Positions 1 through 36,791 of a DNA stretch of 36,791 nucleotides are shown in pieces (the first letter of the stretch is position 1; each line of letters begins with the position of its first letter). Under the pieces are notes generated by a model. The model ran no database searches. It saw only the letters and a list, made by a program, of their open reading frames with translations, and was not told the origin of the DNA. Source of the DNA: Magnetococcales bacterium (lineage in GTDB: Bacteria; Pseudomonadota; Magnetococcia; Magnetococcales; UBA8363). The stretch covers positions 1 to 36,791 of the forward strand of contig JADGCQ010000030.1 of NCBI GenBank assembly GCA_015228925.1. The letters are read 5' to 3'. A program made the position numbers and the translations under genes.

Positions 1-42
1 CCTGGGGGCAATCCCCCAGACCCCTTTTTTCTTTTAATAATT
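1..42 (-). repeat. 42-nt dispersed hairpin repeat, copy 1
   Basis: This segment is a perfect reverse complement of 33183-33224. It contains a 7-bp G/C stem (CTGGGGG / CCCCCAG with an ATTG loop when read on the minus strand). Read in the direction of the adjacent minus-strand operon, it lies just after the last gene, exactly as copy 2 lies after the type I secretion operon. It may act as a transcription terminator or mRNA 3' end, or it may be a REP-like dispersed element. The window edge cuts the sequence directly after the stem, so a T-run cannot be checked here. A second weak inverted repeat (GATCATT 43-49 / AATGATC 68-74) lies between it and the stop codon. Confidence 0.75.
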
Positions 43-89
43 GATCATTTTCAAGCATGATGGGCGCAATGATCGGATCCCGGTACCGC

Positions 90-950
90 CTACTCAACCT
101 TGTTGATTGGGTGTGGGGGGCGAGTCGATCCCTGTTGACCGGCTCCAAGGGGTAATAACCGTTGAAACATCGGTTCGGCAAGCGTGGGGAGTGGGAAAGA
201 ATCCCCTGGGATGATCTGATTGGCGGAGGCATACTGGTAAGTTTTGAAGCCGATGATGTCGGCCAGGATGTACTGGGGAAAGGTCGTGACATAGGTATTA
301 TAGTCGCGCACGGCATCGTTGTATTGGCCACGCCGGACGATGATGCGATCCTCAATTTCTACAAGTTTGTCCATCAATTGCTGATACGTGGTGGATGCGC
401 GAATGTTGGGATACCGCTCTACGACGGCGAGAAGTTTGGCCATGGAAGGATCCATGCGCGGTTTCCCGGAACTTGTCGTGTCAGCGAAAGATTTTTTGGA
501 AATTTCTTCCGCTTGGGTCGCCTTGTTCTTGGGACGCCCCATCATGGCCGAACGAATATTGGCGACATGCCGAAATACTTCCTGCTCCAAGGCGGCTTGG
601 TTGAGAGTCAGGTTGATCAGGGTGGTAAAAAGATTGGATCGGCGTTGGAGTGAATTGACAATACGTCCGTTTGTGGCAAGAACCGTCTCCTCCATGGTGA
701 CCATCTTGTTAAATTTTTTGGAAACCATGAAACCAAAAAGGACGATGGCGCAAATCGAGACGATCCCAATCAGTTCCTTGCCTCGGATGGGACGGATTCG
801 GATGCGCTTGATTTCAAATTCTTCTCGGAAAAGATGACGTAGCCGCTCGCGGATGGCATGGAGACGCCCAGGATGGGAGGTCGTACCCGGTCCCATCTCG
901 TCTATAGGATCAAAAAGCGGATCAAAGGGGTCGTGATGCCGCTTGACCAC
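90..950 (-). CDS. LemA family membrane protein, MamQ-like
   Basis: This 286-residue protein has a charged N-terminus, one membrane segment at about residues 60-76 and a long helical LemA-type body. Family features visible are LQRRSNLF (101-108), LTLNQAALE (114-122), LAVVERYP (174-181), EIEDRI (198-203), QYNDAVRDYN (209-218) and the FPQYILADIIGF block (224-235). Ordinary LemA has an ERRADLIPNLV-like first motif. The version here, QRR-NLF followed by LTLN-AALE, resembles what I recall of MamQ, a magnetosome membrane protein needed for magnetosome formation in Magnetospirillum. That link is from memory and is an inference. The start is GTG, 3 nt after the thiE-like stop, so it is probably translated from the same mRNA as the upstream genes. 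It is the last gene of the minus-strand operon. It could equally be a general LemA protein with no magnetosome role. Confidence 0.8.
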   Translation of the reverse strand: MVKRHHDPFDPLFDPIDEMGPGTTSHPGRLHAIRERLRHLFREEFEIKRIRIRPIRGKELIGIVSICAIVLFGFMVSKKFNKMVTMEETVLATNGRIVNSLQRRSNLFTTLINLTLNQAALEQEVFRHVANIRSAMMGRPKNKATQAEEISKKSFADTTSSGKPRMDPSMAKLLAVVERYPNIRASTTYQQLMDKLVEIEDRIIVRRGQYNDAVRDYNTYVTTFPQYILADIIGFKTYQYASANQIIPGDSFPLPTLAEPMFQRLLPLGAGQQGSTRPPHPINKVE

Positions 951-953
951 GGA

Positions 954-1634
954 TCAAAGATCCCCTTGGATGCCACGGGCAAATTCACGCACACAATGGC
1001 CCCCCAGAAAGCGTCCCCCCGGTCCCCATAATCCGCTGATCATGGCCGCCGCACGGGCACCGCAAACGGCGATGTCGTAAAGATTTTCCGGTCCAATGCC
1101 CCCGATGGCGACCAACGGTTTCTGACTTTTGCGGACCGCCTCGGCTAAGTGATCCAGTCCACAGACCGGTTTGGTATCGGTCTTGGATTGCGTGGCGAAA
1201 ATGGGTCCAAAACCGATATAATCGGCTGAAGTTGCCAAGGAATCTTCGATCTCGGATAGGTTATGGGTCGAAAGTCCAAGAATGCGGTCCGTCCCCAGCA
1301 ATGCGCGACACTCCGTGACGGCGGTGTCATCCTGTCCGACATGAACCCCATCGGCATTGAGTTCCATGGCAAGATGCACATGGTCATTGATGATGATACG
1401 CGCCAGTTCCATCTCGTCGCGGATGGCGTGGAGCCACCGTGCAAAGAATGGTCTACACAGGTCTGCGGGATGTTTGCATCGCAGTTGTATGAACCGGATT
1501 CCGGCACTCTCCATATCGCGTACCAGACGAATCCGTTCACGATTGGGCCATGACGCCTCACTCAGGTTTTGCCCAAGCCATGTGGCATCCAAAATGGGGT
1601 AGATCCCCGAAGGAAAAGGGGGGAGACGGGTCAT
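954..1634 (-). CDS. thiE: Thiamine phosphate synthase (ThiE-like)
   Basis: This 226-residue TIM-barrel protein is predicted to join the thiazole phosphate and HMP pyrophosphate moieties to give thiamine phosphate in the cytosol. Family motifs are visible in order: YPILD (12-16), FIQLRCK (48-54), NDHVHLAMELNADGVHVGQD (83-102), ILGLSTHN (118-125), ADYIGFGPIFAT (137-148) followed by K151, and PLVAIGGI (173-180). The ATG start overlaps the stop of the PilZ gene by 4 nt (ATGA), which suggests translational coupling. No other thiamine gene is in the window. A TenI-like regulator or aminase is the main alternative, but the complete GPIFAT and NDHVHLA motifs favour ThiE. Confidence 0.85.
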   Translation of the reverse strand: MTRLPPFPSGIYPILDATWLGQNLSEASWPNRERIRLVRDMESAGIRFIQLRCKHPADLCRPFFARWLHAIRDEMELARIIINDHVHLAMELNADGVHVGQDDTAVTECRALLGTDRILGLSTHNLSEIEDSLATSADYIGFGPIFATQSKTDTKPVCGLDHLAEAVRKSQKPLVAIGGIGPENLYDIAVCGARAAAMISGLWGPGGRFLGGHCVREFARGIQGDL

Positions 1635-1999
1635 AGTGCGTCAAAAAATTCTTTGTCGATGGTTTCGGCATTTCCCAGGTTCAGGGAAACAAGCCGCCGC
1701 AGATGGGAAAAACTTTCCAAATCGATATCCTGGAACTGAATGGCCGCTCCACGGCTGGTGGAGGAATGAACAACCTTCCCCCGGATCATGAGGTGAATAT
1801 CTCCCAAGTGCAAATCGCCCGAGACGATGGCCCCCTCTGCCGGGAGTTTGTCGCCATGAAAAAGCATCCCCCGCAAGCTGATGTCATTGAACGCACCAGG
1901 GAAACGTTGATTTTCGGTGTTGATCAGAAGGATCTTGTGATTAAAGTTGACCCTGGAGAATACACGTCGTTCGCTGTTGTCTCGAATGGGATCGTTCAT
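1631..1999 (-). CDS. PilZ domain protein (probable c-di-GMP receptor)
   Basis: This is a small 122-residue single-domain protein. It carries the two PilZ signatures that contact cyclic-di-GMP: an RxxxR motif (R12-VFS-R16) and a D/NxSxxG motif (D39-I-S-L-R-G44). The remaining sequence is consistent with the six-stranded barrel of the family. It overlaps the upstream PfkB stop codon and the downstream ThiE start codon by 4 nt each, so it is locked into the operon. The output that it controls cannot be told from sequence. Free-standing PilZ proteins often act on motility or exopolysaccharide. Confidence 0.85.
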   Translation of the reverse strand: MNDPIRDNSERRVFSRVNFNHKILLINTENQRFPGAFNDISLRGMLFHGDKLPAEGAIVSGDLHLGDIHLMIRGKVVHSSTSRGAAIQFQDIDLESFSHLRRLVSLNLGNAETIDKEFFDAL

Positions 2000-2997
2000 G
2001 AAGCACTCCTGAAATTTTTCTTGATATCGATGGCTTGATTGCGTTGTAACCTTGCCCCATATTGGGTCACTAATTGCGCCGACGCTTGGATGGCAAGATG
2101 TCCCGATTGGGCAATGGAATGGTGATGGGTGATGCCGTAGAGAAATGCACCCGCGAACAGATCACCGGCACCGTTGGTATCGACGGCGTTGACTTTGATT
2201 CCGGGGATTTCCAACAGCGTCCCCCCCTCGTAAAGTATGGCCCCCCGTGGTCCCAGGGTCAGACAGAAAGAACGGGCAATCTCCTTGAGTTGTCGGATGG
2301 CCACTTCCAGAGAATCGGTCCCCGCATAACAAAGGGCTTCGTTTTCGTTGCAGAACAAAAGATCGATACCGTCCGCGAGGATGGCATCCATGCCGGAACG
2401 AAAAAACTGGATCATGGAGACGTCGGAGAAGGTCAACGCGGTTCGGACGCCATGGGTTTTGGCCCATGTTTTGGCGGTTATGGCGGCGTTGAGGGTTGTT
2501 GGGGAAGAGACCAGGTAGCCCTCGATATAGAGGTATTCGGCTTGCGCCAAATGGGGTTCCGATAGGTTTTCCGCCGCAAAGGTTTCCGAGACCCCCAGAT
2601 GGGTACACATGGTCCGTTCGGCATCGGGGGTGATCATGACGAGGCAACGTCCGGTTGTCCCCTGTTGGGTATCGCACGGGAGAATCGCATGATCGACGCC
2701 ATTGTCCCGCATGTCGGCGGTGAAAAAATGGCCCAACGCATCGTCGGCGACTTTGCAGGAGTGGAAACATTTCCCTCCCAATTGCGCCAGACCAATCATG
2801 GTGTTAGAAGCGGAGCCGCCGGATGAACGGTGGATGATGCGCGTGTTCAGTTGTTGGGCGAGGAGGTTTTGCCGTGCCTGGTCCACCAGGGTCATCGATC
2901 CCTTTTGCAGACCCACTGCATCTAAAAAGGGTTCATCGACATGGCATTCAATATCGACCAGGGCGTGTCCAATACCGTAGACGTTATAGGTTTTCAA
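1996..2997 (-). CDS. PfkB-family carbohydrate/nucleoside kinase (adenosine kinase-like)
   Basis: This 333-residue protein is a PfkB/ribokinase-fold kinase that would transfer phosphate from ATP to a sugar or nucleoside. The glycine-rich SSGGSASNTMIGLAQLGG block (about 58-75) and the C-terminal DTNGAGDLFAGAFLYG block (about 268-283), with the catalytic Asp of GAGD, are intact. The overall length and the N-terminal VYGIGHALVDIE stretch are like the bacterial adenosine-kinase-like branch. The substrate is not determinable from sequence. The start is a TTG (2995-2997), supported by a GGAGG ribosome-binding site 8 nt upstream (3006-3010). The stop overlaps the PilZ start (ATGA). It is 40 nt downstream of the CysQ-type gene. 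Confidence 0.88.
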   Translation of the reverse strand: MKTYNVYGIGHALVDIECHVDEPFLDAVGLQKGSMTLVDQARQNLLAQQLNTRIIHRSSGGSASNTMIGLAQLGGKCFHSCKVADDALGHFFTADMRDNGVDHAILPCDTQQGTTGRCLVMITPDAERTMCTHLGVSETFAAENLSEPHLAQAEYLYIEGYLVSSPTTLNAAITAKTWAKTHGVRTALTFSDVSMIQFFRSGMDAILADGIDLLFCNENEALCYAGTDSLEVAIRQLKEIARSFCLTLGPRGAILYEGGTLLEIPGIKVNAVDTNGAGDLFAGAFLYGITHHHSIAQSGHLAIQASAQLVTQYGARLQRNQAIDIKKNFRSAS

Positions 2998-3037
2998 TGG
3001 TAAGACCTCCAGCCAGTTGGAGAGGGAATGGGTTGCA

Positions 3038-3859
3038 TTACCGGCGGTCCTGATTTAAGGAAACGTTGGCCAAGCGTTTCAGAAGGGGAGGATGCAATTG
3101 ACCGTTGGTGGCCAATACGGAACGCAACTTTGCAGAGGGTTGATTGAAGGTGATACGGTTGCCATCTTTATCGGTTACTTGGCCATGGGCTTCGCGTACC
3201 AGAAGTTCGCCGGCGGCGATATCCCATTCATTTTTCGGGGTCAGGGTGAAGGTGAGATCGCCCTTGCCTGAAGCGAGGGTTGCCAGTTTATAGGCGATGG
3301 AACCGAGGGGGATCATGGCGAACTCGTTTTTGAAAGGTTCCCAATCGCCGCGTTTGGTTTCCGAGTTGCTGGCGAGGCAGACCGCCCCGGCAAGCTGGGT
3401 TGTGCGGGAAGTTTGGATGTGATGGCCATTTTTACGGCTACCCTGACCGGCCACGGCAGTGAACAATTCGTCCAAGGGGGGGTTGAACACGCAGGCAGCA
3501 ATGGTTTGTCCCGCTTCGGTCAGGGCAATGGATACGGCAAATTCGGGTATCCCCCGGATGAATTCCTTGGTGCCATCCAGGGGATCGACAATCCAGACGC
3601 GCTGTTTTTCCAGGCGGTCTTTTGGGTCGATGGATTCTTCGGAGAGCCAACCATAGTCGGGGAATGCCGTCATCAGGATCCGTTGAATGGTTTCATTGGC
3701 TTCAAGGTCGGCTTGGGTCAGGGGATTATCTTGGCCTTTATGGGAGATGCCAGCACTTTGGGATATGTTGGAGCCAGAGCGGAAATAGTGCATGATATGG
3801 GTACCGGCGTCGCGTGCCGCCTGGATCATGAGAGGAAGGTGTCTGTCCGTGTGGTCCAT
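3038..3859 (-). CDS. cysQ: 3'(2'),5'-bisphosphate nucleotidase (CysQ, inositol monophosphatase family)
   Basis: This 273-residue protein is a metal-dependent phosphatase of the inositol monophosphatase family. Metal-site motifs are present: WLSEES (71-76), VDPLDGTKEFIRG (91-103) and WDIAAGELLVREAHG (about 212-226). The KEF-I-RG extension after DPLDGT and the NPLTQAD block (45-51) are typical of CysQ, which removes the 3'-phosphate from PAP formed in sulfate assimilation. It is followed 40 nt later by the PfkB gene. The 98-nt gap on its 5' side is the largest inside the minus-strand cluster and could hold a promoter, but I see no convincing -35/-10 pair. Confidence 0.88.
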   Translation of the reverse strand: MDHTDRHLPLMIQAARDAGTHIMHYFRSGSNISQSAGISHKGQDNPLTQADLEANETIQRILMTAFPDYGWLSEESIDPKDRLEKQRVWIVDPLDGTKEFIRGIPEFAVSIALTEAGQTIAACVFNPPLDELFTAVAGQGSRKNGHHIQTSRTTQLAGAVCLASNSETKRGDWEPFKNEFAMIPLGSIAYKLATLASGKGDLTFTLTPKNEWDIAAGELLVREAHGQVTDKDGNRITFNQPSAKLRSVLATNGQLHPPLLKRLANVSLNQDRR

Positions 3860-3957
3860 CGATTTTTTCTCAACAATGGGGCAAATGGGGATATTGGGTT
3901 CGATACCCTGGCCATGTCACGCAAGAGAATTGAGTGTACTTTTTTAAATTAGATTTG

Positions 3958-5400
3958 TCACCTTGAACCTGACGAAAAGCGGCGTTGCCAGGAAATCAGA
4001 TCGTGTGCCACCTGTGCGATGGTATCGGTCCAGGCGTTGGGTTGGGTTTGTCGGTAGAGGGTGGCGGTGGGATACCAGGGTGCTTCGGTCCCTTCTGCAA
4101 GCCAGCGCCATTCGGAGGCGTAGGGGATGAGGATCCATACTGGTTTTCCCATGGCACCGGCAAGATGGGCTGCGGCTGTCTCCATGCTGATGATCAGGTC
4201 CAACTGAGCCATGATCGCCGCCGTTGCCGCAAAATCGATCAGGTGCTTCTGGGTATTGAGAATCGGCAGGTGGTCCAGTTCATGGGGAGGAAGGTCTTTT
4301 TGCAGCGATAGGAATTGGATATCGGGGATGGCGAGCAGGGGGGCGAAGGCGGATGCCGTCAGTTGACTGCGGGATTTGCCACGCCAGATCAGTCCGACAC
4401 GGGGGTGGTCGGAGGGGGGAACTGCGTGTAGGAGTGGCGTCTCCTGGGGTGGAAATAGATAGGGAACTTCCCGTGGGATGGTCTCCACACGGGTTGCAAA
4501 TCGGTAGGGCAGAGAAAGCATGGGACAGCAGCAATCCGCTTCGGGTTGTGGAGATTCCGGTGTTGCAACGTGTTCAACTGCGGGGATGGTGGCGAAAAGA
4601 CGCTGTAAAAGCGGGTCGCATAAAACCAGGACTCTTCCTCCGCGTTGCAGAACCAGGGGGGCGTAGCGGATCATTTGGATGGCATCTCCAAACCCCTGTT
4701 CTTGGATCAGAAGTATTTTTTTTCCCTGCAACGGTTCGCCCTGCCACAGGGGGAAGGGAAAGGATTGATTGACATTTCGATAATGTTGTGCGTGCCATCG
4801 CCATTCGTTTTCAATCCACCCCTGTTCATAATCGCCCACCATCAACAGGGCGCGGCTTAAGTTATAGTGGATGTCGGCATTTTCGGGGGCCAGGGCCAAT
4901 CCGGCGCGATAACTGGCGATCCCTTCCCGGGGAGATTTCAAGGCAACCAGGCACACCCCCATGTCGCCATGTACGGAGGCATTGTTGGGGTCAAGGGCAA
5001 GGGCTTTTTGAAACAGGGGGTGAGCGAGATGCGGTTGCCTCATGTGGATAAACAGTCGCGCCAGGTTGGCCAGGGTTTCTGGCTGATGGCCATGGAGGCG
5101 GAGACTGTGTTCATAATCGGAACGACTATCTTCAAGGCGGCCAAGGTGGTATAAAATGACTGCCCTATGGTTGTGGAAATCCCATGAATCGGGAGCAAGT
5201 TGGCAAGCGCGATTGAGATGCTCCAGGGCTAGGGGGCATTGACCTGTGTGATGGTATGCGATCCCCGAAAGACACCAAGCATCTGCATGGGTTGGGTCTT
5301 GTTCCAAAACCCTGGCGGCGATGGCGATGGTTTTGTTGGGTTGATGGGCCTGAAGGTGATCGAATCCCTTTTTTAAGGCCAGGGCATGTTGAATATTCAT
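3958..5400 (-). CDS. TPR protein with C-terminal glycosyltransferase-like domain
   Basis: The first half of this 480-residue protein is a run of tetratricopeptide repeats (for example the blocks with HADAWCLSGIAYHHTGQ, PETLANLARLFIHM and NASVHGDMGVCL). The second half matches the widespread glycosyltransferase-9/41-like domain often fused to TPRs: KILLIQEQGFGDAIQMIRYAP, then VGLIWRGKS, then LDLIISMETAAAHLAGAMGKPVWILIP and WRWLAEGTEAPWYP. It probably transfers a sugar to a protein or surface glycan, but the target is unknown. An open frame extends 79 codons further upstream. I chose the ATG at 5398-5400 because the TPR region begins there and the upstream stretch overlaps the divergent DciA-like gene. 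Confidence 0.82.
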   Translation of the reverse strand: MNIQHALALKKGFDHLQAHQPNKTIAIAARVLEQDPTHADAWCLSGIAYHHTGQCPLALEHLNRACQLAPDSWDFHNHRAVILYHLGRLEDSRSDYEHSLRLHGHQPETLANLARLFIHMRQPHLAHPLFQKALALDPNNASVHGDMGVCLVALKSPREGIASYRAGLALAPENADIHYNLSRALLMVGDYEQGWIENEWRWHAQHYRNVNQSFPFPLWQGEPLQGKKILLIQEQGFGDAIQMIRYAPLVLQRGGRVLVLCDPLLQRLFATIPAVEHVATPESPQPEADCCCPMLSLPYRFATRVETIPREVPYLFPPQETPLLHAVPPSDHPRVGLIWRGKSRSQLTASAFAPLLAIPDIQFLSLQKDLPPHELDHLPILNTQKHLIDFAATAAIMAQLDLIISMETAAAHLAGAMGKPVWILIPYASEWRWLAEGTEAPWYPTATLYRQTQPNAWTDTIAQVAHDLISWQRRFSSGSR

Positions 5401-5454
5401 CCTGTCAGGGTAACGGATTCTTTGTGGTTTTGGCAAGCGGGAGCAGAGTATCCC

Positions 5455-5967
5455 ATGATGGACGATTGCGACGCAAAGCCTGAAAGGGATACGCACCGCA
5501 GGGGTGGATTTATCCCGGTGGGTGAGGTGGTTTCCAAACTGGCGGCCCCCTACATGGACCGACCCCAAGGGCGGGCAAGATTTTTGACCCTCATCTGGTC
5601 TCAGGTGGTTGGAGAGCGGGTGGCGCAACATTCGCAACCCTACCGCTTGGTGAATGGACTTTTAACCGTTCGCGTGGATTCTTCACCGTGGGTTTCGGAG
5701 TTGGTCCACATGGTGCCGCGAATTCTTGCGGACATCCAGCGGGCAATCCCAGGAGGCGGAGTCCGTGATTTGCGCTTTGTCCAGGGATCTTTGAATAAGC
5801 ATGTCGATCACTCCGAAGTGGATGCCAACACTGGGAAATTACCGCCGCCGTTGCCTGAGGAGACGGCTGAGGCGGCCCGTATGGTCGCCGCAGTTTCCGA
5901 TCCCCAGTTGCGGGAGGTGCTGTGCAAACTTTCGCAAACGGTGTTGATCCGCCGCCGGTGTGGATGA
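5455..5967 (+). CDS. DUF721 / DciA-like protein (replicative helicase loader family)
   Basis: This protein has about 170 residues. The central part (roughly 40-110) fits the DUF721/DciA domain: a helical entry with FLTLIWSQVVGERVAQHSQP, then LVNGLLTVRVDSSPWVSELV and a VRDLRFVQGS strand. DciA proteins help load the replicative helicase DnaB in bacteria that lack DnaC or DnaI. The C-terminal tail is low in order and ends in a short helical stretch. The frame stays open upstream to 5386, but I prefer the ATG at 5455, just before the conserved region. The gene is divergent from the TPR gene, and the two share a control region of about 50 nt. Confidence 0.75.
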   Translation: MMDDCDAKPERDTHRRGGFIPVGEVVSKLAAPYMDRPQGRARFLTLIWSQVVGERVAQHSQPYRLVNGLLTVRVDSSPWVSELVHMVPRILADIQRAIPGGGVRDLRFVQGSLNKHVDHSEVDANTGKLPPPLPEETAEAARMVAAVSDPQLREVLCKLSQTVLIRRRCG

Positions 5968-6070
5968 CGATGCTTTGGGGAAGATGTGCATGGTTCATTG
6001 GAAAAAGATGTGAATGATGGTATAAGCTGTCCTTTTGACTTCTCTATAAGGCCAGCAAAGATGGGTGCCA

Positions 6071-6757
6071 ATGAGTATGCCGATGGGTGTGCCGATGGGT
6101 GTGACGGATAAGACAGGAACGGTCGTGATGGTCCATGGCCTTTGGTTAGACGGTACAGAACTCAAGCCGTTGGCCAAACGACTGGAAAAATTGGGCTATG
6201 ATATCCTGTTCTACCGATATCCTACCGTCCGGGCAGGATTGGTGGATAATGCCAATGGCCTGTGGCATTTTCTGGAAGAACGCTTCGGAAAAGAGATGGA
6301 ACGGGCCGTGGCTCTCCCCCCAATCCATCTGGTCTGCCACAGCCTGGGTGGTCTGGTGGCCTTGCATATGCTCCATCTGCATCCCAAGGCACTCATCGGA
6401 CGGATGGTGGCCATGTCTACCCCCTTCCGTGGCTGTCTGGCCGCTAGGCGTTTGAGTCGTTGGCCTCTTGGCAGTGCCCTCTTGGGGGGAAGTATGGAGC
6501 AGGGGCTTTATTCTGGCGGGCCAAGGTCCGTTCCAAAAGGTCGGCAAATTGGCGTTATCGCCGGGAAACTTCCTTTGGGATTGAGCCATTTTGTATTCGG
6601 TTTGCAGGGGCCAAACGATGGGACGGTGCAGGTTGCCGAAACCTATCTGGAAGGGGCCTCCCATACAACTTTGGACCATGTTCATTTGGGCTTGGTCCTC
6701 TCGCGCAGAGCGGCGCAATTGACACATCAATTTCTGGCCACAGGAAAGTTCCACTAG
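6071..6757 (+). CDS. Alpha/beta hydrolase (lipase / PGAP1-like)
   Basis: This 228-residue protein has a lipase-type alpha/beta hydrolase fold. VVMVHGLWLDG near the N-terminus forms the oxyanion-hole strand. The nucleophile elbow is CHSLGG with Ser91, the acid is probably Asp183 in GPNDGTV, and the base is His203 or His205 in LDHVHLGLV. It probably hydrolyses an ester or acyl bond; the substrate is unknown. There is no clear signal peptide. Several in-frame starts crowd the 5' end (GTG 6065, ATG 6071, 6077, 6083, 6095) because of a short duplicated gccgatgggtgt unit, so the exact start is uncertain. Confidence 0.85.
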   Translation: MSMPMGVPMGVTDKTGTVVMVHGLWLDGTELKPLAKRLEKLGYDILFYRYPTVRAGLVDNANGLWHFLEERFGKEMERAVALPPIHLVCHSLGGLVALHMLHLHPKALIGRMVAMSTPFRGCLAARRLSRWPLGSALLGGSMEQGLYSGGPRSVPKGRQIGVIAGKLPLGLSHFVFGLQGPNDGTVQVAETYLEGASHTTLDHVHLGLVLSRRAAQLTHQFLATGKFH

Positions 6758-6802
6758 ATAAAATGGAAACGGGGCCGGTTTTGTAACCTGGAGGTATTCC
6801 CT

Positions 6803-7342
6803 TTGGAACACAAAAAAAAAGAACGGCTGGGCAGAGTCCTGGTCTTGACTGGAAACGGTAAAGGCAAATCCAGCAGTGCCATCGGCATGGCGTTTCGAGC
6901 GGCTGGCTGGGGTATGAAGGTGTGTGTCATCCAGTTCATCAAAGGGGCTTGGCCCACGGGTGAAGAAAAAGCGGCAAAAATGTTTGACAACCTGGAATGG
7001 CACGCCCTGGGTGACGGATTCACATGGAAAACCGAAGATCCCGAAGGGGATCGCCTTAAAAGTCGAGAAATCTGGGAATTTTGTCGGCAAAAGGCGTTGT
7101 CCGGTGCATTTGACCTGGTGGTCTTTGACGAAATTAACATGGCCTTGGGGTTTGGATGGTTGACGGATGAAGAGGTGGTTCATTTTATTCGGGAAGAGCG
7201 GCCAAAGTCCCTGCATCTGGTCATGACAGGGCGCAATGCCCCACAGGCCATCATGAATGCCGCCGATACGGTGACGGAAATGGTTGAGGTGAAACATGCA
7301 TTCAATGAAGGAATCAAAGCCTGTAAAGGTGTTGAATTTTAG
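6803..7342 (+). CDS. cobO: Corrinoid (cob(I)yrinic acid a,c-diamide) adenosyltransferase, CobO/BtuR family
   Basis: This 179-residue protein transfers the adenosyl group of ATP to the cobalt of corrinoids, a step in vitamin B12 coenzyme synthesis or salvage. The P-loop is GNGKGKSS, followed by AIGMAFRAAGWG and VCVIQFIKG. The FDLVVFDEINMALGFGWL block and LVMTGRNAP near the C-terminus complete the family pattern. The start is a TTG at 6803, chosen because a strong GGAGG at 6790-6794 lies 8 nt before it and the sequence after it matches the usual N-terminus. It is 45 nt after the hydrolase gene, with which it may be co-transcribed. No other B12 gene is in the window. Confidence 0.92.
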   Translation: MEHKKKERLGRVLVLTGNGKGKSSSAIGMAFRAAGWGMKVCVIQFIKGAWPTGEEKAAKMFDNLEWHALGDGFTWKTEDPEGDRLKSREIWEFCRQKALSGAFDLVVFDEINMALGFGWLTDEEVVHFIREERPKSLHLVMTGRNAPQAIMNAADTVTEMVEVKHAFNEGIKACKGVEF

Positions 7343-7426
7343 ACGGATGACTTCCTAACGGTCTGCCGATGGTCGTGGCAGATTGCCCGGTTGTTTTATC
7401 GATGTTGCTTGGAGAATGGCGCAATC

Positions 7427-8137
7427 ATGGATCATCAGGGTGTGGCAACGCATAGAATTCTTATTGTTGATGATGTCCAGGATTTTCGTGACCTGACTTT
7501 TGAGGTTTTGTCCCGCGCTGGATTTCAGTGTGTCATGGCGGACAATGCCGAACAGGCCCGTTTGATGATCGAAGAGCAAAGACCGGAGATCATCCTGTTG
7601 GATTGGGTGATGCCGGGGGTATCGGGGGTTGAGTTGCTGCGCTATTTGAAAGCCAAGGTGACCTACGCCCACATACCGATCATCATGGTGACCTCACGCG
7701 ATAGTGAGGAGGATCGGTTGCGTGTATTGGAATGGGGTGCCGATGATTATATCGTCAAACCATTCAAACCACCGGTGTTGATCGCGCGCATCAAGGCACT
7801 GCTGAGTCAAAGCCAGTCGGGATCGGAGGGGACGGTTCGGATCGCGGATCTGGTGCTGGATTTGAAGGAAGAGACGGTGTTTGTGGGAGATCCTGCCGTG
7901 TGCGTCGATATTGGACGCATCGCCTTCAGGATCCTTGCATTCTTTATGATGCACCCCGACGTGATTCATGGACGAGAGGCCGTTTTGCGGCAGGTGTGGG
8001 GTGGGGACGATTCCGTTGGGGGACGGACGGTCGATGTCTACGTGCGCCACCTCCGCCGGGCTTTGGAACCCTGGGGCCATCATCAGCGCATCGAGACGAT
8101 CCGAGGTTCCGGGTATCGTTTTTCCGGCAAGCAATGA
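7427..8137 (+). CDS. OmpR/PhoB-type response regulator (orphan)
   Basis: This 236-residue protein has an N-terminal receiver domain and a C-terminal winged-helix DNA-binding domain. The receiver has the acidic pair in ILIVDDVQD, the phospho-acceptor Asp59 in ILLDWVMPG, a Thr/Ser switch in IIMVTSRDS and Lys111 in YIVKPF. The C-terminal half has the OmpR-type recognition region VGGRTVDVYVRHLRRAL and ends in IETIRGSGYRF. The ATG at 7427 is preceded by GGAGAA at 7411-7416. No histidine kinase gene lies next to it, so its partner and targets are unknown. Confidence 0.9.
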   Translation: MDHQGVATHRILIVDDVQDFRDLTFEVLSRAGFQCVMADNAEQARLMIEEQRPEIILLDWVMPGVSGVELLRYLKAKVTYAHIPIIMVTSRDSEEDRLRVLEWGADDYIVKPFKPPVLIARIKALLSQSQSGSEGTVRIADLVLDLKEETVFVGDPAVCVDIGRIAFRILAFFMMHPDVIHGREAVLRQVWGGDDSVGGRTVDVYVRHLRRALEPWGHHQRIETIRGSGYRFSGKQ

Positions 8138-8151
8138 AACTGCCGATGCGG

Positions 8152-8442
8152 CTACTGCGGCGGTTGACCGTGTTGGATCTTCTGACGTTTCCAAAACATG
8201 ATTTTTCCGCAGTGTGTGCATTTTTTGACTGTCGCCAAATAGTAGACCAACCCCAGGGTGGCGAACAGGGGGAAGACGATGCGCAGTGCGGCGATCATGG
8301 GGCCGGTGCGGACATCCTCGCGGATGATGTCCGCATGGTTGCTGGATAGACCCAGGAAGATGATGGACATGATGGTGAGTCCTCCGACGAGGATCAGCAC
8401 GGTTCTTTTAACCAATGGCTTTGTTTGATGGCTTTGGTCCAT
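8152..8442 (-). CDS. Small membrane protein with C-terminal CxxC motif, unknown function
   Basis: The predicted product is 96 residues with two hydrophobic segments (about 12-31 and 48-68) and a short basic tail carrying CTHCGKIMFW (about 73-82). The single CxxC could bind a metal or be redox active, possibly as half of a zinc ribbon. I do not recognise a family. It is convergent with the response regulator gene, with only 14 nt between the stops. The ribosome-binding site is weak (AGAAAG). The coherent hydrophobic pattern supports a real gene, but this is not certain. Confidence 0.55.
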   Translation of the reverse strand: MDQSHQTKPLVKRTVLILVGGLTIMSIIFLGLSSNHADIIREDVRTGPMIAALRIVFPLFATLGLVYYLATVKKCTHCGKIMFWKRQKIQHGQPPQ

Positions 8443-8644
8443 ATATTTGCTTTCTGCGTGAGAGAAATCCAGGGCAAAGCACCGCTCGAAACTCCATTCT
8501 GAGGCACAGACTGGCTGAGGCGCAAGGGAAAATTTTTATGTAAGAGGAATGATTTATGAGAATATTTTTTTTGTGACCCTATCAATAGAACTATGCCGGA
8601 TATCGTCCGTGGCGTTGCATCCAACGCGAACGATTTGACCATTT

Positions 8645-11062
8645 ATGCCGATTTCCAGGGCTGAAACAGGGATTGAGTCGGCGGTTGTGCCGGTGGAAAA
8701 AATGGCAGCGACCCGCTGGGCAACCCAGGGGGCGGCGTTTTTTTTGGTTGCCATGGTGGCGGTGGTCTTGGCAGGTTTTTATTTTCGGGGAGAAACACCC
8801 TTGTCACCTGTGGTGACTGTCGGGGTGTTTTTTTTGTTTTTTGTGGTGATCCGTTTGTGGGTCGGCGGTTCCTTGTGGCCGGCGTTGGTCGGGGGGATGG
8901 CGGGTGCCGTTGCGGTTGTGTTCAATGCCGATCTTCCGCAGGAACTCCCCTTGGAAGCGTTTGGGTCGAAGCATGTGCTCCAGGGGCTGATTGTGGATCG
9001 GCAGGATCGCTACGATTCGGTGTTGTTGGAATTGTCGGAGCTTGCGTGGCCTGAGCGCGGTTGGGAAAGTCCTGATCGGGTACGCTTGTCGGTGGAACCC
9101 CAAAAGGTAGGCCCAGCACAGCCTGGGGATCGCATCGCAGCGGTGGTCCGACTGCGCCGTCCCATGGGCAGCCAGGTGCCAGGGGCCTCCGATTATGGGA
9201 TCTGGTTGCGCGGACATGGGTTTGTCGCCACGGGTTATGTCTCAGGACCATCCGTCACAATCTTGGAATCAACTCGGCAATGGTTTTGGAATCGTGTGCG
9301 CCATCAGATTTCCCAATGGATCGTTTCGCGTCTGCCACGGGAAACGGTGGGGTTGTCGGAAGGGATTTTGGTCGGGAAGCGGGGACGGATCGAGGCAACC
9401 CTGTCCGATGCCATGCAGGTATCGGGGACATACCATCTTTTGGCCATCTCCGGCCAACATTTGGCGATGGTGGCGGGATGGAGTTTTTTGTTGATCCGTT
9501 GGATTTTAGTGTTGTGGATCCCGATATCCCAGCGTTGGGATATGAAAAGATTGGCGGCACTGCTGACGCTGATCCCGCTGATTGTCTACAGCCTTTTGGC
9601 GGGGTGGTCGGTATCGACGCAACGGGCAACCTTGATGGCCGGTTTGATGTTCTTGGGGATTGTCTTGTGGCGCCGGACGGCCAGTCTCCATTCGTTGATT
9701 TTGTCCGCCATCGTCTTGCTGCTGTTATGGCCTAGGGAATTGTTTTCGGCGGGGTTTCAATTATCCTACAGTGCTGTGGCGGGGTTGATCTTGTTTTTCA
9801 ATACCTTTCCGATGAAGGGACATTTTTGGTATCGCTTTGGGTTGTTTATCGGCGTGACCTTGTTCATGGGAATCGTGACGGCCCCGATCGTGGCATTTCA
9901 TTTTCATCGATTTTCCCCCTATGGTTTTTTTGGTAATCTGTTTGCGGTCCCTTGGGTCAGCTTTCTCAGTGTCCCTTTGGGATTGGGTGCGTTGTTGATG
10001 CATGGGGTGGTTCCATCGTGGGGGGATGGGTTGCTGGATTGGATGGCCTGGAGCATGGGGGTGTTTGCCCGGTGGGTTGAATGGATTGCCCTTTGGCCCG
10101 ATGCATGGCAACGGTTGCCGGGACCGTCGTTGTGGGGGATTTCTTGGAGTGTGGTCTTGTTGGCAGCCAGTTTTATCTGGCCGTGGCGGCGGGGGCGGTT
10201 TTTCTGGGTTGTGATGGGGCTATTGGCCTTGTTTTGGCCGCGCCAGGGACCGATCGCGGGGCGGTTGCATATGGCGTGTCTGGATGTCGGGCAGGCGATG
10301 GCTGGGGTGATCCGGGATCCCGAAGGGCGTTGGATGCTGGTGGATGCCGGAGGGACCGATTCACCACGGTTCAATGTGGGGGAAGGATTGGTGTCGGCAT
10401 ACCTTTGGCATCAAAATGTGCGCGAATTGGAGAGAATCATCATCAGTCATCCGCAAAAAGATCACATGGGGGGGGTCAGGGCGGTGATGCGCAATTTTCC
10501 GGTCAAGGAATTATGGTTGGGACATTTTCCCGACGAAGAGAAGCGTTCGTATGAATTGCGCAGGATCATGGAAATGGCGACCCAAAAAGGGGTGACGATT
10601 CGGCGAATCGATCATCCGTTCACACAGAATGGCATCGCAAATTGGGAGGTTTTTACCCCTGAGATGGATGTCGTCAACCCCGCTTCGGTCAATGATCGTT
10701 CCCTTATCGTGCGTATGACCATGGGGAGCCATCATTTTTTATTTCCGGGAGATATTGGAGCCAAAGGGGAAAAATGGTTGGTAAAACGGTATCCCCATCG
10801 GCACTATTCGGTTGTGGTGGCACCGCATCATGGTAGTAAAACGTCGAGTACGCCCGATTTTGTTGCTACCCTTCATCCCCAGCATGTTGTATTCAGCAGC
10901 GGAGCCGTCATCGGAAGCAACCGGAAGATACCCCATCCCGAGGTATTGGCGCGGTGGCAGGAGAGTGGGGCACGGTTGTGGCGTACCGACCGACAAGGGA
11001 CGGTGATCTGGGAGACGGACGGTCGGAATCTATGGTTTCAACCCGAAGATCGTGGTGGGTAA
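8645..11062 (+). CDS. comEC: ComEC/Rec2 family DNA internalization competence protein
   Basis: This 805-residue inner-membrane protein fits ComEC, which forms the channel that takes single-stranded DNA into the cytoplasm during natural transformation. The order is two N-terminal membrane segments, a soluble DUF4131/OB-like region, the multi-spanning Competence domain with the LLAISGQHLAMVAG signature (about 262-275), and a C-terminal metallo-beta-lactamase-like domain from about residue 540 (CLDVGQA, LVDAGG, then ISHPQKDHMGG at 599-609 and VVAPHHGSK). The start is uncertain: an in-frame ATG at 8702 has a better-placed GGTGGA upstream. No other competence genes are near. Confidence 0.93.
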   Translation: MPISRAETGIESAVVPVEKMAATRWATQGAAFFLVAMVAVVLAGFYFRGETPLSPVVTVGVFFLFFVVIRLWVGGSLWPALVGGMAGAVAVVFNADLPQELPLEAFGSKHVLQGLIVDRQDRYDSVLLELSELAWPERGWESPDRVRLSVEPQKVGPAQPGDRIAAVVRLRRPMGSQVPGASDYGIWLRGHGFVATGYVSGPSVTILESTRQWFWNRVRHQISQWIVSRLPRETVGLSEGILVGKRGRIEATLSDAMQVSGTYHLLAISGQHLAMVAGWSFLLIRWILVLWIPISQRWDMKRLAALLTLIPLIVYSLLAGWSVSTQRATLMAGLMFLGIVLWRRTASLHSLILSAIVLLLLWPRELFSAGFQLSYSAVAGLILFFNTFPMKGHFWYRFGLFIGVTLFMGIVTAPIVAFHFHRFSPYGFFGNLFAVPWVSFLSVPLGLGALLMHGVVPSWGDGLLDWMAWSMGVFARWVEWIALWPDAWQRLPGPSLWGISWSVVLLAASFIWPWRRGRFFWVVMGLLALFWPRQGPIAGRLHMACLDVGQAMAGVIRDPEGRWMLVDAGGTDSPRFNVGEGLVSAYLWHQNVRELERIIISHPQKDHMGGVRAVMRNFPVKELWLGHFPDEEKRSYELRRIMEMATQKGVTIRRIDHPFTQNGIANWEVFTPEMDVVNPASVNDRSLIVRMTMGSHHFLFPGDIGAKGEKWLVKRYPHRHYSVVVAPHHGSKTSSTPDFVATLHPQHVVFSSGAVIGSNRKIPHPEVLARWQESGARLWRTDRQGTVIWETDGRNLWFQPEDRGG

Positions 11063-11101
11063 GGCAGGGCGTTGTTGTTCCATCAATAAGGGTGGTTGAT
11101 T

Positions 11102-12481
11102 ATGTCGGTTAAAGTTCACAGTCCTGTCGATGATATACGCTTGGTGGTTTTTTCTTTTGCTGGCGTCATCATGGCGGGAACAATCCTGCTTACGCGCTCA
11201 TGGTCGGCCTCTTCCCCTCTGGACCATCCTGTTTTTTGGTTGGATGCCTTGTTTATCACGACATCGGCTGTTTGTGTCACGGGTTTGGCAACGATTGATA
11301 TTGGACATGATTTTTCATTTTTGGGCCAAGTCATTATCCTGATCATTATTCAAATTGGTGGCCTTGGGTTGATGACCTTCACCAATTTTTTTATTGCGAT
11401 GAGCGGGAAAACCCTGGGGTTTATGCAACGCGCATTGATCGAAACGACGCATGGAACCCTGCCATCTGAGGTCAAACCCGCTACCCTCCTACGGGATATT
11501 TTTTTATTTACCCTGATTTTGGAGGGGATCGGTGCCTTTGTTCTGACGTTGCGTTTTAGTGATGATTATCCGCTGCGTGAGGCGATTTGGATGGGAATTT
11601 TTCATTCGATTTCCGCATTTTGTAACGCCGGATTTGGTTTGTTTTCCGATAGCCTGATGCGTTACCGGAATGATGTGACGGTCAATCTGACCATCATGAG
11701 TCTGATTGTGACAGGAGGATTGGGCTTTGTGGTCTTTTCCGATATTTTAAATGGGTTGACCTGCCGCAGGGATCATCGTCCTGTCCATTTGACGCTGCAC
11801 AGTCGGATGGTTTTGATGATGACGGCTTTGTTAATCGGTCTGGGGGCTGTTTTTTTCTGGATGATCGAATACGGAAAAGAGGCCATGGGATCTGATATGG
11901 GTTCCGCCATTCTCGCCAGTTTTTTTCTTTCGATCACCACGCGGACGGCAGGGTTCAATACCATCGATACGGCGCATTTGGCGGCACCGACGCTTTTTTT
12001 GATCATCATGTTCATGCTGGTGGGTGGCTCGCCTGGATCGACGGCAGGTGGTGTCAAAACCACGACTTTTGGAACCTTGTTGGCCGTTGTATCGTCTCGT
12101 ATCCGTAACCGGCCCCATGTTGAATTCTTAAATCGCAGCCTTCCCGATGAGACGGTTCGGACGGCCATGCTGACGTTTGTTGCTTTTTGTACCGTTGCGA
12201 CGGTAGGATTTTTTGGGCTTTTATTGTCAGAAACCGGGACAATACCCTATGATCCCAGCCATGATCGAAGTTTGGCACTCCTCTTCGAGACCGTCTCCGC
12301 ATTGGCGACAGTGGGGTTGTCCACCGGCGTGACCTCAGGGCTTTCCGATGGTGGAAAGTGGATCATTATTGGGCTGATGTACATGGGAAGAATTGGTCCC
12401 TTGATCTTGGTGATGTCGTTGATGGGACATCGACCCAGTAAACGCTTTGCCCTCCCGAACGAATCGATTACTATTGGCTGA
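11102..12481 (+). CDS. TrkH/KtrB-family potassium uptake channel subunit
   Basis: This 459-residue integral membrane protein contains the four pore loops of the Trk/Ktr/HKT family: SAVCVTGL, SAFCNAGF, TRTAGFNT and SALATVGLSTG. The GGSPGSTAGGVKTTT segment between the third and fourth repeats is the usual intramembrane gate. The length fits KtrB or short TrkH. It would form the K+ (possibly Na+-coupled) permeation path. The ATG at 11102 follows GGGTGG at 11090-11095. The next gene, its cytosolic regulator, begins 15 nt after the stop, so the two form an operon. Confidence 0.93.
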   Translation: MSVKVHSPVDDIRLVVFSFAGVIMAGTILLTRSWSASSPLDHPVFWLDALFITTSAVCVTGLATIDIGHDFSFLGQVIILIIIQIGGLGLMTFTNFFIAMSGKTLGFMQRALIETTHGTLPSEVKPATLLRDIFLFTLILEGIGAFVLTLRFSDDYPLREAIWMGIFHSISAFCNAGFGLFSDSLMRYRNDVTVNLTIMSLIVTGGLGFVVFSDILNGLTCRRDHRPVHLTLHSRMVLMMTALLIGLGAVFFWMIEYGKEAMGSDMGSAILASFFLSITTRTAGFNTIDTAHLAAPTLFLIIMFMLVGGSPGSTAGGVKTTTFGTLLAVVSSRIRNRPHVEFLNRSLPDETVRTAMLTFVAFCTVATVGFFGLLLSETGTIPYDPSHDRSLALLFETVSALATVGLSTGVTSGLSDGGKWIIIGLMYMGRIGPLILVMSLMGHRPSKRFALPNESITIG

Positions 12482-12496
12482 AAAAGGGGGTTCATC

Positions 12497-13198
12497 GTGA
12501 AGAAAAGTTTTCTGGTCGCTGGCCTGGGGACGTTTGGCAGAGAGACCGCCCTGGCCCTGGCCGATGGGGGTGGCGATGTCCTGGCGTTGGATATGGACGT
12601 CAAAGCTGTGGACAGGGTCAAGGACCGGGTGTCCAAGGTTCTTATTTGCGATGTCACCGATGATCGCACCATGGAAGCCATTGGGGCATTTGAAGTGGAT
12701 GTTGCCGTTGTTGCCATTCGCAGGTACTTCGATGTTGCCATTCTGGTCACCCACTCCTTGAAGATGCACGGTGTCAAGAAGATCATCGCGCAGGTTGACT
12801 CGGAAAGGCAGGGGGATGCCATATTGACGGTCGGGGCCACCGACGTGATCTTTCCGCACCGCGATATTGCGATTCGTACTGCGAAACGGTTATTGTCGGG
12901 CAATTTGGTGGAAATGTTGCCGTTGAACGAGAATATGGCGGTTGTCGAATTGTCTTGTCCTGATGATTTTATTGGCAAGGATCTGCGGATGCTGGATTTG
13001 CGGAAACAATGGGGTGTCAGCGTCCTGGCCATTCAACATGTCGGGCCGGACAAGCGCAAAAAAGAGGCACCGTTGATCAACCCTCCCGCTGAAACCACGT
13101 TGCGTCCGGGTGATACGATGATTCTTTTGGGTTCCAACGATCAGTTTGTTCGCATGTCAAATAAACTCAAGGGCCATCCTTTCCTTGAGTTTAGCTGA
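12497..13198 (+). CDS. TrkA/KtrA-type potassium channel regulator (RCK domains)
   Basis: This 233-residue cytosolic protein has an RCK_N Rossmann domain (GLGTFG at 9-14, LDMD for the ribose, then CDVTDD) and a C-terminal RCK_C/TrkA_C domain (about 140-230, with GKDLRMLDLRKQWGVSVLAI and RPGDTMILLGSNDQF). Such proteins form rings that bind ATP/ADP or NAD(H) and gate the membrane subunit encoded just upstream. Its single RCK pair matches KtrA rather than the double-length TrkA. The start is GTG 12497 with an excellent AAGGGGG at 12484-12490. It is convergent with a small ORF that begins at the very next base. Confidence 0.92.
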   Translation: MKKSFLVAGLGTFGRETALALADGGGDVLALDMDVKAVDRVKDRVSKVLICDVTDDRTMEAIGAFEVDVAVVAIRRYFDVAILVTHSLKMHGVKKIIAQVDSERQGDAILTVGATDVIFPHRDIAIRTAKRLLSGNLVEMLPLNENMAVVELSCPDDFIGKDLRMLDLRKQWGVSVLAIQHVGPDKRKKEAPLINPPAETTLRPGDTMILLGSNDQFVRMSNKLKGHPFLEFS

Positions 13199-13402
13199 TC
13201 AATGGAGAGAGAGCCGTCCGGGTGCGATCATCCAGTTGGTTTCTGCATCGGATTGGGAGGATTGATGGCCATTCATGGTCAACTCGCGGAAAATATCCAA
13301 GGCATCCTCGATACGTTGGATATCTGACACCAATTCCTGTTCGTCCAGGGTGCGGGTGATGGCGTAACCGTCTTTCTTGATGATGATTTGTAGAGGGATC
13401 AT
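13199..13402 (-). CDS. Small hypothetical protein
   Basis: This predicted 67-residue protein starts MIPLQIIIKKDGYAITRTLD and continues into a helical stretch with EELVSDIQ-like spacing and RIEDALDIFRELTMNG. The frame is open further upstream to 13471; the later ATG is chosen because the sequence becomes protein-like there. The stop codon abuts the potassium regulator stop (13198/13199) on the opposite strand. I recognise no family, and the coding evidence is only composition and a coherent amphipathic pattern. Confidence 0.45.
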   Translation of the reverse strand: MIPLQIIIKKDGYAITRTLDEQELVSDIQRIEDALDIFRELTMNGHQSSQSDAETNWMIAPGRLSLH

Positions 13403-13499
13403 ATTGCACACTTCGTGAAGTTTGGGGTTGGGTGGGTCACTGTTTGTATGGAATCCCCATGGATCAAGCAAGAATCATGCAGATTTGTATTATGGTGTT

Positions 13500-13627
13500 T
13501 GCCGGAGGGGGTGAGGATCAATAAGTCTCAACTTTGCCGTCGTCATGTCCGATAACATGGTTACATCCCTTGGACAAGGATGCTCTCTGATGACCCAGTG
13601 GTAGCGTGCTACCGCTGGGTTTTTTGT
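13500..13627 (+). ncRNA. Candidate small RNA ending in an intrinsic terminator
   Basis: The 362 bases between the small minus-strand ORF (13402) and the lipoprotein gene (13765) hold no convincing ORF. They do hold a run of hairpins on the plus strand: CATGT/ACATG at 13544-13559 with a 6-nt loop, an imperfect TCCCTTG/CAAGGA at 13566-13580, and a strong terminator at 13593-13626. A strong plus-strand terminator here does not belong to an adjacent plus-strand gene, since the potassium regulator ended 395 nt earlier. This makes a short independent transcript plausible. No known RNA family was recognised, and the 5' end is a guess. Confidence 0.3.
13593..13626 (+). terminator. Intrinsic terminator upstream of the lipoprotein gene
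   Basis: Arms ACCCAGTGGTAGC (13593-13605) and GCTACCGCTGGGT (13608-13620) pair with one G-T wobble, and a T-rich tail follows from 13620. It is a textbook intrinsic terminator on the plus strand. Confidence 0.85.
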
Positions 13628-13764
13628 TTTCTTGGGTGCCTTGTCGTGGTTTTGGCATAAATAATGAAAGCTACGAGAAGGATATTGATATTCAGATTGC
13701 CTATTGATATCATTCTACAGATTTCTAGCCAATCAATCATGATCAGTTGAAAGGATTTTCTGAT

Positions 13765-16700
13765 ATGTCCTCCATGTTAAAAAAGAGTGCCATGGTCTCT
13801 CTTTTGCTGCCCGTGTGGGTGGCTGCCAGTGGGTGTGGCGGCGGTGGGGGGAGTGGCACAGCCTCTTCTTCTTCATCGGTTTCGGGTATGGTCATCGACG
13901 GTCCGGTCTCTGGTTCGACGATCACTATCAAGGATAGTGCGGGTAATGCGGTCACGACGACCACCAGTGGCAGTGATGCCAAATATACCGTTTCCATCCC
14001 GTCGGGTGTCGTTTATCCCTTGCGGGTGAGCATCTCCGGGGGGACCGATCTGGTCTCTGGGGAAACACCCATGGGTATGGAATCCCTGGTGACCGATGCC
14101 ACCCAATCCACGGCGAACGTGACGCCCATCACCTCCATGATGTATTATGCGGCCCTTTCTGGTGCCGGAGGTGATTTGAGTAAGGTGACCTCCGCCATCG
14201 TGAAAACGGCCAAGACCAATGTGATCTCCCAGTTTGGATTTGGCACCGATTCCGAAGACAGCAGTTTTGATCCCGTCTCCAGTACGATCAGTTCCAGTAA
14301 CGTCACCTCCGTGATGATGGCTGCCGAAGCCATGGCGGAGACGTTGCGCCGGGCCGTGGGGACCGATTCTGCGGATATCACCAAGGCGTTTGCGGCTCTT
14401 GGCGAGGATATGGTCGATGGATCCATGGATGGGAAAAAAAGCGGGGCGGCGTTGTCGAACACCTTGCCGACCGGCTTTAGTGCCACGACCTTGGTCTCTT
14501 CCATGACCCAGCAAAAGGCACTGGTCGGTGCCGAGGTTGTGGGGAACAGTCTCAAGGTCACCAAAAAAGATGGGACACAATTGACCTCCGACGAGGTGAA
14601 GACCAAAGTATCCCAGGCGATCAATAAGGTGGATGCCACGGTGACTGCGGACAGTGCCTTGACCAAAATGTCTAATCTGACCGTTTCTTCCAACATGAAG
14701 AGTCAATGGTCTTCCGATGTTTCCAACGCCATCACCGTGCAGACAAACTTGGGGGTGGATACCACCGCCATGACGGCACTGAAAACAACCGCTTCCAGTC
14801 TGGAAACTGGAAAATCAGGTGCCAGTCAGGTGACCAGTACGGTGATCGGCAATGTGGAAACCAGCGTCAAAACTGCGGCTATCGAGGTTAAAAAAGAAGC
14901 AAACCTGGATAAATTGACAACGGCGGTCTCTTCGTTGACGGCACCTTCTACTTCGGTGACCACCTCTACGTCCACCTCTACGTCCACCTCTACGCCTGCT
15001 TCTACCGGACCCAGTAACGCCATCAGTGGTAGCATGAGTGCCGGCGCATTGATCAATACCGATGTCGTTGTCACCATGAAGGACAAGGATGGTGATTCCA
15101 TTACCTGTACGACGACCGGTGCCAGTTATAGTTGTGATATCAGCCAGATGCCAACGCCAAACCCGCCCTATTTCATTAAGGTGCAGGGTAAGGCGGGCAA
15201 CAAGGAATATACCCTGTATTCCGTGGCGCACAAAAGTGGCAAGGCCAATGTCAATCCGATGACCAATTTGGTGCTTTCCAACGCTATGGGTGGAGACCCT
15301 GGGGCCGTTTTCAAGGATCCCGGCAATTCCACCTATGCCGACAAGGTTGCGAAGGTTGACACCGAGGGAGAGCTTTCCACGAAAGTGGAGCAGTTCAAGG
15401 AAAATTTCCTGAAGACTTTGGAGAACCAGGGGTATGCGGGTGCCAACGTCGATCCCTTCGATGTCGATATCAGCGAGGGGACGGGTCTTGACAAGGTTTT
15501 TGACGGCATGGAGATTTCAGTCAATGCTGCCGGTGGTTACCAAGTGCTTGACAAAATGAAACTGGCTACCAAGGGCAAGGCCGATGCCATGGTGCTGAGT
15601 GGCAATGTCGCCACCTTCGATCCCGCAAATACCACCATCGACACTTCAAAATTAAGCTCAGGGAGTCAGGATTTTTCCGATCCCACTATCCAGAAACAGT
15701 TGGCTCACGCCCTGACATTGGGTACCAATGTCAGTGTGGTGGATAACAAGTCCGATGAAACAACGGCTCCTGCCACGAATCAGCGCGCCAGGAGCCGTTC
15801 CCTGCGTGCCGCCAGTGCCGATGAAATGGCTTTGATCAATCCGGTTTCCGATTTTTATCAGGATGAGACCATCTTTCATGTCCACGAAAAATCGGGAGAG
15901 GCCCTCTCCACGATCAATGAGATTTTATGTGCCGTGGATCAAACCCGTTATGACCAAATGCTCAATCAAGGCCCCTACAAGGCCCAGATTGATTGGAAAC
16001 AGTGTCAATCCAGCAAGGACGATCCATCGTCCCAGGGGCAGAGTGGTCAAAACACCTCTTCGGGTTCCGGGGCACCGGAGTTTGGCAACTGGATTGTGGA
16101 TTCGCAACGTGCGAGTAACGCGGATCCTCAAATCGTCAAGGTATGGGCCTATGAGAACAAGGACAAAGGGGGTGGCGGCACCGAAGGTTCTTCATCCGGT
16201 TCCCTGATTTATGCGTACTCGAAGATTCAAAAGGGGGCGAGTGAAAATAATCCCTACGGTATTTTTACCATGGATTTCAAGGGGGTTAATCTGAGTGCCG
16301 ATGGCAGTCCAGGTCCTGAGGAGATGATGCGTGGTTTTCTGAATGTGGGGGAACGGGACGACAAGCGGATCACATTGACCTTTATGGATCAAGAGAGTCA
16401 TGGCGCGGAAACATTGGGTAAAAAGGTAGTCTTGGTGAGAACTCCAGATGGTAAGGCCGGGACCGGGAGCGTCAATTTTGTCGAACCGCAGTGGGATGAG
16501 GCCAGCCAGAAACCGGTTAATTTGCAACATACCTTTCACTTTTCCTTTGATGAGGACTGGTTTTTGCGCCGGGATGCGGAATCGGGAAAGAATACCTGTC
16601 TTTCCCGTAATCACTATAAAGAAGATATCTGGCGTTATGGCCTGTATCATCTCTCCAACCCCACGGCGGGGTCGGATAAAACTTGGAAACCGGGTGATCG

Positions 16701-18225
16701 GGTGGTCAGAGATTCTGGGTTTCCCGTCCGTTATATGGATACCAACGGCAAGGATTGGCATGGCTGGGTGGGGTATTGGGGAACTTGGTTTCCCAGTGAG
16801 GTTGTCATTCCCAGTGGGGCTAGTTTGAAGAAACAGGTTTTTAATCGCGAGGGTGTTCAGGAAGCCGATTACACGTTTGTGCAGGCGGGTGGCAAGTTGA
16901 TGCGGCATACCAAAAACACGGTGACATTGGCCGAACTTAAAAATATTCCTCTGAAATACTCCGAGGATGGCGCGATTCCGGGAATGCGTACCGAGTATCA
17001 GGTGGAGTGGGATGGCAGCAGTTTTGTCAAAGTGGGTCAGTTGAACCAGACTAGCTTTTTTTGGGAAAAGTTGACGACCAGCAGTAGTATCGATCTCTCC
17101 AAGCTGATGTGGGATGGGGTGCAATTTTGGAGTGATGCCTTGGGGGGGAATGTTCGGGTCAAATTGGATGGCTGCGTCAATTCCAAGAAAGCCCAGTGGC
17201 AGGAGGTGGATCAACTGAATCAGGTGGGCAGTACTGCCCAGGCCCAGGTCAAGGAACAGGCGTTGATCGCGGATCATACCCCGGAAACCTGGGATTGCTC
17301 CGGCAAGGCGAGTGATACAGTCAAGGCCATATTCCATCGGCAGGAGATGGTTCAACCGGGATCGGCTGCCTATACTAGTTTGCCCACGGCACTGTTGTGT
17401 GGACAAAATTGTCCCGATCCTACGGCCATGTCTGCGACCGAGGGATCTAGCCCGTTTTTTACCGACAAGAACATGGGGGGTGTCCCGACGGGGGGTGATG
17501 TCAGCAGCAATTTCTTTACCTACGGTTTTGACAAAAATGCCATGGTATTGCAATACGGTGGGACCAACGTCGTGACGACGGCATCCAATGCCCAATTTCA
17601 GTGGGGGATTCATTCCGGGCCATTGTTTGAAAACAGTGCCGCCAATCTTGATGCCCTCAAGTGTGAGTGGGATAGCAGTTTTGTTTGCCCCTGGCAGGCG
17701 TGGGACAAATTGGATACGTTCTACACCTGGGAGACCGGGCCGAATGATTGGAATAAATTTTCTGCACTCAAGGATGCCAGTGGCACCTTCTTGAGGTTTG
17801 ATCCACCGTTGATGGTGACCTACGAGCATCAATGGACTGCTGCGGACACGGCCAAATATAATTTGGAATACGCGGGTTTTGGCAGTTTGAATGGCATTCC
17901 GGGTCGTTGTGTCGGTCATGATAGTGACGAAGATGTGGCTTGTGGACCTCAGACCCGTTGGGTGCCCGATTTCTCCATCAGTACCGGCACGGTGGTCTCG
18001 GATAAGGATGGCAATACATATCTGGTCAAAGGGCTTGACGTGGAAGAACGGATGATCAAGGACGATAGTGGGTGTACGAATTTGTCCATCGAGGAACAGT
18101 CTTTGCCGACTTCCGTGACATGGACGGATGACACCGATCCGGCCACACGCCTGGGGGCCAGCGGTGCTTTGACGAATCTGCCCGAAGCACCTGCCGTGAT
18201 CAGTGGTACGTTGCAGGACGAGTAG
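13765..18225 (+). CDS. Giant secreted lipoprotein of unknown function (1486 aa)
   Basis: The N-terminus is a lipoprotein signal: basic KK, a hydrophobic core, then VAASGC with Cys24 and a glycine-rich linker, so the mature protein is probably lipid-anchored. Residues ~37-140 look like a beta-sandwich module (VIDGPVSGSTITIKDSAGN) followed by a VTPITSMMYYAAL segment. After a mostly helical region and a TS-repeat linker (~392-418), a second related module appears (~420-520, ending in VNPMTNLVLSNAMGG). The remaining ~900 residues are Trp- and Gly-rich with several Cys and match no family I know. The ATG at 13765 has AAAGGA at 13750-13755; a TTG at 13747 is the less likely start. The gene stands alone, bounded by terminators upstream and downstream. 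It could be a surface adhesin or substrate-binding protein, but this is speculative. Confidence 0.85.
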   Translation: MSSMLKKSAMVSLLLPVWVAASGCGGGGGSGTASSSSSVSGMVIDGPVSGSTITIKDSAGNAVTTTTSGSDAKYTVSIPSGVVYPLRVSISGGTDLVSGETPMGMESLVTDATQSTANVTPITSMMYYAALSGAGGDLSKVTSAIVKTAKTNVISQFGFGTDSEDSSFDPVSSTISSSNVTSVMMAAEAMAETLRRAVGTDSADITKAFAALGEDMVDGSMDGKKSGAALSNTLPTGFSATTLVSSMTQQKALVGAEVVGNSLKVTKKDGTQLTSDEVKTKVSQAINKVDATVTADSALTKMSNLTVSSNMKSQWSSDVSNAITVQTNLGVDTTAMTALKTTASSLETGKSGASQVTSTVIGNVETSVKTAAIEVKKEANLDKLTTAVSSLTAPSTSVTTSTSTSTSTSTPASTGPSNAISGSMSAGALINTDVVVTMKDKDGDSITCTTTGASYSCDISQMPTPNPPYFIKVQGKAGNKEYTLYSVAHKSGKANVNPMTNLVLSNAMGGDPGAVFKDPGNSTYADKVAKVDTEGELSTKVEQFKENFLKTLENQGYAGANVDPFDVDISEGTGLDKVFDGMEISVNAAGGYQVLDKMKLATKGKADAMVLSGNVATFDPANTTIDTSKLSSGSQDFSDPTIQKQLAHALTLGTNVSVVDNKSDETTAPATNQRARSRSLRAASADEMALINPVSDFYQDETIFHVHEKSGEALSTINEILCAVDQTRYDQMLNQGPYKAQIDWKQCQSSKDDPSSQGQSGQNTSSGSGAPEFGNWIVDSQRASNADPQIVKVWAYENKDKGGGGTEGSSSGSLIYAYSKIQKGASENNPYGIFTMDFKGVNLSADGSPGPEEMMRGFLNVGERDDKRITLTFMDQESHGAETLGKKVVLVRTPDGKAGTGSVNFVEPQWDEASQKPVNLQHTFHFSFDEDWFLRRDAESGKNTCLSRNHYKEDIWRYGLYHLSNPTAGSDKTWKPGDRVVRDSGFPVRYMDTNGKDWHGWVGYWGTWFPSEVVIPSGASLKKQVFNREGVQEADYTFVQAGGKLMRHTKNTVTLAELKNIPLKYSEDGAIPGMRTEYQVEWDGSSFVKVGQLNQTSFFWEKLTTSSSIDLSKLMWDGVQFWSDALGGNVRVKLDGCVNSKKAQWQEVDQLNQVGSTAQAQVKEQALIADHTPETWDCSGKASDTVKAIFHRQEMVQPGSAAYTSLPTALLCGQNCPDPTAMSATEGSSPFFTDKNMGGVPTGGDVSSNFFTYGFDKNAMVLQYGGTNVVTTASNAQFQWGIHSGPLFENSAANLDALKCEWDSSFVCPWQAWDKLDTFYTWETGPNDWNKFSALKDASGTFLRFDPPLMVTYEHQWTAADTAKYNLEYAGFGSLNGIPGRCVGHDSDEDVACGPQTRWVPDFSISTGTVVSDKDGNTYLVKGLDVEERMIKDDSGCTNLSIEEQSLPTSVTWTDDTDPATRLGASGALTNLPEAPAVISGTLQDE

Positions 18226-18249
18226 TTTTTCCGTGATGTTTGAGAAAAT

Positions 18250-18283
18250 CCCGCTTCACCGGTTGGTGGAGCGGGGTTTTTTT
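18250..18283 (+). terminator. Intrinsic terminator of the lipoprotein gene
   Basis: Arms CCCGCTTCACC (18250-18260) and GGTGGAGCGGG (18265-18275) with a GGTT loop and a single wobble are followed by seven T (18277-18283). It begins 24 nt after the lipoprotein stop. The rest of the 325-base gap to the next ORF (18551) holds only a minor CGGGA/TCCCG hairpin at 18509-18521 and presumably the promoter of the next gene. Confidence 0.92.
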
Positions 18284-18550
18284 ATGGTATCCGAGATGGC
18301 GGTCACAGGGGAAATTTTTCCATCAGCATGCAAATTATTCCCCATGGAACGGTTTGATCTCGTCAACAAATCGGTGGGGCAAAGTTAGGATTTTGTGGAT
18401 GCATGGATTGAACAAGACTGGAATACCAAGCATTTTTCATCTTTCGTTAATTATCTAATCTTTATGGCACGTTATTTGAATGTAACATAAGCAAACCAAG
18501 AATATCTGCGGGATGGTCCCGTAAGGTAAGAACAGACCAGGAGAGCAGGA

Positions 18551-18796
18551 ATGGCAAGCATTGCAAAACTTGTGGCGATGGAATCCATTCTGGAGCAAAT
18601 GACGGGGGAGTTGGTCCTCGATGTGCAGAGTGGCCGGATGAGTGTCAGTGAAGAATTGATGCAAAGCCTGGAATCCCTGGTGGATGCCACCCGTAAAATC
18701 CAGATCGTGCGTGAACACATGGAAGAGCGTTCCGGGTTGGACGCGGAGCGGGAAGAAACGGAAGAACCGTTGTACCGTTTTCGGCTGGCCTCCTGA
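18551..18796 (+). CDS. Small hypothetical protein, acidic and helical
   Basis: This 81-residue protein has a coherent amphipathic helical pattern (SILEQMTGELVLDVQSG, ELMQSLESLVDATRKIQ) and an acidic C-terminal part. No signal peptide or membrane segment is seen. The ATG is preceded by AGGAGAGCAGGA, a good ribosome-binding site. It sits alone between the lipoprotein terminator and the convergent phosphofructokinase gene. I recognise no family. Confidence 0.65.
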   Translation: MASIAKLVAMESILEQMTGELVLDVQSGRMSVSEELMQSLESLVDATRKIQIVREHMEERSGLDAEREETEEPLYRFRLAS

Positions 18797-18846
18797 GCTG
18801 TACCTGTTTTATTTTGATGTGGGGGGGGTGCGTCATGGGTTTGGCG

Positions 18847-18877
18847 CAAAAAGAAAGGGAGGCGTCAATGCCTCCCT
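18847..18877 (-). terminator. Intrinsic terminator of the phosphofructokinase gene
   Basis: The arms at 18856-18863 and 18870-18877 (AGGGAGGC / GCCTCCCT, 6-nt loop) form a perfect 8-bp stem. On the minus strand it is followed by TTTCTTTTT (about 18848-18856). It lies 26 nt beyond the stop codon at 18904, in the correct direction. Confidence 0.85.
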
Positions 18878-18903
18878 GAGTGGTGGTGCTGTGTGGCGGA
18901 TGA

Positions 18904-20118
18904 TTATTTCTTAAGGATTTTGGCCACTGCCGGAGCTTGAACCCGGGACCAGACCGGGATATCGCTACCCAGGAGCGGACGGATGTAATCCATGAAGGCC
19001 GGAGTAATGTCGGAATTGTTGCTGGCAATGAAATTGTCGGACATTACCTTGGTTTTTGCGGCGACATCTTCCAGTGCGCTCAGTTTGTACTCGACCGCAT
19101 ATTCGGCAACGCGGTGAATGGTGACGGTTCCCGATTTTCCGCCGTACATGGCGAACTGGACCCCCTTTTGTCCCACTTCACGGGCTTCCTTTTGGTCAAC
19201 ATCGGAGACCACCCCCAGGAATGAGCGTTGGAGGTAACCGAAGGTGTCGCCGCGAACCCGTTTGATTCCACATTTGCCTTTGATGGCATCGGTGAGAAGA
19301 TCGGCGAGGGCACCGGTACCGGAGAGTTGCACGTTGCCATGGGCATCGCGTTCCACTTCTTTGGCGAGTTTGGTGGCGATGGGTTCACCGCTTTCGTCGT
19401 GGATCCCTTCGGAGGCGGCGACGATGCAACGACCATGTTTGGCGTAAGCGGCTTTGACATCGGCCAGGAACTTATCCATGGAGAAGCTGCGTTCCGGCAG
19501 ATAGATCAGGTGAGGTCCATCGGAATCATAACGGCGCAACCCAGCGGCGGCGGCTGTCAGGAATCCGGCATGGCGTCCCATGACGACACCGACGTAGACG
19601 CCAGGGAGGGCGCGATTGTCAAGGTTGGCACCGGCAAACGCCGAGGCGACGAACCGGGCGGCGGAAGGAAAGCCGGGGGTATGGTCGTTGATCATCAGGT
19701 CGTTGTCGATGGTCTTGGGGATATGGATACCCACAAGTTCATAGTTTTCTTTTTTGGCAAAATCGTTGACCAGACGGATGGTATCCGAGGAGTCATTGCC
19801 GCCGATGTAGAAGAAGTAGCGGATATCGTGGGCGATGAGGACTTTTAAGATTTCGGCGCAGTAGGCGGCATCGGGTTTATCGCGGGTGGAACCCATGGCC
19901 GAAGCGGGGGTCAAGGCGAGTTTTTCCAGGTTTTCGTTGGTTTCCTGGGTGAGATCAAGGAAATCTTCCTTGATGATACCGGAGACGCCATGATGGGCGC
20001 CATAGATGCGGTCTACGTTGGGAAACCTGCGAGCTTCCTGGACGATACCAACGAGAGATTGGTTGATGACCGCTGTAGGGCCACCGCCCTGGGCGACCAA
20101 TACTTTCCCCTTTTTCAT
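18904..20118 (-). CDS. 6-phosphofructokinase, probably pyrophosphate-dependent
   Basis: This 404-residue protein is a PfkA-superfamily enzyme that phosphorylates fructose 6-phosphate to fructose 1,6-bisphosphate. The N-terminal VLVAQGGGPTAVINQSLVG, the GGND motif (106-109), PKTIDND (134-140), GVVMGRHAGFLTAAAA and VRGDTFGYLQRS are visible. Asp109 (Gly in ATP enzymes) and Lys135 in PKTIDND (Gly in ATP enzymes, PGTIDND) are the two residues known to mark PPi specificity. The usual GGDD is GGND here. A PPi enzyme would work reversibly in glycolysis and gluconeogenesis. The ribosome-binding site AAGGA is 5 nt before the ATG. Confidence 0.9.
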   Translation of the reverse strand: MKKGKVLVAQGGGPTAVINQSLVGIVQEARRFPNVDRIYGAHHGVSGIIKEDFLDLTQETNENLEKLALTPASAMGSTRDKPDAAYCAEILKVLIAHDIRYFFYIGGNDSSDTIRLVNDFAKKENYELVGIHIPKTIDNDLMINDHTPGFPSAARFVASAFAGANLDNRALPGVYVGVVMGRHAGFLTAAAAGLRRYDSDGPHLIYLPERSFSMDKFLADVKAAYAKHGRCIVAASEGIHDESGEPIATKLAKEVERDAHGNVQLSGTGALADLLTDAIKGKCGIKRVRGDTFGYLQRSFLGVVSDVDQKEAREVGQKGVQFAMYGGKSGTVTIHRVAEYAVEYKLSALEDVAAKTKVMSDNFIASNNSDITPAFMDYIRPLLGSDIPVWSRVQAPAVAKILKK

Positions 20119-20337
20119 AATTTCCTTGCTCCTGTTTTCAATAGAGTGACGGACGGTTTCCGGTTGCCATGAGGATTTCTCATCGCACCGGTTGCAACGT
20201 GATTAAAGACCGCTAGTAAGGGTCTATCTCATGGCACCCCACTATAATCGCACGGGGGCTACTTTGGAAGGTTAGGCGATGGTGTGATGGGCGTCGGTAT
20301 GATCTTTTTCGCTATCATAAGTCCCTTAAACGGGCGA

Positions 20338-20625
20338 TCATGAGGCCGGGCGGTCTGCAAAAACATCGTCCAGGGATTGGGCATCGAAAATACGAAGACT
20401 CCAATTCTCCAAGGAAGACTGCTCTGCTTTGGCTATTTTTTCGTTGGCCCAATCCGGTACAATGCCAAAACGGCGTTGTAACAGGCGCGTCAATATCTTC
20501 GCCTCGCTGTCCCGATGAGACATTTCTAGCCGATGTTTTATCTTTGGCAGAGAAAAAAGTTTTTCTTCTGGCATTGTCTCCACCATGGACTCAAACCATT
20601 CTTTATCCAAGCTTTCCAAGTTCAT
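20338..20625 (-). CDS. Truncated DUF4351-type protein (third, partial copy of the tandem array)
   Basis: This 95-residue ORF matches only the C-terminal part of the two longer proteins upstream: EWFESMVETMPEEKLFSLPK, RDSEAKILTRLLQRRFG, then ANEKIAKAEQSSLENWSL and DAQSLDDVF. It lacks the nuclease-like N-terminal domain. It has its own start with a GGGAG 5 nt upstream, so it may still be expressed. In DNA, 20368-20487 is almost identical to the end of the next copy (one difference seen). The middle linker resembles the third copy, and its N-terminal part has diverged. It is either a remnant or a donor for recombination. Confidence 0.7.
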   Translation of the reverse strand: MNLESLDKEWFESMVETMPEEKLFSLPKIKHRLEMSHRDSEAKILTRLLQRRFGIVPDWANEKIAKAEQSSLENWSLRIFDAQSLDDVFADRPAS

Positions 20626-20691
20626 CGGGACTCCCTCAGTCGGTCCTGGGATTGATCAATTTCATGGGGACACTTTGTACGTTGTCATTCT

Positions 20692-21648
20692 TTAGTCCGA
20701 AAGAACATCGTCCAGGGATTGGGCATCGAAAATACGAAGACTCCAATCCTCCAAGGAAGACTGCTCTGCTTTGGCTATTTTTTCGTTGGCCCAATCCGGT
20801 ACAATGCCAAAACGGCGTTGTAACTGGCGCGTCAATATCATGGCCTCTCCTTCATGCTTGCTATCCCGCCGTTCTTGCTCCAGCCGATGCTCTAACTTTG
20901 GCAGAGAAAAAAGTTTTTCTTCCGGCGTTGCATCCACCATCGACTCAAACCATTCTTCCCCAAGCCGAATGACATATTCGGGTGTGATCTCTTCCATTCC
21001 AGGATGATTCAAGGCACTTTTCATTTTTAACCTCCACAAACCATTGATAACCCGACCAAATGCCTCCGAGAGTTTGGACAACCCAGCGTGCTGGATCGTC
21101 GCGAACGCTTTTTCTTGCTCGTTCTGTCGGCTGGCGAAACATTTTAGGGGAGCGTTATGGGTTTCATCCGCCAATTCGTTGAGAAAAATCAATCGGATAA
21201 CACCGCCCCAGGATGGAATGCTTTCATAAACACCAACCGGTCCAACAGGCTTAAAAGAATGTTTTTCCAAGAAATCTTTTCGAGACGTGATGGCACTGAT
21301 GATCACGCTCTTCAATTGATGGCGTTTCAGCTTGGCCGTCTCCAAATAGAGGGTGTCGTACACCGAAAGCCATGTCAGTGTTTTTTCGTTCAGGCTTTCG
21401 GTAACTTTTAATTCAACCAAGATTTGGTCGGCCTCAAGATCGTGTAGTCCATCCGCCAAACGGACACGTTGCTCTTGAGTCCATCCCCCGCTGCCAACTT
21501 CTTTTCGCTGAATCAAAATAAGATCTGCCACGGGTGGGGCGGGGACGACAGGGACTTCCATGCGGACTTCAATGCCGACGGGTTCCAACAGCACTTTCAG
21601 CGTTTCACCGACCAAGCGGTGCCAATAGGTTTTCCCCTCTTGTTCCAT
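20692..21648 (-). CDS. PD-(D/E)XK nuclease-like protein with DUF4351-type C-terminus (copy A)
   Basis: This is a 318-residue protein. The N-terminal half has a plausible PD-(D/E)XK core: Asp42 in VADLILIQR, then Glu79 and Lys81 in ILVELKVTES. The C-terminal 70 residues (EKLFSLPK ... LTRQLQRRFG ... ANEKIAKAEQSSLEDW ... DAQSLDDV) are the DUF4351-like helical domain common on Rpn-type recombination-promoting nucleases. The ATG at 21648 lies 8 nt after the stop of copy B, so the two are probably co-transcribed. Residues from about 38 to 262 are identical in copy B; the C-terminal linker is longer here (EQERRDSKHEGEAM). Assigning nuclease activity is an inference from fold motifs. Confidence 0.78.
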   Translation of the reverse strand: MEQEGKTYWHRLVGETLKVLLEPVGIEVRMEVPVVPAPPVADLILIQRKEVGSGGWTQEQRVRLADGLHDLEADQILVELKVTESLNEKTLTWLSVYDTLYLETAKLKRHQLKSVIISAITSRKDFLEKHSFKPVGPVGVYESIPSWGGVIRLIFLNELADETHNAPLKCFASRQNEQEKAFATIQHAGLSKLSEAFGRVINGLWRLKMKSALNHPGMEEITPEYVIRLGEEWFESMVDATPEEKLFSLPKLEHRLEQERRDSKHEGEAMILTRQLQRRFGIVPDWANEKIAKAEQSSLEDWSLRIFDAQSLDDVLSD

Positions 21649-21656
21649 GTTGTTTT

Positions 21657-22616
21657 TTAGTCCGAAAAAACATCGTCCAGGGATTGGGCATCCACAAATC
21701 GCAGACTCCAATCCTCCAAGGAAGACTGCTCCGCTTTGGCTATTTTTTCGTTAGCCCACTCCGGTATCGTGCCAAAACGGCGTTGTAACTGGCGCGTCAA
21801 TATCTTTGCCTCGCTGTCCCGATGAGACGCCTTGAGCCGATGCTCTAACTTTGGCAGAGAAAAAAGTTTTTCTTCCGGCGTTGCATCCACCATCGACTCA
21901 AACCATTCTTCCCCAAGCCGAATGACATATTCGGGTGTGATCTCTTCCATTCCAGGATGATTCAAGGCACTTTTCATTTTTAACCTCCACAAACCATTGA
22001 TAACCCGACCAAATGCCTCCGAGAGTTTGGACAACCCAGCGTGCTGGATCGTCGCGAACGCTTTTTCTTGCTCGTTCTGTCGGCTGGCGAAACATTTTAG
22101 GGGAGCGTTATGGGTTTCATCCGCCAATTCGTTGAGAAAAATCAATCGGATAACACCGCCCCAGGATGGAATGCTTTCATAAACACCAACCGGTCCAACA
22201 GGCTTAAAAGAATGTTTTTCCAAGAAATCTTTTCGAGACGTGATGGCACTGATGATCACGCTCTTCAATTGATGGCGTTTCAGCTTGGCCGTCTCCAAAT
22301 AGAGGGTGTCGTACACCGAAAGCCATGTCAGTGTTTTTTCGTTCAGGCTTTCGGTAACTTTTAATTCAACCAAGATTTGGTCGGCCTCAAGATCGTGTAG
22401 TCCATCCGCCAAACGGACACGTTGCTCTTGAGTCCATCCCCCGCTGCCAACTTCTTTTCGCTGAATCAAAATAAGATCTGCCACGGGTGGGGCAGGGGCG
22501 ACAGGGACTTCCATACGGACTTCAATGCCGACGGGTTCCAACAGCACTTTCAGCGTTTCACCGACCAAGCGGTGCCAATAGGTTTTTCTCTCTTGTTCCA
22601 AGCCGATGGTTTCCAT
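21657..22616 (-). CDS. PD-(D/E)XK nuclease-like protein with DUF4351-type C-terminus (copy B)
   Basis: This 319-residue paralogue is almost identical to copy A over the first 260 residues, including the Asp and ExK motif, and has a different DUF4351 linker (KASHRDSEAKIL) and C-terminus (FVDAQSLDDVFSD). I place the start at ATG 22616. The frame is open to TTG 22688, which has a good GAGGA just upstream and would add 24 residues, so the longer form is a real alternative. The gene is first in the three-copy array. It is 167 nt downstream of the small secreted-protein gene in the same direction. Confidence 0.78.
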   Translation of the reverse strand: METIGLEQERKTYWHRLVGETLKVLLEPVGIEVRMEVPVAPAPPVADLILIQRKEVGSGGWTQEQRVRLADGLHDLEADQILVELKVTESLNEKTLTWLSVYDTLYLETAKLKRHQLKSVIISAITSRKDFLEKHSFKPVGPVGVYESIPSWGGVIRLIFLNELADETHNAPLKCFASRQNEQEKAFATIQHAGLSKLSEAFGRVINGLWRLKMKSALNHPGMEEITPEYVIRLGEEWFESMVDATPEEKLFSLPKLEHRLKASHRDSEAKILTRQLQRRFGTIPEWANEKIAKAEQSSLEDWSLRFVDAQSLDDVFSD

Positions 22617-22783
22617 TGCTTCAAAGTGGGCGAAACCGACAAGCATCGGGATCCCCTGCGGCAACGCCCCCAGACCATTCTCTATCAAGTTTCCTCTTTC
22701 GGCAAGAAAAACATAGGCAAATTTTGCGCGGTGTTATTCTCTAGCCCGAAACTTTCCGAGTTGACTGGGATTCCCTGCTCGCA

Positions 22784-23083
22784 TTACTGCGAGACCTCCC
22801 GTGGTGCATCCATCTGGGCGTGGCGGATGGCGTACTGATCGTTGATATGCCATACGCCATTCTTGTAATACTGATTTGGCTGGCCAACATGATGGGTGTA
22901 GGAGGGGAAAATTTTGATGATGCTTCCGACGGCATCGGGGTGGCGGTCGGTGGGTACGCCATAGACGCACCAAGTTTGATCCTCATGGTAGTGGGTTGGA
23001 TTGCCTGCGGGGCAGGCCCACGCCAGGGGGGGGAGGAGCAGGGTCAAACCAAACATGAAAGGAGTCCATTTCAATTTTTTCAT
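22784..23083 (-). CDS. Small secreted protein, unknown function
   Basis: This 99-residue precursor has a clear Sec signal peptide: MKKLKW start, hydrophobic core FGLTLLLPPL and a likely cut after AWA (about residue 23). The mature part is short, His-, Tyr- and Trp-rich (THYHEDQTWCVYG, YTHHVGQPNQYYKNGVWH), with two Cys. It probably sits in the periplasm or outside. The repeated His could bind a metal, but no family is recognised. A GAGGGA ribosome-binding site precedes the ATG. It is divergent from the nitroreductase across 156 nt. Confidence 0.75.
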   Translation of the reverse strand: MKKLKWTPFMFGLTLLLPPLAWACPAGNPTHYHEDQTWCVYGVPTDRHPDAVGSIIKIFPSYTHHVGQPNQYYKNGVWHINDQYAIRHAQMDAPREVSQ

Positions 23084-23239
23084 TTGTCCCTCGCAGTGCC
23101 AAGGTGAATAAACAGACGAGACATTCTAGGCTGGAATGGGTATGATCGGCAAGGTCTGATTTACATTAAAGTATTGGCGGATTGCATTTTGACGCAAATG
23201 ATTATCTTTTTGAGAAGCCGATAACCATGTGGAGGGGTT

Positions 23240-23905
23240 ATGAATGTTATCCAGGCCATCGAGGGGAGGCGATCCATGCGTGGCTTTTTGCGCCAACCGG
23301 TTTCCAAGGAGGTCGTGGAATCGATTCTCCAGACGGCGCGCTGGTCGCCATCGGGGGTTAATCTTCAACCCTGGCGGGTGGAGGTGGTCATGGGGGACAC
23401 CTTGTCCAAGTTATGTACACGATTGACGGTATTGGCCGAGGCGGGGGTGTCCAAAAATCCCGATTACTCCTTCCATCCCCACCTTTGGAAGGAACCGTTT
23501 CTGGGACGGCGACGTGCGTGCGGTTTTGGGTTGATCGATGCCATGGGGATAGAACGGGAAGATGCGGTAGGGCGTCGGCAAGCTTGGTTGGCAAATTATT
23601 CCTTTTTTGGTGCCCCTGCGGCCCTGCTCCTCTTTATGGACCGATCTTTGGGACAGGGAGCCTGGATCGATATGGGGATGTTTTGGCAGACAATCATGTT
23701 GACGGCGGTTGCCCATGGTCTTGGAACTTGCCCACAGGCCTCGGTGGCCGATTATCCCGACACGGTACGGGAATTGCTGGATGTGGATGAACAGTACATG
23801 TTATTGGGTTCTTTGGCTCTCGGTTATCCCGACCCTCAGGCTCAATCCAATACGTTGCGAACGAGTCGTCTGAACGTGGAAGAGTTCGCTACGTTTCACG
23901 AATGA
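23240..23905 (+). CDS. Nitroreductase family FMN-dependent oxidoreductase
   Basis: This 221-residue protein is an NfsB/NfnB-like flavin reductase that would bind FMN as a dimer and use NAD(P)H. The entry motif IEGRRSMRGFLRQPVSKE and the ARWSPSGVNLQPWR block bind FMN phosphate in the family. The C-terminal LLGSLALGYPD is also typical. It probably reduces quinones, nitro compounds or an unknown electron acceptor. It begins with a GGAGGGG directly upstream of the ATG. The 150-nt gap to the TolC gene holds nothing else I can support. Confidence 0.9.
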   Translation: MNVIQAIEGRRSMRGFLRQPVSKEVVESILQTARWSPSGVNLQPWRVEVVMGDTLSKLCTRLTVLAEAGVSKNPDYSFHPHLWKEPFLGRRRACGFGLIDAMGIEREDAVGRRQAWLANYSFFGAPAALLLFMDRSLGQGAWIDMGMFWQTIMLTAVAHGLGTCPQASVADYPDTVRELLDVDEQYMLLGSLALGYPDPQAQSNTLRTSRLNVEEFATFHE

Positions 23906-24056
23906 TCCCTTAATCGGATGACTGTCAGGAGAATGATGGCCACAAACAAAAAAAATGATTGTTTGGTATGAATTTGGCTTGATGTTGGGAAGTCGGTCGT
24001 GTTGCCATGGCTGTTGTTGAAAATCGGGCGAGCCGTTCAGGTGAGGAGATGAATCG

Positions 24057-25469
24057 ATGATGTTGCGGTGTGCGGGATCCTTCCGGTGGAGAACCGGGTT
24101 TGCGCTCATGTTGCTGGTGTTGTTCCCCTCGGCGGTATGGGCCGAGACGTTGCGGGAAGCGGTGGAGTCCATTCTGTTGCGCCATGACCGTATTTTGGCG
24201 GCGCAGGCGGATCTTGCGGCGGCGGGCGAGCGCAAAGATCAGGTGCAACGCACGTTATTCATGCCCAACCTGACAGTCACGTCCCATGTGGGCAAGGAAC
24301 GCCAAAGCCATCAGACCAGCGGTCCCGATACCGATATGACCTCTCGTGAATTGGATCTGGCGGTTAAGCAATTGCTCTTTGACTTTGGCAAGGGGATCGC
24401 GGACGTTTCGGTGCAGGGTTGGCAGCAGCAGCAGATGCGGGAAGCCTTGGAGAACGCCAATCAAACCCTCATCCTGGATGCGGTCGTTTCCTATCTCAAT
24501 CTGGCTCGGGCCAACAAGGTTCTTGAATTTGCAAAAAAATCAGTCGCCAATGTTCGGCATCAAGGAGAGGTTGAAAGTGCCCGCGTGACCCTGGGCAAAG
24601 GTTATTCGACCGATGTTCTTCAAGCCAAGGCGCAATTGGCGGGGGCTGAGGCCCGCCAGGTGCAATCCCGTGGAATTTTGTTGCAGGCCCAAGATCATGC
24701 CCGCACGGTATTCTTGCGGGAACCCGAAGAGGTGGTGCAGTTGCTCCCCCCAGATGACTCTTTGGTGATTCTCCCTAAAGCTATGGATGACGCCTTGAAA
24801 TCCGCCATCGCATCCAACCCCCAGTTGCGGCAATTGGCAGCGTTGGTGGATGGTTTGAAGGAGGCGCGCCACAGTGCCAAAATTGGCGGTTTCCTCCCTA
24901 CACTCAATGGGGTGTGGGAATACAAGATGAAAAATGATGTGAGTGGTGTGGACGGTTTTGAACGGGAAAATTTTGTTAAGGCGGAAATGTCTTTTCCCTT
25001 CAACCTGGGGCTTGCCAGCGTCAGTTCTGTCAGGGCGGCGCAACGGGATCTCGATGCGGCCACCAATCGTTATAACGATACCTTGCTTTTGGTGCGCGAA
25101 CAGGTGCGCACTTCCTGGCATAACCTGGAAACCTCCCGCGAAAATGCCGATCTGTTGACGACGCAGGCCTCCTTGGCGGAAAAATTTCTTGAATTGGCCA
25201 AAGAGGAGCGTGCTTTGGATAAACGGACGCTGTTGGATGTGTTGAACGGTGAAACTGCCCTGATCAATGCGCGCAGTGACGCTTTATCCGCCAATACCGA
25301 TGTGCGGATTGCCTCCTACACCCTGCTTCAGGCGATGGGGAGTCTTTCGACAGAGGTACTCAGTGCTTCCAAGGGGGGACACACCAGTACCGTCGTCGAT
25401 CAAAGGCCCATCCCACTGAGTATGGATAATAAGAAAAAGGATTCGGCGAAGCATGGGAAGGTGAAGTAG
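24057..25469 (+). CDS. tolC: TolC-family outer membrane factor of type I secretion
   Basis: This 470-residue precursor has a signal peptide (hydrophobic FALMLLVLFPSAVWA, cut about residue 29) and two outer-membrane efflux domains. Family features are LREAVESILLRHDRILAAQADL near the start, the LDLAVKQLLFDFG strand region, the helical repeats with ARVTLGKGYSTDVLQAKAQLAGAEA, and the second repeat ending in LDKRTLLDVLNGETALINARSDAL. It forms the outer-membrane channel. The RTX, ABC and HlyD genes follow in order, so it is the outer component of that exporter. AGGAG lies a few bases before the ATG. Confidence 0.93.
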   Translation: MMLRCAGSFRWRTGFALMLLVLFPSAVWAETLREAVESILLRHDRILAAQADLAAAGERKDQVQRTLFMPNLTVTSHVGKERQSHQTSGPDTDMTSRELDLAVKQLLFDFGKGIADVSVQGWQQQQMREALENANQTLILDAVVSYLNLARANKVLEFAKKSVANVRHQGEVESARVTLGKGYSTDVLQAKAQLAGAEARQVQSRGILLQAQDHARTVFLREPEEVVQLLPPDDSLVILPKAMDDALKSAIASNPQLRQLAALVDGLKEARHSAKIGGFLPTLNGVWEYKMKNDVSGVDGFERENFVKAEMSFPFNLGLASVSSVRAAQRDLDAATNRYNDTLLLVREQVRTSWHNLETSRENADLLTTQASLAEKFLELAKEERALDKRTLLDVLNGETALINARSDALSANTDVRIASYTLLQAMGSLSTEVLSASKGGHTSTVVDQRPIPLSMDNKKKDSAKHGKVK

Positions 25470-25510
25470 TTTTTTTAGAGTTTGCATGATCCAGAGGATA
25501 GGAGTACGTC

Positions 25511-28500
25511 ATGATCAGGTCATTGGATCCCTTCATTCCCGGTCAGCATCGTCCGTGGACCCCGGAGGTGATGGATGTTGCGGCTGGCAAACCGTTGGTG
25601 GTGGGTCATGACGATTTTTTGCTTTCGGCCCAATTTACCCGTCAGGGGAGCGACCTTCTCCTGGAGGGGGGGGTCGATTATCCAGGGCATTCGGTTCTCA
25701 TTCCCGGTTATTTCTCCATGGCTGCGCCACCGGATCTTGTGACCGACTATGACGCCAGGATCACTGCGGATCTGGCCCACAGACTTGCAGGACCGATGGT
25801 TCCGGCGGTGTATGCCGAAAATGCGGCACCGACCGCTGCAACGACGGCTATTTCGGGTGGCGATGGTGTCGGGCGTGTGGAAACGGTGGACAAAGGGGCG
25901 ACGATCGTTCGTGCAGGGATCAAGATGGCGGCGGTGAAGGGGATGGCTATCCAGCAGGGGGATGTCATCGAAACCGTCAAGGGGGGTGGGGTTGGTTTGG
26001 TGTATGCCGATAATACGACGATTTCCTTGGCCAATTCGGGACGGATGGTGGTGGAGGAGATGAAATTTGATCCCGCTAAGGGAGAAGGGCGTTCCACGAC
26101 CAATGTGGTTCAGGGAGAGTTTTCCTTTGTCAGTGGTCAGGTTGCCAAAATGGGGACTGACCGCATGGTTTTCAAGACGCCGGTGGCGGTCATCGGGGTC
26201 CGTGGTACCACGGTTGCGGGCAAAGCCTCCGCCGAAGGTTCGGAAAATAGTTTTACCTTGTTGCCGGATGCCGATGGCGGGGTAGGTAAGATTGCGGTGA
26301 CCAATCAGACGGGAACCATTATTCTGTCGCAGCCCAACCAGACGACCACACTGACCAGTTTCACGATCAAACCGACGGCACCGGTGATTTTATCTCCCCA
26401 GGAGGTTCAATCCCGATATGGTGGTGCCACCCGGATATTACCACCGCCGCCCGTGACGAATCAGGATGGCAAAACCGGTGCCGATGCCGCCGGTAAAAGT
26501 GGTGATGGTCAACCGGGAGGCGAAGGTAAGGTTGGGGAAAATGGTGAAAAAGCCCCGGATGGGGAGAACCAACCCAAAGGGGAAGGGGATGCCCCGCCGC
26601 CCAAGGGTGGGCCGGGGGAGGGTGGAGAGACCCCGCCCGTGCCGGGTGAGGAGGGTAAACCGCCTCTTGGACCAGGACAGGGTGCTACGCCACCCGAAGC
26701 GGGTACGCAAGGACCGGGTGGTCCACCTCAAGGAGGGGTTGTTATGGGAGGACAACCGGGTGCGATGGCGGGTCCACAACCTCCCCCTGTTGCAGGTCCG
26801 CAACCGATTTCCCTGGCGAGTGCGCAGCAAGGTGCTATGGGGGGGGTGGCTGGTTTTTCCAATATCCAATCCATGGGTGCCAAACCATTGGGATCAGACA
26901 CCATGGCCCCCCTGGGTGTCAAGGGGGTGGCTGACAATCCCATGGCCCCGGCGGTCCCTTCGCTGGGAGCGACGAATCAAGCCAACAGATCCGTTCTCAC
27001 GAACGCGAATGATGGTCCTGTCAAAACCGCAGGGACGACACTGTTGCAACCCACAAATCAGACGCTGACCGCAGGGACGCTACCCAACGTATTGAAGAGC
27101 AATACGGTCGTAGGGCCGACTTTGGAAGTTGCCCCCGTTGTTCCGCAGACGCAAACTCCGGTGCAAGGGAACAATACGCCTCCTGTCCAAAGTCAGCCGA
27201 CTGCGCCTGCCAGTACCCAGCCGACTGCGCCTGCCAGCACGACCCCGACGCCGCCGGATGTTCCGACGACGCCATCGCCCAGCGTGCCGTCACCGACGGT
27301 GCCGGTGGTTGCCCCCACTCTGGCGGTGCAGGATACATTCGGTAGCCATGTGCATCCGTTTTATCTTTCCATCGATGCCGCTTTGGTGGATACGGATGGT
27401 ACGGAGACGTTGACGATTGCCGTCGATGGTTTGCCTGCCGGGAGTACCCTTTCCGCAGGGGAACCCAATGCCAGTGGCCATTGGATTGTCCCCCCAGAGC
27501 AGTTGCATGGTTTGTCTTTGACCCTGCCGCAGGGGGCACCGGACACCTTTTCATTGACGGTGACGGCGACGACAACCGATGCCACGGGGAGCGTGACGGA
27601 GCAGGCTGTCGATACCCTGGGGGTTTGGCAGGCTGGTGCGAATGATTTATTCTATGTGAATTATAGTTATGCTCCAGGACTTTATAATGAATCGGCACTG
27701 TGGGAAAATTTCAGGTTGGGTTCTGGCTCGGTGACGGTGGACGCCGCAAACCATACCTTCACGTACCAGGAAACGATGGCGTCGGATAACACCCTGGCAC
27801 CGAGTCCGTTTGGTTCCTATACGCAATATTCCGATGGGATGTTCAATCTGGTTCTGACCAACAACGTGATTGCCCACGGTGCGATTTCGGAAAATAACGC
27901 GCTGGGTATGTTTTTCTTTGCCCAGGAATCCTACGAGACTGCCACGCCGAGTTCGACCATGGGATTGGTCATTCCCGATGGGATTGGGTTGAACAATGCT
28001 TCATTGATGGGGGAATACCGTTTTGCTTATCTCGAAGATCATCCCAGTGGTCCTGTCACCGGCTATGGCAAAGTGACTTTGGATGGTGCCGGGAAAGGGA
28101 CGGCTGTGGATCAAGCGACCTCGGACGGTCATCCAACCACCACGCATTTTGACTATTCGGTTCAGGCCAATGGGGAACTGGTGATCACCGAGTCAGACGG
28201 CACGGTCGGCCATGGAAAGATTTCTCCTGATGGGGAAGTGTTTTTCCTCACCGATTTTAACACCTCGTCAACCAGCATTGCCATTGGATTGCACAATGGG
28301 ACGGCCATTCCAACCGTGGCGAGTCTGAACGGAGATTATACTTTCGGAAAGTATAATACGTATCTTTATAATTCCCCAAGCACGACGACGACCTATAATA
28401 ATTGGTATTCCAAAGCGGGGATCATGGACTTCAATGATCATGGCGTTGGACAGGAGTACCAGATTGTCAGCGATAGCTATTTGATCACCGGGAATAGCAC

Positions 28501-29548
28501 GAGTGCCACGGTCGATGCCGATGGATGGTTCCACATGAGCAATGCCACACATTCCATGCATGATAGCATTGGGATATTGTCCAGCGATGGCAGCATCTTG
28601 GTCACTGTGGATGCGCAACTCAACACGGTCGATCACAGCGATAGCGTTCTGGGGTTGGGCATTGCGATACGGCAGGATACCGTGGATGGTATGTTGCAAG
28701 GGGGAAGTGCCTCTTCCGGGACTTTGGTAACCGATATTCTTGGTCGCCAGGGGGATGACGGTTTTTCAGGGACTTCGGGGATTGCCGTGACCGATGCTCC
28801 GAACGTGGCTGGCGTGGGACATTGGCAGTATACTCTGGACAGTGGCGCGACCTGGAGTGATTTTGGCTCCGTATCTTCCAATTCGGCGCAAGTCTTGGCG
28901 GCGAACAGTGCAACCCAGGTCCGTTTTGTGCCAGACGCAAGTTATACGGGAGATTCTGTCCTCCAATATCATCCCTGGGATGGCTCCGGTGGTTATCATA
29001 ACGGTCAAGTGGGGGTGGATGTGATGGCCCATAGCGGGGCATCGGGGTTTGGCAAAGTCCCAGAATCGGCGGTGATTTCGGTCATGCCTACCCCCCATGA
29101 TACGGTGCAATACGGGATGGTCGGGATGAACAGTACCGTTTTTGGAACATCGGGGCATGATCTTCTGTTGGGACAATCCGGGAATGATTCTTTGCGGGGC
29201 AATGCGGGGAACGATACCCTGGTGGGGGGTGGGGGCAACGATACCTTTTATTATTATTCGGCGAGCGATTCCACCGTGGCGGCCCCGGACACCATTGTGG
29301 ATTTTAACAACGGCGGCAATGAGAAAATTAATTTTGCGCCGTCCATGATCACAGGAACCTTTGGCTACATTGGCAGTACGGCGTTTCATGCGACGGGTCA
29401 CACCGAGGCCCGGTTTGATGCAACCTCGGCGGTATTGCATGTGGATCTGGGTGGAGACGGGGTGGCGGATATGGCCATCAAGATGTCTCATGTGACCCTC
29501 GCGGATTTGGATTCGACCGATTTTACGACCACCAGTGTTATCGTCTGA
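25511..29548 (+). CDS. Large FecR- and RTX-containing type I secretion substrate (putative adhesin)
   Basis: The protein has 1345 residues. Residues ~120-290 contain a FecR domain (AVKGMAIQQGDVIETVKGGG, then FVSGQVAKMGTDRMVFKTPVAVIGVRGT). Next come a Gly/Pro/Glu-rich disordered stretch (~310-430), a PT/PA/Q-rich linker (~540-603) and an Ig-like domain. Three degenerate beta-rich repeats of about 105-120 residues follow (starting near 718, 830 and 937). A second Ig-like domain (GHWQYTLDSGATW) leads into nonapeptide calcium-binding RTX repeats (~1210-1250: GTSGHDLLLG, GNDSLRGN, GNDTLVGGGGNDTF) and a C-terminal export signal-like region. The lack of a Sec signal, the RTX end and the neighbouring exporter genes indicate type I export. 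A role in adhesion or biofilm is likely but inferred. ATG 25511 has AGGAG upstream. Confidence 0.85.
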   Translation: MIRSLDPFIPGQHRPWTPEVMDVAAGKPLVVGHDDFLLSAQFTRQGSDLLLEGGVDYPGHSVLIPGYFSMAAPPDLVTDYDARITADLAHRLAGPMVPAVYAENAAPTAATTAISGGDGVGRVETVDKGATIVRAGIKMAAVKGMAIQQGDVIETVKGGGVGLVYADNTTISLANSGRMVVEEMKFDPAKGEGRSTTNVVQGEFSFVSGQVAKMGTDRMVFKTPVAVIGVRGTTVAGKASAEGSENSFTLLPDADGGVGKIAVTNQTGTIILSQPNQTTTLTSFTIKPTAPVILSPQEVQSRYGGATRILPPPPVTNQDGKTGADAAGKSGDGQPGGEGKVGENGEKAPDGENQPKGEGDAPPPKGGPGEGGETPPVPGEEGKPPLGPGQGATPPEAGTQGPGGPPQGGVVMGGQPGAMAGPQPPPVAGPQPISLASAQQGAMGGVAGFSNIQSMGAKPLGSDTMAPLGVKGVADNPMAPAVPSLGATNQANRSVLTNANDGPVKTAGTTLLQPTNQTLTAGTLPNVLKSNTVVGPTLEVAPVVPQTQTPVQGNNTPPVQSQPTAPASTQPTAPASTTPTPPDVPTTPSPSVPSPTVPVVAPTLAVQDTFGSHVHPFYLSIDAALVDTDGTETLTIAVDGLPAGSTLSAGEPNASGHWIVPPEQLHGLSLTLPQGAPDTFSLTVTATTTDATGSVTEQAVDTLGVWQAGANDLFYVNYSYAPGLYNESALWENFRLGSGSVTVDAANHTFTYQETMASDNTLAPSPFGSYTQYSDGMFNLVLTNNVIAHGAISENNALGMFFFAQESYETATPSSTMGLVIPDGIGLNNASLMGEYRFAYLEDHPSGPVTGYGKVTLDGAGKGTAVDQATSDGHPTTTHFDYSVQANGELVITESDGTVGHGKISPDGEVFFLTDFNTSSTSIAIGLHNGTAIPTVASLNGDYTFGKYNTYLYNSPSTTTTYNNWYSKAGIMDFNDHGVGQEYQIVSDSYLITGNSTSATVDADGWFHMSNATHSMHDSIGILSSDGSILVTVDAQLNTVDHSDSVLGLGIAIRQDTVDGMLQGGSASSGTLVTDILGRQGDDGFSGTSGIAVTDAPNVAGVGHWQYTLDSGATWSDFGSVSSNSAQVLAANSATQVRFVPDASYTGDSVLQYHPWDGSGGYHNGQVGVDVMAHSGASGFGKVPESAVISVMPTPHDTVQYGMVGMNSTVFGTSGHDLLLGQSGNDSLRGNAGNDTLVGGGGNDTFYYYSASDSTVAAPDTIVDFNNGGNEKINFAPSMITGTFGYIGSTAFHATGHTEARFDATSAVLHVDLGGDGVADMAIKMSHVTLADLDSTDFTTTSVIV

Positions 29549-29562
29549 ACTTTTGTCCATTC

Positions 29563-29595
29563 CGGTTTCCTATTCAAAGCGTGAATAGGAAACCG
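29563..29595 (+). promoter_or_regulatory. Intercistronic perfect hairpin between substrate and exporter genes
   Basis: CGGTTTCCTATTCA (29563-29576) and TGAATAGGAAACCG (29582-29595) are perfectly complementary, with a 5-nt loop. No T-run follows, so it is unlikely to be a full intrinsic terminator. It lies 15 nt after the RTX stop and 23 nt before the ABC start. It may stabilise the 3' end of the substrate mRNA, giving more substrate than exporter, as happens at some operons with segmental decay. The effect is inferred. Confidence 0.7.
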
Positions 29596-29618
29596 CATCG
29601 TGATCGCTACCGGCCCCC

Positions 29619-31289
29619 ATGGAACGATTGATTCGACGACTCATGGCGCGACCAGCCCTTGTTGTGGAGGTGCTGGTTGCTTCTTTGATCATTCATCTGC
29701 TCTCGTTGTCTACCTCGATTTATGTCATTCAGGTTCTCAACCGCTATGTTTCCAATGGGGTGGATTCAACCTTGGTGACGTTGACGGTTGGGGTCTTGGT
29801 TGCCATCATCATGGAATGGGTGGTGCGTCGTCTGCGGTTTCGCATGATGGACGGTTTTACCGCCCGCCCGGATGCAGAATTGGCAGGTCGAGGTTTTTTT
29901 CAATTGACGGGGGCCAAAGGATCCCACTTGAGCCGTTTGAGCGAGGGGCAACGCCGTGAAGCGATGATGGCCATCGTTCCGTTGCAATCCGCTTTGGGGC
30001 GAGAGAGCATCATGACGCTGGTCGATTTTCCCTTTGCCTTGTTATTTGTGGCGGCACTCTTTTTTCTCAACGTCAGGGTCGGGGTTGTCGCGAGTCTTTT
30101 TCTGGCGTTGGTTTTGGCCAGTTCCCTGGTCATTCAATGGGTTCTCAAACCCTCGCTGCGGGGGCAAAATCGACTGTTGCAGGATCAAAATTTGTTGTTG
30201 CAATCGGTTTTGCGGGCGGTGGAGGAGATTCGGACATTCAATGCCCATGTGATGTTGCGCCGTCTCTGGGGAGAGCGGCAGACACGTTGGAATCAAGGGC
30301 GTAATCGGGTCGCTGTGCGCCAGGAGATGCTGAAACAATGGGTGCAGACGGGATCGGCGTTGATGAGTGTGGTGGTGGTCGCTCAGGGGGCGATTTTGGT
30401 GGTCAATGGCGAGATGAACGTCGGTGCCATGATTGGTGCGAACATTTTGGCTGCCCGAGCTTTGGCGATCATCGCCCGTTTTGCGCAGTTGGGTGGGGCC
30501 ATGGAGCAGGGTGAGGCGGCGGCGGAAAGTTTGGAACGATTGCTGAAACTTCCGTTGGAATCCCTGGAAGGGACGGCATTGAAAACATTTACCGGTACGT
30601 TGGAGTTGAATGACGTTGCTTTTGTGTATCCGGGGGCGTCGGCACCTTTGTTTGAATCGCTTTCCATCCGTTTGATTCCCGGAAGTCTGGTGGTGGTGGC
30701 GGGTGAAAATGGGGCGGGAAAAACGACGCTGGCGCGATTGCTCACCGGCTATTTGGATCCGGTGCGGGGTAAAATCCTGGCGGATGGGTTGGAACTCAGG
30801 CAGATGGCTGGGGCATGGTGGCGGCGGCAATTGGTGTATTTTCCTCAGGAGCCGGTATTTTTTGATGGGACCATCCTGGACAACATCACCGTCAATCGAC
30901 CCGATATTCCATTGGATCGATTGAACATGATGGTCGATTCATCGGGATTGCGCCGTTTTGTCAATGAAAGTCCCGATGGTTTGCAAACCCGCCTGGAGGG
31001 TGGGGGTGGTTATTTGGCATTGGGGTTGCGGCGTCGCATTGCGTTGGCGCGGGGGTTGATCAGCGATGGGATGGTGGTCATTTTTGATGATCCTTTGGAA
31101 GGGATGGATACCCAGGGGGTTGCGGCGGTTATGACGGTTTTGGCGGCCTTGAAGGGCAACGGCAGGACAGTCATCGTCATGTCCCACGATGTGGAGCCTT
31201 TCCGAGAATTGGCCGATGCGTTTCTGGATTTGAACAGCAAACCCAAGCCACTCCTGCGGCGGTCATTGCCAGGTATCCAAGGGGCGTGA
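29619..31289 (+). CDS. Type I secretion ABC transporter/ATPase (PrtD-like), with degenerate signature motif
   Basis: This 556-residue protein has a six-segment membrane domain (about 20-300) and one nucleotide-binding domain (about 330-556), the layout of PrtD/HlyB exporters without a C39 peptidase domain. Walker A is GENGAGKTT (362-370), the Q-loop lies in VYFPQEPVFFDGTILDNI, and the H-loop His523 is in VIVMSHD. The signature usually reads LSGGQRQR but is LALGLRRR here (466-473). The usual catalytic Glu after Walker B is Asp491 (FDDPLEG). It would pair with the following HlyD and the TolC protein to export the upstream RTX protein. Confidence 0.9.
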   Translation: MERLIRRLMARPALVVEVLVASLIIHLLSLSTSIYVIQVLNRYVSNGVDSTLVTLTVGVLVAIIMEWVVRRLRFRMMDGFTARPDAELAGRGFFQLTGAKGSHLSRLSEGQRREAMMAIVPLQSALGRESIMTLVDFPFALLFVAALFFLNVRVGVVASLFLALVLASSLVIQWVLKPSLRGQNRLLQDQNLLLQSVLRAVEEIRTFNAHVMLRRLWGERQTRWNQGRNRVAVRQEMLKQWVQTGSALMSVVVVAQGAILVVNGEMNVGAMIGANILAARALAIIARFAQLGGAMEQGEAAAESLERLLKLPLESLEGTALKTFTGTLELNDVAFVYPGASAPLFESLSIRLIPGSLVVVAGENGAGKTTLARLLTGYLDPVRGKILADGLELRQMAGAWWRRQLVYFPQEPVFFDGTILDNITVNRPDIPLDRLNMMVDSSGLRRFVNESPDGLQTRLEGGGGYLALGLRRRIALARGLISDGMVVIFDDPLEGMDTQGVAAVMTVLAALKGNGRTVIVMSHDVEPFRELADAFLDLNSKPKPLLRRSLPGIQGA

Positions 31290-31292
31290 TTG

Positions 31293-32591
31293 ATGGATGA
31301 ACATGTGTACCACATTGCGTTGACTCCCGATTATGATGGCCATCATCGGCGATTTTTTTTGGTGATTATGTTGGTGTTTGTCCTTTTTGGGGTATGGGCG
31401 CATTGGGGGGTATTGGATATTATTTCGTTGGCCGAAGGGGAGGTGGCACCGTCGGGGAAGGTCAAGATGGTGCAGCATTTGGAGGGGGGAATTGTCCGTA
31501 GCATTCACATTCGTGAAGGGGATGCGGTGCAACAGGGGCAGGAATTGGTGACTTTGGAACCGACGGCGCGGGATTCGGATGTTCAGGAGTTGCAGGGGCG
31601 GGAAGCCTCTTTGATGGCGGAAGAACGACGGTTGATCGCCGAGACGGCGGGTGCCCAGACCATTGATTTTGACGATGAATTCCGCCGTAACCATCCCAAT
31701 CTTGTGAGTCAGGCCATTGATTTGTTCCAGAATCGTCGTCGGCATCAGGAAAATTTGTTGGCGGAACAGCGGGAACTGGTCAGCCAGCGTCGGCAGGATA
31801 TTGTTGAAATTGGAACCCGCATCGACAATGAGAAAAAACGGTTGGGTTTGGTCCATGAACAGGTTTCCATCAGCACTTCGTTGCTGAAACGGGATATTAC
31901 CAATCGATACGGCCATTTGGATCTTTTAAAGGAGGCCAATGATCTGGAAGGGAAGTTGGCTGAGGATAAGAGTGCATTGAGTCGTGCCGAATCGGCCCTC
32001 AAGGAGGCCCAGGCCCGTTTGGTAGGTCGTCAGAGTGCGTTTGTTGCCGAATCGGAAGGGCAGCTTGAGGAGGTTCGGCGCGAGTTGAAGGGGATTATGG
32101 CGCGTTCGGGCAAATTTCGGGACAATCTGGATCGGACGGTGATTCGGGCGCCGGTGGATGGGTTGGTGAAGACCCTGCATGTTTTTACCATTGGTGGGGT
32201 GGTCAAGCCGGGTGATGTGGTTTTGGAACTGGTTCCCAAGGGGGATCGGTTGGTCATCGAATCCAAATTATCGACCAAGGATATTGGCCATGTGCAGCTA
32301 GGGCAATTGGCGGAGGTCCGTTTGATTGGTTCCGATGCGGCGCGTTATGGCAAGATCGAGGGGGTTGTCGCGGCCATCAGTCCCGATACCTTGGTGACGG
32401 AGAAGGGGTTGCCGTTTTACCGGGTGCGGGTGGAGACGGAGAAAACTTTTTTCCAGAACGGTGACAATCGGTATATGCTGTATCCGGGGATGATTGTGCA
32501 GATTTTGATCCATACGGGAAAAAGAACGGTGATGGAATATATTTTATCGCCATTTCTTTCGAGTGCCCAATTGGCTATGAAGGAGCTTTAG
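31293..32591 (+). CDS. HlyD-family membrane fusion protein of type I secretion
   Basis: This 432-residue inner-membrane adaptor has a short cytoplasmic N-terminus, one membrane segment (about 25-45, FFLVIMLVFVLFGVWAHWG) and a periplasmic lipoyl/hairpin body. Visible features are the lipoyl half-motif VKMVQHLEGGIVRSIHIREGDAVQQGQ, a long coiled-coil region (about 95-275) rich in Glu/Leu/Ala, and the returning lipoyl/barrel part with VIRAPVDGLVKTLHVFTIGGVVKPGD. It bridges the ABC protein to TolC. The ATG begins 4 nt after the ABC stop codon; the TTG immediately before it is a less likely start. Confidence 0.93.
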   Translation: MDEHVYHIALTPDYDGHHRRFFLVIMLVFVLFGVWAHWGVLDIISLAEGEVAPSGKVKMVQHLEGGIVRSIHIREGDAVQQGQELVTLEPTARDSDVQELQGREASLMAEERRLIAETAGAQTIDFDDEFRRNHPNLVSQAIDLFQNRRRHQENLLAEQRELVSQRRQDIVEIGTRIDNEKKRLGLVHEQVSISTSLLKRDITNRYGHLDLLKEANDLEGKLAEDKSALSRAESALKEAQARLVGRQSAFVAESEGQLEEVRRELKGIMARSGKFRDNLDRTVIRAPVDGLVKTLHVFTIGGVVKPGDVVLELVPKGDRLVIESKLSTKDIGHVQLGQLAEVRLIGSDAARYGKIEGVVAAISPDTLVTEKGLPFYRVRVETEKTFFQNGDNRYMLYPGMIVQILIHTGKRTVMEYILSPFLSSAQLAMKEL

Positions 32592-32635
32592 GGTTGGGGA
32601 TAACCGGGACGGGCAACGTTCAATGGAGATAGGCC

Positions 32636-32848
32636 ATGGGATGCAGTGCGGATGCGGGGGAGATGGACCGGAAGGTTGCCAAGGCGTTGGGGGTTTCGGT
32701 AGAGGAATATGTTGACGCCCTTTTGAAGGGACGGGTGCAGGTGGAACGGTTGGAACGCGGGGCTGTGATTGATGGGGTGACGTTGTTGTTTCCCCGGGCT
32801 ATTTTTCGGTTTCAGGGGCGTTGGACGCAGTTGGATTTGGAAAGATGA
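32636..32848 (+). CDS. Small protein after HlyD, unknown function
   Basis: This is a 70-residue soluble protein with an N-terminal helix (KVAKALGVSVEEYVDALLKG) and a C-terminal strand-like part ending in FRFQGRWTQLDLER. The ribosome-binding site is GGAGA 6 nt before the ATG. It is 44 nt after hlyD and on the same strand, so probably a member of the export operon. I recognise no family. Confidence 0.6.
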   Translation: MGCSADAGEMDRKVAKALGVSVEEYVDALLKGRVQVERLERGAVIDGVTLLFPRAIFRFQGRWTQLDLER

Positions 32849-32861
32849 ACTGTGTTGTCTC

Positions 32862-33191
32862 ATGAATCGGCGCACGACGCGGCATACCAGTGTGACGGAG
32901 AAAGCGGCTCTTGTGTGCAAGGTGCTGCGCCGGTTGGGTTATCGTCCCCATCCTGGGCCGATCGATGCGCGGGGGAGACGGAGCGGGGCGTGTCGCATCA
33001 AAATTTCTTCCGAGCCGTCCCGTACCCGGTTGCGTATCACGGGACAAGGGGTGCAGGAGGTATTTTTGTATGGGCCGGTGGTGCTGGCTGACATTATCAA
33101 GGCATTGGAGTCCATGGGGGCGGGGATTTGCATTGAATCGGTGGTTTTGCATCGGGAATCCACTGTTGAAGCGACGATAGAAAATTATTAA
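32862..33191 (+). CDS. Small protein at the end of the export operon, unknown function
   Basis: This 109-residue basic N-terminal (MNRRTTRHTSVTEKAALVCKVLRRLGYRP) and mixed alpha/beta protein has no recognised domain. It has no signal peptide. No clear ribosome-binding site is seen before the ATG, so it may be coupled to the upstream 70-residue ORF, 13 nt away. Its stop codon (33189-33191) lies within the 42-nt hairpin repeat. Confidence 0.55.
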   Translation: MNRRTTRHTSVTEKAALVCKVLRRLGYRPHPGPIDARGRRSGACRIKISSEPSRTRLRITGQGVQEVFLYGPVVLADIIKALESMGAGICIESVVLHRESTVEATIENY

Positions 33192-33224
33192 AAGAAAAAA
33201 GGGGTCTGGGGGATTGCCCCCAGG
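33183..33224 (+). repeat. 42-nt dispersed hairpin repeat, copy 2 (probable terminator)
   Basis: This is the exact reverse complement of bases 1-42. The stem is CTGGGGG (33206-33212) / CCCCCAG (33217-33223) with an ATTG loop, followed by GGTTTT. It includes the stop codon of the last gene of the export operon. The weak T-run makes terminator activity plausible but not certain. Confidence 0.8.
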
Positions 33225-33315
33225 GTTTTGACTTTAAACAAAAAACTTCCATTTTTGCTTTTGACTTTGTTTTTGATTCTAAAGAAATGGAGGCTCGATT
33301 ATCTTTGACGGGGAA
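33223..33315 (+). repeat. Duplicated leader and N-terminal coding remnant of the AAA gene
   Basis: The 16 bases 33223-33238 (gggttttgactttaaa) recur at 33727-33742. Bases 33285-33315 match 33743-33773 at 28 of 31 positions. The two parts are contiguous at the second site, but 46 bases separate them here. At 33287 an ATG opens a 40-codon frame beginning MEARLSLTGN, against MEVRLSLTGN at the ATPase gene, so this looks like a broken duplicate of that gene's 5' end. The repeats flank the antitoxin and decayed toxin genes. Confidence 0.8.
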
Positions 33316-33386
33316 CGCGGATCAAATGATGCGGATGTGTTTAGCAATCAAAATGCTGTTCGCAATAACCCATCGGAAGGTATTCC

Positions 33387-33614
33387 ATGCAAGTCCAACG
33401 ATTTATTGAAGTCACCAACCGACAAGTGATGATTGAACTACCCGAATCCTTTATCAATCACCGCGTCGCATTGATCGTGCGAACGGCGGATGAGGCACCG
33501 ATTTCATTGCCCAAGCAGCGACGACCACACCCAGAAATCGCTGGGAAAGGTCGAACGTTGGGTGATCTGGTGACTCCCATCGTGGATGAGGGTGATTGGG
33601 ATTGCCTCCAGTGA
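33387..33614 (+). CDS. Antitoxin-like protein of a type II toxin-antitoxin module
   Basis: This 75-residue protein has an N-terminal strand-rich part (FIEVTNRQVMIELPESF) and a C-terminal tail with RRPHPEIAGKGRTLGDLVTPIVDEGDWD. I recall antitoxins of VapB-like type that carry this RRPHPEIAGK / GDxxxPxxDExDW tail, but cannot check. GGAAGG precedes the ATG by 6 nt. It overlaps by 4 nt (GTGA) a short frame that begins VIVLDSHI, which resembles the start of a PIN-domain toxin. Confidence 0.55.
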   Translation: MQVQRFIEVTNRQVMIELPESFINHRVALIVRTADEAPISLPKQRRPHPEIAGKGRTLGDLVTPIVDEGDWDCLQ

Positions 33615-33735
33615 TTGTCCTGGACAGCCACATCAGGTAATCGACACCGTGATCGAACTGAATGCTATGCTTGCAAGTATTGATGGCCATTTCCCAGCGT
33701 ATCCAGAATTATTGGGCCGATTGATCGGGTTTTGA
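33611..33735 (+). pseudogene. Decayed PIN-domain (VapC-like) toxin remnant
   Basis: The first codons, GTG ATT GTC CTG GAC AGC CAC ATC, read VIVLDSHI, like the MIVLDTHI start of PIN toxins, and overlap the antitoxin stop. A stop follows after nine codons. In the next frame a stretch from 33637 reads VIDTVIELNAMLASIDGHFP, then AYPELLGRLIGF, and stops at 33735. This suggests that the middle of the toxin was deleted, leaving two ends in different frames. The reading is an inference from a short motif. Confidence 0.35.
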
Positions 33736-33786
33736 CTTTAAAAAATGGAGGTCCGATTGTCTTTGACGGGGAATACTGTTCCAATC

Positions 33787-34935
33787 ATGCTTGTTGGGGT
33801 TTTCATATCCAACTATCGTTCCATCAAAAAGATGGATCGACCGCTGGATCTGAGCCGCTTTCATGTTCTTGTTGGGCCTAATGCCAGTGGGAAAAGTACT
33901 TTTTTGGGTGCCATTGATTTTGTCCGGGATTGTCTCCTTCATGGGCCGAGAAAGGCGGTGGAACAACGTGTTCCTGAATACAGGGATCTGACGTGGATGC
34001 GCCAGGGTGGGGTTATAGAAATTGTATTGGAATTTTGTATTGGGCAAGATACAAAAGATGCCAAATTGAGAAATATTAATTACTATTTATCTATTCATGA
34101 ACAGGATCCATTGGGTATATGTGTTAAAGAAGAGCGTTTGATGGAGCTTAAATATAGTCAATGGAGTGACTTTCTTGGAAAATCTGAAAATGGGAGGGAT
34201 TTCTATATAAGGGAACCGGGAACTTACAAGGACTCATTCTTGTTTGGTGGTGACCGTCTTGCTCTTTCCCATGTTCCACCCGACATGGCGTTCTATCCAA
34301 CGGGTAACCATTTAAAAAATTTTATACTGAACGGTATTCGTCCGCTCCATCTCGATAGCCATGCCATGCGTTTTCCTTGTCCCGCAACCGCTTCCAGGGA
34401 ATTGGAATTGGATGGTGTCAATCTTCCACGGGTTGTCGGGCGGTTATTGACGCAATCGCCTTTGGATGCGTGGACAGACCACTTGCGCTCGGCATTACCG
34501 GATTTGGCTGCAATATTATGGAAAAAACGGGAAAGTGACAATGCAGAGTACCTCATACTGAAATACCGGAATGGATTGGAATGTCCGAGTTGGTTGGTCA
34601 GTGATGGCACTTTGAGAATATTGGCACTCACGTTACTGGCTTTTTTACAGCCTGAGTCGGGTATTTATCTCGTTGAGGAACCGGAAAATGGGATCCATCC
34701 CCAGGGGGTGGAGGTTGTCATGGATGCATTGTCATCGATTTCCATGGGGCAAATATTGGTAACAACCCATTCTCCCTTTGTGGTGCAGCAGGCGGGTCAC
34801 AAATCCTTGTTATGTTTTTCCCGAACCGATCAGGAAGGCACTATCATCCAATCGGGGCTGAATCATCCTGTGTTCAAGGATTGGGATGGAAAGCCTGACC
34901 TCGCGACTATTTTTTCTTCGGGGATTTTGGGGTGA
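33787..34935 (+). CDS. AAA family ATPase (AAA_21/SMC-like), defence-type
   Basis: The 382-residue protein begins MLVGVFISNYRSIKKMDRPL, the usual opening of AAA_15/AAA_21 ATPases. Walker A is GPNASGKST (30-38), the signature region lies in SDGTLRILALTLLAFLQPESG, Walker B is YLVEEPENGIHP with Glu297 and Glu298, and THSP with the sensor His is near residue 326. An ATG 42 nt upstream (33745) is also in frame, but the duplicated leader sequence covers it and the fold starts at 33787. The gene is AT-richer than its neighbours to the left. It overlaps the TOPRIM-like gene by 4 nt, so the two are probably one unit, like PARIS or other ATPase-TOPRIM defence pairs. Confidence 0.85.
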   Translation: MLVGVFISNYRSIKKMDRPLDLSRFHVLVGPNASGKSTFLGAIDFVRDCLLHGPRKAVEQRVPEYRDLTWMRQGGVIEIVLEFCIGQDTKDAKLRNINYYLSIHEQDPLGICVKEERLMELKYSQWSDFLGKSENGRDFYIREPGTYKDSFLFGGDRLALSHVPPDMAFYPTGNHLKNFILNGIRPLHLDSHAMRFPCPATASRELELDGVNLPRVVGRLLTQSPLDAWTDHLRSALPDLAAILWKKRESDNAEYLILKYRNGLECPSWLVSDGTLRILALTLLAFLQPESGIYLVEEPENGIHPQGVEVVMDALSSISMGQILVTTHSPFVVQQAGHKSLLCFSRTDQEGTIIQSGLNHPVFKDWDGKPDLATIFSSGILG

Positions 34936-35564
34936 GCAAGGATTTGCTGGTTGTGACCGCAGATTTGGATGCCCAGGAGGTCATGAAGGCTATCCTTGCA
35001 AGATGTGAATCTTTGGAAATTCATCCCATCTCGTTCGATGTTGCAAGGCATCCGGGGAGAGACCCTGGTTTGTTTGTTGGGGCGGCAGACTATTCAAAAC
35101 TGATGAAAGAAAAGTATCATAAGCTGATTATCATGTTGGATCATCATGGAAGCGGTTGTTCTGACGGTGGGGGGGAGTGTGCGGCAACGATACAAAAACA
35201 ATTGGATGGGGTGACTTGGAAATCTCATTCATTGGCCGTTATCATAGAACCAGAACTTGAAGAATGGCTATGGCATAACGAGGCATCCATTCAGAAAATC
35301 TTTGAACTGTCTGATGGCCAATTGAAAGAATGTGTTGAAACATTTTGCAAGAAAAATGGTTGTGATGTTCGTTCGGTAACCCGGGACAAACCAAAAGAGC
35401 TTTTGGATTATATATGCGAAAAGGTAAAAAACAAACCGCATCTACGACACAAGGAATTTGGACAGCTTGCTTCCAGTGCGAGTCTGAAAGGATGGCAAGC
35501 CAGTGCAAGTTTTAGGCAGATTGTCGCTGTGCTTAAAAACTGGTTTCCCTCATCGAAGGAATAA
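34932..35564 (+). CDS. TOPRIM-like / MAD4-type protein partner of the ATPase
   Basis: This 210-residue protein starts with GTG inside the ATPase stop codon (GTGA), so it is translationally coupled. Landmarks are HPGRDPG (40-46), LIIMLDHHGSG (65-75, Asp70), VIIEPELEEWLW (103-114), DKPKELLDYI and a WFP end. A TOPRIM-like fold with an acidic Asp and PELE motif is plausible. The pattern resembles what I recall of the MAD4 protein of methylation-associated defence systems, but I cannot verify this. No methyltransferase or other MAD gene is in the window. The most likely role is a nuclease or effector controlled by the ATPase. Confidence 0.75.
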   Translation: MSKDLLVVTADLDAQEVMKAILARCESLEIHPISFDVARHPGRDPGLFVGAADYSKLMKEKYHKLIIMLDHHGSGCSDGGGECAATIQKQLDGVTWKSHSLAVIIEPELEEWLWHNEASIQKIFELSDGQLKECVETFCKKNGCDVRSVTRDKPKELLDYICEKVKNKPHLRHKEFGQLASSASLKGWQASASFRQIVAVLKNWFPSSKE

Positions 35565-35581
35565 TACCTATGCCCGGAGGA

Positions 35582-35890
35582 TCAGAGCCGCCAGTAATCC
35601 TGCCGTCCATGGCGAACGTGCAGGATCTGGACCTGATCGCCATCAACGGTAAAGAATACCCGCCATGGTGTTCCTCGGCCTATCAAAATCTGCCGGATAT
35701 CGCACTCGAAGACGGCACTTTCCGGCGCGATGGCATGGGATTCGGGGAGTGTCTCCAGGGCAAGAATGCGCTCGCGGATTTCCCGAATCCATTGCTCAGC
35801 ATGTACCGGGTTTTCCTCTTCGAGCCATGCGAACGCCTTTTGGATGTCATTCTGGGCGTTGGGCATAACAATGACCTTGAAGCGTTTCAT
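35582..35890 (-). CDS. RelE/ParE-family toxin
   Basis: This is a 102-residue protein. The helical N-terminal part (FKVIVMPNAQNDIQKAFAWLEEENPVHAEQW) and the C-terminal strands (IRQILIGRGTPWRVFFTVDGDQVQILHVRHGRQDYW) match the ParE/RelE fold, ending with the RHGRQDYW typical of the group. It acts as an mRNA endonuclease or gyrase poison in the family; which one cannot be told. Its ATG overlaps the antitoxin stop by 4 nt. Confidence 0.88.
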   Translation of the reverse strand: MKRFKVIVMPNAQNDIQKAFAWLEEENPVHAEQWIREIRERILALETLPESHAIAPESAVFECDIRQILIGRGTPWRVFFTVDGDQVQILHVRHGRQDYWRL

Positions 35891-36159
35891 GCTTTGCCAA
35901 GGCTCTCGAAAAACTCTTGGGCTTCGGTTCCTTGGCCCTCACGGGCCTGGGCGAGACCTTTGCGAATGCCGACGACGGTTTGAGCGTATTCCAATTGATC
36001 CTGAGTTTTCTGCCAAGTTTCGGCATCCATGACCACCAGCGACGGCTTGCCGTTCACGGTGAGGATGGAGGGTCGTCCCGTCTCCTGGAGATGGGCGATG
36101 AAACGCGATGTGTCGCGTTTGAATTCGGTTAACGGGCGGATGTCCTTGGTGATGTCCAT
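35887..36159 (-). CDS. Phd/YefM-family antitoxin
   Basis: This 90-residue protein starts with MDITKDIRPLTEFKRDTSRFI and contains TGRPSILTVNGKPSLVVMDAE, the conserved Phd/YefM N-terminal fold that binds DNA and represses the operon. The C-terminal helical part wraps the toxin. GAGGAG precedes the ATG. A possible -10 (TAAAAT, about 36196-36201) lies upstream on the minus strand, but no clear -35 is seen. Confidence 0.9.
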   Translation of the reverse strand: MDITKDIRPLTEFKRDTSRFIAHLQETGRPSILTVNGKPSLVVMDAETWQKTQDQLEYAQTVVGIRKGLAQAREGQGTEAQEFFESLGKA

Positions 36160-36289
36160 GGTCTCCTCGCTTCAATTTGCATTTTTTGAAATGCTATTTT
36201 AACGCATCTATGATGTGTGCGTCGATAACAAAGGGCTGCGCCATTTCCAGGGGCAGGACTGATGCCCACGGCGAAAGCTGTATGCATTG

Positions 36290-36317
36290 CAGGAATGGGG
36301 TCACAGGAATGGGGTCA
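36290..36317 (-). repeat. Tandem 14-bp repeat next to the transposase fragment
   Basis: The 14-mer caggaatggggtca occurs twice in tandem (36290-36303 and 36304-36317). GGGGTCA followed by GGTCTTGCATT resembles REP-type flanks found beside RAYT transposases. It overlaps the end of the transposase fragment, whose stop is at 36315. Confidence 0.6.
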
Positions 36318-36743
36318 GGTCTTGCATTGCGACATTTCTTTTTCAAAACGTTTTACTGCCCGGCTAACCGTAGCGTAATGGACATCAAAAAAGTCGGCAA
36401 TTTCTTTCATGGAATAATCACCCGAGAGGTAGGCTTTAGCCATGGCCTGATAGTGTAGAGATGCCTTGTCATACTCTGCAAGCGACTTGGCCAGTGGTCT
36501 CCTCTGACGCCGAGGCACCTCTCGCAGATCGTTTGCCGATAGAATATGTGGTTTTATTTTGTTCAGGAAAGATTCGCCGCCGAGGTACATTTGATACTTG
36601 AGACTTTCCCACAGGCTGGGCAACCCAACGCCCGCACGGACAAAATCAACGTATCGCTGAATGGCCTGTCCCCTGTCTTCCGCAAACTGACTGAGAATCC
36701 AATCGGTTTCCAACCACTTGGGGACAGCTTCCTCTCCCAACAT
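36315..36743 (-). pseudogene. C-terminal fragment of a REP-associated tyrosine transposase (RAYT)
   Basis: The 142 codons match only the C-terminal half of IS200-like RAYT transposases: AVPKWLETDWILSQF, then LPSLWESLKYQMYLGGESFL and a final helix-turn-helix (YSMKEIADFFDVHYATVSRAVKRFE). In complete relatives of about 300 residues, the catalytic HUH and tyrosine motifs lie before this part. Just upstream, the frame reads SLFADDVRQRGSQSG and ends at a stop codon at the window edge (36789-36791), so this copy appears to have lost its N-terminal catalytic half. It probably marks an old mobile-element insertion next to the toxin-antitoxin and ATPase genes. Confidence 0.7.
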
Positions 36744-36791
36744 GCCGCTTTGACTGCCCCTTTGGCGAACGTCATCCGCGAAGAGGCTTTA

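Follow-up and report, generated by a model that had tools for sequence, protein, structure and literature searches.

DUF4351 module exchange among Rpn-like genes of Magnetococcales, with a three-copy array as one instance

The closest described systems to the locus studied here are the Rpn proteins (YhgA-like, COG5464; RpnL/RpnS, PMC10327210, PMC5350276), with which it shares a nuclease-type body followed by a variable C-terminal domain. For RpnC, a mismatch of one repeat abolished inhibition (PMC10327210); the same paper draws a comparison between the Rpn repeats and those of EcoR124I/II. How the variable Rpn C-termini diversify was left open by Zhong et al. (PMC10327210). The main text of that paper describes variation in repeat number, and no exchange of modules between bodies was found there. 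For DUF4351 (PF14261), the domain at the C-terminus of the genes described here, Pfam gives no function; a mechanism is proposed below.

The window, i.e. the whole stretch of 36,791 nucleotides that was analysed, comes from a 219-contig draft genome of Magnetococcales (G000); the MAG DCbin2 is a near relative. It contains an array of three copies, which are transcribed from the minus strand in the order B, A, C; their features are presented in Table 1. The ATG of copy B was picked by homology, the listed ORF extending to 22688, and copy A starts 8 nt past the stop of B. All three copies pass the curated cut-off of DUF4351 (PF14261). When the same locus is compared in relatives, the interval between the flanking genes for 6-phosphofructokinase (PFK) and nitroreductase measures 637–959 bp and is array-free in five congeners, and 3121 bp here (20118–23240); the array is therefore lineage-specific at this locus. 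Transposition of the array was considered and is unsupported. The inverted matches found between 19500 and 23500 are weak (70–77%) and none of them forms a pair flanking the array. To the right of the array lies a 99-aa ORF with a signal-peptide-like start (22784–23083), and a similar sequence seemingly occurs in the corresponding intervals of genomes G001 and G005. The region 24057–32591 contains a type I secretion-like set, which consists of an outer-membrane efflux protein, a 1345-aa ORF, an ABC transporter and an HlyD-type adaptor.

Table 1. Features of the three-copy array (positions within the window).
Feature	Position	Strand	Basis
Copy B, Rpn-like protein of full length, with a body of the PD-(D/E)XK type and DUF4351 at the C-terminus	21657..22616	-	sequence, homology
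DUF4351 of copy B	21669-21815	-	PF14261 search
GGAGG within B, predicted as internal Shine-Dalgarno, 6 nt ahead of the internal ATG	21984..21988	-	
Predicted internal S product of B, ATG 21975-21977 to stop	21657..21977	-	
Copy A, also of full length, its body sharing 659 identical nt with that of B	20692..21648	-	
DUF4351 of copy A	20704-20862	-	PF14261 search
Predicted internal Shine-Dalgarno GGAGG in A	21031..21035	-	
Predicted internal S product of A, ATG 21022-21024 to stop	20692..21024	-	
659-nt run common to A and B without a difference (in B at about 21835-22493)	20882..21540	-	
Linker block unique to A, with 12-nt (4-aa) insertion at about 20848-20859	20840..20881	-	
Module block of A following C, not B (2 differences to C/136 nt)	20704..20839	-	
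Copy C, stand-alone DUF4351 protein of 95 aa, candidate antitoxin of the RpnS type	20338..20625	-	
GAGGGAG as the Shine-Dalgarno of copy C, 5 nt ahead of its ATG	20631..20637	-	duplex energy -8.0 kcal/mol

Concerning the relationships among the three copies, A and B differ by 31 substitutions and a 12-nt indel, and the differences are unevenly spread: after six within the first 108 nt comes a stretch of 659 nt (219 codons) that has none, and the last 200 nt hold 25. Nine of the 23 differing codons are synonymous. A difference-free run of this length appeared in 0 of 100,000 random placements of the 31 differences. The exact sequence of A, B and C is provisional, as it comes from the 219-contig draft and an exact repeat of 659 nt is hard for short reads. 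Towards the 3′ end A instead follows C, with a single difference in the last 121 nt of the block listed in Table 1. The linker with tcgctgtcccgatgagac is common to B and C, which agree with each other at most sites of the linker block, whereas A has its own linker with 12 additional nt. The informative sites along A thus pass from a B-like body through its own linker to a C-like module, and a 3SEQ-like permutation test in which A is taken as the mosaic of B and C gives p of about 3e-5 once an N-terminal alignment artefact is removed (1e-4 for B as the child, 8e-4 for C). The nearest modules to that of A in the assembly are those of C (96% nucleotide identity) and B (91%), and there is no exact copy. 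The original prediction had described A and B as sharing about 225 identical residues and diverging in the DUF4351 linker and end, with C nearly identical to A at its 3′ end and sharing the middle linker with B; all of this agrees with the present comparison, to which the six differences near the start of A and B are to be added.

The array is not isolated. About 60 DUF4351 modules are found in G000, on 8–10 body families; a protein query matched 64 places, mostly by the C-terminal module alone, and a PF14261 profile search gave 54 matches. Same-genus relatives contain 32–66 modules each, apart from G003 (2 matches, 74% complete), and G018, a relative assembled in one contig of 4,719,581 bp, contains 10. 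Modules or A/B-type fragments are located within a few hundred bases of the ends of G000 contigs C1, C22, C31, C38, C81, C94, C168, C198, C213 and C218; the number of modules at contig ends indicates that DUF4351 repeats break the assembly. Other arrays are present on a contig of G005 (C88, locus L162), where positions 1–14500 hold five tandem full-length copies with a spacing of 964–966 bp, and in a second array a stand-alone tail accompanies two full-length copies. Searches with copy C gave no match in a phage collection and one weak match among plasmids. On a Thiodictyon syntrophicum plasmid (L233, 2381–3246), a DUF2887 body is encoded apart from a DUF4351 tail, the two genes overlapping by 16 nt.

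In G000, module similarity is nearly independent of the body: modules are on average 50% identical where the bodies are homologous and 49% where they are unrelated. The Spearman coefficients of body versus module are 0.37 and 0.46 in G000 and G005, compared with 0.85 and 0.93 for a 47-residue body control, and the bootstrap difference between module and control excludes zero in both genomes; for the 10 genes of G018 the difference is not significant. Significant change points fall between 60 codons upstream of the module and the module start in 44 of 46 pairs, the gene pairs in these comparisons not being independent. Looking at single cases, one clear example has bodies 84% identical and modules 39%. 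Two copies of G018 have upstream DNA and bodies identical but for a few sites and modules about 50% identical; they diverge inside a 12-nt CTTCAGAAAGGG repeat tract, and a third copy carries yet another module. In G005, one module of about 165 nt is replaced between two flanks of about 90% identity or more, and unrelated bodies share about 230 nt at about 90% identity, comprising the module and the 3′ end. C19_6548/C19_7529 of G005 and C186 of G000 were set aside as examples of such sharing, because masked N stretches spoil the body comparison. Sharp breakpoints together with the decoupling of body and module indicate that modules move by recombination at the tetrad/linker region. The exchange appears to be of mixed type, to judge from the alignments: some pairs regain identity downstream, as in gene conversion, and others do not, as would follow from crossover or duplication. 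Exchange of the C-terminal module with the body kept, as originally predicted for the array, is an order-wide pattern in Magnetococcales, of which A/B/C is one instance: it recurs in the same genome, in congeners and in the one-contig relative. The prediction of a local cassette did not hold, since module-sharing copies are scattered over the genome on unrelated bodies, and the suggestion of an exchange driven by the enzyme itself is unsupported.

The body of the A/B family has the residues expected of a PD-(D/E)XK nuclease in its sequence: among 20 homologues E80 and K82 are invariant and D43 is at least 90% conserved, which bears out the catalytic motif (D, then E-x-K) that had been pointed out earlier. 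It has no credible match in Pfam, NCBIfam, PADLOC or PDB sequence searches and, as a difference from Rpn, it is recognised by neither Transposase_31 nor TIGR01784. An AlphaFold model (mean pLDDT 82) gave no significant match in a fold search; the highest probabilities, 0.60, are those of MspJI and Bse634I, both PD-(D/E)XK enzymes (E above 0.05). Several other bodies in the genome set match Transposase_31 or PDDEXK_2, and one passes the TIGR01784 (Rpn family) cut-off.

Signals for internal translation starts are found upstream of the modules. In the A/B family, GGAGG or GGAGA stands ahead of the ATG at B residue 238. Every homologue with the GLWR motif uses AGG or AGA for the Arg before this invariant ATG, compared with 19% AGR usage in the bodies; variants with GLRS form AGGAG one codon further upstream. 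Based on 152 full-length genes, a strong Shine-Dalgarno (cut at -6 kcal/mol, an arbitrary value) is present at 31–43% of the ATGs located 20–80 codons before the module and at 3.6% of those in the N-terminal body. At least one ATG with such a signal occurs in the S region of 128 of the 152 genes, against 56 in synonymous-codon shuffles; the control region gives 8 observed and 9 in shuffles. Among representatives at 60% identity, the internal start signal is present in 23 of 25, against 12.6 in shuffles. These sequence signals suggest that the internal starts may be used for translation. The 12-nt insertion of A, which places AAGGAG before an ATG, was considered as the main S start; the conserved upstream GGAGG with its ATG is better supported.

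Full-length (L) genes often have a stand-alone (S) gene within the following 420 nt, and of all modules in the genome, or in the examined loci, that of the S gene is the closest to that of the L gene. The module identities of such pairs are 96% at the nucleotide level for A–C, 90% for C172 and 95% for C176, and further pairs are found in G002, G004, G006, G016, G035 and G039. Many S copies start a few codons upstream of the internal start of the L gene, and some have no detectable start signal; copy C starts about 15 codons downstream of the point that corresponds to the internal start of B. Because stand-alone copies often keep the start region and match the neighbouring gene, copy C is probably a separate gene, a candidate antitoxin. 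The description of C as truncated thus stands as regards the missing body, but not otherwise, given its own Shine-Dalgarno and ATG. Adjacent copies differ by multiples of 4 aa, save a few poorly aligned or unrelated pairs. A is 4 aa longer than both B and C, and of about ten tight L–S pairs, six have an L that exceeds its S by one tetrad, a small sample in which one pair was judged by eye. By the RpnC result, an L gene one tetrad longer than its downstream S should pair with it more weakly; C may for this reason not inhibit A. The predicted structure of the S product has a long helix at residues 42–72 followed by two shorter helices. A Foldseek comparison of this prediction with solved structures gave no match, the fold of RpnAS being a three-helix bundle (PDB 7TH0), and a PDB sequence search with the S profile returned nothing credible.

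We consider it likely that the array is an operon of Rpn-type intragenic toxin–antitoxin genes, which was tandem-duplicated and whose tails were exchanged by homologous recombination. It would comprise two full-length toxins (B and A) and the stand-alone tail C as an extra antitoxin. The array would have grown by tandem duplication at a locus that is array-free in congeners; homologous recombination (gene conversion or crossover) would then have moved tails between copies while the bodies stayed, with breakpoints near the stop codon and in the tetrad-repeat/linker region that precedes the module. Homology to RpnL/RpnS (PMC10327210) suggests that L in its full length would be a toxic nuclease, and that the tail made from the internal start or from C would bind the tail of L and block it, the tetrad helix setting the fit between L and S. 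L and its internal S would change together, because both share the same DNA, so that exchange at the tetrad helix could give a body a new tail and hence a new antitoxin fit. The tail itself may be an antitoxin and oligomerisation domain, and changes of module and tetrad number may reset which antitoxin fits which toxin. The role of these genes may be phage defence. A wider proposal, which we put forward tentatively and hold to be possible rather than probable, is that of a genome-wide exchangeable antitoxin module: recombination at the 12-nt tetrad repeats would re-pair unrelated nuclease bodies in Magnetococcales with tails drawn from a shared pool, produce cross-immunity groups and create new self-specificities, and cuts by the Rpn nucleases would promote the exchange.

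Other explanations of the pattern were weighed against this one. An assembly artefact, in which reads from about 60 similar modules are joined to the wrong bodies, is suggested by the state of the draft, with its 219 contigs, many modules at contig ends and the exact A/B repeat. The same mismatch of bodies and modules is found in the one-contig G018, however, so that misassembly alone does not explain the pattern; the module of A is no copy of any other in the assembly, arrays and L–S pairs recur in several genomes, and we regard this explanation as improbable. Without any exchange, fast evolution of the tail under diversifying selection, through point mutations and slippage of the 12-nt repeats, would account for a tetrad number that varies in 4-aa steps, as in E. 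coli rpn (PMC10327210). It appears very unlikely, the least probable of the alternatives, given that synonymous sites change along with the module, unrelated bodies share modules at about 90% nucleotide identity, and breakpoints are sharp, with identity resuming downstream in one pair.

The two remaining alternatives concern function. Copy C could be a decaying duplication remnant without a role, as it has no body and some other fragments in the genome contain stops; its open frame with its own Shine-Dalgarno, the L-then-S pairs with closest module matches in other genomes and, in comparison with A, a module end better conserved than the part upstream make this the less likely reading, though one to which we give somewhat more weight than to those above. 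The original prediction took the module as a specificity domain, i.e. a target-specificity or DNA-binding module swapped so as to change the target of the nuclease. The combination of a constant nuclease-like body with a hypervariable C-terminal domain does resemble specificity-domain swapping, and RpnS has HHpred similarity to helix-turn-helix motifs (PMC10327210). On the other hand, internal start signals and stand-alone copies would make the tail a separate product, as for an antitoxin, and RpnAS directly inhibits RpnAL (PMC10327210). A specificity function is about as improbable as the assembly artefact, and an antitoxin/dimerisation domain of the RpnS type is the best reading of the module.

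The pattern points to recombination in the tetrad region as the means by which whole tails pass from one nuclease to an unrelated one. Should the tail be the antitoxin, every swap would change the pairing of inhibitor and toxin, which would offer a quick route to new toxin–antitoxin specificities. Pairs for testing this are available, both of the same body with different tails and of different bodies with nearly the same tail.

Of the known systems, the type I restriction enzymes EcoR124I/II (4-aa TAEL repeats) also vary in the number of a 4-aa repeat; there the repeat number alters the spacing of the DNA target, and no homology is claimed. The likeness to Rpn is broader. It includes the 4-aa repeats in the helix before the C-terminal domain, the internal start signals, the downstream stand-alone S genes (annotated as DUF4351 in some species) that are closest to the upstream L, and the tandem arrays formed by duplication. 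The Magnetococcales sets differ from Rpn in being larger, with up to 66 modules per genome, in having modules common to unrelated body families and in having breakpoints at the tetrad tract. With respect to PMC10327210, the exchange of tails between unrelated bodies is provisionally taken as new.
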